Positions 1 to 64,000 of a DNA stretch of 64,000 nucleotides are shown here, piece after piece. The DNA lies in assembly GCA_015075305.1 (NCBI GenBank), contig JABTUS010000001.1:186001-250000 (forward strand), written 5' to 3'. The notes under the pieces are model-generated. The model did no database searches, had not been told where the DNA came from, and worked only from the letters and a program-made list of their open reading frames with translations. The DNA comes from Opitutaceae bacterium. GTDB lineage: Bacteria; Verrucomicrobiota; Verrucomicrobiia; Opitutales; Opitutaceae. The position numbers and the translations under genes were made by a program. Each line of letters starts with the position of its first letter. Position 1 is the stretch's first letter.

Positions 1-250
1 GCGACCACACCTCGCAAGCGCCACCCTTCTCCGGCAGCTTCTCGTAGGGGGCCGGTGAAAGCCCTGAGAGATCCAGGGACGCTGACGCAGCCTGAACGAC
101 CAGCGTTCGGTTCAGGCGCTCAACTTCCCCCAGATCAATCTCCGCCGCCTCCGCCAGGAGCCTCTCCCGCTCGGACGCAGACAACTGATCGTAAAACGCA
201 AAAACCTGGCCCTGACCGGCACGATGAAAGGAATCAACAAGAGGATGCAT
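1..250 (-). CDS. UDPGP-family nucleotidyltransferase, N-terminal part (cut by window edge)
   Basis: Reading the minus strand from an ATG at 248-250 gives an open frame of about 83 codons that runs off the left edge. Its start includes HRAGQGQVFAFYDQLS and later a segment ending LSPAPYEKLPEKGG. This pattern, 'the further F..AGQ.hvf.f...L...er..L..q...iD', is typical of the N-terminus of the UDP-N-acetylglucosamine/UDP-glucose pyrophosphorylase family (UAP1-like, UDPGP type 1), which makes UDP-sugars from UTP and a sugar phosphate. The catalytic Rossmann core lies outside the window, so the exact sugar cannot be told. It follows the FtsB-like gene by 47 bases on the same strand and is probably co-transcribed, a plausible link between envelope-precursor supply and division. 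Confidence 0.72.
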   Translation of the reverse strand, partial: MHPLVDSFHRAGQGQVFAFYDQLSASERERLLAEAAEIDLGEVERLNRTLVVQAASASLDLSGLSPAPYEKLPEKGGACEVWS

Positions 251-297
251 GAAGGAAAGCGGCAGTAGTCGCTTGCCGACAGAAAATCCCAAGGCGC

Positions 298-585
298 TCA
301 ATCCTCAAAGCGAAAAACCATTTCGTCCGGCTTCGCGTAGAGAAGACGTCGCCGGATGACACGCTCCACGTAGGACGGGTCCTCGCGCAGGCGTTGAAGG
401 ACTTTCTCCTGCTCAGACAGGCGCACCTGCAGTTCAGCCAGGCGGTTGCGCGCGGCTGTCTCCTGAATGCGCAACTGCCCAAGCTCGCGCCGCGTCTGCC
501 AGAAAAAACCAGCGGACATCACGCCCACCACGACGAACAGCGAGAGGTAGACGACGATGATCAGTTTTCGAACGTTTACGGCCAC
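298..585 (-). CDS. Septum formation initiator family protein (FtsB/DivIC-like)
   Basis: This 95-residue protein has the FtsB/DivIC layout: a short cytoplasmic N-terminus, one membrane helix at about residues 7-28, then a coiled coil at about 30-66 (heptads rich in L, R, E), and a C-terminal piece with EDPSYVERVIRRRL at about 67-80, which matches the family's 'dp.yiE..AR..L' motif. Members bridge FtsL and FtsQ in the divisome at the inner membrane. Length is normal for the family (about 90-110). It precedes the UDPGP-family gene and is divergent from the ATPase gene at 695, so the roughly 110 bases between them should hold two promoters. Confidence 0.82.
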   Translation of the reverse strand: MAVNVRKLIIVVYLSLFVVVGVMSAGFFWQTRRELGQLRIQETAARNRLAELQVRLSEQEKVLQRLREDPSYVERVIRRRLLYAKPDEMVFRFED

Positions 586-694
586 GGCAGGATTGGAGGG
601 GATTTACACAAAACTGTAAATTCTGTCCTCAACGTTTTTTTCACGGGAGATTTGTAAGCAAGTTGCCGATGTTCAAACCGCAACCACACACGCC

Positions 695-1510
695 ATGTAC
701 CAGAGTTTTTATGGGTTCACGGAGATGCCGTTCAACATCACCCCTGACCCCAAATTCCTCTATCTGAGCCCGACCCATCTTGACGCGCTGCAACATCTGA
801 AGTTCGGCGTTGAACAGAAGAAGGGATTCATCGTGCTCGTCGGGGAGGTCGGCTGCGGGAAAACCACCCTCTGCCGCCGATTCCTGAACGAACTCGATTC
901 CAAGCACTGGGACTCCGCCCTGATCTTGAATCCGCGGGTCAACGAAACCCAGATGCTGAAAGCGATCCTCACTGAACTCGGCGAAACCAAACTCGCCCGC
1001 AATCAACATGACCTTGTCGCCCAGATAAATCGCGTCCTCATGAGCCGTATCGAGGCTGGGCGCGACATCGTGTTGATCATCGACGAAGCGCAAAATCTGT
1101 CGTTCGAGGTTCTGGAACAGGTCCGCCTCCTGTCGAATCTTGAGACTGACAAGCAGAAGCTGCTGCAAATCGTCCTTATGGGGCAGCCAGAGTTGAAAAC
1201 CATGCTCGCCCGGGAGGAACTCCGCCAGCTCCGGCAGCGCATCCTGATTCACTACGAACTCTTTCCCCTGAATATCGGTGATCTCACGCACTATGTTCAT
1301 CACCGGCTTACCCTGGCTGGCGGACAGGGCCGCCCCCATTTTACCAACTGGGCGATTCGTGCGGTGCAGCGGGCATCGCGCGGAGTGCCAAGGATTGCAA
1401 ATAATCTCTGCGATAAGGCCCTTCTGGCCGCATTCTTGCGCGAGTCCGATGAAGTTACTTGGAAGGACGTCCGGCGTGCCGTTAAGGACGTTGCAACCCT
1501 TACCAACTAA
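695..1510 (+). CDS. ExeA/GspA-like AAA+ ATPase
   Basis: The 271-residue protein starts with YGFTEMPFNITPDPKFLYLS, the hallmark N-terminus of the ExeA/GspA ATPase family. Walker A is GEVGCGKT (50-57) and Walker B is IVLIIDEAQ (125-133). A C-terminal AAA lid follows, with RASRGVPRIANNLCDKAL as sensor-2-like region. In Aeromonas, ExeA with ExeB helps assemble the type II secretion secretin through the peptidoglycan. The version here lacks the C-terminal membrane and peptidoglycan-binding parts of full-length ExeA (about 540 aa), so it is a short cytosolic form, as is common outside Aeromonas. The next gene, 69 bases downstream, is GspB-like, which supports the assignment. No other type II secretion genes lie in the window. 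Confidence 0.85.
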   Translation: MYQSFYGFTEMPFNITPDPKFLYLSPTHLDALQHLKFGVEQKKGFIVLVGEVGCGKTTLCRRFLNELDSKHWDSALILNPRVNETQMLKAILTELGETKLARNQHDLVAQINRVLMSRIEAGRDIVLIIDEAQNLSFEVLEQVRLLSNLETDKQKLLQIVLMGQPELKTMLAREELRQLRQRILIHYELFPLNIGDLTHYVHHRLTLAGGQGRPHFTNWAIRAVQRASRGVPRIANNLCDKALLAAFLRESDEVTWKDVRRAVKDVATLTN

Positions 1511-1579
1511 GCGCTCCGGCATGGCCCATCCGACGTTAACTGCCAACTCCCGATTCTTGACAGCCAACCATACCCGCGC

Positions 1580-2392
1580 ATGAGCCTGATCAACGAAGCC
1601 CTCAAGAAAGCGCAGAAGCAACGCGCGCATGAACCCCTGAGCTCAATCCCGGTGTCCGCTAATGCGCAAGCATCACCACGGGTGATCAAGCGTAAAGAGC
1701 CGATGCCCGCGAAGACGCTTGTCGTTGTCGGCGCGCTTTGCGTCATCCTGGTCGTCGCCCTCGGTGCCGGGGGATGGTACGTCTTCAAGGAGAGTTCGAC
1801 TCAGATCGCCGCCAGCAGCACCAATCAGGCTGCATCGTCGCACAGCACCGATACGCATCCGGCAAAAGCCGGCAATCCCTCGCCCGCCGATCCAGCCATC
1901 GCGACCGTTTCGCTGCAGCAAACGGCAGCTCCCGGGACAAGCGCGGCGACCCCAGCCGGGGTGACCACTGTGGCCAATGCTGCCACAACCACCACATTGG
2001 TGATTTCACCGGCAAATTCGAACGGAGCCGGTCCCTCAACTCTCGTCGCGTCAAGTACGCCTGCCGGTGTGCCACCCTCAGAGCAACACCAGCCCCAGGC
2101 CGCCTCCGCCACACCCACGCCAGCTCCGGCGCCAGTCGACGTGATTCAGATTACCGCGGCGGATTTGAAGCACAGCATCCCTCCCAATCCTCAGGCACTT
2201 GCGGTTGTTGACACATTCAAGGTCTCTGGCATCCGCGCTTCTGCCTCCGACCCCAAAGTTCTCCTGAACGATCGAGTCTTTCGCCTGAACGATATCGTCG
2301 AACGCACGTACGGTCTGAAACTCACCGAGGTCCACGCCGATCGCCTGCTCTTTGTCGACGACGCCGGAGCGACCTACACCAAGACATTTTAG
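1580..2392 (+). CDS. GspB-like type II secretion protein
   Basis: 270 residues. The N-terminus MSLINEALKKAQKQR is the typical cytoplasmic GspB/ExeB start. One membrane helix lies at about 45-68, followed by a long Ala/Thr/Pro/Ser-rich periplasmic linker (about 75-195). The C-terminal GspB domain (about 205-270) contains VSGIRASASDPKVLLNDRVFRLND and ends in LLFVDDAGATYTKTF. GspB proteins couple the GspA ATPase to secretin assembly at the envelope. The pairing and gene order with the upstream ATPase match known gspAB units. The low-complexity linker is long but normal for the family. Confidence 0.8.
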   Translation: MSLINEALKKAQKQRAHEPLSSIPVSANAQASPRVIKRKEPMPAKTLVVVGALCVILVVALGAGGWYVFKESSTQIAASSTNQAASSHSTDTHPAKAGNPSPADPAIATVSLQQTAAPGTSAATPAGVTTVANAATTTTLVISPANSNGAGPSTLVASSTPAGVPPSEQHQPQAASATPTPAPAPVDVIQITAADLKHSIPPNPQALAVVDTFKVSGIRASASDPKVLLNDRVFRLNDIVERTYGLKLTEVHADRLLFVDDAGATYTKTF

Positions 2393-2602
2393 CCGCCTGC
2401 CCCCGGCTTCCGAGACACTCCGGAAATGCCGCGAGAGCGGAAGTGCGGGGACTCTTATTGGAGTCTGTCCCTCAACGCCCATTGAAACAACCTGCCCCTA
2501 ATTCGATCACACGTATCCCGGTGCAGATGCCCTATTCCGGGCGCAACCCTCAATGCTACCTTGATGGATGGCGACCCATCGGCACGCTGTCACCCCATCG
2601 AA

Positions 2603-3703
2603 ATGGCCACGTCCAACTTTTGCCTTCGCATCGGATTCAGCCTTGCAACGATCGTTCTCGTTGCATCCGCCGACCAGATTTATCCCAACGACCCTCGCAT
2701 CGAATGGACCGGCGCGGCATTCGCCAAGACCAGCACAGAACTCGTCGAATTTTGCCGATTCTCAGATGCCTGCCTGGTTAGCACCGAATCCTACTTCAAA
2801 GTCGCAAATGCAAAGACCACCACGGGCGTGGTCATTCGATTCACCACGACCAGCGCGAAAGTCACCGCCCGTTTCCGCGTTCTACCAGGAGAAAATCGCG
2901 GGTCAAGATTTGGCATCCGGCAGAATGGGAGGCTGATCACCGAAAAGAGTTTCTCCAAAACCGAATCCAACCCAGCCCTTGAAATCCTGTCGGAGGCTCC
3001 CGGGACTGCCGTGACCTACGAGATTCTCATGCCGATCTTCTCAAACTGCGGCCTGACTGGGCTGGATGTGTCCGACAGCACGCTCATCGCCAATCCGGTC
3101 CGGACGCGACCCGTCTACGCGGCAATAGGCGACTCCATCACGCATGGCACCGGGCAGACCGCGACAGCCGAAACCTATCCCTGGCTCCTGTCCAATCGGA
3201 TGGGCTGGACATTGAACAATCTTGCCGTTGGGGGAGCGAGGGTTTCCCCGTCCGTCGGCAATGATCTCAAGGGGCGAAAAATCGATGTCATCACCATCAT
3301 GCTGGGTTTCAACGACTGGAATATCGTCAACGATCCAGCCGTGTACCGGGCAAACTACAGCGCCCTCTTGGAACACATCCGCATGCACCAGGCCGATGCC
3401 ACCATTTTCTGCATCACCCCACTGCCTTCAAGCCGGACCAAATCCCCTGGAGCAAATGTTGTCACGTCACTTGAGCCCTATCGCGAAGTGGTCCGCCGTC
3501 TTGTCGAGAGTCGCATCAGCACCGGCGACAGACGGCTCCATCTCATCGAAGGACCGTCTGTGGCAACGATCGCGGATCTAAGCAAGGACGGCACCCACCT
3601 CAGCGTGACAGGTGCAGCCCACGTGGCCGACTCCCTCGAAGCAGCGATCAAAAAGTTGCACAGCGCCGAGCTCCAGTTGAAACCCATCCGCCGTGGCCCA
3701 TGA
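2603..3703 (+). CDS. Secreted SGNH/GDSL-family hydrolase
   Basis: I chose the ATG at 2603 because it puts a signal peptide (hydrophobic stretch in the first 22 residues, ending near VASADQ) at the N-terminus; a longer frame opens at a TTG at 2561. The 366-residue protein has a beta-rich N-terminal region (about 25-160) and a C-terminal SGNH hydrolase domain: block I AAIGDSITHG with the catalytic Ser at about 178, block II around VGGARVS, block III GFNDWN, and DGTHLS carrying Asp 329 and His 332. Such enzymes hydrolyse esters, often deacetylating carbohydrates (SGNH_hydro with an N-terminal carbohydrate-esterase-2-like domain). The substrate cannot be read from sequence. The gene stands alone between gspB and a tRNA gene. 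Confidence 0.82.
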   Translation: MATSNFCLRIGFSLATIVLVASADQIYPNDPRIEWTGAAFAKTSTELVEFCRFSDACLVSTESYFKVANAKTTTGVVIRFTTTSAKVTARFRVLPGENRGSRFGIRQNGRLITEKSFSKTESNPALEILSEAPGTAVTYEILMPIFSNCGLTGLDVSDSTLIANPVRTRPVYAAIGDSITHGTGQTATAETYPWLLSNRMGWTLNNLAVGGARVSPSVGNDLKGRKIDVITIMLGFNDWNIVNDPAVYRANYSALLEHIRMHQADATIFCITPLPSSRTKSPGANVVTSLEPYREVVRRLVESRISTGDRRLHLIEGPSVATIADLSKDGTHLSVTGAAHVADSLEAAIKKLHSAELQLKPIRRGP

Positions 3704-3714
3704 TTTGCTGAGAG

Positions 3715-3791
3715 TGGCGCAGCCGTAGGGAGTCGAACCCCAAACCTTCTGATCCGTAGTCAGATGCTCTATCCAATTGAGCTACGGCTGC
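3715..3791 (-). tRNA. tRNA-Arg, anticodon ACG
   Basis: On the minus strand an acceptor stem GCAGCCG (3785-3791) pairs perfectly with CGGCTGC (3719-3725), followed by discriminator G and an encoded CCA (3715-3717). The D arm carries GCTC...GAGC, the anticodon arm is TCTGA-CTACGGA-TCAGA with anticodon ACG, and the T arm contains GGTTCGACTCC. ACG would be modified to ICG and read CGU/CGC/CGA. A TTGCAC hexamer on the minus strand near 3825 could be a -35 box. Confidence 0.95.
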
Positions 3792-3950
3792 GTGGTGGAA
3801 GGGAGGAAGAAGCAAAGTCAGCCCACAGAGTGCAAGCGCTTTTTTTCACAAACCAGTCAATTGGACCATGGCCCATGGCTGCAATCAACGGTACATCCCA
3901 GCCTCCCCTGCCCCAGGCGAAAGGCAGGCAGGTGCATCGCCCTCGACGAG

Positions 3951-5672
3951 TTATTCCGACCCGCTGGTTCGCCAGTCTATCAGCTCGAGCTGGAGCAGCT
4001 TGCGATCATTGAAATGGTTCCAAATGAGTTCCACCGCCAGATCAAGCGGCACGCCCACAGGCGGAACGCGTTCCGCCATTTTCCAGGCGACGCCAAAGAG
4101 CCGGCGTCCGCGCGAATCCTCAATGGAGAATCGAAAATGCAGGCTCTTGAACACCTCCGGACGCTGACGCAGCACCACACCCCGGATGCCAAACACAGGC
4201 TCCGGGTTTCCCTGTCCGAACGGATGCAGTTCCTCCAATTCCTCCATGAGCTGCTCCCGAATCTGATCCAGCGTCAACCAGGCGGAAAGCGGCAGAAACG
4301 CCTCGAGCTGGCACCCATTCACATGAGCCTGAACTGCCTCGGCGAAACGCGTGCGGAATTCCCCGATGAGCGACGTGTGCACTGAAACACCCACGGCCAT
4401 CGGATGTCCGCCCCATCCCTCGAGCAAATCGGCACAGGTGCCCAGAACCTCCACGAGATTCACGCCGTCAACGCTGCGCCCCGAGCCCTTGGCCATTTCT
4501 CCTTCATTGCCCAAAACCACGCAGGGGCGGTTGTATTTCCTGCTCACCCTCCCGGCAACGATTCCCACCACACCCGAGTGCCAGGTATCTCCATAAAGGA
4601 CGATCCCGGGCAGATTCGCATAGCGCTCCTCCACAATGCGCTCGGCTTCCTCCGTGATGGATCGCTCGATTTCCTGGCGCTCCCGGTTGAACGCATCCAG
4701 TTGACGCGCCGTCTGCGCGCAGAATGCCTCGTCCTCGCTCAACAACAGCTCCACCGACAGCGCCGCATCCGCCAGCCTTCCCGATGCGTTGATGCGCGGA
4801 CCAAGACGGAAGGAAATGTCCACAGGCATTATCCCGAGGTCGGGCTTCACGCCCGCAACCGCCATCAACGCGCGCAAGCCTGGACGCTCCGCACCCTGGA
4901 GAATGCGAAGTCCAAATCGGGCGAGTATGCGATTCTCCCCGTGGAGCGGCACCAAATCCGCAACCGTGCCCATGGCCACAAGGTCGAGATAGTCCCGAAG
5001 CCTGATCTCCCGCGCCACCGGATGATCCTCTGACCGCAGCAGCTTCAGCAGGCCATGGCACAGCTTGAAGACAAGCCCAACGGTGCAGAGATCCCGCCAG
5101 GCACCGTCCTCATCCCCGGCATGCACATGCGGGTTGATCAATAGCACCCCTTCCAGCGCCCTTTCCTTCGAACGGTGGTGGTCGATCACCATGACCTCGA
5201 CACCGCGCGACTTCAAATATGCAGCCTCGTCATGCGAATTCGTTCCGCAGTCGAGGGCGATGAAGAGCTGGGGAAGACCCGGTTCAATCGCGCGTTCGAT
5301 CGCGCTGCGCGAAAGGCCATAGCCGTCCTCCATCCGCCGGGGAACAACGAAGCGCGGATTCAATCCAAATTTCCGCAGAATGCTGACGAGGAGCGCGGTG
5401 CTGCTGACTCCATCGACATCGTAGTCGCCCAGAACTACGATCTCCTCCTCCCGCACGATCGCCTGCCGCAGGCGCGCAGCCGCCGCGTCAAGATTCCGAA
5501 GGAGAAAGGGATCCTGAAGCTCCGCAAGCGCCGGGCGGAGGAATTTCGCGGCCAGCACCGGCTCACGCACGCCGGCACGAAGCAGAAGCTCCGCAAGCAC
5601 GTCGCTTACCCCTGCGGCGCGACAAAGTGCTGCGACGTCCTCAGCCGGAAATGGCTTGTAGATCCAACGCAT
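3951..5672 (-). CDS. recJ: Single-stranded-DNA-specific exonuclease RecJ
   Basis: 573 residues, the usual RecJ length. DHH-phosphoesterase motifs are complete: DYDVDG (83-88) and DHH (164-166) bind the Mn/Mg ions. The DHHA1 part includes KGSGRSVDGVNL and GGHPMAVG, and the C-terminal OB-fold segment includes HPFGQGNPEPVF. RecJ degrades single-stranded DNA 5' to 3' in RecF-pathway recombination, mismatch and base-excision repair. The gene lies 87 bases downstream of secDF on the same strand and could be transcribed with it. Confidence 0.95.
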   Translation of the reverse strand: MRWIYKPFPAEDVAALCRAAGVSDVLAELLLRAGVREPVLAAKFLRPALAELQDPFLLRNLDAAAARLRQAIVREEEIVVLGDYDVDGVSSTALLVSILRKFGLNPRFVVPRRMEDGYGLSRSAIERAIEPGLPQLFIALDCGTNSHDEAAYLKSRGVEVMVIDHHRSKERALEGVLLINPHVHAGDEDGAWRDLCTVGLVFKLCHGLLKLLRSEDHPVAREIRLRDYLDLVAMGTVADLVPLHGENRILARFGLRILQGAERPGLRALMAVAGVKPDLGIMPVDISFRLGPRINASGRLADAALSVELLLSEDEAFCAQTARQLDAFNRERQEIERSITEEAERIVEERYANLPGIVLYGDTWHSGVVGIVAGRVSRKYNRPCVVLGNEGEMAKGSGRSVDGVNLVEVLGTCADLLEGWGGHPMAVGVSVHTSLIGEFRTRFAEAVQAHVNGCQLEAFLPLSAWLTLDQIREQLMEELEELHPFGQGNPEPVFGIRGVVLRQRPEVFKSLHFRFSIEDSRGRRLFGVAWKMAERVPPVGVPLDLAVELIWNHFNDRKLLQLELIDWRTSGSE

Positions 5673-5759
5673 GATGTATCCGACTTCGAACGCATGGAAA
5701 CCGGCGAAACCTGCCGATCCAGGTCCGTCGCCATGTCAGGCGGCGGACCGTGCGCTCGC

Positions 5760-8321
5760 CTATCGGGATGCCTTGCTGGCACCCGTCCACTCGTAGGTCG
5801 GCTTGACGTCCTGATGCTTCTCCACGCGCTTCCGGTCGCCCCGGTGCCACCAGAAGAAAACCTGGGCGGCAATGAACACGGCGGAAAACGTGGCCGTCAC
5901 GATGCCGACCAGAAATGTGAACGAGATGTCACGCAGCACGCCGCCCCCGAAGAGGAACAGTGAAAGCGCGGCAAGAAAGGTTGTCGTCGACGTCATGATC
6001 GTGCGCGCGAACACCTTGTTGATGGCGGAGTTCACCACCGTTCGAAGCGAACTGGTTGGATTGTCCCTCATCTCCTCCCGGATGCGGTCGAACACCACGA
6101 CGGTTTCATTGATCGAATAGCCGGCGATGCAGAGAATCGCGGCAACCATCGGCGCCGAAAACTGGTGACCGAACAGCACGAAGATGCCAATGGTCATGAG
6201 GATGTCGTGCAGGGATGAGAACATCGCGCCGATGCCGAAGCCGAACTCGAACCGGAAGGCTATGTAGACCAGGATGGTCAGCATTGAAACGCCCACCGCG
6301 AGCATGGCGGTCCACTGAATCTCCTTGCCGATCGACGCACCGATGTGGCTTTCACCAACCTTTTCAATGCCGGCGGAAGGAAATGCCTTTTGCAGAGCTT
6401 CAAACACAACGCCCGACTTGCCCTCGGGCGTCTCCAGCTTGAGCGTCTCCCTGCCCGACGTCTGCTCGCCAATCGAACTGATCGTTGTCACGTTGATGTC
6501 GGTCACTCCCACGCTGCGCGCGGCCTCACGCACCTTTGCCACGTCCGGCTTTTGATTGAAGCGAAGTGTGACAAGATCGCCGCCGGCAAAGTCGATACCG
6601 TAGATCCGGTTCCCCTTGTAGGCGACCACGGAGATGCCGAGGATGACGATGATCCACGATCCGATGAACGCCGGTTTGCCGTACTTGACCCAGTCAACAT
6701 GAATATCCTTCAGCATGCGGCGCATGGACATTTTCTTGAGAATGCCCGACTCCGTCAGCAGCTCCATGACGAGATGCCCGGTGATCAGAACTGAAAAAAG
6801 CGTGGATACCACGCCGATTGCCAGGGTGACTCCGAATCCCTTTATCGGTCCGGTTCCGAGCCAGATCATGATGGCGCAGATGATGAGCTGGACAAGATGG
6901 GCGTCCATGATCGTCGTAAGCGCCTTGACGAATCCAGCGTTGTTTGCGGTGACGAGATTCTTGCCGGCGGCGATCTCCTCCCGCATGCGCTCGAAAATCA
7001 GGATGTTCGCGTCGACCGCCATGCCGATCGTCAGAACAATGCCGGCGAGTCCGGGCAGCGTCATGGTGGCGCCAAAGCTCGCCATGATCCCCAGAATGAT
7101 GACGACGTTGACCGCAAGGGAAAAGACCGCAACCAGGCCACCGGTCATGTAGAAGGTGATCATGAACGCCGCGACGGTCGCCGCTCCGATGATGGATGCG
7201 CGAATCCCGCTGGAGACGGCATCCTCGGCCAATGAAGGACCAACCTCGAGCTGCTCTTTGATCTGCAGGGGCAGATCGAGCGGGTTGTTGAGGACATTCG
7301 CGAGATCCTCGGCATCGCGCTGCGTGAAACTGCCGGAAATTTCCGCCGAATCATTGTCGATCTCCTCACGCACCGTGGGCGCCGACTGCAGCTTTCCATC
7401 GAGCACGATGGCCAGCTGGCCCGTCCGGCCGGTGCGCTGGTTGTTCTCGGCTATAAGGCGGGTGACGGCGGCGAAGCGCTTCCGTCCCTCCGCCGTGAAT
7501 CGGAGGATGATCTTGAAGCGGCCATATTCATCCATGACCGCGTAGGCATTGGCCATGCTCTCCCCGGTCATCTCGGGGATCCGTTTCACAAACAGGTCCT
7601 GCGTGGTGATGTCGCCATTTCGCGTCTCGTTGCTCAGGGTCAGCACCTCATAACCCAGCGGGGTCTCAACACCGGGGCCCGGAATGGCCGTCGGATGCAC
7701 AATGCGAAACTCGAGGCGCGCCGGCTTCTTCACACTGTCCACCACCTCGGGATTGTCCTTGGTGCTGACGCCGGGGAGCTGCACCTCGATGCGATTGTCT
7801 CCGATCGGGCGGATGATGGGCTCGGCCACACCGAGTCCGTCGATGCGCTGGTGAAGGATTTCAACCGCCTTCGCGAGCTTCTCCTTTCGCTCGTCCGGTC
7901 GAACCTCCGAAAGCGCCTTGTCGTCGACCTCGAGGGTGAACGCGATGCCCCCCGCGAGATCAAGCCCCGCCTGGAGCTTCGCCTTGGAACGCTTCAGGAG
8001 TTCGTCGAGAAGCAGCGAGTTGCGCCGGTCGATGTTCCTGACATCGCCAAGATTGATGTTTGGGAAATATTTGAGCGCGAGGTCGATCCTGCGCTCCTTG
8101 GCAATCTGCTTGAGCGCCACAAACGGCGTTTGAGGGGGCTGCGCTTTCGCGGCGCGAGCGATCGCCTCATCAACGAGGGAGGCGAACTCCTTTTCCTTGG
8201 CTGTGGCCGCCGATTTTGCGTAATCGACAAAGTCACGGCTCTTCAGCGGCAAAAGCGTGACAAGTGCCCAGGCCAGTATGGCTAGGCTCAGCACGATTTT
8301 CCAGATGTTGCGTTTGATCAT
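5760..8321 (-). CDS. secDF: Fused protein-export membrane protein SecD-SecF
   Basis: 853 residues with SecD and SecF fused in one chain. SecD part: N-terminal membrane helix (about 9-27), the LQAGLDLAGG-like P1 start (about 115), the PQLPGV-type segment QVQLPGV and TGQLAIVLDGKLQSAP in the periplasmic domain, then six helices with GMAVDANILIFERMREE. SecF part begins about 545 with GIDFAGGDLVTLRF and contains GYSINETVVVFDRIREEMRD. SecDF pulls translocating proteins into the periplasm using the proton-motive force and works with SecYEG and YajC; yajC lies immediately upstream on the same strand. Fused SecDF is frequent in Verrucomicrobiota and Bacteroidota. Confidence 0.96.
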   Translation of the reverse strand: MIKRNIWKIVLSLAILAWALVTLLPLKSRDFVDYAKSAATAKEKEFASLVDEAIARAAKAQPPQTPFVALKQIAKERRIDLALKYFPNINLGDVRNIDRRNSLLLDELLKRSKAKLQAGLDLAGGIAFTLEVDDKALSEVRPDERKEKLAKAVEILHQRIDGLGVAEPIIRPIGDNRIEVQLPGVSTKDNPEVVDSVKKPARLEFRIVHPTAIPGPGVETPLGYEVLTLSNETRNGDITTQDLFVKRIPEMTGESMANAYAVMDEYGRFKIILRFTAEGRKRFAAVTRLIAENNQRTGRTGQLAIVLDGKLQSAPTVREEIDNDSAEISGSFTQRDAEDLANVLNNPLDLPLQIKEQLEVGPSLAEDAVSSGIRASIIGAATVAAFMITFYMTGGLVAVFSLAVNVVIILGIMASFGATMTLPGLAGIVLTIGMAVDANILIFERMREEIAAGKNLVTANNAGFVKALTTIMDAHLVQLIICAIMIWLGTGPIKGFGVTLAIGVVSTLFSVLITGHLVMELLTESGILKKMSMRRMLKDIHVDWVKYGKPAFIGSWIIVILGISVVAYKGNRIYGIDFAGGDLVTLRFNQKPDVAKVREAARSVGVTDINVTTISSIGEQTSGRETLKLETPEGKSGVVFEALQKAFPSAGIEKVGESHIGASIGKEIQWTAMLAVGVSMLTILVYIAFRFEFGFGIGAMFSSLHDILMTIGIFVLFGHQFSAPMVAAILCIAGYSINETVVVFDRIREEMRDNPTSSLRTVVNSAINKVFARTIMTSTTTFLAALSLFLFGGGVLRDISFTFLVGIVTATFSAVFIAAQVFFWWHRGDRKRVEKHQDVKPTYEWTGASKASR

Positions 8322-8407
8322 GGGGAGCTTGGTTAAAGTCTGGCCGATCTCATGCCTCGGCAGGAGAATCAGTGCGCCATCCGGTCGGGCCGGGTGAACC
8401 CGGATGC

Positions 8408-8752
8408 CTATTTCGTGGCCGTGGTGCTGTCAGCCTTCTTCACGACCGCATGAACAAAGCTCTTGCCGAGCTCAATCTTCGTGGTGTCCGCCACCCTCAC
8501 GATGAAACGATCATCCTTCACAGCCGTCACCGTGCCGTAGACTCCACCCGTCGTCACGATTTCATCTCCCGGCGCCAGGGACGCCAGCATCTTGGCGTGC
8601 TCCTTCTGCTTCTTGCGCTGGGGTGCAATCATGAAGAAATACATGGCACCGAAAATGAAGATGATGGGCAGAAACTGCAGGATTGGGTTGCCGCCCGGCG
8701 CGGCGGGAGCCTGCGCAAGGATCGGTTGAACAACGGCGGACACGAGAGGCAT
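8408..8752 (-). CDS. yajC: Preprotein translocase subunit YajC
   Basis: The 114-residue protein starting at the ATG at 8752 has one membrane helix (about 23-42, ending in FFMIAPQRKKQKEH, the YajC signature) and a small soluble domain with LAPGDEIVTTGGVYGTV. A longer frame reaches 8824, but the extension has no similarity to YajC. The protein is an accessory of SecDF-SecYEG. The gene is upstream of secDF (86 bases) on the same strand and divergent from speA. Confidence 0.94.
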   Translation of the reverse strand: MPLVSAVVQPILAQAPAAPGGNPILQFLPIIFIFGAMYFFMIAPQRKKQKEHAKMLASLAPGDEIVTTGGVYGTVTAVKDDRFIVRVADTTKIELGKSFVHAVVKKADSTTATK

Positions 8753-8764
8753 TGAGCGATTTGC

Positions 8765-10801
8765 GTGTTGAAGGTTTTGGAAAAAGAAACACGCATTAAT
8801 CCCGGCTCCATTCCTCGAACGCAAGCCATAACCCGCCGCATCATTTCAGCATTGAAAAGCAAACCCTCCTCAACCTGGACCGTCGCCCAATCCGAAGAAC
8901 TTTACGGCTTCAAACGCTGGGGCGCGGGCCATTTCGGCGTCGATTCGGATGGGTTCGTGAATATCGAGCCCTGCTCGGATGGCCGCTCCATCCGCATCAT
9001 GGACGTGGTTGACGAGGCCGTCGGCATGGGCCTCAAGGCGCCGGTGGTGATCCGCTTCCAGGACCTCCTGCGGCACCGGGTCATCCAGTTGAACGAACTC
9101 TTCCGCAAGGCCATAAAGGAAGCCGGCTACAAGGGCGATTATCGCGGAGTCTTTCCCATCAAAGTCAATCAGTTGCGCGAGGTCGTCGACGAAATCATGG
9201 CCGCTGGCAAGGATTACAACTACGGTCTCGAAGCCGGTTCGAAACCCGAGCTGATGATCGTGCTGGCCCTCCACGACAACAACAACCGCCTCATCATCTG
9301 CAACGGCTACAAGGACCACGACTACATCCGACTTGCCCTTCTGGGGCGGAAGCTGGGCAAGAAGATCATCCTGGTCGTCGAGCAACTTTCCGAAATCGAC
9401 GACATCATCCGGATATCCGCCGAGACCGGCGTGAAGCCGATGATCGGCTTTCGCGTCAAGCTGCAGACGCGCGGCGAGGGCAAGTGGGCGATGTCCAGCG
9501 GCGACAATGCCAAGTTCGGGCTCAACACCGCTGAAATCCTCTTCGCCAGCGAAAAGCTCAAGGCGGCCAAACTCACGCAGTCGCTCCGTCTCCTGCACTT
9601 TCACATCGGCTCCCAGGTGCCGAACATCATAACCGTCAAGAATGCGGTGATCGAGGCTTCGCGCTTCTACTGCCAGCTCATCAAGATGGGATTCCCCATG
9701 GGCTATCTCGATGTCGGCGGCGGCCTCGGCATCGACTACGACGGCTCACGGACCAACTTCGAAAGCTCGATGAACTATTCCGTCGAGGAGTACGCGCGCG
9801 ACGTCGTCCACAACATCAAGGAGATCTGCCTCGAGGCCGGTGTCGCGGTGCCCGATATCGTCAGCGAGTCCGGCCGCGCCGTGGTGGCCCCTCACTCGCT
9901 CCTGGTTTTCGAGGTCTTCGAACGCATCAACAAGCGCGAATCCCTCGGCAAGCAACACCAGCCCAGGGAAAAGCACAAGGTCGTCACAGACCTCGAGGTC
10001 CTTCTCAAGAACAAGCAGAAGCAGGGCCGCCTCGAACGCTACCACAACGCCGTGCAAAAAAAGGAGGAGGCAATCTCCCTCTTCAATCTCGGCTACCTCG
10101 ATCTCGGCAACCGCGCCGCAGCGGAGCAGCTTTTCTGGCGCATCTGCGAGCAGCTCGCAAAAGAGAGCCGCGACACCGGCTACCAGCCGGAGGAGCTGCG
10201 CGATCTGCACCAGCTTCTGGCTGATCAATACGTGTGCAATTTCTCGGTCTTCCAGTCGCTGCTCGACCACTGGGCGCTCGGTCAGCTCTTCCCGATCACC
10301 CCGCTCCATCGGCTCAATGAGAAACCGACGGTGAATGCCGTTCTCGTCGACATCACCTGCGATTCCGACGGCGAGATCAGCCGCTTCGTCGACCTCCAGG
10401 ACACCAAGGACTACCTGAACCTTCACCCGCTGGACGGAAAACCCTACTATCTCGGCGTGTTTCTCACCGGTGCGTACCAGGACATCATGGGCGACCTCCA
10501 CAACCTTTTCGGTCGCGTCAACGAGGTTCACGTTTTTCTGGAATCCGACGAGCCGAACGGCTACTACATAGAGGAGGCGCTCGCCGGCAGCCGGATCGCG
10601 GATGTCATCGAAGGCGTGCAGTACCAGCAGGAGGAGCTCTGCCGGCGAATGAAGGCGCAGATAGACGCCGCGACGCGCAAGGACATGGTGAAGCCCCGCG
10701 AAGGCGTGCGGCTGCTCGAACTCTACGAAAGCCAGATGCTGAACAAGACTTATCTCAACATAAGCCAGTCCGCATCATCAATGCGCAGGCCGAGGAAATG
10801 A
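8765..10801 (+). CDS. speA: Biosynthetic arginine decarboxylase (SpeA-type, PLP-dependent)
   Basis: Up to 678 residues from a GTG at 8765. The family core starts at WTVAQSEELYGFKRWGAGHF (about 38). The PLP lysine sits in FPIKVNQ (K133 in this numbering); GGGLGIDYDGS binds the cofactor phosphate; ITCDSDG carries the conserved Cys of the fold III decarboxylases. SpeA converts arginine to agmatine, the first step of putrescine/spermidine synthesis. The start is uncertain: GTG 8765 lies only 12 bases from the divergent yajC start, while the TTG at 8852 would leave about 100 bases for two promoters and start nine residues before the family core. I give the longest frame but favour the TTG. Confidence 0.93.
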   Translation: MLKVLEKETRINPGSIPRTQAITRRIISALKSKPSSTWTVAQSEELYGFKRWGAGHFGVDSDGFVNIEPCSDGRSIRIMDVVDEAVGMGLKAPVVIRFQDLLRHRVIQLNELFRKAIKEAGYKGDYRGVFPIKVNQLREVVDEIMAAGKDYNYGLEAGSKPELMIVLALHDNNNRLIICNGYKDHDYIRLALLGRKLGKKIILVVEQLSEIDDIIRISAETGVKPMIGFRVKLQTRGEGKWAMSSGDNAKFGLNTAEILFASEKLKAAKLTQSLRLLHFHIGSQVPNIITVKNAVIEASRFYCQLIKMGFPMGYLDVGGGLGIDYDGSRTNFESSMNYSVEEYARDVVHNIKEICLEAGVAVPDIVSESGRAVVAPHSLLVFEVFERINKRESLGKQHQPREKHKVVTDLEVLLKNKQKQGRLERYHNAVQKKEEAISLFNLGYLDLGNRAAAEQLFWRICEQLAKESRDTGYQPEELRDLHQLLADQYVCNFSVFQSLLDHWALGQLFPITPLHRLNEKPTVNAVLVDITCDSDGEISRFVDLQDTKDYLNLHPLDGKPYYLGVFLTGAYQDIMGDLHNLFGRVNEVHVFLESDEPNGYYIEEALAGSRIADVIEGVQYQQEELCRRMKAQIDAATRKDMVKPREGVRLLELYESQMLNKTYLNISQSASSMRRPRK

Positions 10802-10830
10802 GTGCGGGCGCTGTGTAAAGGCAGCCTGCT

Positions 10831-12045
10831 TCACATCCGGGGCTGACCGCCACCCGTGGTTTCAGAAAAACAGATTCGGCCAACCGCCTCATCGAAATCC
10901 GCCGCACCGCGGATGATCTCTATTTCAAGCCTCAGGTAATACAACGGCACGGGGCAGCGCAGATCCTCGGCGATGCGCACCGCGTCCTTTTCTGTCGTTA
11001 CAAGCATCTCCACCCGCTTCTCGATCGCCTCGCTGAACAGCGACACGAAATCCTCGGGAACAAACCGGTAGTGATCCAGAAAGCGCCGGGCAAATCGAAC
11101 CTCCCCTCCCAGGTCGCGCAGGAACTTCTCAAAACTTTCGGGAGCCGCGATCCCGCAGAACGCTCCAATCCGTCGCCCCTTCAACATTGCAAGCGGAGCA
11201 CGGAAGTCCGGCGAGTCCGGGTTCGCTCCGAAACGCTGCAGGTACTGCGGCCGGTGCACGCATTCAATGATGTCCGCGCCGGGATTGTGCTCCTTGATGA
11301 TCGATTCCATCTCGAGATCACGCCTTCCATCGGACTTCGTCAGAAAAACATAGCTGGCGCGCCGCAGGTGCTTGATCGGTTCACGAAGGATGCCCCGCGG
11401 AAGCAGGTGACCGTTGCCAAAGGGATTGGTCTTGTCGACAAGCAGGAGATTGAGACTGCCCTTCAGCGGCAGGTACTGAAACCCGTCGTCCAGCACGAGC
11501 GTGTCACATCCAAACCGCTTGATCGCATAGGTCCCCGCCTTGACGCGATCCTTGTCCACAAGAACCACCACGCCTGGCAGATTCCGCGCCAGCATGTACG
11601 GCTCGTCGCCCGCGTCCTCGCTGCCGAGCAGCACCTCACCCCCATCGCTCACAATTCGCGGAGGAGGCGCCGAGGCGTGCGTCAGCCAGTTCCATCCACG
11701 ACGCCAGATGGGCGGCCGCCGGCTGCGGTATCCGCGCGAAAGTATGGCGACCTTCCGACCGCGGTCGCGCAATGCGCGCGCAAACTTCTCCACCACCGGG
11801 GTCTTTCCGGTCCCTCCCACCGTCAGGTTGCCCACCACCACCACCAGGCACCCCAGCGGCTGATCATGGAAAATCCGCTGGCGATACAGCCACAGCCTGG
11901 CCTGAACCACTCCATTGAACAATGCGGAAAGCCCTTGGAGAAATCCGGCGTAGACCATCGCCAGCGTATCCTCCCTGCGGCCGAAAATGACATCGATCGT
12001 ATACGCTTCGAACGATGTGAGCTTCTTTTTCAGCCAGGACGACAT
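10831..12045 (-). CDS. lpxK: Tetraacyldisaccharide 4'-kinase LpxK
   Basis: 404 residues. LpxK features: N-terminal amphipathic/membrane region (about 30-58), the characteristic P-loop [14 protein letters not shown] (71-84), DDGFQYLPL containing the conserved [26 protein letters not shown], and ATPase-like C-terminal [10 protein letters not shown]-type motif ([13 protein letters not shown]). It phosphorylates the lipid A disaccharide on the inner membrane. Presence implies an LPS-type outer membrane, consistent with the TonB receptor in this window. It converges with speA (29 bases between the ends); I see no clear terminator there. Confidence 0.94.
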
Positions 12046-12207
12046 GCAGTGTGACGGTCGGCAAACGAGGTTGACGGATGTTTCGCGCGGGAGATTGTCA
12101 GGCGGTTCTGCCGGTCAATATCCTCGCATGCAATCACATCTCCACGCCACCTGCCCACGATCCACGATTGCATCCGTTCGCCCGGTCCGGTGCACTTCCA
12201 TTTTTCC

Positions 12208-13299
12208 ATGAGCTACAAACTGTTCATTCCCGGTCCCATTGCCGTATCCGCCAGGACTCTTCAGGCGATGGCCCAGCCCATGATCGGCCATCGAAGCACT
12301 GACTTCGTCGCGCTCTACAACGCCATCCAGCCAAAGCTGCAGTCCCTTTTTGTCACGAAGGACCCGGTCTATCTCTCCACGAGCTCCGCCTGGGGGGTCA
12401 TGGAAGGCGCCGTGCGCAACCTGACACGCTCAAAGGTGCTCAACTGCATGAACGGAGCGTTCTCCGACAAATGGAACGATGTTTCCACCCGTTGCGGAAA
12501 GAGCGCCGGTGCACTCAGGTTCGAATGGGGACAACCCGTCGATCCCGCCGCCCTGCGAAAGGAACTTTCCACCGGGGCATACGACACTGTCACGCTCATC
12601 CACAACGAAACCTCCACGGGGACGATGAGCGATCTCCCGGCCATCGCCGGCGTATTGCGTGAGTTTCCCGACGTCATCTCCATTGTCGACACGGTCAGCT
12701 CCTTCAGCGCCGTCAGCATCGAAAAGGACGCCCTCGGCCTCGACGTCATAGTCACGGGCTCTCAAAAGGCCCTCGCCCTGCCCCCGGGGCTTTCGCTGAT
12801 TTCAGTCTCCAAGCGCGCCCTCGAACGCGCTGCCCAGGTAAAGGAGCGCGGCTACTATTTCGACCTGCTTGAGTTCCAGAAAAACCATGAGCAGGGCATG
12901 ACTCCCAGCACGCCGGCGATTTCGCTCATCTACGCATTGAGGTCCAAACTCGAGGACATCGAGAGCGAGACCATTCCCGTCCGCCACGCACGCCACCTCC
13001 GTCTGAATGACAAGATGCGCGCCTGGGGCTTCGCCAAGGGCTTCCGGCTCTTCCCTGCCGAGGCCTTCGGCTCACGTACGCTCAATTGCTTCGCCAATAC
13101 CTTGAACTACGATCTCCCCGCGCTCAACAAGGTGCTCAAGGCAAAACACGGGCTCGTTATCGACGGAGGCTACGGCAAGCTTAAAGGAAAGACGTTTCGC
13201 ATTTCCAACATGGGTGACGAAACCGACGAAACCATCGATCAGCTCATTCGCGCACTCGACAGCGCATTGACAGAGACTCCACGACTGGTTTCAGCCTGA
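12208..13299 (+). CDS. Class V PLP-dependent aminotransferase (alanine/serine-glyoxylate type)
   Basis: 363 residues from the ATG at 12208; a GTG at 12190 would add six residues that do not fit the family. The protein opens with FIPGPIAVSARTL, has HNETSTG (substrate/PLP contact), DTVSSFSAVSIE and the PLP lysine in GSQKALALPPGL. This matches the small-subgroup aminotransferases acting as alanine-, serine- or phosphoserine-glyoxylate transaminases or as the large subunit of soluble hydrogenase-like proteins. A role in serine/glycine metabolism is likely; the exact substrate pair is not decided by sequence. It is divergent from lpxK with 162 bases between them. Confidence 0.85.
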   Translation: MSYKLFIPGPIAVSARTLQAMAQPMIGHRSTDFVALYNAIQPKLQSLFVTKDPVYLSTSSAWGVMEGAVRNLTRSKVLNCMNGAFSDKWNDVSTRCGKSAGALRFEWGQPVDPAALRKELSTGAYDTVTLIHNETSTGTMSDLPAIAGVLREFPDVISIVDTVSSFSAVSIEKDALGLDVIVTGSQKALALPPGLSLISVSKRALERAAQVKERGYYFDLLEFQKNHEQGMTPSTPAISLIYALRSKLEDIESETIPVRHARHLRLNDKMRAWGFAKGFRLFPAEAFGSRTLNCFANTLNYDLPALNKVLKAKHGLVIDGGYGKLKGKTFRISNMGDETDETIDQLIRALDSALTETPRLVSA

Positions 13300-13421
13300 T
13301 TTGCGGCCATTTGCGTGAAATCGCGCCCGGAGGCGCCCGTGACTTGCATTGAGCATTGGAGCCTCTGCGTTTCCGGACCTGAAAGTCGGGCATTTTTGAC
13401 GCCCCGGGTCTGTTCCCTGGC

Positions 13422-13447
13422 ATTTCAAGGAAACTAATCCTTGAAAT
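13422..13447. promoter_or_regulatory. Perfect 9-bp inverted repeat upstream of topoisomerase gene
   Basis: ATTTCAAGG and CCTTGAAAT flank an 8-base AT-rich spacer, 32 bases before the topoisomerase start at 13480. The symmetry and position suggest an operator or a small hairpin in the leader. It is not followed by a T-run, so it is unlikely to be a terminator for the aminotransferase gene. Confidence 0.4.
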
Positions 13448-13479
13448 TGGCGTCGACGCCGCCTAACGCCTGCCTCCAC

Positions 13480-16287
13480 ATGAAATCTCTTGTCATTGCC
13501 GAGAAGCCTTCCGTTGCGGCCGACCTCGCGCGTGCACTCGGCAAAATCCCCAAGAAAGGGGACGTGTATGAAAATGACCAATACGTGATCGCCGCCGCCG
13601 TCGGACATCTCGTGGAACTCGAGATGCCGGAGGATATCGACAAGAAGAAATACGGTTTCTGGCGCCTTGAGGCCCTGCCCATCATTCCCGAGAAATTCGG
13701 ACTGAAGCCAATTGCAGATTCAAAGTCGCGCTTCGATCTCCTCAAGAAGCTCCTCGCGCGAAAGGATATTTTCCAGGTCATCAACGCCTGTGACGCCGGT
13801 CGGGAAGGCGAGCTGATATTTGTCTACATCTACCAATTGGCAAAATCCAAGCTACCGGTGAAGCGCGCGTGGATGCAAACCATGACATCCGGAGGCATCC
13901 AGGAAGCATTTCACAACCTTCGCGAAGGCGCCCAGATGGCAGGACTTGCCGACGCCGCCCGCTGTCGCTCGGAAAGCGACTGGCTGATCGGCATCAATGG
14001 CACTCGAGCCATCACCAAGCGCATGTTCGGATCGCGCGCGGGAAATGTCGCCTCGGTCGGTCGCGTCCAGACACCCACGCTTGCCATTGTTTTTGCTCGC
14101 GAACTCGAAATCCGCAATTTTCGCGCCCGCCCCTTCTGGCGGGTCACCGCCCAGTTTCAGGTGGAAAAAGGCACCTACGAGGGCGTTTACCAGCGGCCCG
14201 ATTTCAAACGGACCGAAAGCGACGACCAGGACCGCATTGATCGCATCTGGGACCAGGCGGCAGCCGAGGCCGTGACGGCCGCCTGCAAGGGCCATCCCGC
14301 AGCAATTGTCACGGAGGAGAAAAAGTCCTCAAGCCAGGCCAGTCCCCGACTCTACGACCTTACCACCCTCCAGCGGGAGGCGAACAACCGTTTCGGCCTG
14401 CCCGCGCGGCGCACGCTCCAGATCGCCCAGGCGCTCTACGAACGCCACAAGGTCATCACCTATCCTCGTACTGATTCACGCGCACTGCCCGAGGACTATA
14501 TCCCAACCTGCCGCGAAACGCTGACCGCCCTTGGCGGCGACCTCGCCCGCCACGCCAGAACCGTTCTCGATCAGGGCTGGCTGCGCCCGAACAAGCGCAT
14601 CTTCAACAACGCGCAGATTTCAGACCACTTCGCCATCATTCCCACAAGCACCGAGCCAGCGTCCCTGGATGAAATGGAGGCGAAGGTCTACGATATGATC
14701 GCCAGGCGCTTTGTCGCGGTTTTCCACCCTGCGGCGGAATTCGATGTCACTACGCGCACCAGCACGGTTGCTCGGAAGCACGCATTCAAGACCGAGGGCA
14801 AGGTGCTCACTGCCCCCGGCTGGCTTGCCGTCTATGGAAAGACCACCGTCGACGAGGATTCGCCGGATTCCAAGGCGCTTCCCGCCCTTTCGCCGGGGGA
14901 CAATTCCCAGGCGACGACGACCGAGGCCCGACTGCACGCCGAGACCACCAAGCCCCCCCCGCGCTATACCGAAGCTACACTCCTTTCGGCAATGGAGGGT
15001 GCGGGCAAACTGATCGACGACGAGGATTTCGCCGAGGCCATGAAGGAACGCGGACTCGGAACTCCGGCGACACGGGCCGATACAATCGACGGACTGATCA
15101 ACCAGAAGTACCTTGAAAGAAACCAGCGAGAACTGGTCCCGACGACCAAGGCGGAATCATTGCTCGAATTTCTTTCCGCTGTGAAGGCGGACGCCCTCAC
15201 CAAACCTGACATGACCGGCCAGTGGGAATACAAGCTGCGCGAGATGGAGCATGGACGGTTTCCGCGCGACACCTTCATGGCTGAGATTGTCGAGGTCACC
15301 AAAGGGCTCGTCGAGCGCACCAAGGCATTCGAGGAGGACGATTCCAACTCCCGGCTCACGGAGATCATTTCACCCACGGATTCAAAACCCATGTTCGAGA
15401 CGCTCCGAGGGTACAAGTCGCAGGACGGAATGTTGATGGTCTACAAGGTCATGGGCGGACGAAAACTCGAGGAGTCTGAGGTTGCCCAGCTCGTTTCCGC
15501 GGGCGAGGTCGGCCCGCTCGATGGTTTCGTTTCAGCCAAGACGGGCAATCGGTTTCCATCAAAGATCAGAATCGTCGACGACGAGAAGAATCAGGGCAAA
15601 AAGAAGGCCGAACTGGATTTCGGCAACAAGGTCGATGTCAACACGCTCGCGCCTTTCTGGAGCGACCCCAAAACCGGTGCCGAACTCTGTGAGGCCCCAA
15701 CAAGCTACATCCTGCGCGAACGCGACGGCGACGGCTGGGCGGAAAAGTTCAAGGTGGGTCGGCTGATGTGCCAGAAGCCCATCACTCGGGAACACGCCAT
15801 TCAGCTCGTCGGAAATCAAAAGACCGAACTTATCCAGGGTTTCATTTCCAAGAAGGGGCGCCCATTTGATGCGTACCTGCTTCGCCAGGGAGCCAGGATC
15901 GCGTGGGAATTCCCCCCCAGAAAACCACGGGAAGGGGCAAAGAACGCCGACGGAACCCCGCGTGCGCCCCGAAAGAAGACCCCGCTCGATCTCTCCAAAG
16001 CCCGCAAGGTTGGAGAGAGCAAGACTCACGACGGTGACCTGTTCGAAACAGCGGACGCCTACGTTGTCGCCAAATCAAACGCTGATGGATCGCCCCGCAC
16101 CGTCTTCGAAATGAAGAGGCAGATTTGCGGAAAGGAGATCCCGCTGGAAGAGGTTGAGCGTCTGCTCGAAACGGGGCGCACGGGCCTTATCGAGGGCCTG
16201 ATTTCGAAGCGGGGAACCTCTTTCAGCGCCTACTTTGTCCTGTCCAAGGACAAAAAAAAGACGGAGTTCGAGTTTCCTCCGCGCTAG
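13480..16287 (+). CDS. topB: DNA topoisomerase III (type IA)
   Basis: 935 residues from the ATG at 13480 (the frame is open from a TTG at 13441). The Toprim domain at the N-terminus starts KSLVIAEKPSVA and contains NACDAGREGELIF with the acidic metal site. The catalytic tyrosine is Y328 in VITYPRTDSRALPEDY. The C-terminal third (about 640-935) has several repeated modules of the type 'G...GF.SKKG..F.AYL.....' (for example ELIQGFISKKGRPFDAYL and GLIEGLISKRGTSFSAYF), a topoisomerase C-terminal repeat without the cysteines of zinc ribbons. It relaxes negative supercoils and decatenates DNA by single-strand passage. The tail is longer than in E. coli TopB (653 aa). Confidence 0.92.
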   Translation: MKSLVIAEKPSVAADLARALGKIPKKGDVYENDQYVIAAAVGHLVELEMPEDIDKKKYGFWRLEALPIIPEKFGLKPIADSKSRFDLLKKLLARKDIFQVINACDAGREGELIFVYIYQLAKSKLPVKRAWMQTMTSGGIQEAFHNLREGAQMAGLADAARCRSESDWLIGINGTRAITKRMFGSRAGNVASVGRVQTPTLAIVFARELEIRNFRARPFWRVTAQFQVEKGTYEGVYQRPDFKRTESDDQDRIDRIWDQAAAEAVTAACKGHPAAIVTEEKKSSSQASPRLYDLTTLQREANNRFGLPARRTLQIAQALYERHKVITYPRTDSRALPEDYIPTCRETLTALGGDLARHARTVLDQGWLRPNKRIFNNAQISDHFAIIPTSTEPASLDEMEAKVYDMIARRFVAVFHPAAEFDVTTRTSTVARKHAFKTEGKVLTAPGWLAVYGKTTVDEDSPDSKALPALSPGDNSQATTTEARLHAETTKPPPRYTEATLLSAMEGAGKLIDDEDFAEAMKERGLGTPATRADTIDGLINQKYLERNQRELVPTTKAESLLEFLSAVKADALTKPDMTGQWEYKLREMEHGRFPRDTFMAEIVEVTKGLVERTKAFEEDDSNSRLTEIISPTDSKPMFETLRGYKSQDGMLMVYKVMGGRKLEESEVAQLVSAGEVGPLDGFVSAKTGNRFPSKIRIVDDEKNQGKKKAELDFGNKVDVNTLAPFWSDPKTGAELCEAPTSYILRERDGDGWAEKFKVGRLMCQKPITREHAIQLVGNQKTELIQGFISKKGRPFDAYLLRQGARIAWEFPPRKPREGAKNADGTPRAPRKKTPLDLSKARKVGESKTHDGDLFETADAYVVAKSNADGSPRTVFEMKRQICGKEIPLEEVERLLETGRTGLIEGLISKRGTSFSAYFVLSKDKKKTEFEFPPR

Positions 16288-16379
16288 CTTGCATGACCAG
16301 CTTCAAATCCCAACGGATAATCCCCTTGTCCGCCATGGGGTTGTTTTGGTAGGGTGAACCCTCTGTCCCGCCAAGCTCT

Positions 16380-17330
16380 ATGATCGTAACCACCGCTCAG
16401 CTCTTCAAACACGCCTACGGCAAATACGCCGTCGGTGCCTACAACATCAACAACGCCGAACAGGCCATGGGTCTGTTCAAGGGCGCTCTTCTCTCCAAGG
16501 CCCCTTTCATCATCCAGATCTCCAAAGGCGCCCGCAACTACACCGACAAGCGCATGCTTGAGGCGATCATACGCGCGGCCGGCGAGATTTTTCCGGAGGC
16601 GATCTTCGCCGTTCATCTCGACCACGGCGACGAGGCGACCTGCTATGACTGCATAAATTCCGGCTTCTTCAGCTCTGTGATGATCGACGCCTCACACGAT
16701 CCGTTCGACAAGAACGTCGAGATCACAAAACGGGTCGTCGAGGCCGCCCACAAGAAAGGCATATCCGTCGAGGCCGAGCTGGGCATGCTCGGCGGAGTCG
16801 AGGAGGACATCAAGGTTGAGGACGGACATGCCACCCTCACCAACCCAGCCGAGGCGGAGGAGTTCGTCAAACGCACCCACTGCGACTCACTGGCCTGCGC
16901 CATCGGGACCTCGCACGGCGCATTCAAGTTCAAGGGGAAACAGTCGCTGCATTTTGACGTGCTGGAAAAAATCAAGGCTCGCCTGCCCGGCTTTCCACTC
17001 GTCATGCACGGGTCCTCCTCTGTCCCGCAGGACGAGGTTGCACGCATCAACGCCGCCGGCGGCACGATCAAGGACTCCACAGGCGTAGACACCGCCGAAT
17101 ACCTGCCCGCGGCCAAACTCGGCGTGACGAAGATCAACATCGACACCGATGGCCGTCTCGTCTGGACACGCGTGCACCGCGAATTCTTCCGCGACAAGCC
17201 CGCCGAGTTCGACTTCCGTCCGCCCGGCAAGATGTTCATGGAGGAATACGCGAAGTTCATCGCCAGCCGCAACCAACTCCTGGGTTCGGCAAACCAGCTC
17301 GATGACCTGCGTGCATCGCTGAAGAAGTAA
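16380..17330 (+). CDS. fba: Class II fructose-bisphosphate aldolase
   Basis: 316 residues, typical length. The N-terminus has YGKYAVGAYNINNAEQA, the zinc and catalytic residues lie in FAVHLDHGDE (His and Asp), a second metal site in SVEAELG and ACAIGTSHGAFK, and the phosphate-binding loop in PLVMHGSSSVPQ; INIDTDGR is the third strand motif. The enzyme splits fructose-1,6-bisphosphate into DHAP and glyceraldehyde-3-phosphate. It stands as a single gene and is closed by a strong hairpin terminator at 17356. Confidence 0.93.
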   Translation: MIVTTAQLFKHAYGKYAVGAYNINNAEQAMGLFKGALLSKAPFIIQISKGARNYTDKRMLEAIIRAAGEIFPEAIFAVHLDHGDEATCYDCINSGFFSSVMIDASHDPFDKNVEITKRVVEAAHKKGISVEAELGMLGGVEEDIKVEDGHATLTNPAEAEEFVKRTHCDSLACAIGTSHGAFKFKGKQSLHFDVLEKIKARLPGFPLVMHGSSSVPQDEVARINAAGGTIKDSTGVDTAEYLPAAKLGVTKINIDTDGRLVWTRVHREFFRDKPAEFDFRPPGKMFMEEYAKFIASRNQLLGSANQLDDLRASLKK

Positions 17331-17355
17331 GCGCGCAAATCCGCCTGCTCATTTC

Positions 17356-17384
17356 AAAGCGCGGCCCCTGCGGCCGCGCTTTTT
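17356..17384. terminator. Bidirectional intrinsic terminator between aldolase gene and recN
   Basis: An 11-bp perfect stem AAAGCGCGGCC / GGCCGCGCTTT encloses the loop CCTGC. It is followed by T on the plus strand and preceded by A residues that give U's on the minus strand. It lies between two convergent genes, so it can serve both. Confidence 0.88.
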
Positions 17385-17444
17385 GTCTGCTCGCACGCTG
17401 CTGTCTCATGCCGGCAGCAGGCCGGGATCAGGCCCTCGAAACCG

Positions 17445-19115
17445 TCACGATCGCCGCAAGCGCAGCAACTCGTCCGCATGGGCCAACGCGCTCTTCGCCG
17501 AGCGGTCGCCCAGCATTCGCGCGAGTTCGCTCACCCGCTCCTTCCGGTTCCCCTCGATGGGAGCGATGTTCACAACCGCGCGGTCCCTGTCCTGATCCTT
17601 GGTGACAACGAGGTGATGGTCACCCTGCGCTGCGACCTGCGGCAGGTGCGTCACGCACACAACCTGATGCGATCGGGCGATGGCTGCCATCTTTTCACCG
17701 ACAATGCTCCCGATTTCCCCCCCGACATTTGCGTCCACCTCATCAAATACCAGGACCGGCACGGCATCCAGATCCGCAAGCACCGTTTTCAGCGCCAGCA
17801 TCACCCGCGCCAGCTCACCGCTGGAGGCGATTCTGCTCAGGGGCAGCGGCGCCTCCCCCACATTTGGTGAAAACAGAAACTCCACCCGACAGTCGCCATC
17901 GGGGCCGAGCTCCTCCAGCGGCACCAGGCGGATTTGGAAATCCGCCTTCTTGAAGCCAAGCTGGGCGATGCCCTTCGCAGCGATCCTGGCCAGTTCGCGG
18001 GCGGCCTTTTCGCGGAGGCGACGAAGCTCAGCCGCGTCCTTGGCTGCAGCCTCATGACAAGCTTCGATTTCACCTTCGAGCCGGGCCATCACGCCATCAA
18101 AATCACCCTGGGCCTGCAACCGTTGACGCAACTCCTCGCGAGCCTCAATGACTGCTGCGATGTCTCCGCCATACTTGCGTCGAACCTCAAGCCAGGCGTT
18201 CATTCGTGAGGTCACGGCTTCAACCTGATCCGGCTCAAGGCTGAGTTCCTGGGCGAGTCGTTCAAATTCAACACTCAGTTCATTGAGTTCAAGAGAGGCC
18301 CCTGCAAGACGCGCAACAAGTGCTCCGCTCGAGGGATCGACTGCCTCAAGCGCCTTTCCTTCGCGAACCAGCGCCGCGATTCGTTGACCGGCTCCATCCT
18401 CACCCGCAAGGCCACCGGCAATGACAAGGGCCAGGTCTGCGATTTCCTTCCCCCGGCTGAGCCTCTGAAAATCCCGCTCGAGCGTCTCGATCGCACCATC
18501 TTCCAGATCGAGGGCGTCAAGCCGGACGAGCTGGTTCTCAAGATACTTGAGCTGGTCCGGCGACAGCCGCGACTCGGCAATCATGCCATCGCGCTCGGCG
18601 ATCTTCGCACGCCACGTCCGATACTTCTCACGATAGGTTTCCAGCGCAGCCCCGCTCCTGCCGAACAGATCGAGCAACTCAAGCTGGCATCCGTCCTTCA
18701 ACAGGCGTCGGGGTTCGCTCGGTCCGTGAAAATCAATCCAGCATTCGCCCAGCGCCTGAAGAGCGGACAGCGTCGCAAGGCTGCCGTTAACCGTGATCTT
18801 CGGCGCCTTGTCACGAGTCACGCTCCGTTTCAGGATCAGCACGCCTTCATCTGTCGCTGGAAGGCCAAGCGATTCCAGCAGCACATCAATCCGCCGCGAA
18901 TCCTTGAAGTGCAGCGACGCCTCAACCTCGCAGGCCGCCGCCCCCTGTCGAATGATGCTCTTGTCGGCGCGTTCCCCCGCCAGGAGACTCATGGCTCCAA
19001 GAAGAATGCTCTTTCCCGCGCCCGTCTCACCGGTCACGACTGTGAAGCCCGGATCAAAATCGAGCGATACCTCCTCAAGCAGTGCCAGATTCCGGATATG
19101 GAGCGACTGAAGCAT
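17445..19115 (-). CDS. recN: DNA repair protein RecN
   Basis: 556 residues. It begins MLQSLHIRNLALLEEVSLDF, has Walker A GETGAGKS (29-36), an SMC-like coiled-coil middle (about 160-370), the ABC signature SRIASSGELARVMLALK and Walker B VLVFDEVDANVGG. RecN is an SMC-like ATPase acting in double-strand break repair. The length and domain order are normal. It is transcribed alone towards the shared terminator. Confidence 0.95.
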   Translation of the reverse strand: MLQSLHIRNLALLEEVSLDFDPGFTVVTGETGAGKSILLGAMSLLAGERADKSIIRQGAAACEVEASLHFKDSRRIDVLLESLGLPATDEGVLILKRSVTRDKAPKITVNGSLATLSALQALGECWIDFHGPSEPRRLLKDGCQLELLDLFGRSGAALETYREKYRTWRAKIAERDGMIAESRLSPDQLKYLENQLVRLDALDLEDGAIETLERDFQRLSRGKEIADLALVIAGGLAGEDGAGQRIAALVREGKALEAVDPSSGALVARLAGASLELNELSVEFERLAQELSLEPDQVEAVTSRMNAWLEVRRKYGGDIAAVIEAREELRQRLQAQGDFDGVMARLEGEIEACHEAAAKDAAELRRLREKAARELARIAAKGIAQLGFKKADFQIRLVPLEELGPDGDCRVEFLFSPNVGEAPLPLSRIASSGELARVMLALKTVLADLDAVPVLVFDEVDANVGGEIGSIVGEKMAAIARSHQVVCVTHLPQVAAQGDHHLVVTKDQDRDRAVVNIAPIEGNRKERVSELARMLGDRSAKSALAHADELLRLRRS

Positions 19116-19397
19116 GTTCCTGTGGGCGGATTGGAGTGAGAGGAGTGAAGAGTGAAAGGCGAAGGTGTCGAACCGAATGGGGACACGGTATCCATGCGTG
19201 CGCGAAAAATGGAATGAAGCGCAATCGGAGGTTGGCAGACCTCTTCAGTGCCTCAGCAGACCCAAATTTCCGAATTCCGTGCCTTTCACGCAATATGTGG
19301 ATCCTCGACAGCACATCCCGAGTCGGGTTCGACAAGTGCAAATGAGCCGCTGCCAAATGATTCGCGACCGCGATCGCAGGCCCAAACGCCAATGCGA

Positions 19398-19652
19398 CTA
19401 CCCGTGAGTTTCGCTCTTCAATTCGTCACCCGGAACCGGTGGTACATCCGGTACTCTGGACAGCACTTCGTCCACCTGTTGCCAGTCAACCCGGCTGGCG
19501 CGCAAGCCAATACGCTCGCGAGCAGACCATGCCGACACCTGCGCTGCGAGCGCGATGGCGACGATCTGATCCACCGGCACGAGTTCTTTCTTCGCGAGCT
19601 CATGTACCTGCTGGAGCAGCAAGTCGGGTACTTTGGCTTCAAGAGTGCTCAT
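19398..19652 (-). CDS. Putative antitoxin of PIN-toxin pair
   Basis: 84 residues starting STLEAKVPDLLLQQVHELAKKE, i.e. a short ribbon then helices (about 8-40) rich in A/V, which resembles small CopG/ribbon-helix-helix-like antitoxins or the partners of COG1569 PIN proteins. The second half is Pro/Asp-rich. Its ATG overlaps the stop of the PIN-domain gene by 4 bases (ATGA), so the two are translationally coupled. No confident family call is possible from sequence alone. Confidence 0.6.
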   Translation of the reverse strand: MSTLEAKVPDLLLQQVHELAKKELVPVDQIVAIALAAQVSAWSARERIGLRASRVDWQQVDEVLSRVPDVPPVPGDELKSETHG

Positions 19653-20080
19653 GATTCGGGCTGCAACTTTAACATGCTGAGGAATTCCGCCGGTTTCAAG
19701 GCCCGAACCCCAAGCGCTTCCGATGGCAGAAGATGCCGCGTATTGAAGCTGACGAGCAGCAGTGCTCCGGATTCATGTGCCAGTTGGACCAATGGTTCAT
19801 CGTCCGCATCCGGAAGGACGGGCGTCCAACCCGGTGTAAGCGGCCACTCCTCGCCGCGCGCGCAAACAAAATTCAAGATACTGTCAACGTCCGCACTTGA
19901 AAGCCTCAACTCGTCGTCGCGCCTCAACAATTCCTCGTACTCGTACAGCAAATGATTGCTCAACATCGTTGTCCACTCTCCGCGCCGTAACCGCTGAAGC
20001 AGCTCGAAAGAAGCGCCCCGCCGAGAGCGGAAAGCCGCAACCAGCACATTCGTGTCCATAACCGCTCGAAGGCCATTCAT
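19649..20080 (-). CDS. Putative toxin: PIN-domain (PIN_3/COG1569-type) RNase
   Basis: 143 residues from the ATG at 20080 (a TTG at 20107 would add nine residues). PIN acidic residues are visible: RAVMDTNVLVAAF (first Asp, near residue 8), YEYEELL (Glu), LPDADDEPLVQLA (third acidic pair), then LVSFNTRHLLPSEALGVRALKPAEFL, the typical PIN_3 ending. Such proteins are Mg-dependent RNases of VapBC-like toxin-antitoxin pairs. Here the toxin precedes the antitoxin, opposite to classical vapBC. That order is seen for part of the COG1569 family. Confidence 0.78.
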   Translation of the reverse strand: MNGLRAVMDTNVLVAAFRSRRGASFELLQRLRRGEWTTMLSNHLLYEYEELLRRDDELRLSSADVDSILNFVCARGEEWPLTPGWTPVLPDADDEPLVQLAHESGALLLVSFNTRHLLPSEALGVRALKPAEFLSMLKLQPES

Positions 20081-20267
20081 CGATGGTAATTCAATCCCCA
20101 ATGGCAATGGATGTACAAGTCATGCGCCTGACAAGACAGTTCGCAGGTTGCGCAATCTCCACAATCGCTGGGTCTCACCTTCCCACCCGACCCAAGACTC
20201 GGGGCACGCTTTGTCGTAACCATAGATCGCGCATTGCGAAACGCCGTCGGAAGAGTCTCGCCTAGAG

Positions 20268-20855
20268 CTACAGCGGCGACTCGTCGTACTTCTGCTGAAA
20301 GATCCGCAGGCTTGGCCAGTGAAGCGCGGTCAACTGGCCGCCATAGGCGGCACCAGTGTCGATGCAGGCATAGGAGTCGGTTACGACGGGCTCCAATTGC
20401 TGGGTATGCCCAAAAACCCGGAACCAGCCATCGTCCGGAAAACAGAAGTCCCGCGACCAGAGCGCTGAAAACCGATCCTTCTTCGCCACCAGTCCGTGTC
20501 CCGTGTGCGATACCAGGAGGCGTCCAAACGTCAGATAGAAGGGCAGCTCTTCAAACCAGGAGATGACCGTCTCCGGTATGGCGCCACCCCACGATCGCAG
20601 CGTCTCCTCACCTCCATTGCTCATCCAGTCGAAACGCGCCATTGCCGATTTCGTCTTTACGAACTCCAGCATGAGATCGTCGTGATTTCCGAGGACGGTC
20701 GGCACTCCTTCTTGCATGGCGAACTCAACCACCTCCCGGGAGGAAGGTCCGCGATCCATCAGGTCGCCAGCCAGGACGATGGGCTCGTCCGGGCATTTCC
20801 TGAGCAACCGCATCAGAGTGCGATGGCAGCCGTGAATGTCGGATATGATGAGCAT
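20268..20855 (-). CDS. Metallophosphatase (PrpE/Ser-Thr phosphatase-like)
   Basis: 195 residues from the ATG at 20855. A much longer frame opens upstream but its extension is the antisense-like shadow of the neighbouring methyltransferase gene. Calcineurin-type motifs are complete: ISDIHGCHRTL, AGDLMDRGPSS, VLGNHDD, a late LLVSHTGHG and VFGHTQQLEPVV. This is the layout of small diadenosine-tetraphosphatase/protein phosphatases. Substrate not decided. The methyltransferase gene lies 64 bases upstream on the same strand. Confidence 0.85.
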   Translation of the reverse strand: MLIISDIHGCHRTLMRLLRKCPDEPIVLAGDLMDRGPSSREVVEFAMQEGVPTVLGNHDDLMLEFVKTKSAMARFDWMSNGGEETLRSWGGAIPETVISWFEELPFYLTFGRLLVSHTGHGLVAKKDRFSALWSRDFCFPDDGWFRVFGHTQQLEPVVTDSYACIDTGAAYGGQLTALHWPSLRIFQQKYDESPL

Positions 20856-20919
20856 GACGCCAACGCCAGGCTCGCACAGCGCCCCGTCGTTGGCAACCCG
20901 CTGCCAGTGGGTCCGCGCT

Positions 20920-21504
20920 CTAACGGCGAAGGGTCCACTCCTGCCAGCGTTCAAATCCGGCCTGAAGGGCAATGGACTCTTCGGGCGGGATTTCACGATC
21001 CACCCGGAGTTCGAACGCCGAAAAAAGGGAGGCTGCGCACTCCCTGGGCAAGGGGAAAGGCGGCCCGTCAGGATCGATTCCGTAGTAGAAAAAGCCCGCA
21101 AGCGTCCCGCCCGGACGCAGCAGTTTGGCCATCCGGGCTGCGTAGTCAGGCCAGCGTTCAGGTGACAATGCACACAGAAACGCCCGTTCATAGATGAGAT
21201 CGAAAGACCCTCCAAGATCGTCAGCGAAGAAGTCGGCCTGACGAACCAACGCACCCAGTGCACCCAGCTTCGATCGCGCACCGGCGACGGCAGCGGGCGA
21301 AAAATCGATCGCCAGGGGCGTCCATCCGGCTTCATGGAATGCCCTGACCTCGTGCCCCATGCCACAGCCGGGCAGAAGAACCGTGCCCCTTTCCCCTCCC
21401 CGCTTCAGGAAGACTGTTAGACCGGGAGGCACTCCCTTCAGATCCCAAGGCGTCTGACCAGAAACATAGCGACTTTCCCAAAATTCCAGATCCGAGCTAT
21501 CCAT
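20920..21504 (-). CDS. TPMT-family SAM-dependent methyltransferase
   Basis: 194 residues. It begins with LEFWESRYVSGQTPWDL, the thiopurine S-methyltransferase (TPMT) family signature of a W-containing N-terminus, followed by the SAM motif VLLPGCGMGHEV (about 42-53), AIDFSPAAVAGA and DLIYERAFLCALSPERWPDYA. Bacterial members methylate thiols, halides or metalloids such as tellurite/selenite; the acceptor cannot be read here. Probably co-transcribed with the metallophosphatase downstream. Confidence 0.85.
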   Translation of the reverse strand: MDSSDLEFWESRYVSGQTPWDLKGVPPGLTVFLKRGGERGTVLLPGCGMGHEVRAFHEAGWTPLAIDFSPAAVAGARSKLGALGALVRQADFFADDLGGSFDLIYERAFLCALSPERWPDYAARMAKLLRPGGTLAGFFYYGIDPDGPPFPLPRECAASLFSAFELRVDREIPPEESIALQAGFERWQEWTLRR

Positions 21505-21648
21505 GCCTTCACGCTATCCTCAGCCTCCGATCACGCCAGAACTTCCTTCGGGCGAACGCCCAATGTGGTTGCGCACCGCGAAAGGGACAGACTACCTCTA
21601 TCCCGCAGCCTCCCGCCGGCGACAATCCGATTCCCAGTCCGCAACATC

Positions 21649-22776
21649 ATGAAACAATTTGCATATTCGCGCAGCCGATTCAGCCGGTTTCTATGGGTCC
21701 TTCCCACGTTTGTCCTGCTGTTTGGCGCACCTGCCGCTTCTGCTGTCTCCCACCTGAAAACCCGAAACGTCATCCTTATCAACAGCGACGGTCTGCGATG
21801 GCAGGAAGTGTTCTCCGGCGCAGATTCAGCTCTCATTCCGAAACCGCCAGTTGGCATCGCGACCAGCAGGCTTTACCTGCGCGATACACCTGAAGCCCGG
21901 CGCGAAATTCTGATGCCCTTTTTCTGGAATGTCATCGCTAAGCAGGGACAGCTCTACGGCAACCGAACCAAGGGAAGCACGGTCGAGGTGACCAACAACC
22001 AGTGGTTTTCCTATCCGGGTCGAAACGAATATCTAACCGGATTCGACGATCCACGAATCACCAGCAATTCAAAGATACCGAATTCGAATGTGACCGTGCT
22101 GGAGTGGCTGCACCACAAACCTGCCTTTCAAGGCTCCGTGGCCGCATTCAGCGCCTGGGACGTCGTGCCTTTCATCATCAATCGCGATCGTTGCGGCTTT
22201 CCGGTGATGGGCGGCTGGGAGGAGGTTCCCAAACAGATGCACGGTCCGCGCATGGAGTTGTTGAATCAATTGATTCGGGACACGACCCCCGCGAACGACG
22301 CCGAGCTTTACGATTCATTCCTCTACCAGGCCGCGCATGAATATCTTGTCACCAAGCATCCCCGCGTCATGTACATCGACTTTCTGGAAACCGACCATTG
22401 GGGACACGCCGGACGCTACGATCTCTTGCTTCGGGCCGCGCACGAATTTGATGACTACGTGCGACGGATCTGGGAGACGGTTCAGTCCTCGAGACAGTAT
22501 CGAAACAAGACCACGCTGATCCTGGTCACCGACCATGGACGCGGAAATGCCCCCGATGAATGGAAAAGCCATGGGCGAAAGATCGAGGGCGCGCAGTACA
22601 TTTGGATGGGTTTCCTCGGTCCCGACACCCCGCCACTCGGGGAGCGAAGCAACTGCCAGACCCTCACACAGAGCCAGGTGGCGGCGACACTGACGGCGTA
22701 TCTGGGAGAGGACTACAATCAATCCGAACCCCGCGCGGCACTGCCCGTGGCGGAGGCACTGCCATCATCCAGATAG
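21649..22776 (+). CDS. Secreted alkaline-phosphatase-superfamily protein (phosphodiesterase/phosphopentomutase-like)
   Basis: 375 residues from the ATG at 21649, giving a signal peptide (hydrophobic about 14-32, ending ASA). The alkaline phosphatase superfamily metal sites are visible: RNVILINSDGLRWQEVFSG at the N-terminus (metal Asp), YIDFLETDHWGHAGRYD (Asp/His) and LILVTDHGRGN (Asp-His). The nucleophile region is near KGSTVEVTNNQWFSYPG, with Thr/Ser candidates. Members cleave phosphate or sulfate esters and diesters. It is a lone gene, convergent with the PfkB kinase. Confidence 0.75.
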   Translation: MKQFAYSRSRFSRFLWVLPTFVLLFGAPAASAVSHLKTRNVILINSDGLRWQEVFSGADSALIPKPPVGIATSRLYLRDTPEARREILMPFFWNVIAKQGQLYGNRTKGSTVEVTNNQWFSYPGRNEYLTGFDDPRITSNSKIPNSNVTVLEWLHHKPAFQGSVAAFSAWDVVPFIINRDRCGFPVMGGWEEVPKQMHGPRMELLNQLIRDTTPANDAELYDSFLYQAAHEYLVTKHPRVMYIDFLETDHWGHAGRYDLLLRAAHEFDDYVRRIWETVQSSRQYRNKTTLILVTDHGRGNAPDEWKSHGRKIEGAQYIWMGFLGPDTPPLGERSNCQTLTQSQVAATLTAYLGEDYNQSEPRAALPVAEALPSSR

Positions 22777-22822
22777 CGGCGAAGCGTGACGCATCCCGCG
22801 CATGGGAAGAGGCGTTGGCGCC

Positions 22823-23836
22823 TCAATTCGGAAGGCTCCTGAAACCCAGGCGTCTTCCCAGATCCAGGCATTCCGCGGCGGGCTTCACTCCAGTCGAACA
22901 AGTGGCGTGCGTGAGCGACGCTGCCGCGGCACAAACGCCGAGACGCAGGCATTCCTCCATCGGCCAGTCGTCATGCAGACCCAGGAGAACTCCGGCCGCA
23001 AGCGCATCGCCAGCTCCGGCAGCCCCTGCGATCGCCGCCGGCTCCATGAGCACGCTCGGCTGCCAGATCGCAGCCCCTCCCGCCTGCGATGCATGCACGG
23101 CCTCGGGAAAATGGATCACCACCCAGGATCGCACGCCCATCTCCAGGATCCTCCGCGCAGCAAGCGCAACCGCCGCCGCGTCGATCCGCCCCTCGCGCCG
23201 CAGGCTGATCCCGGTCAGCTTCTCAGTCTCGAAGTCGTTGGCAAACAGCACATCGACATGCGGAAGCGATGGCAGGACCACGGTTTGAAAACGATCGCTG
23301 TCCTCACTGACGCAGTCGACCGAAGTCCTGAGTCCCGCGGCCCTGGCCGCTTTCAGGAGCAGCCCGGCACGGGATTCACCGGCCATGACGAGATCCAGAC
23401 GATCGAGCAGCAAGAGGTACCCAAGATGAAACAGCTTCGCGTTCGTCGCCGCCAGATCAACATGCTCAATGTCGAACAGCGCGTTGGCTCCGGATTGATG
23501 GAAAAAAGTGCGCCGCCCGGTATCACGAACCGTCATCACATCCGTGTAGCTGGTGGCCGCGGTCCGGGTCGGGCGCACCTGCTTCATGTCAATGCCCCGC
23601 GCCCGGCAATCCGCGATTATGGTGCGCCCATCCTCATCGTCTCCGACCAGCCCTGCACCATGCAGCGGAAACGAGGCTCCCAAAATCGCCAGATCGACCA
23701 GAATGTTGTAAGGCGATCCACCATTGCCCGCAGACTGTCCCGAGATCGTGGCCAGCGTGTCCTGCGCGGGCCAATGATCGATGATCTTGACGTGATCCAG
23801 GATCCAGTTTCCAGCCGCCAGAATGCCGTTGCGCAT
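22823..23836 (-). CDS. PfkB-family carbohydrate kinase
   Basis: 337 residues from the ATG at 23836, two bases after the stop of the oxidoreductase gene upstream; the frame extends further but into the neighbour. PfkB features: ILAAGNWILDHVKI at the start, NGGSPYNILVDLAILG (sugar contact, 'GG..N.a..la.lG'), GLVGDDEDGR, and the anion-hole/catalytic signature GAAGAGDALAAGVLLGL near residue 280 with the base Asp. It phosphorylates a sugar or nucleoside. Coupling to the Gfo/Idh oxidoreductase and the upstream DeoR regulator suggests a small sugar-catabolic unit. The C-terminal 'AAASLTHATCSTGVKPAAECLDLG' pattern is like ribokinase/KDG-kinase relatives in Verrucomicrobiota. Confidence 0.84.
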   Translation of the reverse strand: MRNGILAAGNWILDHVKIIDHWPAQDTLATISGQSAGNGGSPYNILVDLAILGASFPLHGAGLVGDDEDGRTIIADCRARGIDMKQVRPTRTAATSYTDVMTVRDTGRRTFFHQSGANALFDIEHVDLAATNAKLFHLGYLLLLDRLDLVMAGESRAGLLLKAARAAGLRTSVDCVSEDSDRFQTVVLPSLPHVDVLFANDFETEKLTGISLRREGRIDAAAVALAARRILEMGVRSWVVIHFPEAVHASQAGGAAIWQPSVLMEPAAIAGAAGAGDALAAGVLLGLHDDWPMEECLRLGVCAAAASLTHATCSTGVKPAAECLDLGRRLGFRSLPN

Positions 23837-23838
23837 GG

Positions 23839-24975
23839 CTATCGAAGGGAGACAACCCGCTGTTCGCGATGCGAGACCAGGGCCGCGGCCCACCACTCGT
23901 GCGAAGCCACGGCCTCATCCGGCGTGGCGCAGGCAAAACGACCCTCAAGCACCCCCGCCCGCTCCGCCAGGAACGCGGCCCACATCTGCATGAGAACATC
24001 CGGAAAGCCAGGCTCGAATATGGAGCCCGTGATCGTCTTGAACGGTGTGCCGAAACCAAGGTCAGTCTTTTCCCACCACTGCTCCTTGTCGCGCCGATAG
24101 GTCCAGAGCGTCTTGGGCTCCTTGGTTGAATAGCGGACACCGCGATCGGTCCCCAGGATCTCCAGGTACCAGGTGTTGGTTTCAGTCGGCGCCATGCGCT
24201 TCATTTCCAGCGAAATCGGAACGGACTCACCGCCGATTCTGCAGTTTCCATGAAGCGTGGCGTTGTCCCACGTGTCGCAGGCAGCGATGCCGCCCCTGCC
24301 ATCGGGACGCGTGGTGTAGATCTTCTGCAGCTGCGCGTAGAGTGACACGGGACTCCATCCGAGCCGCAGGAGCAGGTGCGCGACATGCATGCCGAGGTCG
24401 CCCATGACGCCGATCTCGCCGCAAAACTGTGTCTGCCGCTTCCAATTGATCGGCTTGGCGGGATCGAGGTCGCTCGAATGCAGGAAACCCGCCTTGACGG
24501 TGATGATCCGGCCCAGCGCACCTGAGCTGGCGAGCTGATACACCCGCTGCACGCCCGGCATGAAGGGGAACTCGCTCGACACACGCACAAAGCGGCCGAG
24601 CCGAGCCGCCTCGTCGCGCACGCGCCGCGCCGCCGCGAGGTCGATGCCAAAGGGCTTCTCCGCGAGCAGGTCCTTGCCCGCGCGCAGGACGTCGAGGTAG
24701 ATCGATTCGTGCAGGTGGTGGGGGACGGCGACATAGACCACGTCGACCTCCTTGGACGCGAGCAGTTCGCGATGGTCGTGGGTCAGCAGCCGCACCGTCG
24801 GAACCTGCCGAAACCAGTCCAGCAGTTTTGGCTGAAGATCGCAGACGGCGCTCAGCTCGGCTCGCACGGGAACGCCATCGAGCACAAACCAGCGCGCAAA
24901 CGCCGAAGCTGCTTCGCGGCCCATGAGGCCGCCGCCAATGATGCCAATGCGTACGGGAGGAGTTTCAGGATTCAT
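23839..24975 (-). CDS. Gfo/Idh/MocA-family oxidoreductase
   Basis: 378 residues. N-terminal Rossmann fold VRIGIIGGGLMGREAASAF; EKPFGIDLAAARRV with the conserved Lys; C-terminal alpha/beta substrate domain with VMGDLGMHVAHLLLRLGW (His as family catalytic residue). There is no signal peptide, so the enzyme is cytoplasmic and uses NAD(P)(H). The reaction (sugar or inositol oxidation) cannot be read. It is directly followed by the PfkB kinase and preceded by DeoR (76 bases). Confidence 0.88.
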   Translation of the reverse strand: MNPETPPVRIGIIGGGLMGREAASAFARWFVLDGVPVRAELSAVCDLQPKLLDWFRQVPTVRLLTHDHRELLASKEVDVVYVAVPHHLHESIYLDVLRAGKDLLAEKPFGIDLAAARRVRDEAARLGRFVRVSSEFPFMPGVQRVYQLASSGALGRIITVKAGFLHSSDLDPAKPINWKRQTQFCGEIGVMGDLGMHVAHLLLRLGWSPVSLYAQLQKIYTTRPDGRGGIAACDTWDNATLHGNCRIGGESVPISLEMKRMAPTETNTWYLEILGTDRGVRYSTKEPKTLWTYRRDKEQWWEKTDLGFGTPFKTITGSIFEPGFPDVLMQMWAAFLAERAGVLEGRFACATPDEAVASHEWWAAALVSHREQRVVSLR

Positions 24976-25051
24976 GAATGAAAGAGGATTCTTGGATGAC
25001 GGGAGCCCCCGCGGTTTTCATCCGCGGTTTGTTGAAAGCATGCCGGATGCC

Positions 25052-25819
25052 TCATCGAATGGTCGCGACCTGAACCTTCACGCCGGCCAGACGGAGTCGG
25101 GCCCTTTCCGTCCTTCCCAGGCGATCGTCGGTGACAAGGCGGTGGAATCGTTTCCACGGAGCAATGAGTACGGCGGCGGATTGATTCCATTTTTCCACAT
25201 GAGCGACGAGAATGCGGAGTCTTGATCGAGCGCAGGCCATCTGCTTCACGGCCGCCTCCGAAAGCTCGGTGGTGAAGGCCCCGTCCTCAGGATCCAGCCC
25301 CGAGGCTCCGATCACGGCGGCGTCGAAGCGAAAGGCCTTCAGCCAGTCCAGCGCAAGTCCTCCAACCAGCGCGAGACTGACGGACCTTATCTCGCCACCG
25401 ATCCCGATCACCCGCGCCTTTGCCTCCCCTCCAAGGGCCAGCAGGGGAATCGAGTTGGTCACGATGGTGAGTTCGCTCCGCTCGATGACGCGGCGCCCGA
25501 CCTCCAGGCACGTTGTCCCCGAATCAATGAACACGTGGCCCCGGACCGGAAGATCCGCGGCGGCCAGGCGTGCGATCGCGGTTTTTGCCTCAACCGCGTC
25601 CACCGCCCTGTGGCCAAATTCAGTTTCGGGCTTCTGGAAGTCGACCCTGAGCGCCCCGCCGTGGGCGCGCACGATCTTTCCCGTCTCCTCCAGCAGGCGC
25701 AGGTCGCGGCGGATGGTAATCTCCGACGCGTCAAAATGCCGCGCGAGCTCACCGACGGTGAGCCGGTGTTTCTGCTGAAGCAGCGCTTCGATCGCACCCA
25801 GGCGTTCCTGCACGAACAT
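25052..25819 (-). CDS. DeoR-family transcriptional regulator
   Basis: 255 residues. N-terminal winged helix: RLGAIEALLQQKHRLTVGELARHFDASEITIRRDLRLLEETGKIVRAHGGA, the DeoR signature. C-terminal sugar-phosphate sensor domain (DeoRC) with FIDSGTTCLEVGRRV, VTNSIPLLALG and GASGLDPEDGAFTTELSEAAVKQ. Such repressors respond to a phosphorylated sugar. It sits upstream of the oxidoreductase-kinase pair on the same strand and is the likely regulator. A palindrome lies directly upstream. Confidence 0.92.
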   Translation of the reverse strand: MFVQERLGAIEALLQQKHRLTVGELARHFDASEITIRRDLRLLEETGKIVRAHGGALRVDFQKPETEFGHRAVDAVEAKTAIARLAAADLPVRGHVFIDSGTTCLEVGRRVIERSELTIVTNSIPLLALGGEAKARVIGIGGEIRSVSLALVGGLALDWLKAFRFDAAVIGASGLDPEDGAFTTELSEAAVKQMACARSRLRILVAHVEKWNQSAAVLIAPWKRFHRLVTDDRLGRTERARLRLAGVKVQVATIR

Positions 25820-25862
25820 GAGCCATTCGGAAACACCCCCCGCCCGACAGGCAAGCCAAAAA

Positions 25863-25896
25863 GATCACTTACGATCGTAATCGACCATATGTGATC
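25863..25896. promoter_or_regulatory. Nested palindrome upstream of deoR-type gene (candidate operator)
   Basis: A perfect 12-bp palindrome TTACGATCGTAA (25869-25880) lies inside a wider pair GATCAC (25863-25868) / GTGATC (25891-25896). It is about 45 bases upstream of the DeoR start codon and just past the stop of the GntR/LacI-type gene. This is where an autoregulatory operator is expected. Confidence 0.5.
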
Positions 25897-25902
25897 ACCC
25901 AT

Positions 25903-27036
25903 TCAGGCGATCGCATGCCTCTGCCGGGCCAAAGATCGAATCGCGCGGACGCTGCTCCGGAAGGGGACAATGATCGGCGAGCAGGGCTCCCCCCCGAACT
26001 GTCGTTCGATCTGGGAGAAAAGGGCGGCGGCAATCTCCTCCGTGCTGCTGTACAGGTAGGAGACCTCCAGCGGGCAGAGAAAATTGATCTCCGCGTGCTT
26101 GTGCACCACGAGCTTCAGTTCACGGGGGACATCCACGCGCTCCTCGAGCACCGACAGGACCAGGCCGGTGACGCTCGTGTCCGGAAACACCACCAGACCT
26201 TCGGGTCGCTGCGGCTGCCTCCAGATTTCCCTGAATTTCCTGTATCCGAACTCCTCCTGTGACTCATCCCGAACAAACCCGTGCGCCGTCCGGATCCATT
26301 CACTTCGGACCTCGATGCCCTCGGCCCTGCAAAGCGCCGAGAACCGGTGGTAGAAGTCACTGCCGGCGGCCGCCTTCTTTCGTTCGGGCTCAACAATTGA
26401 GATGATGCCCGCGGATTTGCAGCCCTGCTTCCTGAGGAGGGTCACTGACGCGGCTGCAAACTGGTCAAAGTCGAGCTGAACGCGGTTCGCCACCGGAGCC
26501 CTGGTGAAATACGAGCACAGGGCTGGAAGCGGCTGCAGCCAGCTGACGACCTCGCCGGGCACGTCGGTCGCGATGATCGCCTGGATCTCCCGGCGCTCCG
26601 CCGCGGCGGCCAGCTCAGGCCAGACCTCGCCGCGCCGCTTGTCACCGCGAGGATCGAACCAGACCCGGACGCTTATGCCGCGCGACTCTAGCAGACTCGC
26701 CAGCTCGACGTGCACCGCACGCTTGAAGGCATTGGCCTGGTTCTGCCAGATGTTGGAATCGTAGTAGATTCCGACGGTCGAAAGGCGCGAGCTGCGCCGG
26801 CTCACAAACGTCCCTATCTTTGGCTGCCGGGTCAGCAGCCCCTCCTTCACCAGCGGAGCCAGTGCGGCGTGAATCGTCGCGGGATGAGTCCGCCATTTTT
26901 CCGCGAGTTCCATCGAGGAGGGCAGCTTTGTCCCCGGCTTGAGATCGCCATTGATGATGAGATCGCGTATCTGCTCGCCGATCTGCCGGTAGACAACCCG
27001 TGGACGGTCGATTTTCAGCTTCAAAGGATCAGCCAT
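25903..27036 (-). CDS. GntR-type winged-helix / LacI-type sensor regulator
   Basis: 377 residues. The N-terminal GntR winged helix (about 13-80) has YRQIGEQIRDLIINGDLKPGTKLPSSMELAEKWRTHPATIHAALAPLVKEGLL. The remainder (about 95-370) is a periplasmic-binding-protein-like sensor of LacI/GalR type with IIATDVPGEV, GLVVFPDTSVTGLVLSVLEERVDVP and a dimer-type end. This hybrid (GntR head, LacI body) is frequent in Verrucomicrobiota and Planctomycetota polysaccharide loci. The neighbouring genes and a perfect inverted repeat near its start suggest control of the catabolic island. Confidence 0.87.
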   Translation of the reverse strand: MADPLKLKIDRPRVVYRQIGEQIRDLIINGDLKPGTKLPSSMELAEKWRTHPATIHAALAPLVKEGLLTRQPKIGTFVSRRSSRLSTVGIYYDSNIWQNQANAFKRAVHVELASLLESRGISVRVWFDPRGDKRRGEVWPELAAAAERREIQAIIATDVPGEVVSWLQPLPALCSYFTRAPVANRVQLDFDQFAAASVTLLRKQGCKSAGIISIVEPERKKAAAGSDFYHRFSALCRAEGIEVRSEWIRTAHGFVRDESQEEFGYRKFREIWRQPQRPEGLVVFPDTSVTGLVLSVLEERVDVPRELKLVVHKHAEINFLCPLEVSYLYSSTEEIAAALFSQIERQFGGEPCSPIIVPFRSSVRAIRSLARQRHAIA

Positions 27037-27049
27037 ATGTACTTGAGCT

Positions 27050-27068
27050 GAATAAAATGATTTTATTC
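27050..27068. promoter_or_regulatory. Perfect inverted repeat just upstream of GntR/LacI regulator
   Basis: GAATAAAA-TGA-TTTTATTC, 8-bp arms with a 3-base centre, ends 13 bases before the start codon at 27036. GntR-type proteins bind short AT-rich palindromes, so this is a good candidate autoregulatory operator overlapping the leader. Confidence 0.55.
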
Positions 27069-27167
27069 ATGTCCGTCAATCAGGGGCATGGAGGCTCCGG
27101 TCCGGTCCGCCAGTCGCCGGTTCACACCACCGTCAGCATGCGCGGAGAGACTCTGGGGCTGCAGCGA

Positions 27168-30167
27168 CTACCGTGAGTCTGGCGGAGGGCTCTTCAGGTA
27201 GGCGACAAGATCCGCTAGTTCATTTCTGCTCATGGACTGTTCCAGGCCATCCGGCATGAGCGAGAGGCTTGAGGCGTTCAGCGAGGCGATGGCGCTCCTC
27301 ATCACCACTTCATCCGTTCCAAAAGCCGTGCGAAGCGTGAGGCTGCTCCCGGTTTCGGTCAGGATGCGTCCCGACAGGCTGCGCCCGTCGCGAGTGCTGA
27401 TCGAAACCGCCTGGTAGCCGGGATAAACCTCGTAATTGGGAACAAGAATGTGCAGCAGCAATGCGTCGGCCGGTTGGTTTCTGTTGCCGGAAAGATCCGG
27501 TCCGACATGCCCGCCGGCTCCATCAAAGGTGTGGCAGGCGGAGCATGTGCGCGCGAAGACGGCGGCGCCCCGTTTTACATCCGTCGGGAGTTCGAGCACC
27601 CCGCGATACTGCTCGTATACCTTCATGCGGTCGCCTCCCTGCAGCTCACTGAAGGCGGCTTCGGCGGCCGAGCGAATTGATGCGTCCTGATGCTTCAGGA
27701 GACGGTTGCGCTGAAGCGGCGCTATTTCGGCGGGTTTCAGGATGCCGTGCTCCATGGCGGAAAAGAGAACCTTGATCAGCGAGGGACGGGAAACCAGCGA
27801 GGCTATCACCGCCTCGCGCATTTGCGGCGTGTAATGCTCCCAGCGGCTGGACTGGGTCAACAATTCGCCCGCGCACGGGTCTCCAAAGCGTTCAAGCGCA
27901 CGCACGGCCTGCAGCTGGAGCTCGGGCGGATTTCTCGCGTCAAGGAGCCTTCCCAGCGCAGGGCCCGCCTGTTCAAAGCTGGTGTATCCAAGCAGCGCCG
28001 CGGCGTTCATCCGGTCGGAGACGGTCGCCCGCGCTGAGTCAATCAATGCGGTGGCGGCCGCAAAAAATGCATCAAGCGCACGCAGCGTCGGGCCGTCATC
28101 CTTCAGAAGCGCGGCGAAGGCTCCGCCAGGTCCCTTCGCCCGAAACTCAGCCCTGTTGCGCAGACCCTCGCCAAGTCCAAGCACCGAGGGAATGCGTTCG
28201 CCCAGGGAGCCGCTCTCCGTCAGCACGCCAGCGAGGAATGCGCGGCATGCGCCCGGCGGGGCTCCAACGCCAAACATCTGGCCAAGATCCTTCATGACCG
28301 CCGAATAGGCGGCCGGATCCGGGTGCGAGGCATCATTCAGCGCGTCAAGAAAGGCCTCCATGCGGTTCTCCAGTCCGCTCAGCACCGCCGCGCGGGTCCA
28401 CCGATCGCCGCCGTCGCGCAGGGCGATGGCCGCAAGCGCATCCGTGGCACGGGGATCCGGCTGGTCACCAAGCACCAGCGCGCATAGAAATCGAACCCGC
28501 GGATCAGCATCACCAGCCTTCTCCAGCAGGGGATCCAGCAGCCAGGGAGCGGCTTTGGTCGCCTCGCCCCCAAGGATCACCGCCTGCTCCCTCACTCCAC
28601 CGACCGGGTCCTTCAGCCGGCTGGCAATCACTGAAGGAGAAAGTGATTGCAGGTTGCGCAGAACCCAGAGTGCGCGAGCACGGGTGAACGGCAGTTTCGA
28701 GCCTGTTGCGAGGGCCTCCAACTGAGGCACGGCCTTCAAGTCCGCGCGTTCCAGAAGCAGTCGTGATGCCTCTTCACGCCACCAGGTGTTCGTGGACTCC
28801 AGGCGTTTGACAAGCTCCGGCATCGACTCCGACCCGGATCTGACGCCGTCCCCAGTCGCGGGATGAAAATCATCTCGTGCGATCCGGTAGATGCGCCCAG
28901 CCGTCTTGCCGCTGCGGAAATCGAATTTGGACCGCGACTCCTCGGGTACGTACGCCGGGTGATCGATCTCGCGGCGATACATGTCGGCCACATACAGCGC
29001 ACCGTCGGGTCCGTTGCCAAGAAACACGGGCCGGAACCAGGTGTCGGTCGACGCCAGGAACTCCCGCTTCCCATTGACAGGTTCCGAGCGGAACGTGGCG
29101 CCCTCCGGGTGAAGCACCTGCCTTTGCACAAGATTCTGTGCAGGCTCGCAGATGAACGCATTGCCGCGATGGTCTGACCCGAGTGCATCACCATCGTAGA
29201 TCAATACACCACAGGCCGAGGTGAATGTGCCACTGTGGGGTGTCGCCATGAGACTGGGAATGAAGTCGGCTGTAACGGCGGCGCGACTGATGGGGTGGAC
29301 CTTTGCGTCCGACATCGATCGGGACACCTCCTGGTCCGTATCCGTGAACGCAAGATATCGATTCCGCTGCAGATCTTCCAATGTCAGCACCGTTTGCAGC
29401 ACCGGGTGCCTGTTCGAACTCACGAACCGCCTGCCGTACGCATCGAACGTGAGCCCGAACTGCCCTCTTCCACCGATCACCTCGTAAACCAGAGTGTCCG
29501 GATCGAACCGACCATCCTTCGAGGAAAAACTCACCACAGGGCGCTCGGGATGCTCCGGTGACGTGATCTTTCCGCCAGCCAGGCCGCAGGCGACATAGAT
29601 CTTCCCATCAAGCCCCAGCGTGGGGGAGCTGACCCGCAACTGGCCCGTGCGTATCGCGTCGAATCCGGTCAGCACGACGCGCCGTTCATCCGCCACCCCG
29701 TCGCCATCGGTGTCCTTGAGGTAGTAGATGTCCGGCGCACAGGTCACGAACGCACCACCCCGCCAGAGAACAATGCCGTTCGGGTAGCCCAGACCCGTCG
29801 CGAATTCAATCCGCCGGTCGAACCGGCCGTCGCCATCACTGTCCTCCAGCAGGGCCACGCGGCCTTCGTGCGTCGTTGGCTGACCCTCCATCGGGTCGGG
29901 ATATCCGCGGTTCTCCACCACATAAAGCCTTGCGGGCCCGTCGAAGGCGAACGCCACGGGATCGACCACGAGCGGCTCGGCCGCGACAAGCTCGATCCGC
30001 AGGCCATCCTCCAGCTGGAATGTGGTGAGCGCCTCCTTCGGCGTGAGAAACGGCGCCGCCTTCCGAGGCGCGGCGCTCATGCAGATGGAGAATCCTACGG
30101 CGGCCATCGCGCAAAGCAGGTGGTTTCGCGTTGCGCAAGTACGGGGCATACGATCAAATACGATCAT
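27168..30167 (-). CDS. PVC-type heme-binding, dehydrogenase-like exported protein
   Basis: 999 residues from the first ATG. MPRTCATRNHLLCAMAAVGF at 30149 is an alternative start that begins the signal peptide directly; it would leave the direct repeats at 30148 as upstream DNA. Domains: signal peptide; beta-propeller glucose/sorbosone-dehydrogenase-like region (about 50-410) with LYVVENRGYPDPMEG, EDSDGDGRFDRR and SGPDGALYVADMYRREIDHP-type motif; HEAT-like helical repeats (about 440-800); and a C-terminal cytochrome c fold with CSACH (875-879) that binds heme covalently. The family is abundant in Planctomycetota/Verrucomicrobiota and thought to oxidise sugars in the periplasm. It heads the minus-strand run ahead of the two regulators and is divergent from the DUF1080 gene. 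Confidence 0.87.
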   Translation of the reverse strand: MIVFDRMPRTCATRNHLLCAMAAVGFSICMSAAPRKAAPFLTPKEALTTFQLEDGLRIELVAAEPLVVDPVAFAFDGPARLYVVENRGYPDPMEGQPTTHEGRVALLEDSDGDGRFDRRIEFATGLGYPNGIVLWRGGAFVTCAPDIYYLKDTDGDGVADERRVVLTGFDAIRTGQLRVSSPTLGLDGKIYVACGLAGGKITSPEHPERPVVSFSSKDGRFDPDTLVYEVIGGRGQFGLTFDAYGRRFVSSNRHPVLQTVLTLEDLQRNRYLAFTDTDQEVSRSMSDAKVHPISRAAVTADFIPSLMATPHSGTFTSACGVLIYDGDALGSDHRGNAFICEPAQNLVQRQVLHPEGATFRSEPVNGKREFLASTDTWFRPVFLGNGPDGALYVADMYRREIDHPAYVPEESRSKFDFRSGKTAGRIYRIARDDFHPATGDGVRSGSESMPELVKRLESTNTWWREEASRLLLERADLKAVPQLEALATGSKLPFTRARALWVLRNLQSLSPSVIASRLKDPVGGVREQAVILGGEATKAAPWLLDPLLEKAGDADPRVRFLCALVLGDQPDPRATDALAAIALRDGGDRWTRAAVLSGLENRMEAFLDALNDASHPDPAAYSAVMKDLGQMFGVGAPPGACRAFLAGVLTESGSLGERIPSVLGLGEGLRNRAEFRAKGPGGAFAALLKDDGPTLRALDAFFAAATALIDSARATVSDRMNAAALLGYTSFEQAGPALGRLLDARNPPELQLQAVRALERFGDPCAGELLTQSSRWEHYTPQMREAVIASLVSRPSLIKVLFSAMEHGILKPAEIAPLQRNRLLKHQDASIRSAAEAAFSELQGGDRMKVYEQYRGVLELPTDVKRGAAVFARTCSACHTFDGAGGHVGPDLSGNRNQPADALLLHILVPNYEVYPGYQAVSISTRDGRSLSGRILTETGSSLTLRTAFGTDEVVMRSAIASLNASSLSLMPDGLEQSMSRNELADLVAYLKSPPPDSR
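30148..30166. promoter_or_regulatory. Two direct copies of ATACGATCA in divergent intergenic region
   Basis: ATACGATCA occurs at 30148-30156 and 30158-30166, one helical turn apart, at the start of the PVC heme-protein gene and upstream of the DUF1080 gene. The core TACGATC also occurs in the palindrome upstream of the DeoR gene. A shared operator for one of the two regulators is plausible. Confidence 0.4.
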
Positions 30168-30259
30168 TAATAATCAGACTTGACCATCCTTGCCGGCTGC
30201 GCAACGTCAAATTGCTCCCGCGCGCGTCTTGCCGACGTTTTGCCGGCCGCCCCTTTCCC

Positions 30260-31180
30260 ATGAACATCCCTCGCACTCCGACCGCCAGCCGTTCACCATC
30301 CCGCAGCCCGGCCGCTGCCGCGGGCGCGCGCCTGCGGCGCGTCCTTCTTTTCGGCCGCATCCTCCTGGCCTCCGTGTCCGGATTCTCCACCCTGTGCCAC
30401 GCCGGCGACAGGGGGACGTCCGTGACGCCCGTTGAAGCAATTCCACTCTTCAACGGGAGGGATCTCTCGACCTTCGAAGTCTGGGTGCCCGCGACGGGCG
30501 GACACTCCGATCCGGATCACGTTTTCACCGTCGTTGACAACATCGATGGGGCGGCCGCCATCCGAAGCAGTGGACAGCACTTCGGCGGACTCCTCACCCG
30601 GGACAGCTACCGCGACTACAGGCTTGTGGTGGAGTACCGCTGGGGCCTGGTCACCTGGAAGCCCCGCTCGGATCGCGCGCGCGACAACGGCATCCTCCTG
30701 CACTGCCAGGGGGAGCCGGGAAATGCGGGCAAAAACTTCGATTCGCCCTGGATGCGCTCGGTGGAGTTTCAGATCATTGAGGGCGGCACCGGGGACATCA
30801 TTCTTGTCGGGGGATTTGACCGCGAGTCCGGCAAACTCATTCCGGCCAGGCTCACCCTGACCGTGCAGCCCGGCCAGAAATACTGGGATCCGGCCGGAGT
30901 GCCCACCGAGTTCACCAAGGGACGAATCAACTGGCAGCACCGCGATCCCGCATGGACCGACACCCTCGGCGTTCGAGGGCCAAGGGACGTCGAAAAGCCC
31001 ACGGGGGAATGGAATCGGCTCGAGGCGGTCTGCCGCGGCGGGGACGTCACCTACTTCGTCAACGGCACCAAGGTCATTGAGGGCCGAAATGGTTCGCTGA
31101 CCCACGGCCGCATCCTCCTGCAATCCGAGGGTGCGGAGATCTTCTTCCGTCGTGTCGAGCTCCAGCCGCTGCACCCATGA
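30260..31180 (+). CDS. Exported DUF1080 (3-keto-disaccharide hydrolase) family protein
   Basis: 306 residues from the ATG at 30260 (the frame opens at 30131, but the added part is the reverse of the divergent leader). A signal peptide covers about 1-50 (hydrophobic RRVLLFGRILLASVSGF, then a cleavage near CHAGD). The domain follows with IPLFNGRDLSTFEVW, DYRLVVEYRWG, DNGILLHCQGEPG and RILLQSEGAEIFFRRVEL, the canonical DUF1080 laminin-G-like sandwich. Members bind or hydrolyse carbohydrates, some cleaving 3-keto-glycosides. Its stop overlaps the next start by 4 bases (ATGA). Confidence 0.85.
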   Translation: MNIPRTPTASRSPSRSPAAAAGARLRRVLLFGRILLASVSGFSTLCHAGDRGTSVTPVEAIPLFNGRDLSTFEVWVPATGGHSDPDHVFTVVDNIDGAAAIRSSGQHFGGLLTRDSYRDYRLVVEYRWGLVTWKPRSDRARDNGILLHCQGEPGNAGKNFDSPWMRSVEFQIIEGGTGDIILVGGFDRESGKLIPARLTLTVQPGQKYWDPAGVPTEFTKGRINWQHRDPAWTDTLGVRGPRDVEKPTGEWNRLEAVCRGGDVTYFVNGTKVIEGRNGSLTHGRILLQSEGAEIFFRRVELQPLHP

Positions 31181-32658
31181 ACTCCGTGCTTCACTTCACG
31201 CTGTCCGCACTGAGACGGGCACCCATCCGCCGTCTCACTGCGGTCCTCGCGCTCACCTCATTCAATCTCACCGCGGCTCCGGATGCCGCGCCATCGCCGA
31301 CAGCCCCGCGGATTTTTCAGGCCGGCGCAGCCACAAGCAACATCACCCCTTTGCTCGGAGTCCAACTTGACGGCGGCATCATGCAGATCGGACCCGCCAC
31401 GGGCGTGCATGACGAGCTGCATGCAAGATGCCTCGTTCTCGACGATGGGTCCACCCGGCTCGCCTTCGTCGTCTGCGACAACACCATGATCGCCACCGAG
31501 GTCATCGAGGATGCCAAGCGGATGATCCAGGAAGCGACGGGCATGGATCCGGGCCATGTCATGATTTCCGCCACGCATTCGCACAGCACGCCCCGCGGAC
31601 TCGACCTCAAGCTCGGACAGAAAAACCTCGAGTACAATCGGTTTCTGTCCGAACGGGTCGCCGACGGTGTCCGCCGCGCGATCAACAATCTCCACCCCGC
31701 AAGCATCGGCTGGGGAAGCGGCAGCAAGCCGGAGTTTGTGCAGAATCGCCGGTGGCTCGTCGAGCCGGACAAGGTGCCGCCGAATCCCTTTGGAGGAAAG
31801 GGGGAACGAGTGGTGATGGGCGCCTCGCCACCGCACAAGCTCGGGCCTTCAGGACCCGTTGACCCGGAATTGTATATTGTATCGATCAGACACCGGGACG
31901 GCCGGCCGATGGCCGTGCTTGCCAGCTACGGCCTGCACTACGTCGGTGGCATACCGAACGGCATCGTGAGCGCGGACTACTACGGCGTGTTCGCCGATGA
32001 AATGCAGCGACAGCTTGGCGCGGACCGGAGCACGCCGCCCTTTGTCGCGATGATGGCCAATGGAACCAGCGGTGACGTGCGAACACCGGCCGTGCCCGCA
32101 GCCGATTACGAACGGATGCATGCGGTGGCGGAGGAACTCGCACGCGAGGCGGTCCGCATCTGCGGCCGGATCGAGTACCGGGACTACGTCAGCCTCGACG
32201 CCGCGAAGGCGTCACTCACGCTGTCCATCCGCCGGCCGGACGCCGAACGTCTGGAATGGGCTAACAAGACCTTTCAAACCATTGCGCCCAAGGCAGCGCA
32301 CCTTACTCGTTCCCAAGTGTATGCCCGGGAGGCGCGTTACCTCGCCGACTACCCGCCGACCGCGATCCTCACCTTGCAGACCTTCCGAATTGGCACGCTG
32401 GCGATCGCAACTGCTCCATGCGAAATATTCGCGGCGACAGGGCTGGCGATGAAGGCAGCCAGTCCCTTCAAGGAGACATTCATGATTGAGCTGGCCAACG
32501 GCTACTACGGCTACCTTCCCACTCCGGAGCAGCACGCTCTCGGCGGCTATGAGAGCTGGCCCGCACGCACGGCCTTCCTGGAAATCCAGGCAGAGCCCAA
32601 GATCAAGGCGTCGCTCCTTCAGCTTCTGTCCGACCTGAAGCATCGAGCCCGTCCGTAG
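31177..32658 (+). CDS. Neutral/alkaline non-lysosomal ceramidase-like exported hydrolase
   Basis: 493 residues with a signal peptide (about 1-34). The N-terminal alpha-beta part contains GAATSNITPLLG, HDELHARCLVLDDGSTRLAFVVCDN, then MISATHSHSTPRG, the metal-site pattern of the neutral ceramidase family. Further motifs are NGTSGDVRTP and FMIELANGYYGYLPTPEQHALGGYES, typical of the family's C-terminus. Related genes are common in Verrucomicrobiota and Planctomycetota, where the true substrate is unknown; a ceramide role is unlikely. It is coupled to the DUF1080 gene and has a distant paralog at 39294-40769. Confidence 0.85.
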   Translation: MNSVLHFTLSALRRAPIRRLTAVLALTSFNLTAAPDAAPSPTAPRIFQAGAATSNITPLLGVQLDGGIMQIGPATGVHDELHARCLVLDDGSTRLAFVVCDNTMIATEVIEDAKRMIQEATGMDPGHVMISATHSHSTPRGLDLKLGQKNLEYNRFLSERVADGVRRAINNLHPASIGWGSGSKPEFVQNRRWLVEPDKVPPNPFGGKGERVVMGASPPHKLGPSGPVDPELYIVSIRHRDGRPMAVLASYGLHYVGGIPNGIVSADYYGVFADEMQRQLGADRSTPPFVAMMANGTSGDVRTPAVPAADYERMHAVAEELAREAVRICGRIEYRDYVSLDAAKASLTLSIRRPDAERLEWANKTFQTIAPKAAHLTRSQVYAREARYLADYPPTAILTLQTFRIGTLAIATAPCEIFAATGLAMKAASPFKETFMIELANGYYGYLPTPEQHALGGYESWPARTAFLEIQAEPKIKASLLQLLSDLKHRARP

Positions 32659-32702
32659 CGCTGACAAGGTTCGCTCCGCGCCAGGTTCAGGATGATTGTT
32701 TG

Positions 32703-33938
32703 CTAGCCATTGCGACCGTCGATCGCCTTCCGGGCGGGCTCCCGGAAGAACAGGATGAAGACGATGAGCACCGCGATCGCGCCGATCGCAGGAGACATCC
32801 AGATGCTCTTCCAGTCATGCGTGACCGCCCCGCCTGGAGCGACGATTTGATTGGCCGCCAACACTCGTCCCGCCAGCAGCGTTCCCACAAATGCACCAAC
32901 TCCCCAAAGAATGAACGCCATGAACCCCTGCACGGCCGAGCGAATGCGTTCATTGGCCTCACCATCCGCATAGAGCTGGCCGGCGATGAACAGGAAGTCA
33001 TAACAAACCCCGTGCAGCAGGATCGCTGCAAAGATGAACGCCGTCTGCAGGTCCGCCATCCCGACGCTCCCGGCCAGCAGCAGATAGCGGCTCACCCAAG
33101 CAAGGATGCCGAGGAGAATTGTTTTCTTGTACCCGAGGTGCTTGAGAAACACCGGAAGCAGGAAGAGGAAAATGACATCGGACACCTGTGCCAGGCTCAT
33201 CTTTCCGGCGAGTCCCGTCCATCCGATCTCCGAGAGGTAGATCGACATCATGACAAAGTAGAAGTAGAGTGGAACGCAGATCAGGAACATGCAGGCGATG
33301 AAAACCGCGAATGACGGCCGCTTCATCAGCGCAAGTGAATCCAGGCCCAGCACCTCCCCCAGGCCGACATCGCGCCCGGTCTTCCTCGGCGGGGTCGATG
33401 GCAGCCGGAATGCAAACAGCCCGAACAGGATGGATGCCCCGCCGCCAAGCATGAACTGAATCGGCGACTGCTCCCCTTGAAGCAGGCTCAGCACGACACC
33501 GGCAGCGATCCAGCCAACCGCGGACAGGATCTTGATTCTGGGAAAATCCTTCTTCGCATCCACAAGATGCGTCAAGGCCACCGAGTTCCCCAAGGCCAGC
33601 GTCGGCGCAAAGAGCGCACAGTACAGGATGAGCGTCGGATAGAATCCGCCAAAGGAATGCAGGCGCGCGAGCGCAAAGAGCACCAGCCCCCCCAGCAGGC
33701 CGAGCACTCCCAGAATCTTCTGCGATGCGAAATAGCGGTCCGCAATCAGGCCGACGAAGAATGGCGAGATCATGGATCCAATCGCAAACGCCCCGTACGC
33801 CGCACCAATCTGATCGCCGCCGAATTTCAGCACGTTCGCGAGATACGTGCCCATGCTGACATACCATGCCCCCCAGATGAAGTACTGGAGAAACATGAAA
33901 ACGGAGAGTTTGAATTTGATGCCTGAATGCTGATCCAT
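32703..33938 (-). CDS. MFS transporter, nucleoside:H+ symporter (NupG/XapB)-like
   Basis: 411 residues from the ATG at 33938; the frame extends upstream to 34106 but through non-homologous sequence. It has 12 predicted membrane helices and starts KFKLSVFMFLQYFIWGAWYVSMGTYL, the typical start of the nucleoside:proton symporter family; Verrucomicrobiota use relatives near sugar-catabolic genes. It lies 58 bases downstream of the NagB-like gene and is the last of the minus-strand run, so it probably imports the processed product from the periplasm. Confidence 0.86.
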   Translation of the reverse strand: MDQHSGIKFKLSVFMFLQYFIWGAWYVSMGTYLANVLKFGGDQIGAAYGAFAIGSMISPFFVGLIADRYFASQKILGVLGLLGGLVLFALARLHSFGGFYPTLILYCALFAPTLALGNSVALTHLVDAKKDFPRIKILSAVGWIAAGVVLSLLQGEQSPIQFMLGGGASILFGLFAFRLPSTPPRKTGRDVGLGEVLGLDSLALMKRPSFAVFIACMFLICVPLYFYFVMMSIYLSEIGWTGLAGKMSLAQVSDVIFLFLLPVFLKHLGYKKTILLGILAWVSRYLLLAGSVGMADLQTAFIFAAILLHGVCYDFLFIAGQLYADGEANERIRSAVQGFMAFILWGVGAFVGTLLAGRVLAANQIVAPGGAVTHDWKSIWMSPAIGAIAVLIVFILFFREPARKAIDGRNG

Positions 33939-33996
33939 GGTTGTGGGGGGTTGATAAAATTTCGTCGCGGATCGCGCAGTCACATGCCTCACCGGC

Positions 33997-34923
33997 TCAA
34001 TGCATTTCCGTGACGCATGAACCGATGCCCGGGCGGAAGAAGTTGAACTGCACGTTGGGGTGCGCGGCCAGCAGCGACATGGGCACCGCGCTGTCCATGT
34101 ATCCACGGCTCACCATCAGCGCGGTCAGCCGCTGCCCAAACGGGCCGTCGTGGCAGCCCGCATGCCAGATCGACACTTTCTCCGCCAGCCAGGTTTCAAC
34201 GGGACCCACGGTGATCGCCCTGGTCGGCACGAGCGATATGTTTCCGCCACCGGACGTTCTCGCGTTCTGCGCCAACGTCACCGGATGAAGATCCACCATG
34301 CGCGTTCCGAGTTTCCGATACTCCTCCGGCGACGGCGGTGCATCCGCATATTGACCGACGCGTTTGACCGGATCGTTGAAGGCCCAGTGTTTGATGTCGC
34401 CCTGTCCTCCCTGCATGACCTTGCAGCGCACCCCGGTCCAGCTCCTCCGAAACGTTTCAATCTCAACGGGGAAATGGAGGTTCTCCTCGGGCATCGCCAG
34501 CTCCGGGCGCATGCGGTTGAAGCAGAGTTCACGATCCGCCCTTTCGAAGGATAGCGGATGCGTGATCGGAACGCTCCGCCCGTCCTGATACCATTCATCC
34601 ATGCCCCAGAAATGGGCATGCCTCAGCGACAGCCCCAGTTCATTGACGATCCGCGCCACCAGGGGCAGTTGTTCCGTCGGGCCTATCGGTCCGCAGATGC
34701 CAGCCGGATTGTCCGCCGTGGCGGACTTCCAAGCTGTGACATACTCGAGGGCTTCGGCAACGTAGAAGTCCTCAAGGGTGTCGTACATGACGATTCGAAA
34801 GCCGTCCCGCGACAGACCCTCGATGTCCCTCAAGGTCAGGCTGGCCGCCTCTTTGACGAGTTCCCTGTCAAGGGTGGTGTAATCCCACCAATCCGGTGCG
34901 ATTGAGCTCAATAAGCGTGGCAT
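33997..34923 (-). CDS. Glucosamine-6-phosphate deaminase/6-phosphogluconolactonase-like (NagB-type) protein
   Basis: 308 residues. Middle and C-terminal motifs match the NagB isomerase/deaminase family: [23 protein letters not shown] (sugar-phosphate loop region), [13 protein letters not shown] (with the FGMDEY-like motif holding the catalytic Asp and Glu), and [19 protein letters not shown]. The family converts glucosamine-6-phosphate to fructose-6-phosphate and ammonia. It is longer than NagB and has a Trp/Glu-rich insertion, so it may act on a related amino sugar. Together with the PIG-L deacetylase it suggests a pathway for N-acetylated sugar breakdown. Confidence 0.78.
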
Positions 34924-34970
34924 GATAAATTGAGTTGCTTCAGCGTGATCGATATCCGCGCTGCACGGCC

Positions 34971-35780
34971 TCAGCCGGCATCGCGGGCGTCCAGTCCGCG
35001 TGGATACCCGCGGTTCAGAAGGTGTTTTCGTCCGAGCGCGTCGCGCATCGGATCGGCTCCTGCGGGACAGAATCCCAGCGGATTGTGCCTGCGCCAGCCC
35101 TCAGCCAGACGGAACCGTCCGGACATCCTTCCAACTTCACGGCTCATCGCCTCCATGCTGGCCAGGTACGAGGACATTCCCTGGGTTTCCGTCAGCCACT
35201 GCTGCTGGCTCTTGTGAGCGGCCAGCGCATCGAGTTTCAATGCATGAACCGCCTTCACGTCCACATAACTCTCCGGAATGACCAGCCGTCCCATGGCGTC
35301 GCGAAGCCCGTGCGGCAGCGCGTGATAAATCGTCACGTTTCCATCAATCGCCGTCCTTGGCGGCTGCGTGCGGTAGTTCGGCATCCCACGGACAAAGAGA
35401 GCGGTCGCGGCCAGCCGCGCCGTATTCGTGTGGTCCTCCATGTAGTCCTCGGGTGAATGCGTCAGCACGATCGACGGCGCCACCATCCTCACGACGGCTG
35501 CGATTCGTCGAAGAAGCCTCGGCTCGTAAAAGATCTCCACATCCCGTGCCAGGCTCGGATGATGCCGCGCCCCAAGGATCCTCGCTGCGGCCCGCGCCTC
35601 GCCGGCCCGCCGCTTGCGCGTCCGGACCGCGCTCTCAGCATGACTGCCACACGATCCGTCCGCCACATTGAGGTAGTGGGCCTCATAACCCGCCGCCTGC
35701 AGTTCGAGCAGCGTTCCGGCCATCATGAACTCAATGTCGTCCGGATGAGCGGCAATCGCCAGTACGCGCGGCGCGTTCAT
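34971..35780 (-). CDS. PIG-L family (N-acetylglucosamine) deacetylase
   Basis: 269 residues. The PIG-L/LmbE zinc motif [16 protein letters not shown] (near 10-25) and the downstream HTNTARLAA (with the His of 'HxxH') are both present. The family hydrolyses N-acetyl groups from GlcNAc derivatives. No signal peptide is seen, so it acts in the cytoplasm. The start overlaps the Gfo/Idh stop by 4 bases (ATGA), so the two are co-translated. Confidence 0.88.
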
Positions 35781-36814
35781 GCAAACTCATCCATCCGCAC
35801 CTCGGAAGCGGTCTCCACGGATCGATCCGCAGCCAGCACCACGCGGTGCGAAACAAGGGCCTCCTGAAAGCTCGTCAGCGGCATCTCCTCACCTCGTTCA
35901 ATGGCCGCAAAAAATGCCTCGAACTGTTTCTGGTAGGGATGATCGGAGACGTCACCGGAATCGAGCAGCTTCATCGACAGCGTGCTCCAGGCGTGACGAT
36001 TGAGCCCCGCGATCCGCTCCGAATGGAAGCGGTTGTCGAGGAGCGATCCCTCGCTGCCGACAAGGTGCGTGTGAAAATAGTAGGGCTGCAGGCAGTCGAT
36101 CACCGATGCGACCTTGCCCAGCCGTCCGTCGCGGAATTTCACGAGGGTCACCGAAGTTGTCCCATACTCGTACTTTCCGAAGATCGCATTGCCGGACTTC
36201 GTCGCATGGCTTGAAACCGAGGCGATATCCCCGCCCATGCAGAGCAGCAGTGCATCCAGCGCATGGCAGCCCGCGGAAAGCAGGCTGCTGCCGCCGTCAC
36301 GCCGGGATGTGTTCCACCGAAACTGTCCATACCAGGGCCCCACACCGTGGTAGTAGTCGATTTCGCCGTAGTGGATCCTGCCCAGCAATCCATCATCTAT
36401 CACCGCCTTGGTCGCGATGAACTGGCTTGAAAAGCGGCATTCATAACAGACGCAGGACCTGACACCCGCGGCGCGGATCGCCTCGGCCACCGCCAGTGCA
36501 TCCGCAAGGTTGAGACTGATCGGCTTCTCGATGATGACATGTTTCCCCGCCCGGGCTGCCGCAATGACATGCGACGCATGCTGGTGGGGGAAGCTGCACA
36601 CGGAAACCGCATGCAGATCCGTGCGACGAAGCATGGAATCCAGATCGGTGTATGTCTCGATCCGCCCCCCATGCCGCGCGCTCAATTCAGCGGCATCCTG
36701 GGGCCGCGATGAATAGACCGCCACCACCTGAGCCTGGCTGGTCGCATTGATGGCCTGGATGTGGGCCGTGCTCGCCCACCCATAGCCAATGATGCCTACG
36801 TTGTACTTCTTCAT
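35777..36814 (-). CDS. Gfo/Idh/MocA-family oxidoreductase
   Basis: 345 residues from the ATG at 36814 (an in-frame ATG at 36829 is possible). Rossmann motif KYNVGIIGYGWASTAHIQAI; VIIEKPISLNLADALAVAEA with the conserved Lys; C-terminal substrate domain with GGSSLLSAGCHALDALLLCMGG (His). Cytoplasmic. Close relatives occur in amino-sugar and inositol loci. Overlaps the PIG-L gene by 4 bases. Confidence 0.86.
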   Translation of the reverse strand: MKKYNVGIIGYGWASTAHIQAINATSQAQVVAVYSSRPQDAAELSARHGGRIETYTDLDSMLRRTDLHAVSVCSFPHQHASHVIAAARAGKHVIIEKPISLNLADALAVAEAIRAAGVRSCVCYECRFSSQFIATKAVIDDGLLGRIHYGEIDYYHGVGPWYGQFRWNTSRRDGGSSLLSAGCHALDALLLCMGGDIASVSSHATKSGNAIFGKYEYGTTSVTLVKFRDGRLGKVASVIDCLQPYYFHTHLVGSEGSLLDNRFHSERIAGLNRHAWSTLSMKLLDSGDVSDHPYQKQFEAFFAAIERGEEMPLTSFQEALVSHRVVLAADRSVETASEVRMDEFA

Positions 36815-36832
36815 AGGATGGTATTGCATCGG

Positions 36833-36844
36833 GATTCGCGAATC
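36833..36844. promoter_or_regulatory. 12-bp palindrome upstream of Gfo/Idh gene
   Basis: GATTCGCGAATC is a perfect palindrome 19 bases before the oxidoreductase start at 36814. It lies between two genes of the minus-strand run, so it may be an internal operator; CG-rich palindromes of this length also occur by chance in such DNA. Confidence 0.3.
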
Positions 36845-36884
36845 GCGGCGGACAAGACCGCGCACTCAATCGGGGCATGCGCAC

Positions 36885-37733
36885 TCACAATGATCTCAAG
36901 GATTTGACGAGCCGCTCCCAGGCTGCATTGCGCGCCGACTTGTTGGCGGCATATCGCTCAAGGGTCTGCAAGTCCGCATCGGATGCGGGTGCGGGTGCCT
37001 GGCCCGCCTTCATGAAACCATGCCCGGCGCCGGGATAAAAAACGGGGGAGTATGACTTGCCGAGCTGCTTCATCTGGCGGGTGGTGACCGACACAGTCGC
37101 ATTGATCCTCGCGTCGTTCTCGGCATAAAATGCAATCACCGGACATGCGATCCGCATCAGGTCCGCATCAAGCGTCGGACCGTCTCCATAGAAGACATAG
37201 GCCGCCTTCACCCCGGATGTGTTCGTGGCGAACCGGAAGCATTCGCTTCCGCCCCAGCAGAAACCCACAATGGCCACCCGGCCATTGCAGGAGGGCAGGC
37301 CGGCGGCGTATTTGACCGCAGCGGCCAGATCCGCGGTGATCTGGGCCGGAGGAATCGCCCGCATTGCCAGGGGTATTTCATCCGTGGCGAATTCCGCCGT
37401 CCCGCCCTGCTTCGGACCGGCGCCCCACAGGAGATCCGGCGCCACGGCGATGAATCCAGCAGCGGCAAAATCATCAACCATGCCACGGGCCCAGGGAGAC
37501 ATTCCCCAAATGTCATGGATCATCACGACCGCGGTCGCCTTTTCGCTCACCTCCGGATACCCCACGTAGCAGGCCAGCTCGCGTCCGTCACGACGCAGGG
37601 TCGTCCACTCCAGGTGGCGGGGTGACTGTTCAGTTTTTGCCTTCGCCCAGTCCTGTGCGGAGACGCACGAACCGACGAGGAATGCAAGGAGGACCGCCAG
37701 CGTCCGGGTGTAAATCAGCGGCAATGGATTCAT
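36885..37733 (-). CDS. Dienelactone hydrolase-family protein, probable lipoprotein
   Basis: 282 residues from the ATG at 37733. The N-terminus LAVLLAFLVGSCVSA has a lipobox-like VGSC (Cys at 23), so it is likely an exported lipoprotein. Dienelactone hydrolase triad: Cys 159 in GFCWGG, the Asp in AENDARINA and the His in GAGHGFM. Such enzymes hydrolyse lactones or esters; in this context an ester or lactone of the sugar is possible. The upstream sulfatase stop lies 32 bases from this start. Confidence 0.82.
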   Translation of the reverse strand: MNPLPLIYTRTLAVLLAFLVGSCVSAQDWAKAKTEQSPRHLEWTTLRRDGRELACYVGYPEVSEKATAVVMIHDIWGMSPWARGMVDDFAAAGFIAVAPDLLWGAGPKQGGTAEFATDEIPLAMRAIPPAQITADLAAAVKYAAGLPSCNGRVAIVGFCWGGSECFRFATNTSGVKAAYVFYGDGPTLDADLMRIACPVIAFYAENDARINATVSVTTRQMKQLGKSYSPVFYPGAGHGFMKAGQAPAPASDADLQTLERYAANKSARNAAWERLVKSLRSL

Positions 37734-37765
37734 GGAAGCGGATTTAACTGCTCCAAGTTCGAGGT

Positions 37766-39250
37766 TCAATCCCTCCGGCTGGCTCCAGTTTCCGACAAAA
37801 CCTGCGCAAGTTTCGCCTTCATGCGTTCGGCGAGTTTGGCATTGCCGATCAGGTTGCGCATTTCGTACGGATCCCGGTTCAAGTCGTAAAGTTCATCCGC
37901 CCCCTGGAGGTCGACGTAGTGAATGTACTTCCAGTCGTTTGTCCGGACCGCCTGGTAACCCATGTTGCGCACCCTCGGAAAAACCGTGTCGGTATAGTAT
38001 TCGATGAGAAAGGCATCCCGGAGTTCCGGACCGTCCGCCTTCAGCAGCGGAATGAGAGAGTGACCCTGGTATGATTTCGGCGCCAAGGCTCCGGCGATCT
38101 CAAGAAACGTGGGAGCCAGATCGAGGGTCAGCACCATCTGGTCGCGCTTTTCCCCAGCCTTGATGAGGGACGGAAGGCGCATGAGCAGCGGGATCCGTAT
38201 CGACTCCTCATAGGCGAGCCGCCGTTCCACGCTGAGACCATGCTCTCCATAAAAGTAGCCTTCATCGCCCGTTACCACGATTAGCGTGTTGTCGAGCTGA
38301 CCGGTTTCTTCGAGCGCCTTTAGGATCGCACCCGTGCTTTCATCAACCCCCCTGAGCATGCGCAGCCTGCCGAGAATGGCCTCATCGCTCGATCCCGTGG
38401 CGGCGCTCAATGGCGGAAGCCCGGGTATCTCCTGTCTGAGTGCGGGTTTTCCTTCGAGCGTATCATCAATGTTGGGTCTCCGTGGAATCGGAATGCCGGA
38501 ATAGAGATCCTTGTGACGTTCGGCCGGAATGAAATTGGATGCCTTCGGATCGGACAGTCTCCCGTCCGCCGCCTGCGCGGTTTCGGGATGCAATGCCTTG
38601 TGCGCAAAAAACAGCATGAACGGCTTTTCGTGCCGCCCCTTGATATAGTTCACCGCGCGGTCCGACAGCATGTCAGTCACATGGCCCTTTGTCTGAATGA
38701 ATCTGCCATCAACATACAGCTTTGCGTCATAGGACGTCCCCTGCCCCAGGAGGCAGTTCCAATAGTCAAAGCCAGGGCGAGGCGTGCTGTCATTGCCCAT
38801 GTGCCATTTGCCAAGAAAGGCTGTTTCGTACCCGGCCCGCTGCAGCTCCTGGGGAAAGGTCTTCAACTGGTGACTGGCCGCGCTGCGATCGGTGTTGTCG
38901 GTAATGCCGTGGGTGTGCGCGTAAAGACCCGTCAGGATGCTCGCACGACTGGGCGAGCAAAGGGGCGTCGTCGCGAACGCGCTGCGGAACATGGCGCCCT
39001 CGGATGCAATGCGATCTATCTGGGCTGTCTTGGAGACGGTGTTGCCCATGCAGGAAAGGTCGTCCCACCGAAGGTCGTCAATGAGGATGAAGACGATGTT
39101 GGGGTGCCTGGTGGCCGCCGCTTCCGCCGTCGCTCCCTGCAACAGGCTGAAAGCGGTGATCAGCAAGCAGGCGATGCGACTGATCCAGATGCCCGCCGCA
39201 GCACAAGGCTGCGATGTCGTGTGTCGAGTGGTTCCTTCGCGGTTGTGCAT
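37766..39250 (-). CDS. Exported sulfatase (type I, Cys formylglycine)
   Basis: 494 residues from the ATG at 39250 (an earlier ATG at 39313 would overlap the ceramidase-like gene by 20 bases). Signal peptide follows, with the hydrophobic ISRIACLLITAFSLLQGATAEA. Metal site HPNIVFILIDDLRWDD, and the modification motif CSPSR with Cys at residue 98 to be converted to formylglycine; then GKWHMGNDSTPRPGFDYW, and TGDEGYFYGEHGL. A C-type sulfatase needs a maturase (FGE or anSME). The SUMF1-domain protein at 46055 has both FGE-like cysteines. It removes sulfate from glycans or related esters. Confidence 0.9.
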   Translation of the reverse strand: MHNREGTTRHTTSQPCAAAGIWISRIACLLITAFSLLQGATAEAAATRHPNIVFILIDDLRWDDLSCMGNTVSKTAQIDRIASEGAMFRSAFATTPLCSPSRASILTGLYAHTHGITDNTDRSAASHQLKTFPQELQRAGYETAFLGKWHMGNDSTPRPGFDYWNCLLGQGTSYDAKLYVDGRFIQTKGHVTDMLSDRAVNYIKGRHEKPFMLFFAHKALHPETAQAADGRLSDPKASNFIPAERHKDLYSGIPIPRRPNIDDTLEGKPALRQEIPGLPPLSAATGSSDEAILGRLRMLRGVDESTGAILKALEETGQLDNTLIVVTGDEGYFYGEHGLSVERRLAYEESIRIPLLMRLPSLIKAGEKRDQMVLTLDLAPTFLEIAGALAPKSYQGHSLIPLLKADGPELRDAFLIEYYTDTVFPRVRNMGYQAVRTNDWKYIHYVDLQGADELYDLNRDPYEMRNLIGNAKLAERMKAKLAQVLSETGASRRD

Positions 39251-39293
39251 GGGGCTTAAGTCAGGGTTTGTTTGCAATCCTGGAGAAAAGAGG

Positions 39294-40769
39294 TCAGCGA
39301 AGCGTGGGTTCAATGGCGCGATTCGCGATCAGCTGACGGATCGCGGAGTCGGCGAGCGCCTCCCCATCGCCGGGCTCGTTGCGCGTGGTCGGTGGCGATG
39401 CTCCATAGGCACCCTCACTCATGGCCCGCCGGGTTGGAATGTACCCAATCGCTCCGTTCGCCAGCTCATTGAGAAACGTATACTTGTACGGGGAGTTCAT
39501 TTTCACCTGCAGCCCGAGTTCCACAAAAAGTTCCCCGGGAATCCCGACAAAAGCCACTTCGTCCCCGAGCGTGATGACCATCACCTCCGCTTGAAACGTA
39601 TAGTTGCCATCGATGAACGTCTCCATGACCTCTCCATCAAAAAAAGGTTTTCCCTGATGCTCCTTCACGAACTGGCGGCTCTTTGATTCCATCAGTTTCA
39701 AGCGCACGCTCTCCCGGGAAACCTTCAGGGGGGTGCTTGTGAGCGGCTCCATTCGCTGGTAGTTGCGAACCACTTCCGCTGCAAGCAGCGTCCCAATGCG
39801 CGCCGCTTCTCCATACCCCTTCACTCGATGAGGCTTTTTTGGATCCAGAAGATAGTAGTGGTTGATGTTTCCAGCCGCACCGATCGTGAATTGCGTCAGC
39901 ATTTCCGGCCCCTTTACGTCACTCAGGATTTTCGCGAGCTCGTAGGCGAAATCAGCGGAGTACTTCATCCCGCCCGTTGTATCGAGATGCATGGCGAAAT
40001 TCACCAGACTCGCCAGCGGCCGGCCGTCGGGCGCATCGAAATAAACGAGCGGTACCGAGGGATCAGTCGGCCCTGATTCACGCACCACGTCAACCAGTCC
40101 CTCGTCGTGGCCCTTGGCGGGATTCGCATAGACACGCCCATCCTTCATCAGGTAGCGCCGGTTGTGGGCAAGATCATCAACACGGCCGCAGGCGGCGTGG
40201 AGGCGCGCCGGCGTCAGACTTTTTTCCGCGATCCTGACACTTTCCGCAATCAGTCTCGGCAGCTCCGACAGGTAGCGATCGGCAATAGCCAGCTGTTCCC
40301 GCGTGGCCGTCTGTTGAAAAAAGCGGGGGCGCAGGTTCGGTCCCGTATGCGTGTGGGTCGAAGTGATCATCACGTTTTCCGGGGGAACACCGCAAATCTC
40401 CCCGACATGCTTTCTCGCGTCCTGGATCATCGCCAGAGGGAGACTCGTGAGATCGCACGCCACAATCGCCGCCTTTACGCCGTCATTCTCGAGGACGACA
40501 GCCTTCGCGTGAAGGGGATCATGCGTCCCTTCGGCGCCCGGTGCCGGATGCGGTGGCCGCTGGGGAACTTGAAAAGGCATTTTCTCCGGCGGGGTGATGT
40601 CAACGGCCGCGGTTCCCACCCGCAGCGTCCCGGCAAACGACAGCGGGGAAATCATCGCCGCTATGACGAGCCAGAGGGCAATGAATGCCCGGGGTGCCAG
40701 GAGTGCGTGGGACCGTTTCACCGGATGCCCCGTCTTGATAATCTCTTCCATGGACATGTTCCTTCTCAT
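39294..40769 (-). CDS. Neutral/alkaline ceramidase-like exported hydrolase (second copy)
   Basis: 491 residues with an N-terminal membrane/signal segment (about 24-46). VGTAAVDITPPEK, HDPLHAKAVVLENDGVKAAIVACDL and MITSTHTHTGPN are the family's metal-site signatures; TIGAAGNINHYY and FLNELANGAIGYIPTRRAMSEGAYG end the domain. It is a paralog of the gene at 31177 rather than a recent duplicate, since only the motifs agree. Lies between the SGNH/DUF1080 fusion and the sulfatase on the same strand. Confidence 0.85.
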   Translation of the reverse strand: MRRNMSMEEIIKTGHPVKRSHALLAPRAFIALWLVIAAMISPLSFAGTLRVGTAAVDITPPEKMPFQVPQRPPHPAPGAEGTHDPLHAKAVVLENDGVKAAIVACDLTSLPLAMIQDARKHVGEICGVPPENVMITSTHTHTGPNLRPRFFQQTATREQLAIADRYLSELPRLIAESVRIAEKSLTPARLHAACGRVDDLAHNRRYLMKDGRVYANPAKGHDEGLVDVVRESGPTDPSVPLVYFDAPDGRPLASLVNFAMHLDTTGGMKYSADFAYELAKILSDVKGPEMLTQFTIGAAGNINHYYLLDPKKPHRVKGYGEAARIGTLLAAEVVRNYQRMEPLTSTPLKVSRESVRLKLMESKSRQFVKEHQGKPFFDGEVMETFIDGNYTFQAEVMVITLGDEVAFVGIPGELFVELGLQVKMNSPYKYTFLNELANGAIGYIPTRRAMSEGAYGASPPTTRNEPGDGEALADSAIRQLIANRAIEPTLR

Positions 40770-42545
40770 TTATGGGAGCTCCTTGATGCGGACATTCCTG
40801 AACTTCACGGCGTTGCCAGCCTTCCAAGTCGTCAATCCCTCGACGTCCGGATGAACCTGCAGCGCTATGCCACCCGTGGGCGGGAGCCCACGCGCAGTCT
40901 TTTCCGAATGCGTAAAGTCGGTGACGAGGCGACCATTGAGCCAGACACGTATCCGGGCGGGATCACCTTCAATGCGGATCGTCAGGTCGTTCCAGGTGTC
41001 CGGGCGCACCAATCGCGCGCCTTCCGTGTCCCGGGAAACATGGGTGTGACCCAGAAATGGAATGAAAATGCGCCCGACATAGCCGCGCGGACGGTAGTCA
41101 AAAGTGACCTGCTGACTCAGGCCGGTCTGACCTACGCGAAGGAAAACTCCCGTGTCCATCGGGTAGGTAACCTGAACCTGGAGTTTAAGGATGTAGTTGG
41201 TGAAGGGCCGATCGAGCCAGAGCAGCCCGCCTTTGCCCGGAGGATCCTGCGTTCCGTACAAGACTCCATCCTCCATCCACCACTTGCCCGCCCGATGAAT
41301 CGGCGGCATGCCATCATGGCGCTTCCAGCCCGAAAGCGTTTTGCCATCGAACAACGGCACAAATCCATCATCTTGCGCGATTGGAGTGCCGGCGTCCGTC
41401 ATGGCTTCACGCAGCACCGGCTCGATGCCATCCGCCATGCGCATGAAGCCCAGATCCGTGGGATGCAACCCGTCCACCGTATCCTCGCCATCACCGCCAA
41501 GAAGGTAAGCCGAGGATACATAGTGAAGATGTTTATCCCCGCCCTTCCTCCATTCGTCATACAACCGCCGCACATGGGCGTTCTTCTCCTCGTCCGCGGT
41601 CCGGTACGAGGCACCCATCCTGGAATGGGGCCCATAGAGGTGCTCAAGCAGCACGATCGGGGTTGCCGGATGCCGGCTACGAAATGCTTTCAAGAAGGGA
41701 GCAACCCTCTCCTTCGCCTGTTCTGCGGTCAGATTCCCAAGGCTGTCAAACACAAGGACCGAGGGATCCAACTGCGCCACCAACGCCGCCATTTCCGGTT
41801 CGGATTTGCCGTTGCCGCTGAATCCAAGGTTGATCGTCGGCCAGTCGAGTCTCCGACCAAGAATGGCCTCGTAGGACATCCCCGGGCGCGAGGCACACCC
41901 CCCCTGGGTGATGGATGTGCCATAGAACACAATCGGCTTCCGGCCATCATAACGCGGGGGTGCGGACTCAAACCTCGCACCAGGAGGCAGCCCGATCTCG
42001 ACGGAGTCCACTCCATTGTACAAGGGAAGATAGAGCATGTACTCGCGCATCTCCCTGCTGAGACCGCTCACCAACACCTGCTCCTGGGATTTACCCGCGG
42101 CCCGCGGCCGCCCGATTCCGGCCCATTTCCAGCTTCCGGCGTCATTCACATACAGATCCAATCCGCTGACTCCCGTTGCCGGCATGTGGTACATGGCCGT
42201 CCTTTCCAACCGCAGTTTCCACCGCGCACGAATCGATTCCGCATCCGTTTTGAAGCGAAAACGAAGCCCGGCTGAATGTTCGGCAAGCTTCCACACTGGC
42301 TCCCGCACAACGCCTTCCGCGGACGCCGGCAGCCGGTCGAAGGGATGCTTCACCGCCTGCCAGCCCTGACCCTCAAGCCGGGCCTCCTTGATCATGTCAT
42401 GCCAGACCAGCGCATCCTCCGGGCTCTTTGGCTGACCACGCAATGGACCGATCGACCAGGGTGAAATCGCAATCGCGGCTACCGCCAGTCCAATCCGCCA
42501 TCTCCTGATCGGGCGCATGGCGCCAACAATATCCTTTGTAGTCAT
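40770..42545 (-). CDS. Exported SGNH hydrolase fused to DUF1080 domain
   Basis: 591 residues. The N-terminus carries a signal peptide (about 12-36; an in-frame ATG exists at 42518). Domain one (about 40-370) is an SGNH hydrolase: VFYGTSITQGGCAS with the catalytic Ser, NLGFSGNGKSEPE, and DGLHPTDLGFMRMAD with the Asp-His pair. Domain two (about 385-591) is DUF1080: FVPLFDGKTLSGWKRHDG, DTGVFLRVGQTG and AVKFRNVRIKELP. Combining an esterase with a carbohydrate-binding or 3-keto-glycoside-hydrolase-like sandwich suggests that it deacylates an ester-decorated saccharide. It follows the TonB receptor by 50 bases. Confidence 0.87.
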   Translation of the reverse strand: MTTKDIVGAMRPIRRWRIGLAVAAIAISPWSIGPLRGQPKSPEDALVWHDMIKEARLEGQGWQAVKHPFDRLPASAEGVVREPVWKLAEHSAGLRFRFKTDAESIRARWKLRLERTAMYHMPATGVSGLDLYVNDAGSWKWAGIGRPRAAGKSQEQVLVSGLSREMREYMLYLPLYNGVDSVEIGLPPGARFESAPPRYDGRKPIVFYGTSITQGGCASRPGMSYEAILGRRLDWPTINLGFSGNGKSEPEMAALVAQLDPSVLVFDSLGNLTAEQAKERVAPFLKAFRSRHPATPIVLLEHLYGPHSRMGASYRTADEEKNAHVRRLYDEWRKGGDKHLHYVSSAYLLGGDGEDTVDGLHPTDLGFMRMADGIEPVLREAMTDAGTPIAQDDGFVPLFDGKTLSGWKRHDGMPPIHRAGKWWMEDGVLYGTQDPPGKGGLLWLDRPFTNYILKLQVQVTYPMDTGVFLRVGQTGLSQQVTFDYRPRGYVGRIFIPFLGHTHVSRDTEGARLVRPDTWNDLTIRIEGDPARIRVWLNGRLVTDFTHSEKTARGLPPTGGIALQVHPDVEGLTTWKAGNAVKFRNVRIKELP

Positions 42546-42595
42546 TTATTATTATATCCGTGCGAGGCTGCCGGGCGGTGCCGGTATCCGGCGAA

Positions 42596-45500
42596 TCAGA
42601 AGGTTCCCCGGACACCCAGTTGATATTGGGCTCCAAACTGCTGGACCCTGAAGCGCTTTGCATAATCCGGCGTCTCGGCTCCGTACCGTTCAGCCGTCGG
42701 ATCGTTGTTGAATATGTTGCTTCCACCGGCAAATATTGAAATGTATTTTCTTAGTATCCACGATATGGTCACATCGACTGCGGTACGATCGCCCTCGTAT
42801 TCATACGCGTCTGTTCCCATCGCGGCAACCGCAGCGCCGCGCCGACCAGTTCGATAGTTCACCTTGGTGCTGAATGTGATGGGATCCAGCCGGATGGTGA
42901 CACCCGCATTGATCGTCCGGCCATTCAATCCCGAGATATCCGTAAAGTAGGAGGCATTCGCAAAAACATCGAAAGGTTTGCCCCATGTGCCGAAAACGGC
43001 CAGCGGCTGACGGGCGCTGAACTCATATCCCTTCACGCTGCCCTTCCCGAGATTGTACTGCGTGCTCAACTGGTAGCCCGCATACATGGGATCCAGGCCA
43101 AGCGCGATCAGATCCTCCTCGTTGACCACCTTGACCACCGTCTGGAAGAACCCGTCAATCTGCTTGTTGAAAACGCCGGCTGTAAACGCTCCACCGCTGT
43201 TGGTGTAGTACTCCAAGGTATAGTCATAATTGTCAGCCACCCACGGACGAAGCGCGGTATTGCGCACGGAAATCGTGCCGAGCACGCCATCCGCCCCTCC
43301 GCCTCCCTCCAGATCAAACTCATTGATCGTCATGTTCGGTATAATCGAGGTCACGTTGGGGCGTCCATACGTGCGCGCATAGGCGAACCGGGCCATGAAG
43401 TTCTCGGTTATATTGTACGCCATGTTCGCACTCGGGTAGTAGCCGTCATAGGTGCGTTTCCTTTTCGAGCCTCGCTCGAACAGCGTGACATCAAGCTGCT
43501 GCAATGATCCCGCGGCACCCGCCTCGGGTTTGCGGATGCGGGCTCCCTTGCTGTCATGGGCAAACGAGCCGTCGGCATCACGCACCCACACTCCATTCGG
43601 GTCCGTGAGCAGCCCGGCACCCTCGCCGATCGTCTGCTCATAGCGAACGCCAGCGAGAACACGCAGGCGATTGCGGATAAAGCGGCCGTCAACCAGGAAG
43701 TAGCCCGCATTCACAGTCTCCTCGAAGAGCTCGGAGTTGGTCCGGCGAAACGTCTCGCCGGAAACCTGTTGGGCAAGCGTCTGGCTGAAAAGAGTGGGAT
43801 TCGCCTGCCATGCGGCATAGGCGCTGACCGGTGAGAACCATGGGAGATCCGTGATGCCGGCAAATCCAAAGTCGCGATTCGTGCGCCCCGCACGACTCAT
43901 GTCAGAAAGGTAGTCGCTCGAATGATCCCAAGTGGACGCATTGCCGTCCGGCCCATTGTAGGTATACGCCTCGCTCTTGCGACGCGTATCGAACTTTTGA
44001 TACCTTTGCGCACCACCAATCTCCACTGCAAGGGGGAATGGCAGGCTATGGATGCGGCGGCGAACGCTTGCATCCACGGTATATACCTCGTTCGTGATCA
44101 ATCTTGGCACTGAGGTGGCGGCGGTAAGCCGGTAGTTCTTGGCGTCAGTGATGTCGACGGACTTGCCCGCTGCATCCGTGAAGCGAATGGAGCCCGGAGC
44201 GTTCTGACTAATATCCAGGAAATCGACTGTATAGAGAGATCCAACGAATCCGGGTAGTCCGATGAGCTGATTGGTGGTCGAATAGAATTGCCCCGCCTCC
44301 GTGTCATTCATGGCGGTCTTGGATTTTGACCAGCTGCCGCCTGCCTTGATCTGCCAGTCTCCATTGTCGAAGCGATACCGCAGATTGCCGAATTTGGTTG
44401 CGCCATCGATGACATAGTTTTGCCCGTCGAGCGTCATGGATCCACGCCCCGTCGCACCATGGGTGTGGTCCGCCCCCCAGCTGAGCGCCTGGCCACCGGC
44501 GGTGGGAACGGCGTTTGTTCCCGTGTTGGCCACCATCTGGCTCATTGAGTACCGGGTCAGATAATCACCATATTGAAGCGTCGCCGACAAAACCGAATTG
44601 GGCGTCACCCGCCAGTCAGCCTTGACGTTGATTGAATCACGGTACGTGTAGCGTGGAGCATCCTGCAGCGTAAACGACTGCATGAACGGATTGCTCACCG
44701 AGGCTGCTGTGTTTGCCAGGCTCGTGTTGAACACTTTGGCCGCCACATGCCGCTCGTCATAGCGATTCAGGCTGCTTGACGATACCGTTATCCCGAACCG
44801 GTCATTGACGGGCATGATGTAGGAGAACTCGACGCTTGGCAGGATTCGGTGAGCGAGCTTGTCCTGCGGGCTTTTCATCCGCTTGAGGCTGATGTTGTCC
44901 TTCGCGCCCGTGAAAAACATGCGGTAATTGAACTGTGGCGTCTTGCGTTCGAATGCACTCTTGCTGATGAGATTGATGATGCCGCCCATGGAATCCGCCG
45001 GATCGCTTGGCGTGGGCACCTTTGTCAGCTCAATCCTTGAGAGATTGTTCATCGACACCTGATAGAACTGGAAAACGCGGCTGGCCCCCCCGGTGTGGGC
45101 GTTGGCCATCTGCGCACCGTCCGTGGACACCTGGGTAAGATTGCTGGCAAGCCCGCGGACCGTCACCGAGGCGATCTGCGGATCCGCAAAGTCAGCCTGG
45201 ATGCTCGGCATGTATTTCAGGAATTCCCCGACATTGCCCTCAGAGATGTCGCCAAACGCATCCGCAGCCAGCACGCTCTTTATGTTGCCCGCAAAGCGCT
45301 GCTCGTTCACCGCCAGTGCATCCGCCGTCATTTCCGACTCCGCCGTCACCTTGAAGGCATCCAGCTTCACCACGCCCCGGTCATCCGGCCCCCGTGCAAT
45401 GCTTGAAAGAAAGACCTCCTGGTTGACAATCGCCCCCGGCTTCACGCTCAGCCTGACCTTCTCGGTCGGAAGTCCCGTGTAAAAGACCTGCAGGTCAACC

Positions 45501-45766
45501 GGTCCGGCTGGCAGGTCGTTCAACCAGAAGATTCCCGTCTCATCCGTGAACGCCTGTCTGTTGGACCCAATGACTGAAACCCGCGCATTGACCAGAAACT
45601 GACCGGTGTCGGAGTTTTGAACACGCCCGGTGACTGTTCCAGTCGACTCGCCGGCGAACACCCCCGCGGATTGCGCCGCAGCCTTGCCGGGAGGAATGAG
45701 GAGCGGGAGACAGACCGCCAGAACGAGGCTGATCGTCCGCGAGATCACGTGGATTTGTCGATTCAT
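42596..45766 (-). CDS. TonB-dependent receptor with carboxypeptidase-regulatory N-domain
   Basis: 1056 residues from the ATG at 45766 (the longer frame adds 50 residues with no signal peptide). The signal peptide ends near GKAAAQ. A CarboxypepD_reg-like domain follows (VTGRVQNSDTGQFLVNARVSVIGSN to GLPTEK), then the plug with FLKYMPSIQADFADPQIASVTVRGLASNLTQVSTDGAQ, and the 22-strand barrel, ending with ...QFGAQYQLGVRGTF, the aromatic C-terminus of outer-membrane proteins. It takes up oligosaccharides using the TonB complex. At the head of the minus-strand run, it supplies substrate to the periplasmic enzymes that follow. A 12-bp palindrome lies upstream. Confidence 0.93.
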   Translation of the reverse strand: MNRQIHVISRTISLVLAVCLPLLIPPGKAAAQSAGVFAGESTGTVTGRVQNSDTGQFLVNARVSVIGSNRQAFTDETGIFWLNDLPAGPVDLQVFYTGLPTEKVRLSVKPGAIVNQEVFLSSIARGPDDRGVVKLDAFKVTAESEMTADALAVNEQRFAGNIKSVLAADAFGDISEGNVGEFLKYMPSIQADFADPQIASVTVRGLASNLTQVSTDGAQMANAHTGGASRVFQFYQVSMNNLSRIELTKVPTPSDPADSMGGIINLISKSAFERKTPQFNYRMFFTGAKDNISLKRMKSPQDKLAHRILPSVEFSYIMPVNDRFGITVSSSSLNRYDERHVAAKVFNTSLANTAASVSNPFMQSFTLQDAPRYTYRDSINVKADWRVTPNSVLSATLQYGDYLTRYSMSQMVANTGTNAVPTAGGQALSWGADHTHGATGRGSMTLDGQNYVIDGATKFGNLRYRFDNGDWQIKAGGSWSKSKTAMNDTEAGQFYSTTNQLIGLPGFVGSLYTVDFLDISQNAPGSIRFTDAAGKSVDITDAKNYRLTAATSVPRLITNEVYTVDASVRRRIHSLPFPLAVEIGGAQRYQKFDTRRKSEAYTYNGPDGNASTWDHSSDYLSDMSRAGRTNRDFGFAGITDLPWFSPVSAYAAWQANPTLFSQTLAQQVSGETFRRTNSELFEETVNAGYFLVDGRFIRNRLRVLAGVRYEQTIGEGAGLLTDPNGVWVRDADGSFAHDSKGARIRKPEAGAAGSLQQLDVTLFERGSKRKRTYDGYYPSANMAYNITENFMARFAYARTYGRPNVTSIIPNMTINEFDLEGGGGADGVLGTISVRNTALRPWVADNYDYTLEYYTNSGGAFTAGVFNKQIDGFFQTVVKVVNEEDLIALGLDPMYAGYQLSTQYNLGKGSVKGYEFSARQPLAVFGTWGKPFDVFANASYFTDISGLNGRTINAGVTIRLDPITFSTKVNYRTGRRGAAVAAMGTDAYEYEGDRTAVDVTISWILRKYISIFAGGSNIFNNDPTAERYGAETPDYAKRFRVQQFGAQYQLGVRGTF

Positions 45767-45911
45767 GATTTTGTTTGAGTCAGGTTCGTTCACACCGGCT
45801 GCGGAACGGGAGGAGGGAACGTCGTTCGGAGCGCTCGTTCCGGCAGCCGGCAAAGGCGGGATTGGTTGGTAACGATTCGCGATCTGAACATAGTGAATAA
45901 TAGAGTCAAGC

Positions 45912-45923
45912 TCCAAGCTTGGA
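45912..45923. promoter_or_regulatory. 12-bp palindrome upstream of TonB receptor
   Basis: TCCAAGCTTGGA, perfectly symmetric, lies about 146 bases before the receptor start in the 288-base gene-free stretch 45767-46054. This is the probable promoter region of the run, so it could be an operator of the LacI-type kind. I see no other structure in the stretch. Confidence 0.4.
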
Positions 45924-46054
45924 AATCAGTGGAATTTTCCACGTCGTTCCCGGGAACGGTCTGCCGCACCGCCCTGCTCACCCCGAAGCCTGCCGCGCCC
46001 GGCGGGCCGGGGGCGGATGAAGGAGCCTTCCAGCCCTCCCCGGAAATCTCGCAT

Positions 46055-48178
46055 TCATCGTGCGGCGCGTGCCGGGTCTATCCGTGTGAGCGCGAGCCTG
46101 AAGCCAAGCCGGTTTCCACGGTCGGCCGGGGAAAGCCAGCGGCGCAGCGCCGACCGGCAGTTCCCCTCCGGACAGTTCCAGCTTCCCCCTCGACTGACGC
46201 GATAGGTGCCGTCGCCCGGCACAACCATCGCCCCATGCGAATCCACTCGCAGGTTGTCGGTGTACCAGTCGATGCACCATTCCCAGACATTGCCGTGCAT
46301 GTCGTAGAGCCCCCAGGCATTGGGTTCCTTCTTCCCTACGATATGGCTGGTCTCCTCGTGATCGTGAACATACCAGCCCATCGCATTCAAATCGCCGGCA
46401 TAGGCGGTCGTCGTTCCCGCCCGGCAGGCATACTCCCACTGCGCCTCGGTGGGCAGGGTGTAATTGTACCCCGGGGGCAGCCGTTCGGCCGCCTTTTCCC
46501 GTTCATTCAGGCGCCGGCAGAACTCCATCGCATCGCGCCAGGAAACGCTCTCGACCGGTCCGTTGAGTCCGACGGCCTTGAAATGGCTTGGGTTGCTGGA
46601 CATCAATGCGACCCATTCGCCCTGAGTGACCTCGCATCTGCCGAGCCAGAACCCGTCCGGCAGCGTCACTTTCACCTGCGGCCCTTCATCCGCCGCGCGA
46701 TATGCCTCGGATTCCGGGCTGCCCATCATGAACGTACCGGGGGCAATCCAGACCAGGTCGAGTCCGAGACCGGGAATGGTGTATTTCTGCCCCGCGCGAG
46801 GAACCGGAATCTCCGGCAGCGTCACCTTGACGACTTGATCGTCCCCCAGCCCAACCGTCGCAATGATACTGGTCGGCGTGTGCCCTTTGCGAAATGCCGT
46901 CAGGCTGAGGCTTCCTCCGCGCATGAGCTCAAACTTCACCGGAGTCATGCCCATGTTGATGCCGTTCTCATCGACCAGCGTCGCGCCCGATGGATCCGTT
47001 TCCACGCGCACAACACCAACAAAACGCTGCTGCCAGCGGAGAAAATTCGAATCCGATGCTCCCGCGAGCGCGCGCAATGCAAGGAGTTTCTCCTTCCAGT
47101 CCGAATTCACCGCCTTGGCTCCGGGTTCGTCAAGGTACGCAAGCTCGGCCTTCAGGGAGGCGATTGTTCGTTCGACAGCGCCCGGCTCCTCGCCGCGAAG
47201 CGTTGTCAGCGCCGCTTCAGGCCAGTCATTTCCCTCCCGCGTCAGCCAGTCGACGAGGGGTTTGCCGACCATGGCGTACCGCCGGTTCTCCGGCTCGGTC
47301 CTGAGTTTTTCTCCCTGGGATGCCGCCACCTGGATTTCGGCCAGCGCACCGTCCGGATTGCCGGACTGGAAAAGTCGCTCCGCCGCCTGGAGATGCGCCC
47401 GCGCCGGGTGCTGAGCCGCAAATGCCTTCAGCCATTTCTCGTAGGCTTCGAGAAGCGCAAGCCTGCGGCGGGTCCACTCCTGGCGCCAGCCCGTGTCGGA
47501 ACCGAGCGAATGCGCGGCGGCCCTTTGTTTCTTCACGCTCTCCGACACCTCATCCAGATAGGGCTGGACCTCCTGCAACCGCGCCTTTTCCGCCTCAAGT
47601 TGCTCGCGAGCCTTCTTCTCAAGGGCAACTTTCTGCTCCGCCAGTCGTGCCTGTTCATGCGCACGAGCCTGCGCCTCGCGCTCCTGGCTCGCGCGGGTGA
47701 CGGCATTTTCACGCTCAACCCGCGCCGTCGCCTCGTTCGCAATGCGTTCCGCGTCCGAGCGTTTCTTCCAGGTCCAGCCAAAAGCGAGAGCCACAAAAAG
47801 CGCCGCTACAACCGCCCCGGGGATGAGAAACCGCCGGGAAAGCCGGACTTTTTCCATCGCCCAGGGTGAGAGTCCGGAAAGGCCGGGCACCCTCTTCTTA
47901 TGGCCCCCCTCCGTCGCGGTACCGGCAGATGGTTCGCCCTCGAGCGACTCAAGATCCCACTCTGTCGCATCGAGCTCCAACGCCTCATAGGCACGGATGA
48001 GATCATTCAGCGCATCCTGATACCGCTCCTTCAAGCCCGGGGTGGCCGCCTGTTGTATCTTCTCTTCCAGCAATGCCCGCTTCTCGTCAAACATGCGGGT
48101 TCGTTCATCGCGTGAGGCCCCCACTTCCACCCCCAGGATTTCAAGAGCCCGTTTTTGTGTGAAGGGAACTCGAGACAT
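46055..48178 (-). CDS. SUMF1-domain (formylglycine-generating enzyme-like) membrane protein
   Basis: 707 residues. Region 1-75 is a helical, J-domain-like head (ALEILGVEVGASRDER). One membrane helix (about 117-137) follows, then a long coiled coil (about 140-240, R/E/A-rich), a helical stretch, a PEGA-type domain (about 370-440, GVVRVETDPSGATLVDENG), and a C-terminal SUMF1/FGE domain (about 450-700) with FMMGSPESEAYRAADEGPQVKV, LPTEAQWEYACRAGT and DMHGNVWEWCIDWY. It ends RGGSWNCPEGNCRSALRR with C669 and C674 spaced like the FGE copper/substrate cysteines. Most such paralogs lack the first Cys. It may therefore mature sulfatases, or be only a regulatory paralog. Confidence 0.83.
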   Translation of the reverse strand: MSRVPFTQKRALEILGVEVGASRDERTRMFDEKRALLEEKIQQAATPGLKERYQDALNDLIRAYEALELDATEWDLESLEGEPSAGTATEGGHKKRVPGLSGLSPWAMEKVRLSRRFLIPGAVVAALFVALAFGWTWKKRSDAERIANEATARVERENAVTRASQEREAQARAHEQARLAEQKVALEKKAREQLEAEKARLQEVQPYLDEVSESVKKQRAAAHSLGSDTGWRQEWTRRRLALLEAYEKWLKAFAAQHPARAHLQAAERLFQSGNPDGALAEIQVAASQGEKLRTEPENRRYAMVGKPLVDWLTREGNDWPEAALTTLRGEEPGAVERTIASLKAELAYLDEPGAKAVNSDWKEKLLALRALAGASDSNFLRWQQRFVGVVRVETDPSGATLVDENGINMGMTPVKFELMRGGSLSLTAFRKGHTPTSIIATVGLGDDQVVKVTLPEIPVPRAGQKYTIPGLGLDLVWIAPGTFMMGSPESEAYRAADEGPQVKVTLPDGFWLGRCEVTQGEWVALMSSNPSHFKAVGLNGPVESVSWRDAMEFCRRLNEREKAAERLPPGYNYTLPTEAQWEYACRAGTTTAYAGDLNAMGWYVHDHEETSHIVGKKEPNAWGLYDMHGNVWEWCIDWYTDNLRVDSHGAMVVPGDGTYRVSRGGSWNCPEGNCRSALRRWLSPADRGNRLGFRLALTRIDPARAAR

Positions 48179-48336
48179 CGGTTGGCGGACGGAAGCGGAG
48201 GTTCAGGAAGCGCGTAAGGCTCACGCAGGCGGCCTTGGAAGCGAATCCGTGCCGGCACCGCGCGCCAACTTGATCAAACGGATCTTCCCTCCTGCTTCCA
48301 GCCCAGAAATGCTCGGTTGGAAAAGAGTCCCGCGTC

Positions 48337-49068
48337 TCAGAGTTTCGCCGCAGCAAGGTCGTCCACCAGCCAGATCACCCGGTCCGACGCCGTCGCAAGG
48401 ATCTTGGCGGGAACGGCATTCCACTCCTCATCGCCCAGCATGACGCGGCGCAGGGCACTCGCCTTTCCCGCTCCCATCACCATCACGATGATCAATCCGC
48501 AGGTGCGCAGTCCTGTCGGCGTGATGGTCAGCCGCCATCCCCGTTCGACGGTTTTCACCGCTGTGAAATCGACCCCTCCATCATCCTCGAGCAGCTGTTC
48601 CCCGGGAAAAAAGGAGGCGGTATGGGTGTCATCCCCCATGCCCAGCATGCACACGCCGTAGGACTGTTTCGGACCTGTGAGCGCCACCATCGTCGCCCCA
48701 TACGCCTGCGCTGCCTGCGCGGGCCGAAGTTCAACCGGCCAGGCATGGCAGCGAGACGCCGGGATGCCCAAGGGTTCAAACAGCAGCCGTCGGGCATTGC
48801 CGAAATTGCTGTCGCGACTATCAACGGGAACCATGCGCTCGTCGCTCACTGTGAAATGCGCATCTGCCAGCACGTCCGGTGATAGCGCCCGGTTAGCCAC
48901 GACCCAGCGAAACCAGTCTTTCGGCGTATTCCCTCCGCTCAGGGCGACTGTGTAAGCCCCCATCCTTTTCTTGGGCAGTTCGTCGGCGATGAGCAGGGCA
49001 GCCCGGGCGTAGAGTGCATCAACCGCGCCGACAACGACCCGGCCGTAAGGATTCGCAAATTCACGCAT
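48337..49068 (-). CDS. pgl: 6-phosphogluconolactonase
   Basis: 243 residues from the ATG at 49068. SugP_isomerase fold with TVALSGGNTPKDWFRWV, HFTVSDERMVPVDSRDSNFGNARRLL and GVCMLGMGDDTHTASFFPGE (catalytic His in the GMGxDGHTASLFP-type motif, here GMGDDTHTASFFPG). It hydrolyses 6-phosphogluconolactone in the oxidative pentose-phosphate pathway. Downstream of opcA and zwf, which confirms its role. A shorter ATG downstream is unlikely. Confidence 0.9.
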   Translation of the reverse strand: MREFANPYGRVVVGAVDALYARAALLIADELPKKRMGAYTVALSGGNTPKDWFRWVVANRALSPDVLADAHFTVSDERMVPVDSRDSNFGNARRLLFEPLGIPASRCHAWPVELRPAQAAQAYGATMVALTGPKQSYGVCMLGMGDDTHTASFFPGEQLLEDDGGVDFTAVKTVERGWRLTITPTGLRTCGLIIVMVMGAGKASALRRVMLGDEEWNAVPAKILATASDRVIWLVDDLAAAKL

Positions 49069-49103
49069 GAAAACTGTTCCGAAAAATCGACGGTGCACGC
49101 CGC

Positions 49104-50093
49104 CTAGAAAAACATCGCCTCACTCAGCGCGAGTTCAGGCGCAAGCAGTCGCACGGTCGAGGGCAGGTGGACCGGTTCACCGGAGAAATTCGTCTCGAAA
49201 GCACCTTGATGCGTCAGGAAATTTCCATGCCACACGAATCGGCGCGCATCGTTGTATGCCAGCTTCATCGACAGGGAATCCGAACCGGATGAGGGGGTCA
49301 CCAGAAGTTGATGTGGTGTTTTCTTAGCATCCGCCTCACACGCAGCCAGTCGGTCAGCCAGCCAGCGGCTCAGACTGAAGGCCTCCGCCCGATAATCCGG
49401 AGCGTGGGTGAGCGAAATGGACTGCAGTCCTCTGACGAGGGTTTCCGGCTGCATTCCGGACAGGAACTGACCAACGATCTGTCGGACATGAAGGAGTCGC
49501 GCAAAAGCGAGATCACGCACCGCCTCCGGACGAGGCCACGGGTGGAAAAGCGCATCGACCGGCACCACTGCCGTGTCAAAAATAACGCGTTTCGAACGGC
49601 GCAGCAGGTACTGGTACTCCGCCAGCTTTGCAGCCCCCGAAAATCGGTGCACCCAGTAGTACAAGGGCAGATCCGTCGACAGGCAGACCGAGACCTGGTT
49701 CTCAAGGTACGGGCGCGCGGAAACCGGATAACTCAGGATCACAACCTCGACGCAGCGCGTGTCGCCCTTCGACTTTCCAAAAAAGCACTCTCCATAGACC
49801 TTCGCGCGTATTTCTTTGATTTCAGATCCCTCCGGCAGCGGACAGAGCACCACCACGCGGCAGGGATACCGCTGGGCGAATCTCAACGCGACCTGGAATT
49901 GCACGAGTGCATCATCCGGGCTCGTGGGCAGTCCAAGGTGAAGCACCAGATTGAGCTGGGTCGCCTTCACCTCATCGGGCGGTAGTGCCGTTTTCCCGGA
50001 GGCTGCGACATCCGCCCACATGTCGCGCAGGCTTTTCGAAACGGAACTGACCGATGCCTCGATCCCGGGGAGCGCGTCGAATACGTCGGACAT
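49104..50093 (-). CDS. opcA: Glucose-6-phosphate dehydrogenase assembly protein OpcA
   Basis: 329 residues from the ATG at 50093, 4 bases after the zwf stop; a longer frame overlaps zwf. Family pattern: WADVAASG...ATQLNLVLHLG at the start, PCRVVVLCPLPEGSEIKEIRAKVYGECFFGKSKGDTRCVEVVIL and LPLYYWVHRFSGAAKLAEYQYLLRRSKRVIFDTAV. OpcA activates or assembles G6PDH in cyanobacteria and actinobacteria. It is less common elsewhere. The zwf-opcA-pgl order is a typical oxidative pentose-phosphate operon. Confidence 0.88.
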   Translation of the reverse strand: MSDVFDALPGIEASVSSVSKSLRDMWADVAASGKTALPPDEVKATQLNLVLHLGLPTSPDDALVQFQVALRFAQRYPCRVVVLCPLPEGSEIKEIRAKVYGECFFGKSKGDTRCVEVVILSYPVSARPYLENQVSVCLSTDLPLYYWVHRFSGAAKLAEYQYLLRRSKRVIFDTAVVPVDALFHPWPRPEAVRDLAFARLLHVRQIVGQFLSGMQPETLVRGLQSISLTHAPDYRAEAFSLSRWLADRLAACEADAKKTPHQLLVTPSSGSDSLSMKLAYNDARRFVWHGNFLTHQGAFETNFSGEPVHLPSTVRLLAPELALSEAMFF

Positions 50094-50097
50094 GCGG

Positions 50098-51639
50098 TCA
50101 GGGCTGGCGCCAGACATGATTTCCGCGGGCAAGCAGTTCGTCCGCATTGGCGGGCCCCCATGATCCGGAGGCATAACTCTCCATCCCCTCCCGGCCGGCC
50201 GCCGCCCAGGATTGCAGCACCGGCGTATACAGCCTCCAGGATGTCTCGGCTTCATCCCCGCGAATGAAGAGCGTACCGTCGCCGATCATCGCGTCGAGCA
50301 CGAGCCGTTCGTAGGCCTCCGGAGTGTTCGAGCCATATGTCGTGCTGTACTTGAAGTTCATCTTCACCGGCTGCATCCGGGTTTCGAGCCCGGGGACCTT
50401 GCCATTGAGGATCAGGCTGAGCCCCTCATCCGGCTGGATCTGGAACGCCAGCGTATTGGGCGCGAGGCTGAAGCGATCCCCCTCGGCGAACAGTGCGCCC
50501 GGGGGACGCTTGAACTGGATCGCGATCTCGCTCACCCGCCGCGCCATGCGTTTTCCGGAGCGAAGATAGAAGGGAACGCCCTGCCAGCGCCAGTTGTGAA
50601 TCGAAAGCCGGATCGCCGCATAGGTTTCTGTGGCGGATTTCGCGGCGATTCCCTCCTCCTCCAGATACCCCTTCACGGGTTTTCCCGAAATCATGCCCGC
50701 CGCATACTGGGCGCGGGCGACGTCGCCGCCGGGTCCAAGTCGAAGCGGCTGGATCGCCCGGAGAACCTTGACCTTCTCATCGCGCACAGACTCGGCGTCG
50801 AGCGACACCGGAGGCTCCATCGCCGTCAGCGCGAGGAGCTGCATGGTGTGATTCTGGATCATGTCGCGCAGCGCGCCGCTTTGCTCGTAGTAGCCGCCCC
50901 GCGTGCCAACGCCCACCTCCTCCGCGACGGTTATCTGCACGCTGTCGATGTACGTGCGATTCCAGAGCGGCTCGAAAATCGAATTGGCGAAGCGCTGCAC
51001 CAGCAGGTCCTGCACGGTCTCCTTCCCCAGATAGTGGTCGATGCGATAGACCTGATTCTCCTCGAAGACCGATCGAATCGTGCCATTCAGAGCCACCGCA
51101 GAGGACAGGTCCTTGCCGAAGGGTTTTTCGATGATGACTTTCGCGTGGTGCGGCGTGCCGCGATGACGCGCGGCCAGCCCGCTCGCGCCCAGGTTGAGCA
51201 GGATTGGCGCGAACACCGACGGCGGTGTCGAGATGTAGAAGAGTGGCTGCACATCCCTGCCTATGCGCTTTTCGATGGCGCCGATCGCCGCGGCGAGGCG
51301 GTCAAATGCCGCCTTGTCGTCGTATCCACCAGCCACATACGTCGTGTGCGCGGCCACGCGGCTCCAGACCTCGGGGTTGAGCTCCCGCCTCGAAAACTCC
51401 TTGATCGCATCGGACGCGAGGGTCCGAAACTCCTCGTCCGGAATTTCCTTCCGTCCGTAGCCAATCAGGTAAAAATCCGCCGGAAGCAGATTGTCGACCG
51501 CCAGATTGTAAACGGCCGGAATCAGCTTGCGGGCCGTGAGGTCACCGGAAGCGCCAAAAATCACGACAACGGTCGGCGGAGCGCCCCGGTGCTTGCTCAG
51601 CCCCTGAAGAAAAGGATGTCTTGAGGAATCATCGGCCAT
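50098..51639 (-). CDS. zwf: Glucose-6-phosphate 1-dehydrogenase
   Basis: 513 residues from the ATG at 51639. NADP fold VVVIFGASGDLTARKLIPAVY; active-site EKPFGKDL and the catalytic RIDHYLGKETVQDLLVQRFAN (His/Lys). C-terminal domain typical. First enzyme of the oxidative pentose-phosphate pathway, producing NADPH. It heads the three-gene run. The Tat-exported oxidoreductase at 51809 is divergent, leaving about 170 bases for promoters. Confidence 0.95.
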   Translation of the reverse strand: MADDSSRHPFLQGLSKHRGAPPTVVVIFGASGDLTARKLIPAVYNLAVDNLLPADFYLIGYGRKEIPDEEFRTLASDAIKEFSRRELNPEVWSRVAAHTTYVAGGYDDKAAFDRLAAAIGAIEKRIGRDVQPLFYISTPPSVFAPILLNLGASGLAARHRGTPHHAKVIIEKPFGKDLSSAVALNGTIRSVFEENQVYRIDHYLGKETVQDLLVQRFANSIFEPLWNRTYIDSVQITVAEEVGVGTRGGYYEQSGALRDMIQNHTMQLLALTAMEPPVSLDAESVRDEKVKVLRAIQPLRLGPGGDVARAQYAAGMISGKPVKGYLEEEGIAAKSATETYAAIRLSIHNWRWQGVPFYLRSGKRMARRVSEIAIQFKRPPGALFAEGDRFSLAPNTLAFQIQPDEGLSLILNGKVPGLETRMQPVKMNFKYSTTYGSNTPEAYERLVLDAMIGDGTLFIRGDEAETSWRLYTPVLQSWAAAGREGMESYASGSWGPANADELLARGNHVWRQP

Positions 51640-51808
51640 GGAAAATACGGAGTATGGTTGATCCCGATTTCGATGGGCAACCCCCATTTGCAGGCGCCCG
51701 TACCCGGCGTCTCATCGGTCTGAAGCGGCATGCGCTCAGCCGTCTGCGCATTGACCCGGTTTCCCACGTCTGCTCTTCTTGCGAACGGCGAACACCGCCT
51801 CCCTCCCC

Positions 51809-52930
51809 ATGAAACTCTCCAATGCAAACGTCCCCCTCTCTCGCCGCACATTCCTCGGTCAGCTCGGCGCTGCCGGTGCTGTCGCCGTCTCACCCAACCT
51901 CCTGCGCGCCGCTGAACCGCAGCGGAAGCTCAACATCGCCCTCGCCGGACTGGGCAACTATTCCACGGGCCAGTTGGGCCCCGCCCTGCGCCTGACCAGG
52001 CATTGTCGCCTCGCGGGCGTCGTGACCGGCTCGCGCGACAAGGGGCTGAAATGGGCCGGTGACTTCGGATTTCCGAAGACGAGCGTCTACAACTACGACA
52101 CCATGGCACAACTGGCCGACAATCCGGACATCGACGCGGTCTACGTGGTGACGCCCAACAGCCTGCACGCCGAACACACGATCGCCGCCGCAAGGGCGGG
52201 CAAGCATGTGATCTGCGAAAAGCCAATGGGAATCAGTGTGGCGGAGTGCGACGCCATGCTCGCCGCCTGCAGGAAGGCCGGCAAACGCCTCTCGATCGGC
52301 TACCGGCTCCACTATGATCCGTACCACCGCGAGATGGTCCGCCTCGCCCGCCCGGAGAATTTCGGTCCCTTCACCAGAATGCGCGGGCGTTTCTCATTCC
52401 GGATGCGGGGACGCCCCTGGCGTGCGATCCGAAAATTTTCCGGTGGCGGCCCGCTGATGGACGTGGGCATCTACGTCGTGCAGGCGGCGTGCATGGCGGC
52501 AGGAGGCATCGCTCCGCTCGCTGTGACCGCCCATGAGATCCTGCCGAAGAAATCGCCCGAAATCTTTCAGGACGTTGAGGAAACCATAGCCTGGACCCTG
52601 GAGTTTCCAGATGGTGTCACCTGCGACTCGCGCTGCAGCTACGCGGAGGCCGAAAACACCTTCCATGCGGAAAGCGAGAAAGGTTGGATCGATTTTACGA
52701 GAACCTTCGGCTATCGTGATCTCGCCGCAACCACGAGCCTGGGGCCGCTCAGTTTCCGAAATCCCGAGGCTAATCAGCAGGCGCTTCAGATGGATGCCTT
52801 CGCGCGCGATGTGATGGACGACACACCCAGCCTGGTGCCGGGAGAAATGGGCCGCCGCGACATGGTCATCATCGAGGCAATCTACGCCTCCGCCGCCGGC
52901 GGCGGAAAACGAATCACGATCAAAGTCTGA
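51809..52930 (+). CDS. Tat-exported Gfo/Idh/MocA-family oxidoreductase
   Basis: 373 residues from the ATG at 51809. A twin-arginine signal is clear (LSRRTFLGQLGAAGAVAVSP, RR-T-F-L), so it is folded in the cytoplasm with its NAD(P) bound and exported. Rossmann fold LNIALAGLGNYS; HVICEKPMGISVAECDAML; C-terminal domain with GGGPLMDVGIYVVQAACMAAGG. The family includes glucose-fructose oxidoreductase-type periplasmic enzymes. It ends in a hairpin-rich repeat. Confidence 0.88.
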   Translation: MKLSNANVPLSRRTFLGQLGAAGAVAVSPNLLRAAEPQRKLNIALAGLGNYSTGQLGPALRLTRHCRLAGVVTGSRDKGLKWAGDFGFPKTSVYNYDTMAQLADNPDIDAVYVVTPNSLHAEHTIAAARAGKHVICEKPMGISVAECDAMLAACRKAGKRLSIGYRLHYDPYHREMVRLARPENFGPFTRMRGRFSFRMRGRPWRAIRKFSGGGPLMDVGIYVVQAACMAAGGIAPLAVTAHEILPKKSPEIFQDVEETIAWTLEFPDGVTCDSRCSYAEAENTFHAESEKGWIDFTRTFGYRDLAATTSLGPLSFRNPEANQQALQMDAFARDVMDDTPSLVPGEMGRRDMVIIEAIYASAAGGGKRITIKV

Positions 52931-52982
52931 CGCCACAACGGGGCGACTCAACCCCGGCCCATGGCAACGCCATGGACTCAGG
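52931..52982. repeat. Hairpin repeat, copy 1 (partial)
   Basis: ACAACGGGGCGACTCAACCC then GGCCCATGGCAACGCCATGG. The last part forms an 8-bp-arm hairpin. It lacks the third hairpin of the full copies and starts immediately after the stop of the Tat oxidoreductase gene, where it may serve as its terminator. Confidence 0.6.
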
Positions 52983-53030
52983 AGTGCACGACCGATAGGG
53001 ACAGGCCGCACCGCTCGCTCGGCCATGCCT

Positions 53031-53123
53031 CAGCCCCAACGGGGCGATTCAACCCCAGCCCATGGCAACGCCATGGGTTCACAGGCGAACCGAAAATAGA
53101 GAGCCCTGAAGGGGCGACACAAT
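53031..53123. repeat. Hairpin repeat, copy 2 (complete)
   Basis: Three consecutive hairpins: CCCCAACGGGG, CCCATGGC-AAC-GCCATGGG (8-bp arms), and GCCCT-GAA-GGGGC. Conserved text between them includes GATTCAACCCCAG and GAGCCCTGAAGGGGCG. Copy 3 at 53916 has the same order. Confidence 0.75.
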
Positions 53124-53201
53124 TCTCTCGAATCTATTTCCGCTGTCCATAGCACCGTTCAGCGCTCGCGATCGTCGATTTCCGCGCTTGCAAAAATGAA
53201 A

Positions 53202-53250
53202 GGAGGGGGCGCGCTTCGTCGTGCCCTGGGGACGTATGTCGCAAGACGCC
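53202..53250. repeat. Imperfect direct repeat, copy A
   Basis: Begins GGAGGGGGCGCGCTTCGTCG and runs to the poly-GC stretch near 53250. A second copy is at 53734. Confidence 0.55.
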
Positions 53251-53320
53251 GCCGGCTCAATTCCCCCTCGGCATCTCACAATGTGATCTCAATTGTCGAT
53301 GTACCCGGTTACGGTTCGTT

Positions 53321-53524
53321 TTACCGAGCGAAATTCCCATCATAGGTGCGATGACGCTCCGGCAGCGGCGCGGCTTGGCTGGTGACATTCGTGCCGAGGC
53401 AACCAACACGCGCGGTCAATTAGTCGCGTCCGTTGTAGGTGAAGTGCCGGTACGTGGCGTCGCCATAGTCAGCACAGGTCGCGCCCTCCCGCAGTTTCTT
53501 GGTCATCTCGAACACCACAAACAT
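53321..53524 (-). pseudogene. Decayed fragment of an RHS gene
   Basis: On the minus strand an ATG at 53524 opens a frame that reads ADYGDATYRHFTYNGRD, then an in-frame TAA (53420-53422), then LTARVGCLGTNVTSQAAPLP and a final TAA at 53321. The RHS protein in this window reads ADYGDATNRQFAYNGRGE then LTAGIGYLGINVTSQAAPLP at 61975-62090, so the similarity is strong at DNA and protein level. Only this ~70-codon piece remains, in opposite orientation to the RHS gene; the stop replaces the E codon. It is a leftover of an earlier RHS gene or of a tip exchange. Confidence 0.85.
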
Positions 53525-53558
53525 TCGGGGCCGACTCCCTGGAAGTTCCCCGCGCAGT

Positions 53559-53574
53559 CGCGGAGCACGCGGAG
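53559..53574. repeat. CGCGGAG short repeat, first run
   Basis: CGCGGAGCACGCGGAG, two CGCGGAG units. The same unit recurs at 53665. Confidence 0.5.
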
Positions 53575-53664
53575 GGAGAGAAGGGTGGCTCGGGCTTCCA
53601 GCCCGCAGTCATCTTGAGGATCAATCGGAAGGTGGAATGCAGAGGTCAGCGATCGGAATGGTTT

Positions 53665-53698
53665 CACGCGGAGCCGCGGAGCCGCGGAGCACGCGGAG
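53665..53698. repeat. CGCGGAG short tandem repeat, second run
   Basis: Four CGCGGAG-type units, CACGCGGAGCCGCGGAGCCG then CGGAGCACGCGGAG, at 7-8-base spacing. Similar runs occur in intergenic DNA of this phylum, as far as I know. No coding or structural role seen. Confidence 0.6.
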
Positions 53699-53733
53699 AC
53701 AGGAGAGAACAGCAGGGAAGTTTCAATTCCGAT

Positions 53734-53784
53734 GGAGGGGCGCGCTCCGTCGTGACCAGGGAGCGTTCATCGCGCAACGGCGCC
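53734..53784. repeat. Imperfect direct repeat, copy B
   Basis: Begins GGAGGGGCGCGCTCCGTCGT and ends GCGCAACGGCGCC, matching copy A at 53202 with a few changes and small gaps. Confidence 0.55.
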
Positions 53785-53915
53785 AGAAATTTTTCCCCAG
53801 AGAACGAGAAACGCGGAACAGAAGAACACAGCAAGACCGATCACCCACCGCATCGAGAACGCCTGGATCCTTCGGCCGGCCCCTCATTGTCATTCAAGCC
53901 TCTTCCGCAGTCTCC

Positions 53916-54007
53916 GAGCCCCAACGGGGCGAACCAACCCCAGCCCATGGCAACGCCATGGGTTCAGGGACCAACAAAAACCAAGAGCCCTGAAAGGGCG
54001 GCCCAAA
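53916..54007. repeat. Hairpin repeat, copy 3 (complete)
   Basis: Same unit and order as copy 2, in the same orientation: CCCCAACGGGGCGAACCAAC, CCCATGGCAACGCCATGGG, then GAGCCCTGAAAGGGCGGCCC, about 880 bases away. Confidence 0.75.
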
Positions 54008-54357
54008 CACCCGTCGTCGGAACCAAAACTTTCACGATTCTTTGATCCATGCCACGTGAACTACGGCGTTGGGGACAGACTGATGTGCGGCTGGATAGGG
54101 ACAGGTTGTTATTCCGCCTTGAGGCGTTTGGGATGGCGATTGTGGCACTCGGCTGGCGTCGCGCTTGCATCAAGTGAGAAAGGCCTTGCGCGAAAAATCT
54201 TTCGCCGAAGTTTCCGCAGCTCACGCAATTGGGGCGATGAGAGAAAAATTTCATTGCGGACCTTGAGGAGTGTCGGCTGATCTCGCAGCGCACCAAGGCT
54301 CTGATCTCTCCCCCGATCATCGCGTTCACAGAGGCTTCGTGCCGCACCCCATGTTCG

Positions 54358-54368
54358 CCCCCCCCCCC
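54358..54368. repeat. C11 homopolymer tract upstream of RCC1 protein (possible slippage site)
   Basis: Eleven C residues followed by ACACACACA. An ATG at 54351 lies just before it but is out of frame with the RCC1 gene by one base (149 bases to the assigned start). A gain of one C would bring it into frame with no stop in between. Slippage at such tracts is a known phase-variation mechanism; here it is only a suggestion. Confidence 0.45.
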
Positions 54369-54499
54369 ACACACACAAGCTGCGGAGTTGTAGTCTGTTA
54401 CCGCGGCGATCGCACCGGCAGGTAACGAACAATTGGGAGAGTCTGCCTGAAGCGCAAAGTCAGCGCTTTCACGTCTCCGGCACAGCTTCGCGAACGGGG

Positions 54500-57295
54500 T
54501 TGTGTTCGATCGCGCAACTCTTGTTTCTCGCCTTCGGCTTCTGCTGCCACTCAGCCGTCGCTCAAAACGCGCTGATCGCGTTCGTTGATCCTCTCGTCAG
54601 CACCTATTCGCCACCGAGAGTGACGGTCATGGTCCGTCCGGATGGGACGGTTTGGAACTGGGGCACGTGGACTCTTGGGCAGCCGATTTTGCTGCCTGCC
54701 ACCGTGAGCGGCTTGACAGGAGCAGTCGCCGTCTCATCCGGACTGGCGCATGTCCTCGTCCTGAAAAGCGACGGATCCGTGTGGAGCTGGGGGAACAACG
54801 CTTCCGGGCAGTTGGGCGACGGCACGACCACCAGTCGGACAAGCCCCGTGCAGGTGTCCGGGTTGACGAGTGTCGTCGCAATCGCCGCCGGCGGCGATCA
54901 CAGTCTCGCGCTGCGCAGCGATGGTACGCTCTGGGCATGGGGACTCAATTCCAGCGGAGAGTTGGGCGATGGAACCACCACCAACCGGACCTCTCCGGTC
55001 CAGATTTCGAGTCTGTCTTCCGTCGCGGTGATCGCGGCGGGAGCGAATCATTCACTCGTCGCAAAGTCCGACGGGACCGCCTGGGCATGGGGCGCAAATA
55101 CTAATGGAAAACTCGGGGATGGAACAGCCACGAACCGCACCTCACCGGTGCAGGTTAGCGGACTGACAGGAGTTGTGGCCGTCGCCGCGGGCGGGGAACA
55201 CAGTCTGGCGGCCAAGACCGATGGAACTGCGCGGGCCTGGGGTGCAAACGCCTCCGGACAGTTGGGGGATGGCACAACGACGACGCGCTACACGTCGGTC
55301 CAAGTGTCGAGCCTGTCAGGCATCACGCTTGTTCGCGCCGGAAAGGAATCGAGCTTCGCAAGGAAGAGTGACGGCACGGCATGGGCTTGGGGCGGGAATG
55401 GTTACAACCAGCTTGGTCTCGGCGGTGGCGGAAACCGCACAACCGCCGTGTCTATTTCCGGGCTGACAGACGTCGTTAACCTTGCCGCGGGAAGATTCAA
55501 TGGCGCGGCAATCCTCGGAAATGATTCTGCGCGAGTGTGGGGCGACAACTACAGCGGTCAGATTGGTGATGGCACAACCACCACACGCACGACGCCGGTG
55601 TGGCCGATCTTCTACAATGCGCCCGACCGTCTGCTGGAAAAATTTGTCTGCATCCAGGAGAACCTCAACTATGCCGCGGACACCGTGCACCCGCTGCCAT
55701 CGGGCACCTACCGCATTGTCGTCAAGGGGTGGGGTGCCGGGGGTGGCGGCAGTCTTCCGCCCTACAGCCAGAATCTTGGCGGCGGCGGTGCGTTTGCGGA
55801 ATTTTCCCTGGAGCGTCCGGGTGGCTCCTCCGTGACTCTCACTCCGGGCCGCGGGCTGCTTGCAGGCGGCGAGAAAACCAGGTTCTCCTACGCCAGCCCT
55901 CCCGTTGCGACGATCGCCGGCGGAGGCGGTGCAGGCACCGCTGCCAATGCCCACGGTGGCGGGGGAGGCGCAGCGTCCGGTGAAAACGGCGGGCCGGGCT
56001 TGGGTTCGTCAGGAGGAGGCGGTGCCACCTCGAGCGCCAATGGAAACAATGGACCGGGCGACTCCAGTTCGCCGGATGGCAATCCCAACTACCGATACGG
56101 TGGCGCAGGCGGCGAAGGCTACTATTCGGGAGGCTCCGGAGGCAGCGGAACGACCCAAGGTGGCGGCGGTGGTGGTGGCGGCAGTTCAAAAATCGACACC
56201 GCCTACTATCCGACGGTGGTCATCGCGAAACAGGAGGGAGCAACCGGATACATCCCCGGAGGAGTCGCCGATCCCGACTACCCCGGAAGCAATGTCGGTT
56301 ACGGAGGATCCGATGGCAAAGGCGGCAACGGAGCCATCGTTCTGCTCAGCTACTCAAAGACAGCGCCGCCGCTCGTCACCATTCCCCTGTCGGCCACCTG
56401 GACAATTGGTCAGCCGCTCAGCTTTCAACTGACGGCGACAAACTCCCTCGCGCATTATGCGATGACGAACATCCCGCCGGGTCTCAGCCTCAACCGGGGC
56501 ACCGGGCTGTTGACGGGCACTCCGACGGCGACGGGCGTCTACAATTCGACGATCACTGTCGAGGACGCTTATGGCACGGGGCAGGCAAACGCGGTGTGGA
56601 CCATCGCCTTACCGGGATCCGACACGGTGTCGCCTTCGGTGCCGTCGGATTTTCAGTTCGAAACCCTGTCGGACACCTCGTTTCGCCTGATGTGGCAGGC
56701 CACCGACAATGTCGGTGTCACGGGTTACGAGGTGAGGCGCAACGGCACGCTGTACGAATCGGTATCCTCAGCGAGCAGCATTGTCTCCGGCGGCACCGCG
56801 GGTCTCACCTACACCATGACGGTGCGCGCCCGCGATGCGGCGGGCAACTGGTCCGCATGGAGTGCCGGCTACAATGTGCTTCAGGGCACGATCGGCGCAC
56901 CCACCCCGCCAACCGCACTCAACTACGCCGATCGCACGGACACCTCGATCACGCTCATCTGGGCGGAATCGACCGGGTCCCCGCCGGTTGTCGCTTATGC
57001 CGTCTATCGCGGCGGACTCCAAATCGCAACCGTCGGCGACCGGGTGTACACCGACACCGGCCTCTCGGCGAACACGTCCTACACCTACACGGTGAAGGCG
57101 CTAAATTCAGCGGGCATCCTCTCGGCTGCGAGCGCTGCGCAAAACATCTCGACGACCAACGACACCTCGACCGACAGCGATCACGACGGGGTGCCGAACG
57201 CGTTTGAAGCCGTGCTCGGCACGAATGCGAACAGCGCGAATCCCAACGATTCCGGCAATCAGACCCAGTTGAAAATCAACCAGCCCCAAAAATGA
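54500..57295 (+). CDS. Secreted RCC1-repeat/glycine-rich/Fn3 surface protein
   Basis: 931 residues from a TTG at 54500, the first start that gives a signal peptide (ends near HSAVAQ). The frame stays open upstream to 54305, so the true start could be elsewhere. Domains: RCC1-type beta-propeller repeats (about 45-375; e.g. VWSWGNNASGQLGDGTTT, LWAWGLNSSGELGDG, AWAWGANTNGKLGDG), a glycine-rich region (about 390-630), a putative-Ig domain (about 635-715, IPPGLSLNRGTGLLTGTPTATG), two Fn3 domains (about 720-890) and a Ca-binding thrombospondin type 3-like end, TDSDHDGVPNAFEAVLGTNA. No anchor is visible. Its stop overlaps the next start (ATGA), so it is translated with the RHS operon. Confidence 0.83.
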   Translation: MCSIAQLLFLAFGFCCHSAVAQNALIAFVDPLVSTYSPPRVTVMVRPDGTVWNWGTWTLGQPILLPATVSGLTGAVAVSSGLAHVLVLKSDGSVWSWGNNASGQLGDGTTTSRTSPVQVSGLTSVVAIAAGGDHSLALRSDGTLWAWGLNSSGELGDGTTTNRTSPVQISSLSSVAVIAAGANHSLVAKSDGTAWAWGANTNGKLGDGTATNRTSPVQVSGLTGVVAVAAGGEHSLAAKTDGTARAWGANASGQLGDGTTTTRYTSVQVSSLSGITLVRAGKESSFARKSDGTAWAWGGNGYNQLGLGGGGNRTTAVSISGLTDVVNLAAGRFNGAAILGNDSARVWGDNYSGQIGDGTTTTRTTPVWPIFYNAPDRLLEKFVCIQENLNYAADTVHPLPSGTYRIVVKGWGAGGGGSLPPYSQNLGGGGAFAEFSLERPGGSSVTLTPGRGLLAGGEKTRFSYASPPVATIAGGGGAGTAANAHGGGGGAASGENGGPGLGSSGGGGATSSANGNNGPGDSSSPDGNPNYRYGGAGGEGYYSGGSGGSGTTQGGGGGGGGSSKIDTAYYPTVVIAKQEGATGYIPGGVADPDYPGSNVGYGGSDGKGGNGAIVLLSYSKTAPPLVTIPLSATWTIGQPLSFQLTATNSLAHYAMTNIPPGLSLNRGTGLLTGTPTATGVYNSTITVEDAYGTGQANAVWTIALPGSDTVSPSVPSDFQFETLSDTSFRLMWQATDNVGVTGYEVRRNGTLYESVSSASSIVSGGTAGLTYTMTVRARDAAGNWSAWSAGYNVLQGTIGAPTPPTALNYADRTDTSITLIWAESTGSPPVVAYAVYRGGLQIATVGDRVYTDTGLSANTSYTYTVKALNSAGILSAASAAQNISTTNDTSTDSDHDGVPNAFEAVLGTNANSANPNDSGNQTQLKINQPQK

Positions 57296-57873
57296 AACTC
57301 CGCGCCGCTCTTTCCTCCGCCTGCCTCGTGCTCGCGGCCACGCTTTCTCTCTTCGCCGCACCGCCGGAAAAGTCCCCGGCCCTGCTCGACACCCCGGAAA
57401 TCAACGCACGCGGGCGCGCGCTGCAGGAGGCCGACATGCCGCAGCTTCAAGCCGCGCGCAGCGCGCTCAGTTCGGGTGACATCACCGAAACGGAAATCGC
57501 CCTCGGAGGTTTGGTGAAATCCCTCCCGGGCTCCGCAGGCTGGCACCGGGGAATGGCCGGGGAGCTTGTCCAACTGGCCGAAACATCGGCAAAGCCCGAT
57601 GGCAGAATCAGCCCGCGCACGCTTTTCCAGAAGGCGGAACTGCATCTTCTGGAAGCTTTCAAGAAAGCACAGACGCCCCTGCAGAAGGCCGGTGTCCAGA
57701 TCGCCCTCGGCGCACTCTACGAGCGGCGACTCGCCGACCGGACAAAGGCGCGCGAAGCCTACGAGGCGGCAGCCCGGCTCGCTCCCGAGTTTCCGGCGGC
57801 GACCGAGAATGCCGACAGGCTCCGCAGGACTGAAGCGTACTACCAAAAGGTGAGGTCCGCCAAATCGCGCTGA
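57292..57873 (+). CDS. Small exported helical (TPR-like) protein
   Basis: 193 residues with a signal peptide (about 1-22, ending SLFAA). The rest is helical, with a TPR-like end: KAGVQIALGALYERRLADRTKAREAYEAAARLAPEFPAATENADRL. The ATG overlaps the RCC1 stop by 4 bases, and the RHS start follows its stop by 4. Coupled to both, it may be a periplasmic assembly or chaperone factor for them. No family can be named. Confidence 0.7.
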   Translation: MKLRAALSSACLVLAATLSLFAAPPEKSPALLDTPEINARGRALQEADMPQLQAARSALSSGDITETEIALGGLVKSLPGSAGWHRGMAGELVQLAETSAKPDGRISPRTLFQKAELHLLEAFKKAQTPLQKAGVQIALGALYERRLADRTKAREAYEAAARLAPEFPAATENADRLRRTEAYYQKVRSAKSR

Positions 57874-57877
57874 TCCG

Positions 57878-60800
57878 ATGAAGTCGCCCCATTTCAATTG
57901 TCGTTTCGGCTTGCTCATAGCGGCCCTGCTCCTGCTTGGCGCAGGCTCCACCAGCTCCCTCCATGCGGAGGCGGAGGTGCCGCTGCATGTCCAAACCACA
58001 GCCTATGGGACCGTGCAGGGCAATGTGACCCTGTCCGGTACGTTCCTGCCAACGCTGCCCAACGGCAACGATGCCTACCGGACGGACAGCGCGACGGCGG
58101 ATTCCAACAACTGGTCCCTGTATGTCGCGATCAACAATACGAAGGTCGAACTGGGCAAGAGCTACACGGTGAGCCTGTATGGCGACTACTTCGAGTATGC
58201 TCAGGTCAACATCGTCGTCCCGCAGGGCTTCCGCGCGGTGATCGACAATCAAGTGAGAACCTCGGCCGTCGTGCTGGGCGACTTTGTATTCAGAATCGAG
58301 CCGCTGCGCCAGCACCCCGGGCTCGCCGGATACGCCTCCGAGGTGTCGAGCGTGGGTGTGCTCTGGAGCCTGCCCTTGGGAAAACTGTCCAACGGTGGTT
58401 CGGCGGGGGAGTTGGTTTTCTCGGGAACAGGCCTCCAGAGCGACTGGAAGGATCTGCTCCTTGAGGGAATCAGCTACGAATCCACCTCGGATGAGGTGCA
58501 GGTTTTCAGGGATTCCCAAACCGGAAAAATCACCGATGTCCTGAGCCCGCAGTTGGGCGTGAAGATTGATCGCAACACTTACAACGGCACGACGGATATC
58601 ACCTGCTATTCGTCCGTGAATCCGTACTATGTGCCCAATGGCACACCCCAGATTACGGGTCCCATTGTCGCCACCTATCGCATGGAAAAGGGAGCCACCG
58701 CGACCTCGCTGAAGATCACCAAAACGACCACGATCACCGAGGTGATGACGCTCTCCCGTTCGGGCACCTGGCCCAACTACCAGTGGGTGAAAACACCGTG
58801 GACCAAACTGAATACGACCCCGTTGAAGGAAATCACGACCCAGTCGACCGGCGTCAGCGGCGGGCGGACGGAATCGGTGGCTGTCCGAGTTCCGGGCGGC
58901 AGCAGCATCTACAATCTCTCGCGCACCTATGCAGACTCCAGTGCCGGCGAAATCCTGACCGCAGAAACCGTTGGTACCAGCAATGCGCTGACCGGCAGCT
59001 TTTCCTATTACACAACTCCGAGCGCGGCAACCTGGGGCAAACTCGATTCGGCCGCGCTTGGAACCGGCGGATGGGTGGCCAGCGACTACTACGGAACCTA
59101 CCCCGGCTACGGCATGGTGAAACGAACGTACAAGCCCTATCTCGATTCACCGGCGACCGTCACTAAGAACCCGTCACTTGGCGAGGTGACGTATTACGAG
59201 TATGTCTACAATAGCTTCAACGGACCACCGCGGGTCTCGCTCGCGGAGCGAAGCATCAATGGGGTGGTTGTCTCAAGATCCACCAGCACCTTTGCCTACA
59301 CCTTCGCCTATCTGGCAAGTTACGTCACGGAAACCCGCCAGACATCCGTCGCCTCCGGACAGACGCTGACGTCCGTCACCAGCACCTACGCGCCGGCATC
59401 GTCGTTCCTAGGCAACATGCCCCGATCGGCAAGCGGCCCCGATGGCGTCAAGAAGTCCTATCAGGACGCGATGGGCACCTTCGCGAACGGCACCTTCACG
59501 GGATCGAGTTCGGGCACGGACTCCTATTCGGCGGTGATCACGGGCTGCGCGACCGCAAGCTCCGAGACTGCGTCCTCGCCGTACAACGGCCCCGCCGGAT
59601 ACGGCATCCTGGGGAGCTTTGATCCAATTTACCTCGTGCCGAAGAAGTCGACCATGGAGGTGTCGATCCGCGACCGTCGCGCCCTGGTTCTGCGCACGGA
59701 ACTGCACTGCTACACGGGAAGCGGCTGGCAGCGGGTGAGCCACGAGGACTTCACGTACAACGACAGCGCGCTCCTGACCTCCAGCGTCAAGAGCAACGGC
59801 GCCACGCAAAGCAGCGTTTACAGCGGTCAGCAGAAGACGAGCGACACCGATGAAACCGGTGTGACCAAAACCTATGAATACGACAACGCGGGCCGCCTGA
59901 TCCGGGTGACGCGCACGGGCTTTGGCGGCATCAATGCGCTTTCGACCGCCTTCACCTATGACGCCATGGACCATGTGCTTTCGACAACGACCGCGGGTTG
60001 GGGCACAACAGAGACACTGGTCAAATCCGCGACGTATGACGATGCCGGTCGTGTGATTTCCGAGACGGAGCCGGGCCTGGGTGCCGTGACCCATGCCTAC
60101 AACGTGCCTTCCCGCACGCACACGATAACGCGTCCCGATGGATCCACCGTCATCGACCAGACCTACCGCGACGGCCGCCTGGCCTCCCGCACGGGTACCG
60201 GCGTTGTTGCGGAATACTACGCCTTTGGTGTCGAAACCGACGGCCGCACCTGGTCGAGAAAGGATGTCGGCCTGTCCACCTCCACCCGCTGGACCAAGGC
60301 GTGGAGCGACTGGGCGGGCCGGGCGACCCGCTCGGAGCGGCCGGCGTTCACCGGCTTGCCGAACCTCGTTGAGGAGAATTTCTATGACGCAACCACCGGC
60401 CGGCTCTACAAGACAACGAAGAGCGGCTACGCGCCCACCCGGTTCGAGTACCATGCCCTGGGAGAGGTGAAACGCAGCGGACTCGATGTCGACGACAACG
60501 GCCTTGTGCCCGCGTCGAACGATCGCATCGAGGAGAGTGAGACGATGTTCGAGTCGTTCGAGGGCGCCTGGTGGTCCAAGGCGGAGAAACGCCGCTACCT
60601 GACCGCCGGAAGCGGCACGGTGACAACGGTCGAAATCGCACGCAAGCGCCTGACGGGCTTTCCCGCGAATCGGCAGAGCGAAACACAGTCGACCGATCCC
60701 AATGGCAACGTGACCATCGCGTTGGTCGATGTCGACCGCGCCGGACGCACTGTTGTGCGCACGACGAGCCGCGTCGGAATCGCCGGCAAACAGGTCGAAA

Positions 60801-63800
60801 CCCTGGTCAATGGACTTCCCGTCCGTGCGCTCGACTTCAACGGACTGCTCATGTCGACCCAGTATGACGGGCTCATGCGCGTTTCCGCAGTGATCGATTC
60901 GCGCGGCAATGCAACCCGCACGGCCTACTACACCGGCTCCGCCCTGAAGCAGAGTGTCACCGACGCCGCGAATCACGCCATCGCCACCTACGGCTATGAC
61001 ACTTCCGGACGCGTCATCTGGCAGGCGGATGCGCTGGGTCACCTGACTCGCACGAGTTACTCCCTGCGTGCACAACCCCACCGCACCTGGGGCGGTGGCA
61101 CTTATCCTGTCGAGTTTGGCTACGACGCCACGTTTGGCGATCGCACGAGCCAGAGCACTTTCCGGGGCGGCACGGGCTGGGATGGCGCCACCTGGCCCGG
61201 AAGCCCCGGCACAGCCGACACCACGACCTGGACATACGACGCGCCCTCCGGCCTCAACACGACCAAGACCGACCCCCTCGGCCGCGACGAGCGTTACACC
61301 TGGAATCTCCGCGGACAGCTCAACACCCGGGAGTGGTCCCGGCTGGTGACGATCGGTCCGGCCGCTGGTCAGCGTGTCAAAACGACCTACACCTACAGTG
61401 CCACCACGGGAGAACAGACGGCCATCGCCTACAACGACGGCCTCACGACGGATTTGACATACGCCTATTCGCGCACCGGCCTGCCGGACACGATCACCGA
61501 CCGCACCGGCACGCGGACATTCACCTATCATCTGCCCTCGTCGACAGTGGTGGCTGAAGCATTGCCGACTGGCTACTTCGGCGGACGAAAGATCCTCTAC
61601 AAACGCGAGTCGGTGCTCGCCGGTTTGATCGGACGGCCCATCGGCTACAAACTCGGCACCGTCGCCCTGCCTTCTCAGGACCAGGAGGTGACCTACGGCT
61701 ACGAAAATCTCGACAGGCTCACATCCGTCAGTGTCGGCACGGCGAATGCGAGTGCTTGGAACACCTTCCGCTACACCTATCGCGAGGATTCGGATCTGAT
61801 CGAAACCCTGACGGTGGACAACAGTCCCTTTGTCGTGATGCGGACCTATGAGGAGAACCGCGACCTGCTGACGAGCATCGAGTCGAAGTCGGGAAGCACG
61901 ATCTACACGAAGTTCTCGTACACCTACGATGCGCGCCGTTTCCGCTCGACGGTATTGCAGGAGGGCACGGCGTATGCCGACTATGGCGACGCCACAAACC
62001 GCCAGTTTGCCTACAATGGACGCGGGGAGTTGACTGCGGGCATCGGCTACCTCGGGATCAATGTCACCAGCCAGGCTGCGCCCCTGCCAGGTCGCCGGCA
62101 TGAATACGCCTACGATTCCATCGGCAACCGCCAGTGGTCGAACAGCACAGGCGTCAGCGCGCTGCGCGACGATTACACGGCCAATGCGCTGAACCAGTAC
62201 GTGGCGCGTGAGAACAACACGCTATCACTCTCAGGTACGGCGACCACCGATGCGGTGGTCGCCGTCAAGGGCCGCACGGTGACGGCTGGGCGGCAAGGGC
62301 GGTTCTGGAGCGACGAGGTGACGGTTTCGAATGTGCTCGGTCCGTGGGCGGGTCCGCTTTCGGTCTACGCCACGAAGCCCTCGGGCGGGAGCAATGTCAT
62401 GCGCATAGACTCGCGCGCGGCGCAGTTGCCCGCGGTGTCCCAGAGCTTCAGTTACGATCTCGATGGCAACACGCTCTCGGATGGGATCTGGGAGTACCAG
62501 TGGGATGCCGAGAACCGGCTTGTCCGCTTGGAAACAACGGTAGCTGCCAGAAGCGCCGGCTTCGCGCATCGCATCCTGAATTTCACGTACGACTACCTCG
62601 GACGCCGCGTCCAGAAGCAGGTGATGGACGGCGTCACCTCGACGGAGCTTTCGTCGCAACGCTTCATCTACAATGGCTGGGATGTGATCGCGGAATATTC
62701 CGTGTCGGCGGGCACGACCTTGGACAAGCTCCAGCGCACCTATGCGTGGGGCATTGACCTTGCGTCATCGCTGACAAAGGCTGGCGGCGTGGGCGCCCTG
62801 CTGCAATTTGCGAACACGCCGACCGGCCAGACCTACCTGCCGACCTACGACGGCAACGGCAACGTGGCGTCGCTCGTCAACCTCGGCACCGGAGCCCTCG
62901 CCGCGTCCTACGAATACACGCCTTTCGGCGAAATGCTCCGCGACGAAGTGCTGGACAACGCCGTCAGTACGTATGCCTTCAAGTTCTCGACCAAGTGGCG
63001 GGATGCGGAGACTGGTTGGTCGTATTATGGGCGACGGTACTATGACGCCAGAAATGGGCGGTTTATTGGGCGAGATCCCGCAGGGGAGAAGGGCGGATTG
63101 AATTTGTACGGGTTTGTTCAAAATGATGTAGTTAATAGAATCGACAAGAACGGATGTACACCTTTGATCAGTGCAGGGCTTAGCGCTTTGGTTGATTTCG
63201 GCGTCCAATTATACTTCAACGGTTGGGACCTCACAGAAGTCAACTATGCTCAAATTGGAGTTACTTTTGCAGTTGGACTGACTGGGTTTGGTGCGATTTC
63301 GGCGATGACTAGTGCTATAAAAGCTGCGAGACTGGCTAAGCTCGCAAAAACTGCTGAACGTATTTGGCAGAATCAAAATGGCACGCTTATTGGTCTTCCA
63401 ATGACGACCATAGTTCGCCAAGAAGCCCTCGACGCAATTGTCGCAGAAGGGATGGCAGGAGTAGCGTTAGGTGCTGCAGCAGCAATAGTAGAGGAAGTCG
63501 GAAAAAAGTTGGTAGGCAGTGACAATGCGCCAAGTGATCAGGTCGATTCACAAGGCCCCGGCTCATCAAACCCGGCTCCTAGTGTGGAAAGGACTCTCTC
63601 CACAGGCTATAGAGTAGTGCAACCGTCGCCAGGGGACGACGGAGTTCGCGTATACTTCTTCAGCACTTCATTAAGATCAGCTAGCTCGTCGTCCGCGTCG
63701 GGTGAAATATTTGGACAAGGAATGGTCTCAGGGGCTCCCGCCATTGGGATGGCTCCAATGATAGTTACTCCAGATTCAAATCCTTCGAAGAGCGGTCAAG

Positions 63801-63973
63801 GTGGAACCAGTGGGTCTGGAAGCAAAGGGAATGACGGAAGAAAGAGTGACAATGATAGGAAAAGTGATGAAGAGGAAGAAGACGACGGAAATGCCATCTT
63901 TGTTTCCCCGTGGGAATTGAATATATCCGCGCACGATGATTTGGTAAAACTGAGGGAGCTTCATTTGAATTGA
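57878..63973 (+). CDS. Secreted RHS/YD-repeat protein with C-terminal variable tip
   Basis: 2031 residues with a Sec signal peptide (about 9-31). N-terminal 600 residues are not recognised. From about 630 to 1700 run YD-type repeats such as YEYDNAGRLIRVTRTGFGG, FTYDAMDHVLSTTTAG and ATYDDAGRVISETEPGLG, which form an RHS shell. The RHS core motif is YYGRRYYDARNGRFIGRDPA, then GGLNLYGFVQNDVVNRIDKNG, with Asp 1733 and Asp 1756 as likely autocleavage residues. The tip (about 1760-2031, 63155-63973) has hydrophobic helices first, then a Ser/Gly/Asp/Lys-rich end; it is AT-richer than the rest. The gene is coupled to the TPR-like gene. No VgrG, PAAR or other T6SS marker is seen, so the protein is exported by Sec. 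Confidence 0.9.
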   Translation: MKSPHFNCRFGLLIAALLLLGAGSTSSLHAEAEVPLHVQTTAYGTVQGNVTLSGTFLPTLPNGNDAYRTDSATADSNNWSLYVAINNTKVELGKSYTVSLYGDYFEYAQVNIVVPQGFRAVIDNQVRTSAVVLGDFVFRIEPLRQHPGLAGYASEVSSVGVLWSLPLGKLSNGGSAGELVFSGTGLQSDWKDLLLEGISYESTSDEVQVFRDSQTGKITDVLSPQLGVKIDRNTYNGTTDITCYSSVNPYYVPNGTPQITGPIVATYRMEKGATATSLKITKTTTITEVMTLSRSGTWPNYQWVKTPWTKLNTTPLKEITTQSTGVSGGRTESVAVRVPGGSSIYNLSRTYADSSAGEILTAETVGTSNALTGSFSYYTTPSAATWGKLDSAALGTGGWVASDYYGTYPGYGMVKRTYKPYLDSPATVTKNPSLGEVTYYEYVYNSFNGPPRVSLAERSINGVVVSRSTSTFAYTFAYLASYVTETRQTSVASGQTLTSVTSTYAPASSFLGNMPRSASGPDGVKKSYQDAMGTFANGTFTGSSSGTDSYSAVITGCATASSETASSPYNGPAGYGILGSFDPIYLVPKKSTMEVSIRDRRALVLRTELHCYTGSGWQRVSHEDFTYNDSALLTSSVKSNGATQSSVYSGQQKTSDTDETGVTKTYEYDNAGRLIRVTRTGFGGINALSTAFTYDAMDHVLSTTTAGWGTTETLVKSATYDDAGRVISETEPGLGAVTHAYNVPSRTHTITRPDGSTVIDQTYRDGRLASRTGTGVVAEYYAFGVETDGRTWSRKDVGLSTSTRWTKAWSDWAGRATRSERPAFTGLPNLVEENFYDATTGRLYKTTKSGYAPTRFEYHALGEVKRSGLDVDDNGLVPASNDRIEESETMFESFEGAWWSKAEKRRYLTAGSGTVTTVEIARKRLTGFPANRQSETQSTDPNGNVTIALVDVDRAGRTVVRTTSRVGIAGKQVETLVNGLPVRALDFNGLLMSTQYDGLMRVSAVIDSRGNATRTAYYTGSALKQSVTDAANHAIATYGYDTSGRVIWQADALGHLTRTSYSLRAQPHRTWGGGTYPVEFGYDATFGDRTSQSTFRGGTGWDGATWPGSPGTADTTTWTYDAPSGLNTTKTDPLGRDERYTWNLRGQLNTREWSRLVTIGPAAGQRVKTTYTYSATTGEQTAIAYNDGLTTDLTYAYSRTGLPDTITDRTGTRTFTYHLPSSTVVAEALPTGYFGGRKILYKRESVLAGLIGRPIGYKLGTVALPSQDQEVTYGYENLDRLTSVSVGTANASAWNTFRYTYREDSDLIETLTVDNSPFVVMRTYEENRDLLTSIESKSGSTIYTKFSYTYDARRFRSTVLQEGTAYADYGDATNRQFAYNGRGELTAGIGYLGINVTSQAAPLPGRRHEYAYDSIGNRQWSNSTGVSALRDDYTANALNQYVARENNTLSLSGTATTDAVVAVKGRTVTAGRQGRFWSDEVTVSNVLGPWAGPLSVYATKPSGGSNVMRIDSRAAQLPAVSQSFSYDLDGNTLSDGIWEYQWDAENRLVRLETTVAARSAGFAHRILNFTYDYLGRRVQKQVMDGVTSTELSSQRFIYNGWDVIAEYSVSAGTTLDKLQRTYAWGIDLASSLTKAGGVGALLQFANTPTGQTYLPTYDGNGNVASLVNLGTGALAASYEYTPFGEMLRDEVLDNAVSTYAFKFSTKWRDAETGWSYYGRRYYDARNGRFIGRDPAGEKGGLNLYGFVQNDVVNRIDKNGCTPLISAGLSALVDFGVQLYFNGWDLTEVNYAQIGVTFAVGLTGFGAISAMTSAIKAARLAKLAKTAERIWQNQNGTLIGLPMTTIVRQEALDAIVAEGMAGVALGAAAAIVEEVGKKLVGSDNAPSDQVDSQGPGSSNPAPSVERTLSTGYRVVQPSPGDDGVRVYFFSTSLRSASSSSASGEIFGQGMVSGAPAIGMAPMIVTPDSNPSKSGQGGTSGSGSKGNDGRKSDNDRKSDEEEEDDGNAIFVSPWELNISAHDDLVKLRELHLN

Positions 63974-63981
63974 TCATTGAT

Positions 63982-64000
63982 ATGCGTGAAGCGATAGATC
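63982..64000 (+). CDS. Start of possible immunity gene (cut by window edge)
   Basis: An ATG at 63982, 8 bases after the RHS stop, opens a frame MREAID that runs to the end of the window. Only six codons are visible, so this may be chance. In RHS toxin loci the gene directly after the tip usually encodes its immunity protein, and the AT-rich composition continues. Confidence 0.35.

What the first reader, a model, noticed from the sequence alone, without database searches (positions are those of the whole stretch)
53321..53524. Inverted, decayed RHS fragment inside the repeat island
The minus strand carries ~68 codons strongly similar to the RHS gene at 61975-62090 (ADYGDAT..., NVTSQAAPLP), with an in-frame stop in place of Glu. 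It points to an older RHS gene, now mostly lost, in the opposite direction. A fragment like this offers homology for recombination with the functional gene. Its match is internal to the RHS shell, so it could also seed gene conversion of the shell.
Basis: seen in the sequence. Interest (0 to 1): 0.6.

Follow-up and report, generated by a model that had tools for sequence, protein, structure and literature searches.

The report
Scattered repeat carrying an RHS piece
The supposed relic of an RHS toxin-shell gene is one of about twenty scattered copies of a composite repeat in which a small mobile-type repeat is joined to the same internal piece of an RHS gene, which hints at a way that pieces of such genes spread and reshuffle.

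Summary
Observation confirmed: minus-strand 53361-53493 matches RHS nt 4079-4211 (window 61956-62088) at 77% DNA identity over 133 bp, E 1e-23, with TAA replacing a Glu codon. The DNA match is about 44 codons, not 68. The interpretation changes: this is not a lone decayed gene. A short repeat, REP_B, abuts an RHS piece at 20 mapped places on 7 contigs; in 19 of 20 the piece begins at RHS nt 4075-4083. The left end is sharp in 17 aligned copies, and right-hand repeat tracts are shared. REP_B flanks, inverted, a RAYT-type transposase gene here and in one relative, and also occurs without RHS. The REP_B+RHS fusion was seen in none of 56 other genomes. A second RAYT-type repeat, REP_A, heads other RHS pieces; four of five truncated RHS cassettes with tips begin at REP_A or REP_B. 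Best reading: a composite REP element with RHS cargo, found only in this genome, copied around it, probably from its REP_B end. How it moves is inferred; no empty site was found, and spread by recombination is nearly as likely. Novelty: new variant of known kinds.

The parts
53361..53493 (-). RHS-derived piece (matches RHS nt 4079-4211), with an in-frame stop in place of Glu
   Evidence: 77.4% DNA identity over 133 nt, E 1.3e-23; translation
53494..53549 (-). REP_B leader; left end of the composite at 53549
   Evidence: 88% to the REP_B module over positions 6-54; core GGAGTCGGCCCCGAATGTTTGTGG at 53515-53538, 2 mismatches; left-end profile of 17 copies
53131..53360 (-). tract M3a downstream of the RHS piece; its first part (53293-53360) may be decayed RHS, its later part (53131-53292) is shared with composites of the other form
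   Evidence: module map; pairwise alignments, e.g. 81% over 385 nt including REP_B and RHS with C8:233-234 kb
53032..53131 (-). palindrome-rich repeat unit M3b (a unit of the 'repeat island')
   Evidence: 88% to M3b; single-strand fold of 53030-53131 z -3.05; the M3b query has 54 places in the genome
52932..52989 (-). second, shorter M3b unit
   Evidence: 78% to M3b positions 50-107
53916..54005 (-). M3b unit on the other side of the composite
   Evidence: 81% to M3b positions 19-109
53737..53784 (-). repeat matching M3a positions 108-155 (direct repeat of 53206-53253)
61956..62088 (+). the homologous segment inside the intact RHS gene
57878..63973 (+). RHS gene, 2031 aa, Rhs-associated core at residues 1680-1759
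   Evidence: TIGR03696, 71.5 bits against a cut-off of 32.5; no Pfam family at E up to 0.001

Best explanation
The fragment is one copy of a dispersed composite repeat: [REP_A]-REP_B-RHS piece-palindromic repeat tracts (M3b/M3a). REP_B is a REP of the kind that flanks a RAYT (IS200/IS605-related tyrosine transposase) gene, and such a gene is present in this genome. Shown: a fixed left joint, a sharp left end, shared right tracts, 20 mapped copies on seven contigs, no fusion in the other genomes searched, and REP_B existing without RHS and around RAYT-type genes. Inferred: a REP_B insertion beside, or fusion to, a truncated rhs cassette made a founder unit; units starting at REP_B were then copied to new places, most likely with RAYT acting on single-stranded DNA; internal deletions gave the '4211' form (window) and the '4295' form, each of which spread again. 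The RHS piece is now passive cargo, but it offers RHS-homologous seams through which rhs cassettes can recombine.
For: 20 REP_B-RHS joints within 15 nt, 19 of them at RHS nt 4075-4083 and one at 4042; shared flanks; conservation jumps at the REP_B left end (0.15 bit mean at -40..-4, 1.17 at -1, 1.11 mean at 0..35; 17 left ends); 13 of 13 RHS pieces that end at nt 4293-4296 run into M3b; REP_B in inverted orientation around a Y1_Tnp ORF here and in G023, and beside one in G008; of 20 REP_B pattern hits here 12 lie beside an RHS piece and 8 do not, reversed control 0; REP_B in 4 of 37 relatives, none of those 13 hits with RHS nearby; REP_B+RHS fusion in 0 of 56 other genomes; tandem units at C7:94.3-96.5 kb, each starting at REP_B but with different right ends.
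Against: No inverted REP_B at the right end and no fixed right end. No empty site or target duplication was shown: at the three loci compared with congeners, homology ends near the copy. RAYT action on these units is inferred only; both RAYT-type proteins score under the NCBIfam RAYT cut-off (52.8 and 48.5 against 80 bits), and the REP_A and REP_B strands fold no better than shuffles. Shared variation among copies is of coding type, which a single capture followed by neutral copying does not predict. Many copies lie in islands rich in rhs and IS sequences, where passive duplication is plausible.
Confidence: 0.55

Rival explanations
1. Relics of displaced rhs cassettes: 5'-truncated rhs pieces with tips were duplicated by homologous recombination and IS activity and shrank by deletion. 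REPs landed in front of a founder and were carried along; RAYT had no part in moving the RHS DNA.
For: Three long copies run from the same joint to about the core end, and the DNA after the core end differs from cassette to cassette, as in displaced tips; shared variants among short copies lean to third codon positions, 7/12/32; C13:48 and C7:100 share a longer duplicated stretch; several copies sit in rhs or IS islands.
Against: The sharp left end at REP_B in differing contexts, shortened forms that recur at several places with the same internal joints, and copies between apparently ordinary genes fit element-like copying better.
Confidence: 0.35
2. A leader for short rhs genes: REP_A-REP_B supplies the 5' region and a start codon for truncated rhs genes that were, or still are, expressed; the window copy is a dead one.
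For: An ATG in frame with RHS lies one or two codons before the joint in 5 of 16 copies examined; C7:95350-96594 is an open stretch of 414 aa from such an ATG; coding-type shared variation.
Against: 11 of the 16 copies have no ATG right at the joint, most are short or frameshifted, and no expression data exist.
Confidence: 0.07
3. One reading: an older RHS gene stood here in the opposite direction and was eroded to this piece.
For: RHS identity, opposite strand, in-frame stop.
Against: The left joint and the flanking tracts are shared with about 20 copies elsewhere; the RHS gene finds no other RHS sequence in the window outside itself at E 1e-4.
Confidence: 0.03

Closest known systems
RAYT-associated REP sequences and BIMEs (Nunvar et al. 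2010, PMC2817692; abstract and section 6 read)
   Same: REP_B and REP_A each flank a Y1_Tnp ORF in inverted orientation and occur elsewhere in the genome, singly, in pairs and in composites.
   Different: The abundant REP_B form here carries a gene-derived RHS piece; the head and palindrome differ from the GT(A/G)G-headed gammaproteobacterial REPs; copy numbers are tens, not hundreds.
Displaced (dissociated) rhs fragments and tips (Jackson et al. 2009, PMC2935791; section 10 and passages read)
   Same: Partial core pieces with differing tips exist in this genome; that paper also notes core fragments without a tip in two E. coli strains.
   Different: Theirs are direct repeats downstream of the rhs gene with near-identical core. 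The window piece is inverted, upstream, 77% identical, tipless, internal to the shell and dispersed genome-wide with REP joints.
Polymorphic toxin cassettes (Zhang et al. 2012, PMC3482391; passages only; author name recalled)
   Same: Standalone cassettes that recombine with a full toxin gene.
   Different: No REP caps appear in the passages seen; the window piece carries no toxin domain.
ISs that insert into REP sequences, e.g. ISPpu9 (PMC8450116; search listing and start of abstract only)
   Same: A 1.86-kb IS sits inside REP_A at several places here.
   Different: That is a neighbour of the composite; the window copy has no such IS and the RHS-bearing composite itself encodes no transposase.

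Membership tests
RAYT-associated REP (for REP_B) | a RAYT gene flanked by two copies in inverted orientation | tested here: met
   L069 positions 1211 (+) and 2264 (-) around ORF 1224-2310; L106 (G023) 978 (+) and 2027 (-) around ORF 984-1977; up to 4 mismatches allowed
RAYT-associated REP (for REP_B) | multiple copies, also outside the RAYT locus | tested here: met
   20 hits at up to 2 mismatches, reversed control 0; this is low against the more than 100 per genome usual in the paper
RAYT-associated REP (for REP_B) | GT(A/G)G head followed by a GC-rich imperfect palindrome | tested here: inconclusive
   GGGG-TCRG-CCCC is present, but GTGG lies on its 3' side on this strand; fold z 0.12
RAYT (protein at C2:110390) | Y1_Tnp domain with HUH motif | tested here: met
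   Pfam Y1_Tnp over cut-off; RNHYHLA in the ORF
RAYT (protein at C2:110390) | NCBIfam equivalog model for RAYT (NF047646) | tested here: inconclusive
   best hit, 52.8 bits against a cut-off of 80
Displaced rhs fragment (for the window piece) | partial core near-identical to the adjacent rhs gene, as a direct repeat downstream, with its own tip | tested here: not met
   inverted, upstream, 77% identity, no tip
Displaced rhs fragment (for the long copies) | partial core with a differing tip | tested here: met
   five truncated cassettes reach the core end; apart from 37-38 nt in two pairs, no DNA match after it among the seven sequences compared
Non-autonomous transposable element | defined left and right ends | tested here: inconclusive
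   left end sharp, right ends varied
Non-autonomous transposable element | empty site or target duplication | tested here: inconclusive
   no comparable empty site at three loci; target duplications were not examined systematically
Rhs (for the window gene P0001) | Rhs-associated core domain | tested here: met
   TIGR03696 at residues 1680-1759, over cut-off

The most novel reading that the evidence does not exclude
RAYT transposases mobilise rhs cassettes. Two REP families, each tied to its own RAYT gene, cap the 5' end of truncated rhs cassettes and fragments at several distinct joints (REP_A|4222, REP_B|4080, REP_B|4042, and a REP_A leader in front of a second rhs type). RAYT nicking at these REPs could release single-stranded rhs pieces that recombine with rhs genes, which would give a source for the circular intermediates that Jackson et al. 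proposed for tip exchange; the short fragments would be by-products.
Probability: 0.12. Interest if true: 0.75.

Novelty: new variant of a known kind. Interest (0 to 1): 0.45.

Why it matters
Rhs and other polymorphic toxins change tips by a route whose DNA mechanism is, as far as I know, not settled. Here REP sequences with resident RAYT-type genes sit at the cut points of rhs cassettes, and one shell segment has been carried to about twenty places; this makes a concrete, testable link between two systems. My searches of the held open-access library found no paper that joins them: 'REP-associated tyrosine transposase' + 'Rhs', 0 papers; 'RAYT' + 'Rhs' as whole words, 0 papers; 'rhs' + 'repetitive extragenic palindromic' + 'transposase', 3 papers, seen as a listing only, none with a term in its title. 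Subscription papers are mostly not held. It is also a warning that an isolated rhs fragment need not mark a lost gene.

Tried and rejected
A lone decayed gene was set aside because joints and flanks are shared. An RNA of a known family: no Rfam match at gathering scores in 50000-58500. Support from another organism: the only genome-contig hit for the RHS protein, a 3.1-kb contig labelled as a Pirellulaceae MAG (L085), is 99.87% identical to C1:252120-255253 of the window's own genome, so it is the same locus, probably mis-binned, and was not counted. Empty sites were sought at the window locus, C2:59 kb and C13:43 kb; congener homology ends near each copy, so nothing was decided (one G007 hit lies near a contig start, so that break may be an assembly end). 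Combinatorial joining at REP_A: in part it is a 1.86-kb IS inserted into REP_A. Gene conversion of the RHS gene by fragments: in a comparison of the two long RHS copies the lower identity at nt 4101-4200 (87 of 100) is matched elsewhere (86 at 801-900, 87 at 5101-5200), so I claim nothing. Single-strand folds of REP_A and REP_B are not significant.

Full report
What was checked. Minus-strand 53361-53493 aligns with RHS nt 4079-4211 (window 61956-62088) at 77.4% over 133 nt, E 1.3e-23, and the translation has a stop in place of Glu. The RHS gene at 57878-63973 is an open frame of 2031 aa with a Rhs-associated core at residues 1680-1759. The DNA-level match is shorter than the stated coordinates on both sides.

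The fragment is not alone. The 204-base query finds 21 places in its own genome, itself and the RHS gene included. I mapped five modules (REP_A, REP_B, RHS, M3a, M3b) on the stretches fetched from this genome. Most stretches were chosen because they held matches, so these are counts of what was found, not rates. REP_B abuts an RHS piece within 15 nt at 20 places on contigs C1, C2, C6, C7, C8, C9 and C13. In 19 of the 20 the RHS piece starts at nt 4075-4083; in one (C13:48819) at 4042. Three more REP_B features have an RHS piece within 120 nt and seven have none. Thirteen RHS pieces, not all headed by REP_B, end at nt 4293-4296, and all thirteen run into repeat M3b. Three others end at 4211 and run into tract M3a (the window copy, C1:254845, C8:233900), with C7:94983 nearly so. 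Three copies run on to nt 5231-5282, about the core end (C1:456539, C1:459304, C7:95355). The window copy reads, on the minus strand, REP_B 53549-53494, RHS 53493-53361, M3a 53360-53131, M3b 53131-53032.

Ends of the unit. In alignments among 19 copies with 1 kb of left and 1.5 kb of right flank, shared sequence in the pairs listed (nine copies against all) mostly begins at REP_B, 60-70 nt before the RHS joint, or a little inside it, and ends at varied points. Exceptions: C6:54 and C1:254 share REP_A too, C13:48 and C7:100 share a larger stretch, and C8:213 and C1:51 share an IS copy on the left. In 17 left ends aligned on REP_B, column information averages 0.15 bit at -40..-4, is 1.17 at -1 (A in 14 of 17) and averages 1.11 at 0..35. 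There is no comparable right end.

What REP_B is. The pattern GGGGTCRGCCCCTAAYGTTTGTGG with up to 2 mismatches hits 20 places here and 13 places in 4 of 37 relatives (G001, G008, G009, G023); the reversed control hits nothing in any of the 38 genomes. Of the 20, 12 lie beside an RHS piece and 8 do not; of the 8, one belongs to a RAYT-type locus and three to inverted REP_B pairs (C3:86505/86557, C1:752860). None of the stretches around the 13 hits in relatives has RHS sequence at E 1e-4. At C2:109710 (+) and C2:110763 (-) two REP_B copies flank, in inverted orientation, an ORF with a Y1_Tnp domain over the Pfam cut-off and an HYH motif. The same arrangement is seen in G023, and a REP_B lies beside such an ORF in G008. 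NCBIfam's RAYT model is the best hit but under its cut-off (52.8 against 80 bits). A second repeat, REP_A (42 places at up to 3 mismatches, control 0), likewise flanks a second such gene at C11:90406, which scores 48.5 bits on the same model. Being flanked by two inverted REPs is what Nunvar et al. 2010 give for RAYT genes (PMC2817692, abstract and section 6 read). I therefore call REP_A and REP_B RAYT-type REPs, with the reservation that head and palindrome differ from the gammaproteobacterial form and fold no better than shuffles.

Restriction to this genome. A 271-base query from the C6 copy (REP_B part, then RHS from query position 54) matched 5 of 57 genomes: its own and four others. Three of those (G005, G007, G008) match only from query position 53 or later, the RHS part, and G010 has a 34-nt match. 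So the fusion was seen in none of the other 56.

REPs cap other rhs pieces. REP_A lies directly on RHS at nt 4220-4222 at four places (C1:252238, C2:58966, C8:12718, C9:76580). Five 5'-truncated cassettes of this RHS type reach the core end; four begin at REP_A or REP_B and one (C9:289072) does not. After the core end, those five, the window gene and the broken long copy at C6:183185 share no DNA apart from 37-38 nt in two pairs, as expected for displaced tips (Jackson et al. 2009, PMC2935791, section 10 and passages read). On C2 a different rhs type forms an array in which three units start with the same leader: REP_A with its extension, then a 66-67 nt piece homologous to the RHS segment (73-75% to the gene; 80-82% to the C1:51240 copy), then the other rhs. 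C1:682118 carries a REP_A extension (72% alike) that shows no RHS match in the map. The composite has thus become joined to a second rhs type.

When did the copies diverge? Against their consensus the 21 aligned copies differ at codon positions 1/2/3 in 80/61/186 cases. In 17 short copies, private changes are 38/24/45 and shared variants 7/12/32. Shared variation is therefore largely of coding type and private changes are closer to even. This fits more than one rhs source, or exchange with rhs genes, followed by decay; it counts against a single capture with purely neutral copying. The counts are not independent, because copies share ancestry.

Mechanism. Shown: composite structure, a sharp left end at a RAYT-type REP, dispersal, and shortened forms with the same internal joints at several places. 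Inferred: RAYT action. The recombination rival is nearly as good, because several copies lie in rhs or IS islands, the right end is ragged, and no empty site could be read: congener homology ends at or near the neighbouring gene at the three loci compared (window, C2:59 kb, C13:43 kb). An in-frame ATG at the joint in 5 of 16 copies and one open 414-aa stretch leave room for short expressed rhs genes.

Verdict. 'An older gene, now mostly lost' does not. 'Homology for recombination' gains indirect support. The finding is a new variant that joins two known kinds, RAYT-type REPs and displaced rhs pieces.

Noticed in passing
C1:459406, C1:252237, C8:238409 (L026, L017, L020); C7:13247-15182 (L078): An IS of about 1.86 kb (copies 96-98% identical) sits inside REP_A at several places; at C7 the two sides of the insert carry a perfect 107-nt direct repeat, a long target duplication if that is what it is.
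   Followed up: partly
C2:448-461 kb (L070): Array of a second rhs type whose units start with REP_A; in the open stretch 449382-451475 two REP_A copies are read through in frame between two rhs parts.
   Followed up: partly
C6:183185-188390 (L024): A second long copy of the window's RHS gene, 95% identical in DNA, with stops and frameshifts and another tip.
   Followed up: partly
L085 (JADYZV010000053.1): A contig filed under a Pirellulaceae MAG is 99.87% identical to C1:252120-255253 of this genome; probably mis-binned.
   Followed up: yes
window 52930; C2:59 kb and C13:43 kb (L029, L025): All three composite copies compared with congeners lie at or near a point where conserved gene order ends, which would fit rearrangement between copies; three is too few to claim it.
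   Followed up: partly
C1:50980, C8:212929, C2:456072: The same IS (integrase-type ORF; 'IS481-like' is my recollection, no family search was run) lies just upstream of REP_A at three composites; the first two copies are 97% identical over 1.39 kb.
   Followed up: partly
C8:66-67 kb and C10:90-91 kb (L079, L080): Two REP_A copies are followed by the same non-RHS sequence; stretches of 341 nt (98%) and 236 nt (95%) are shared, so REP_A may head other duplicated cargo too.
   Followed up: no
window 54500-57295: Between the fragment and the RHS gene lies an ORF of 931 aa with RCC1 repeats, two fibronectin type III domains and a putative Ig domain.
   Followed up: no
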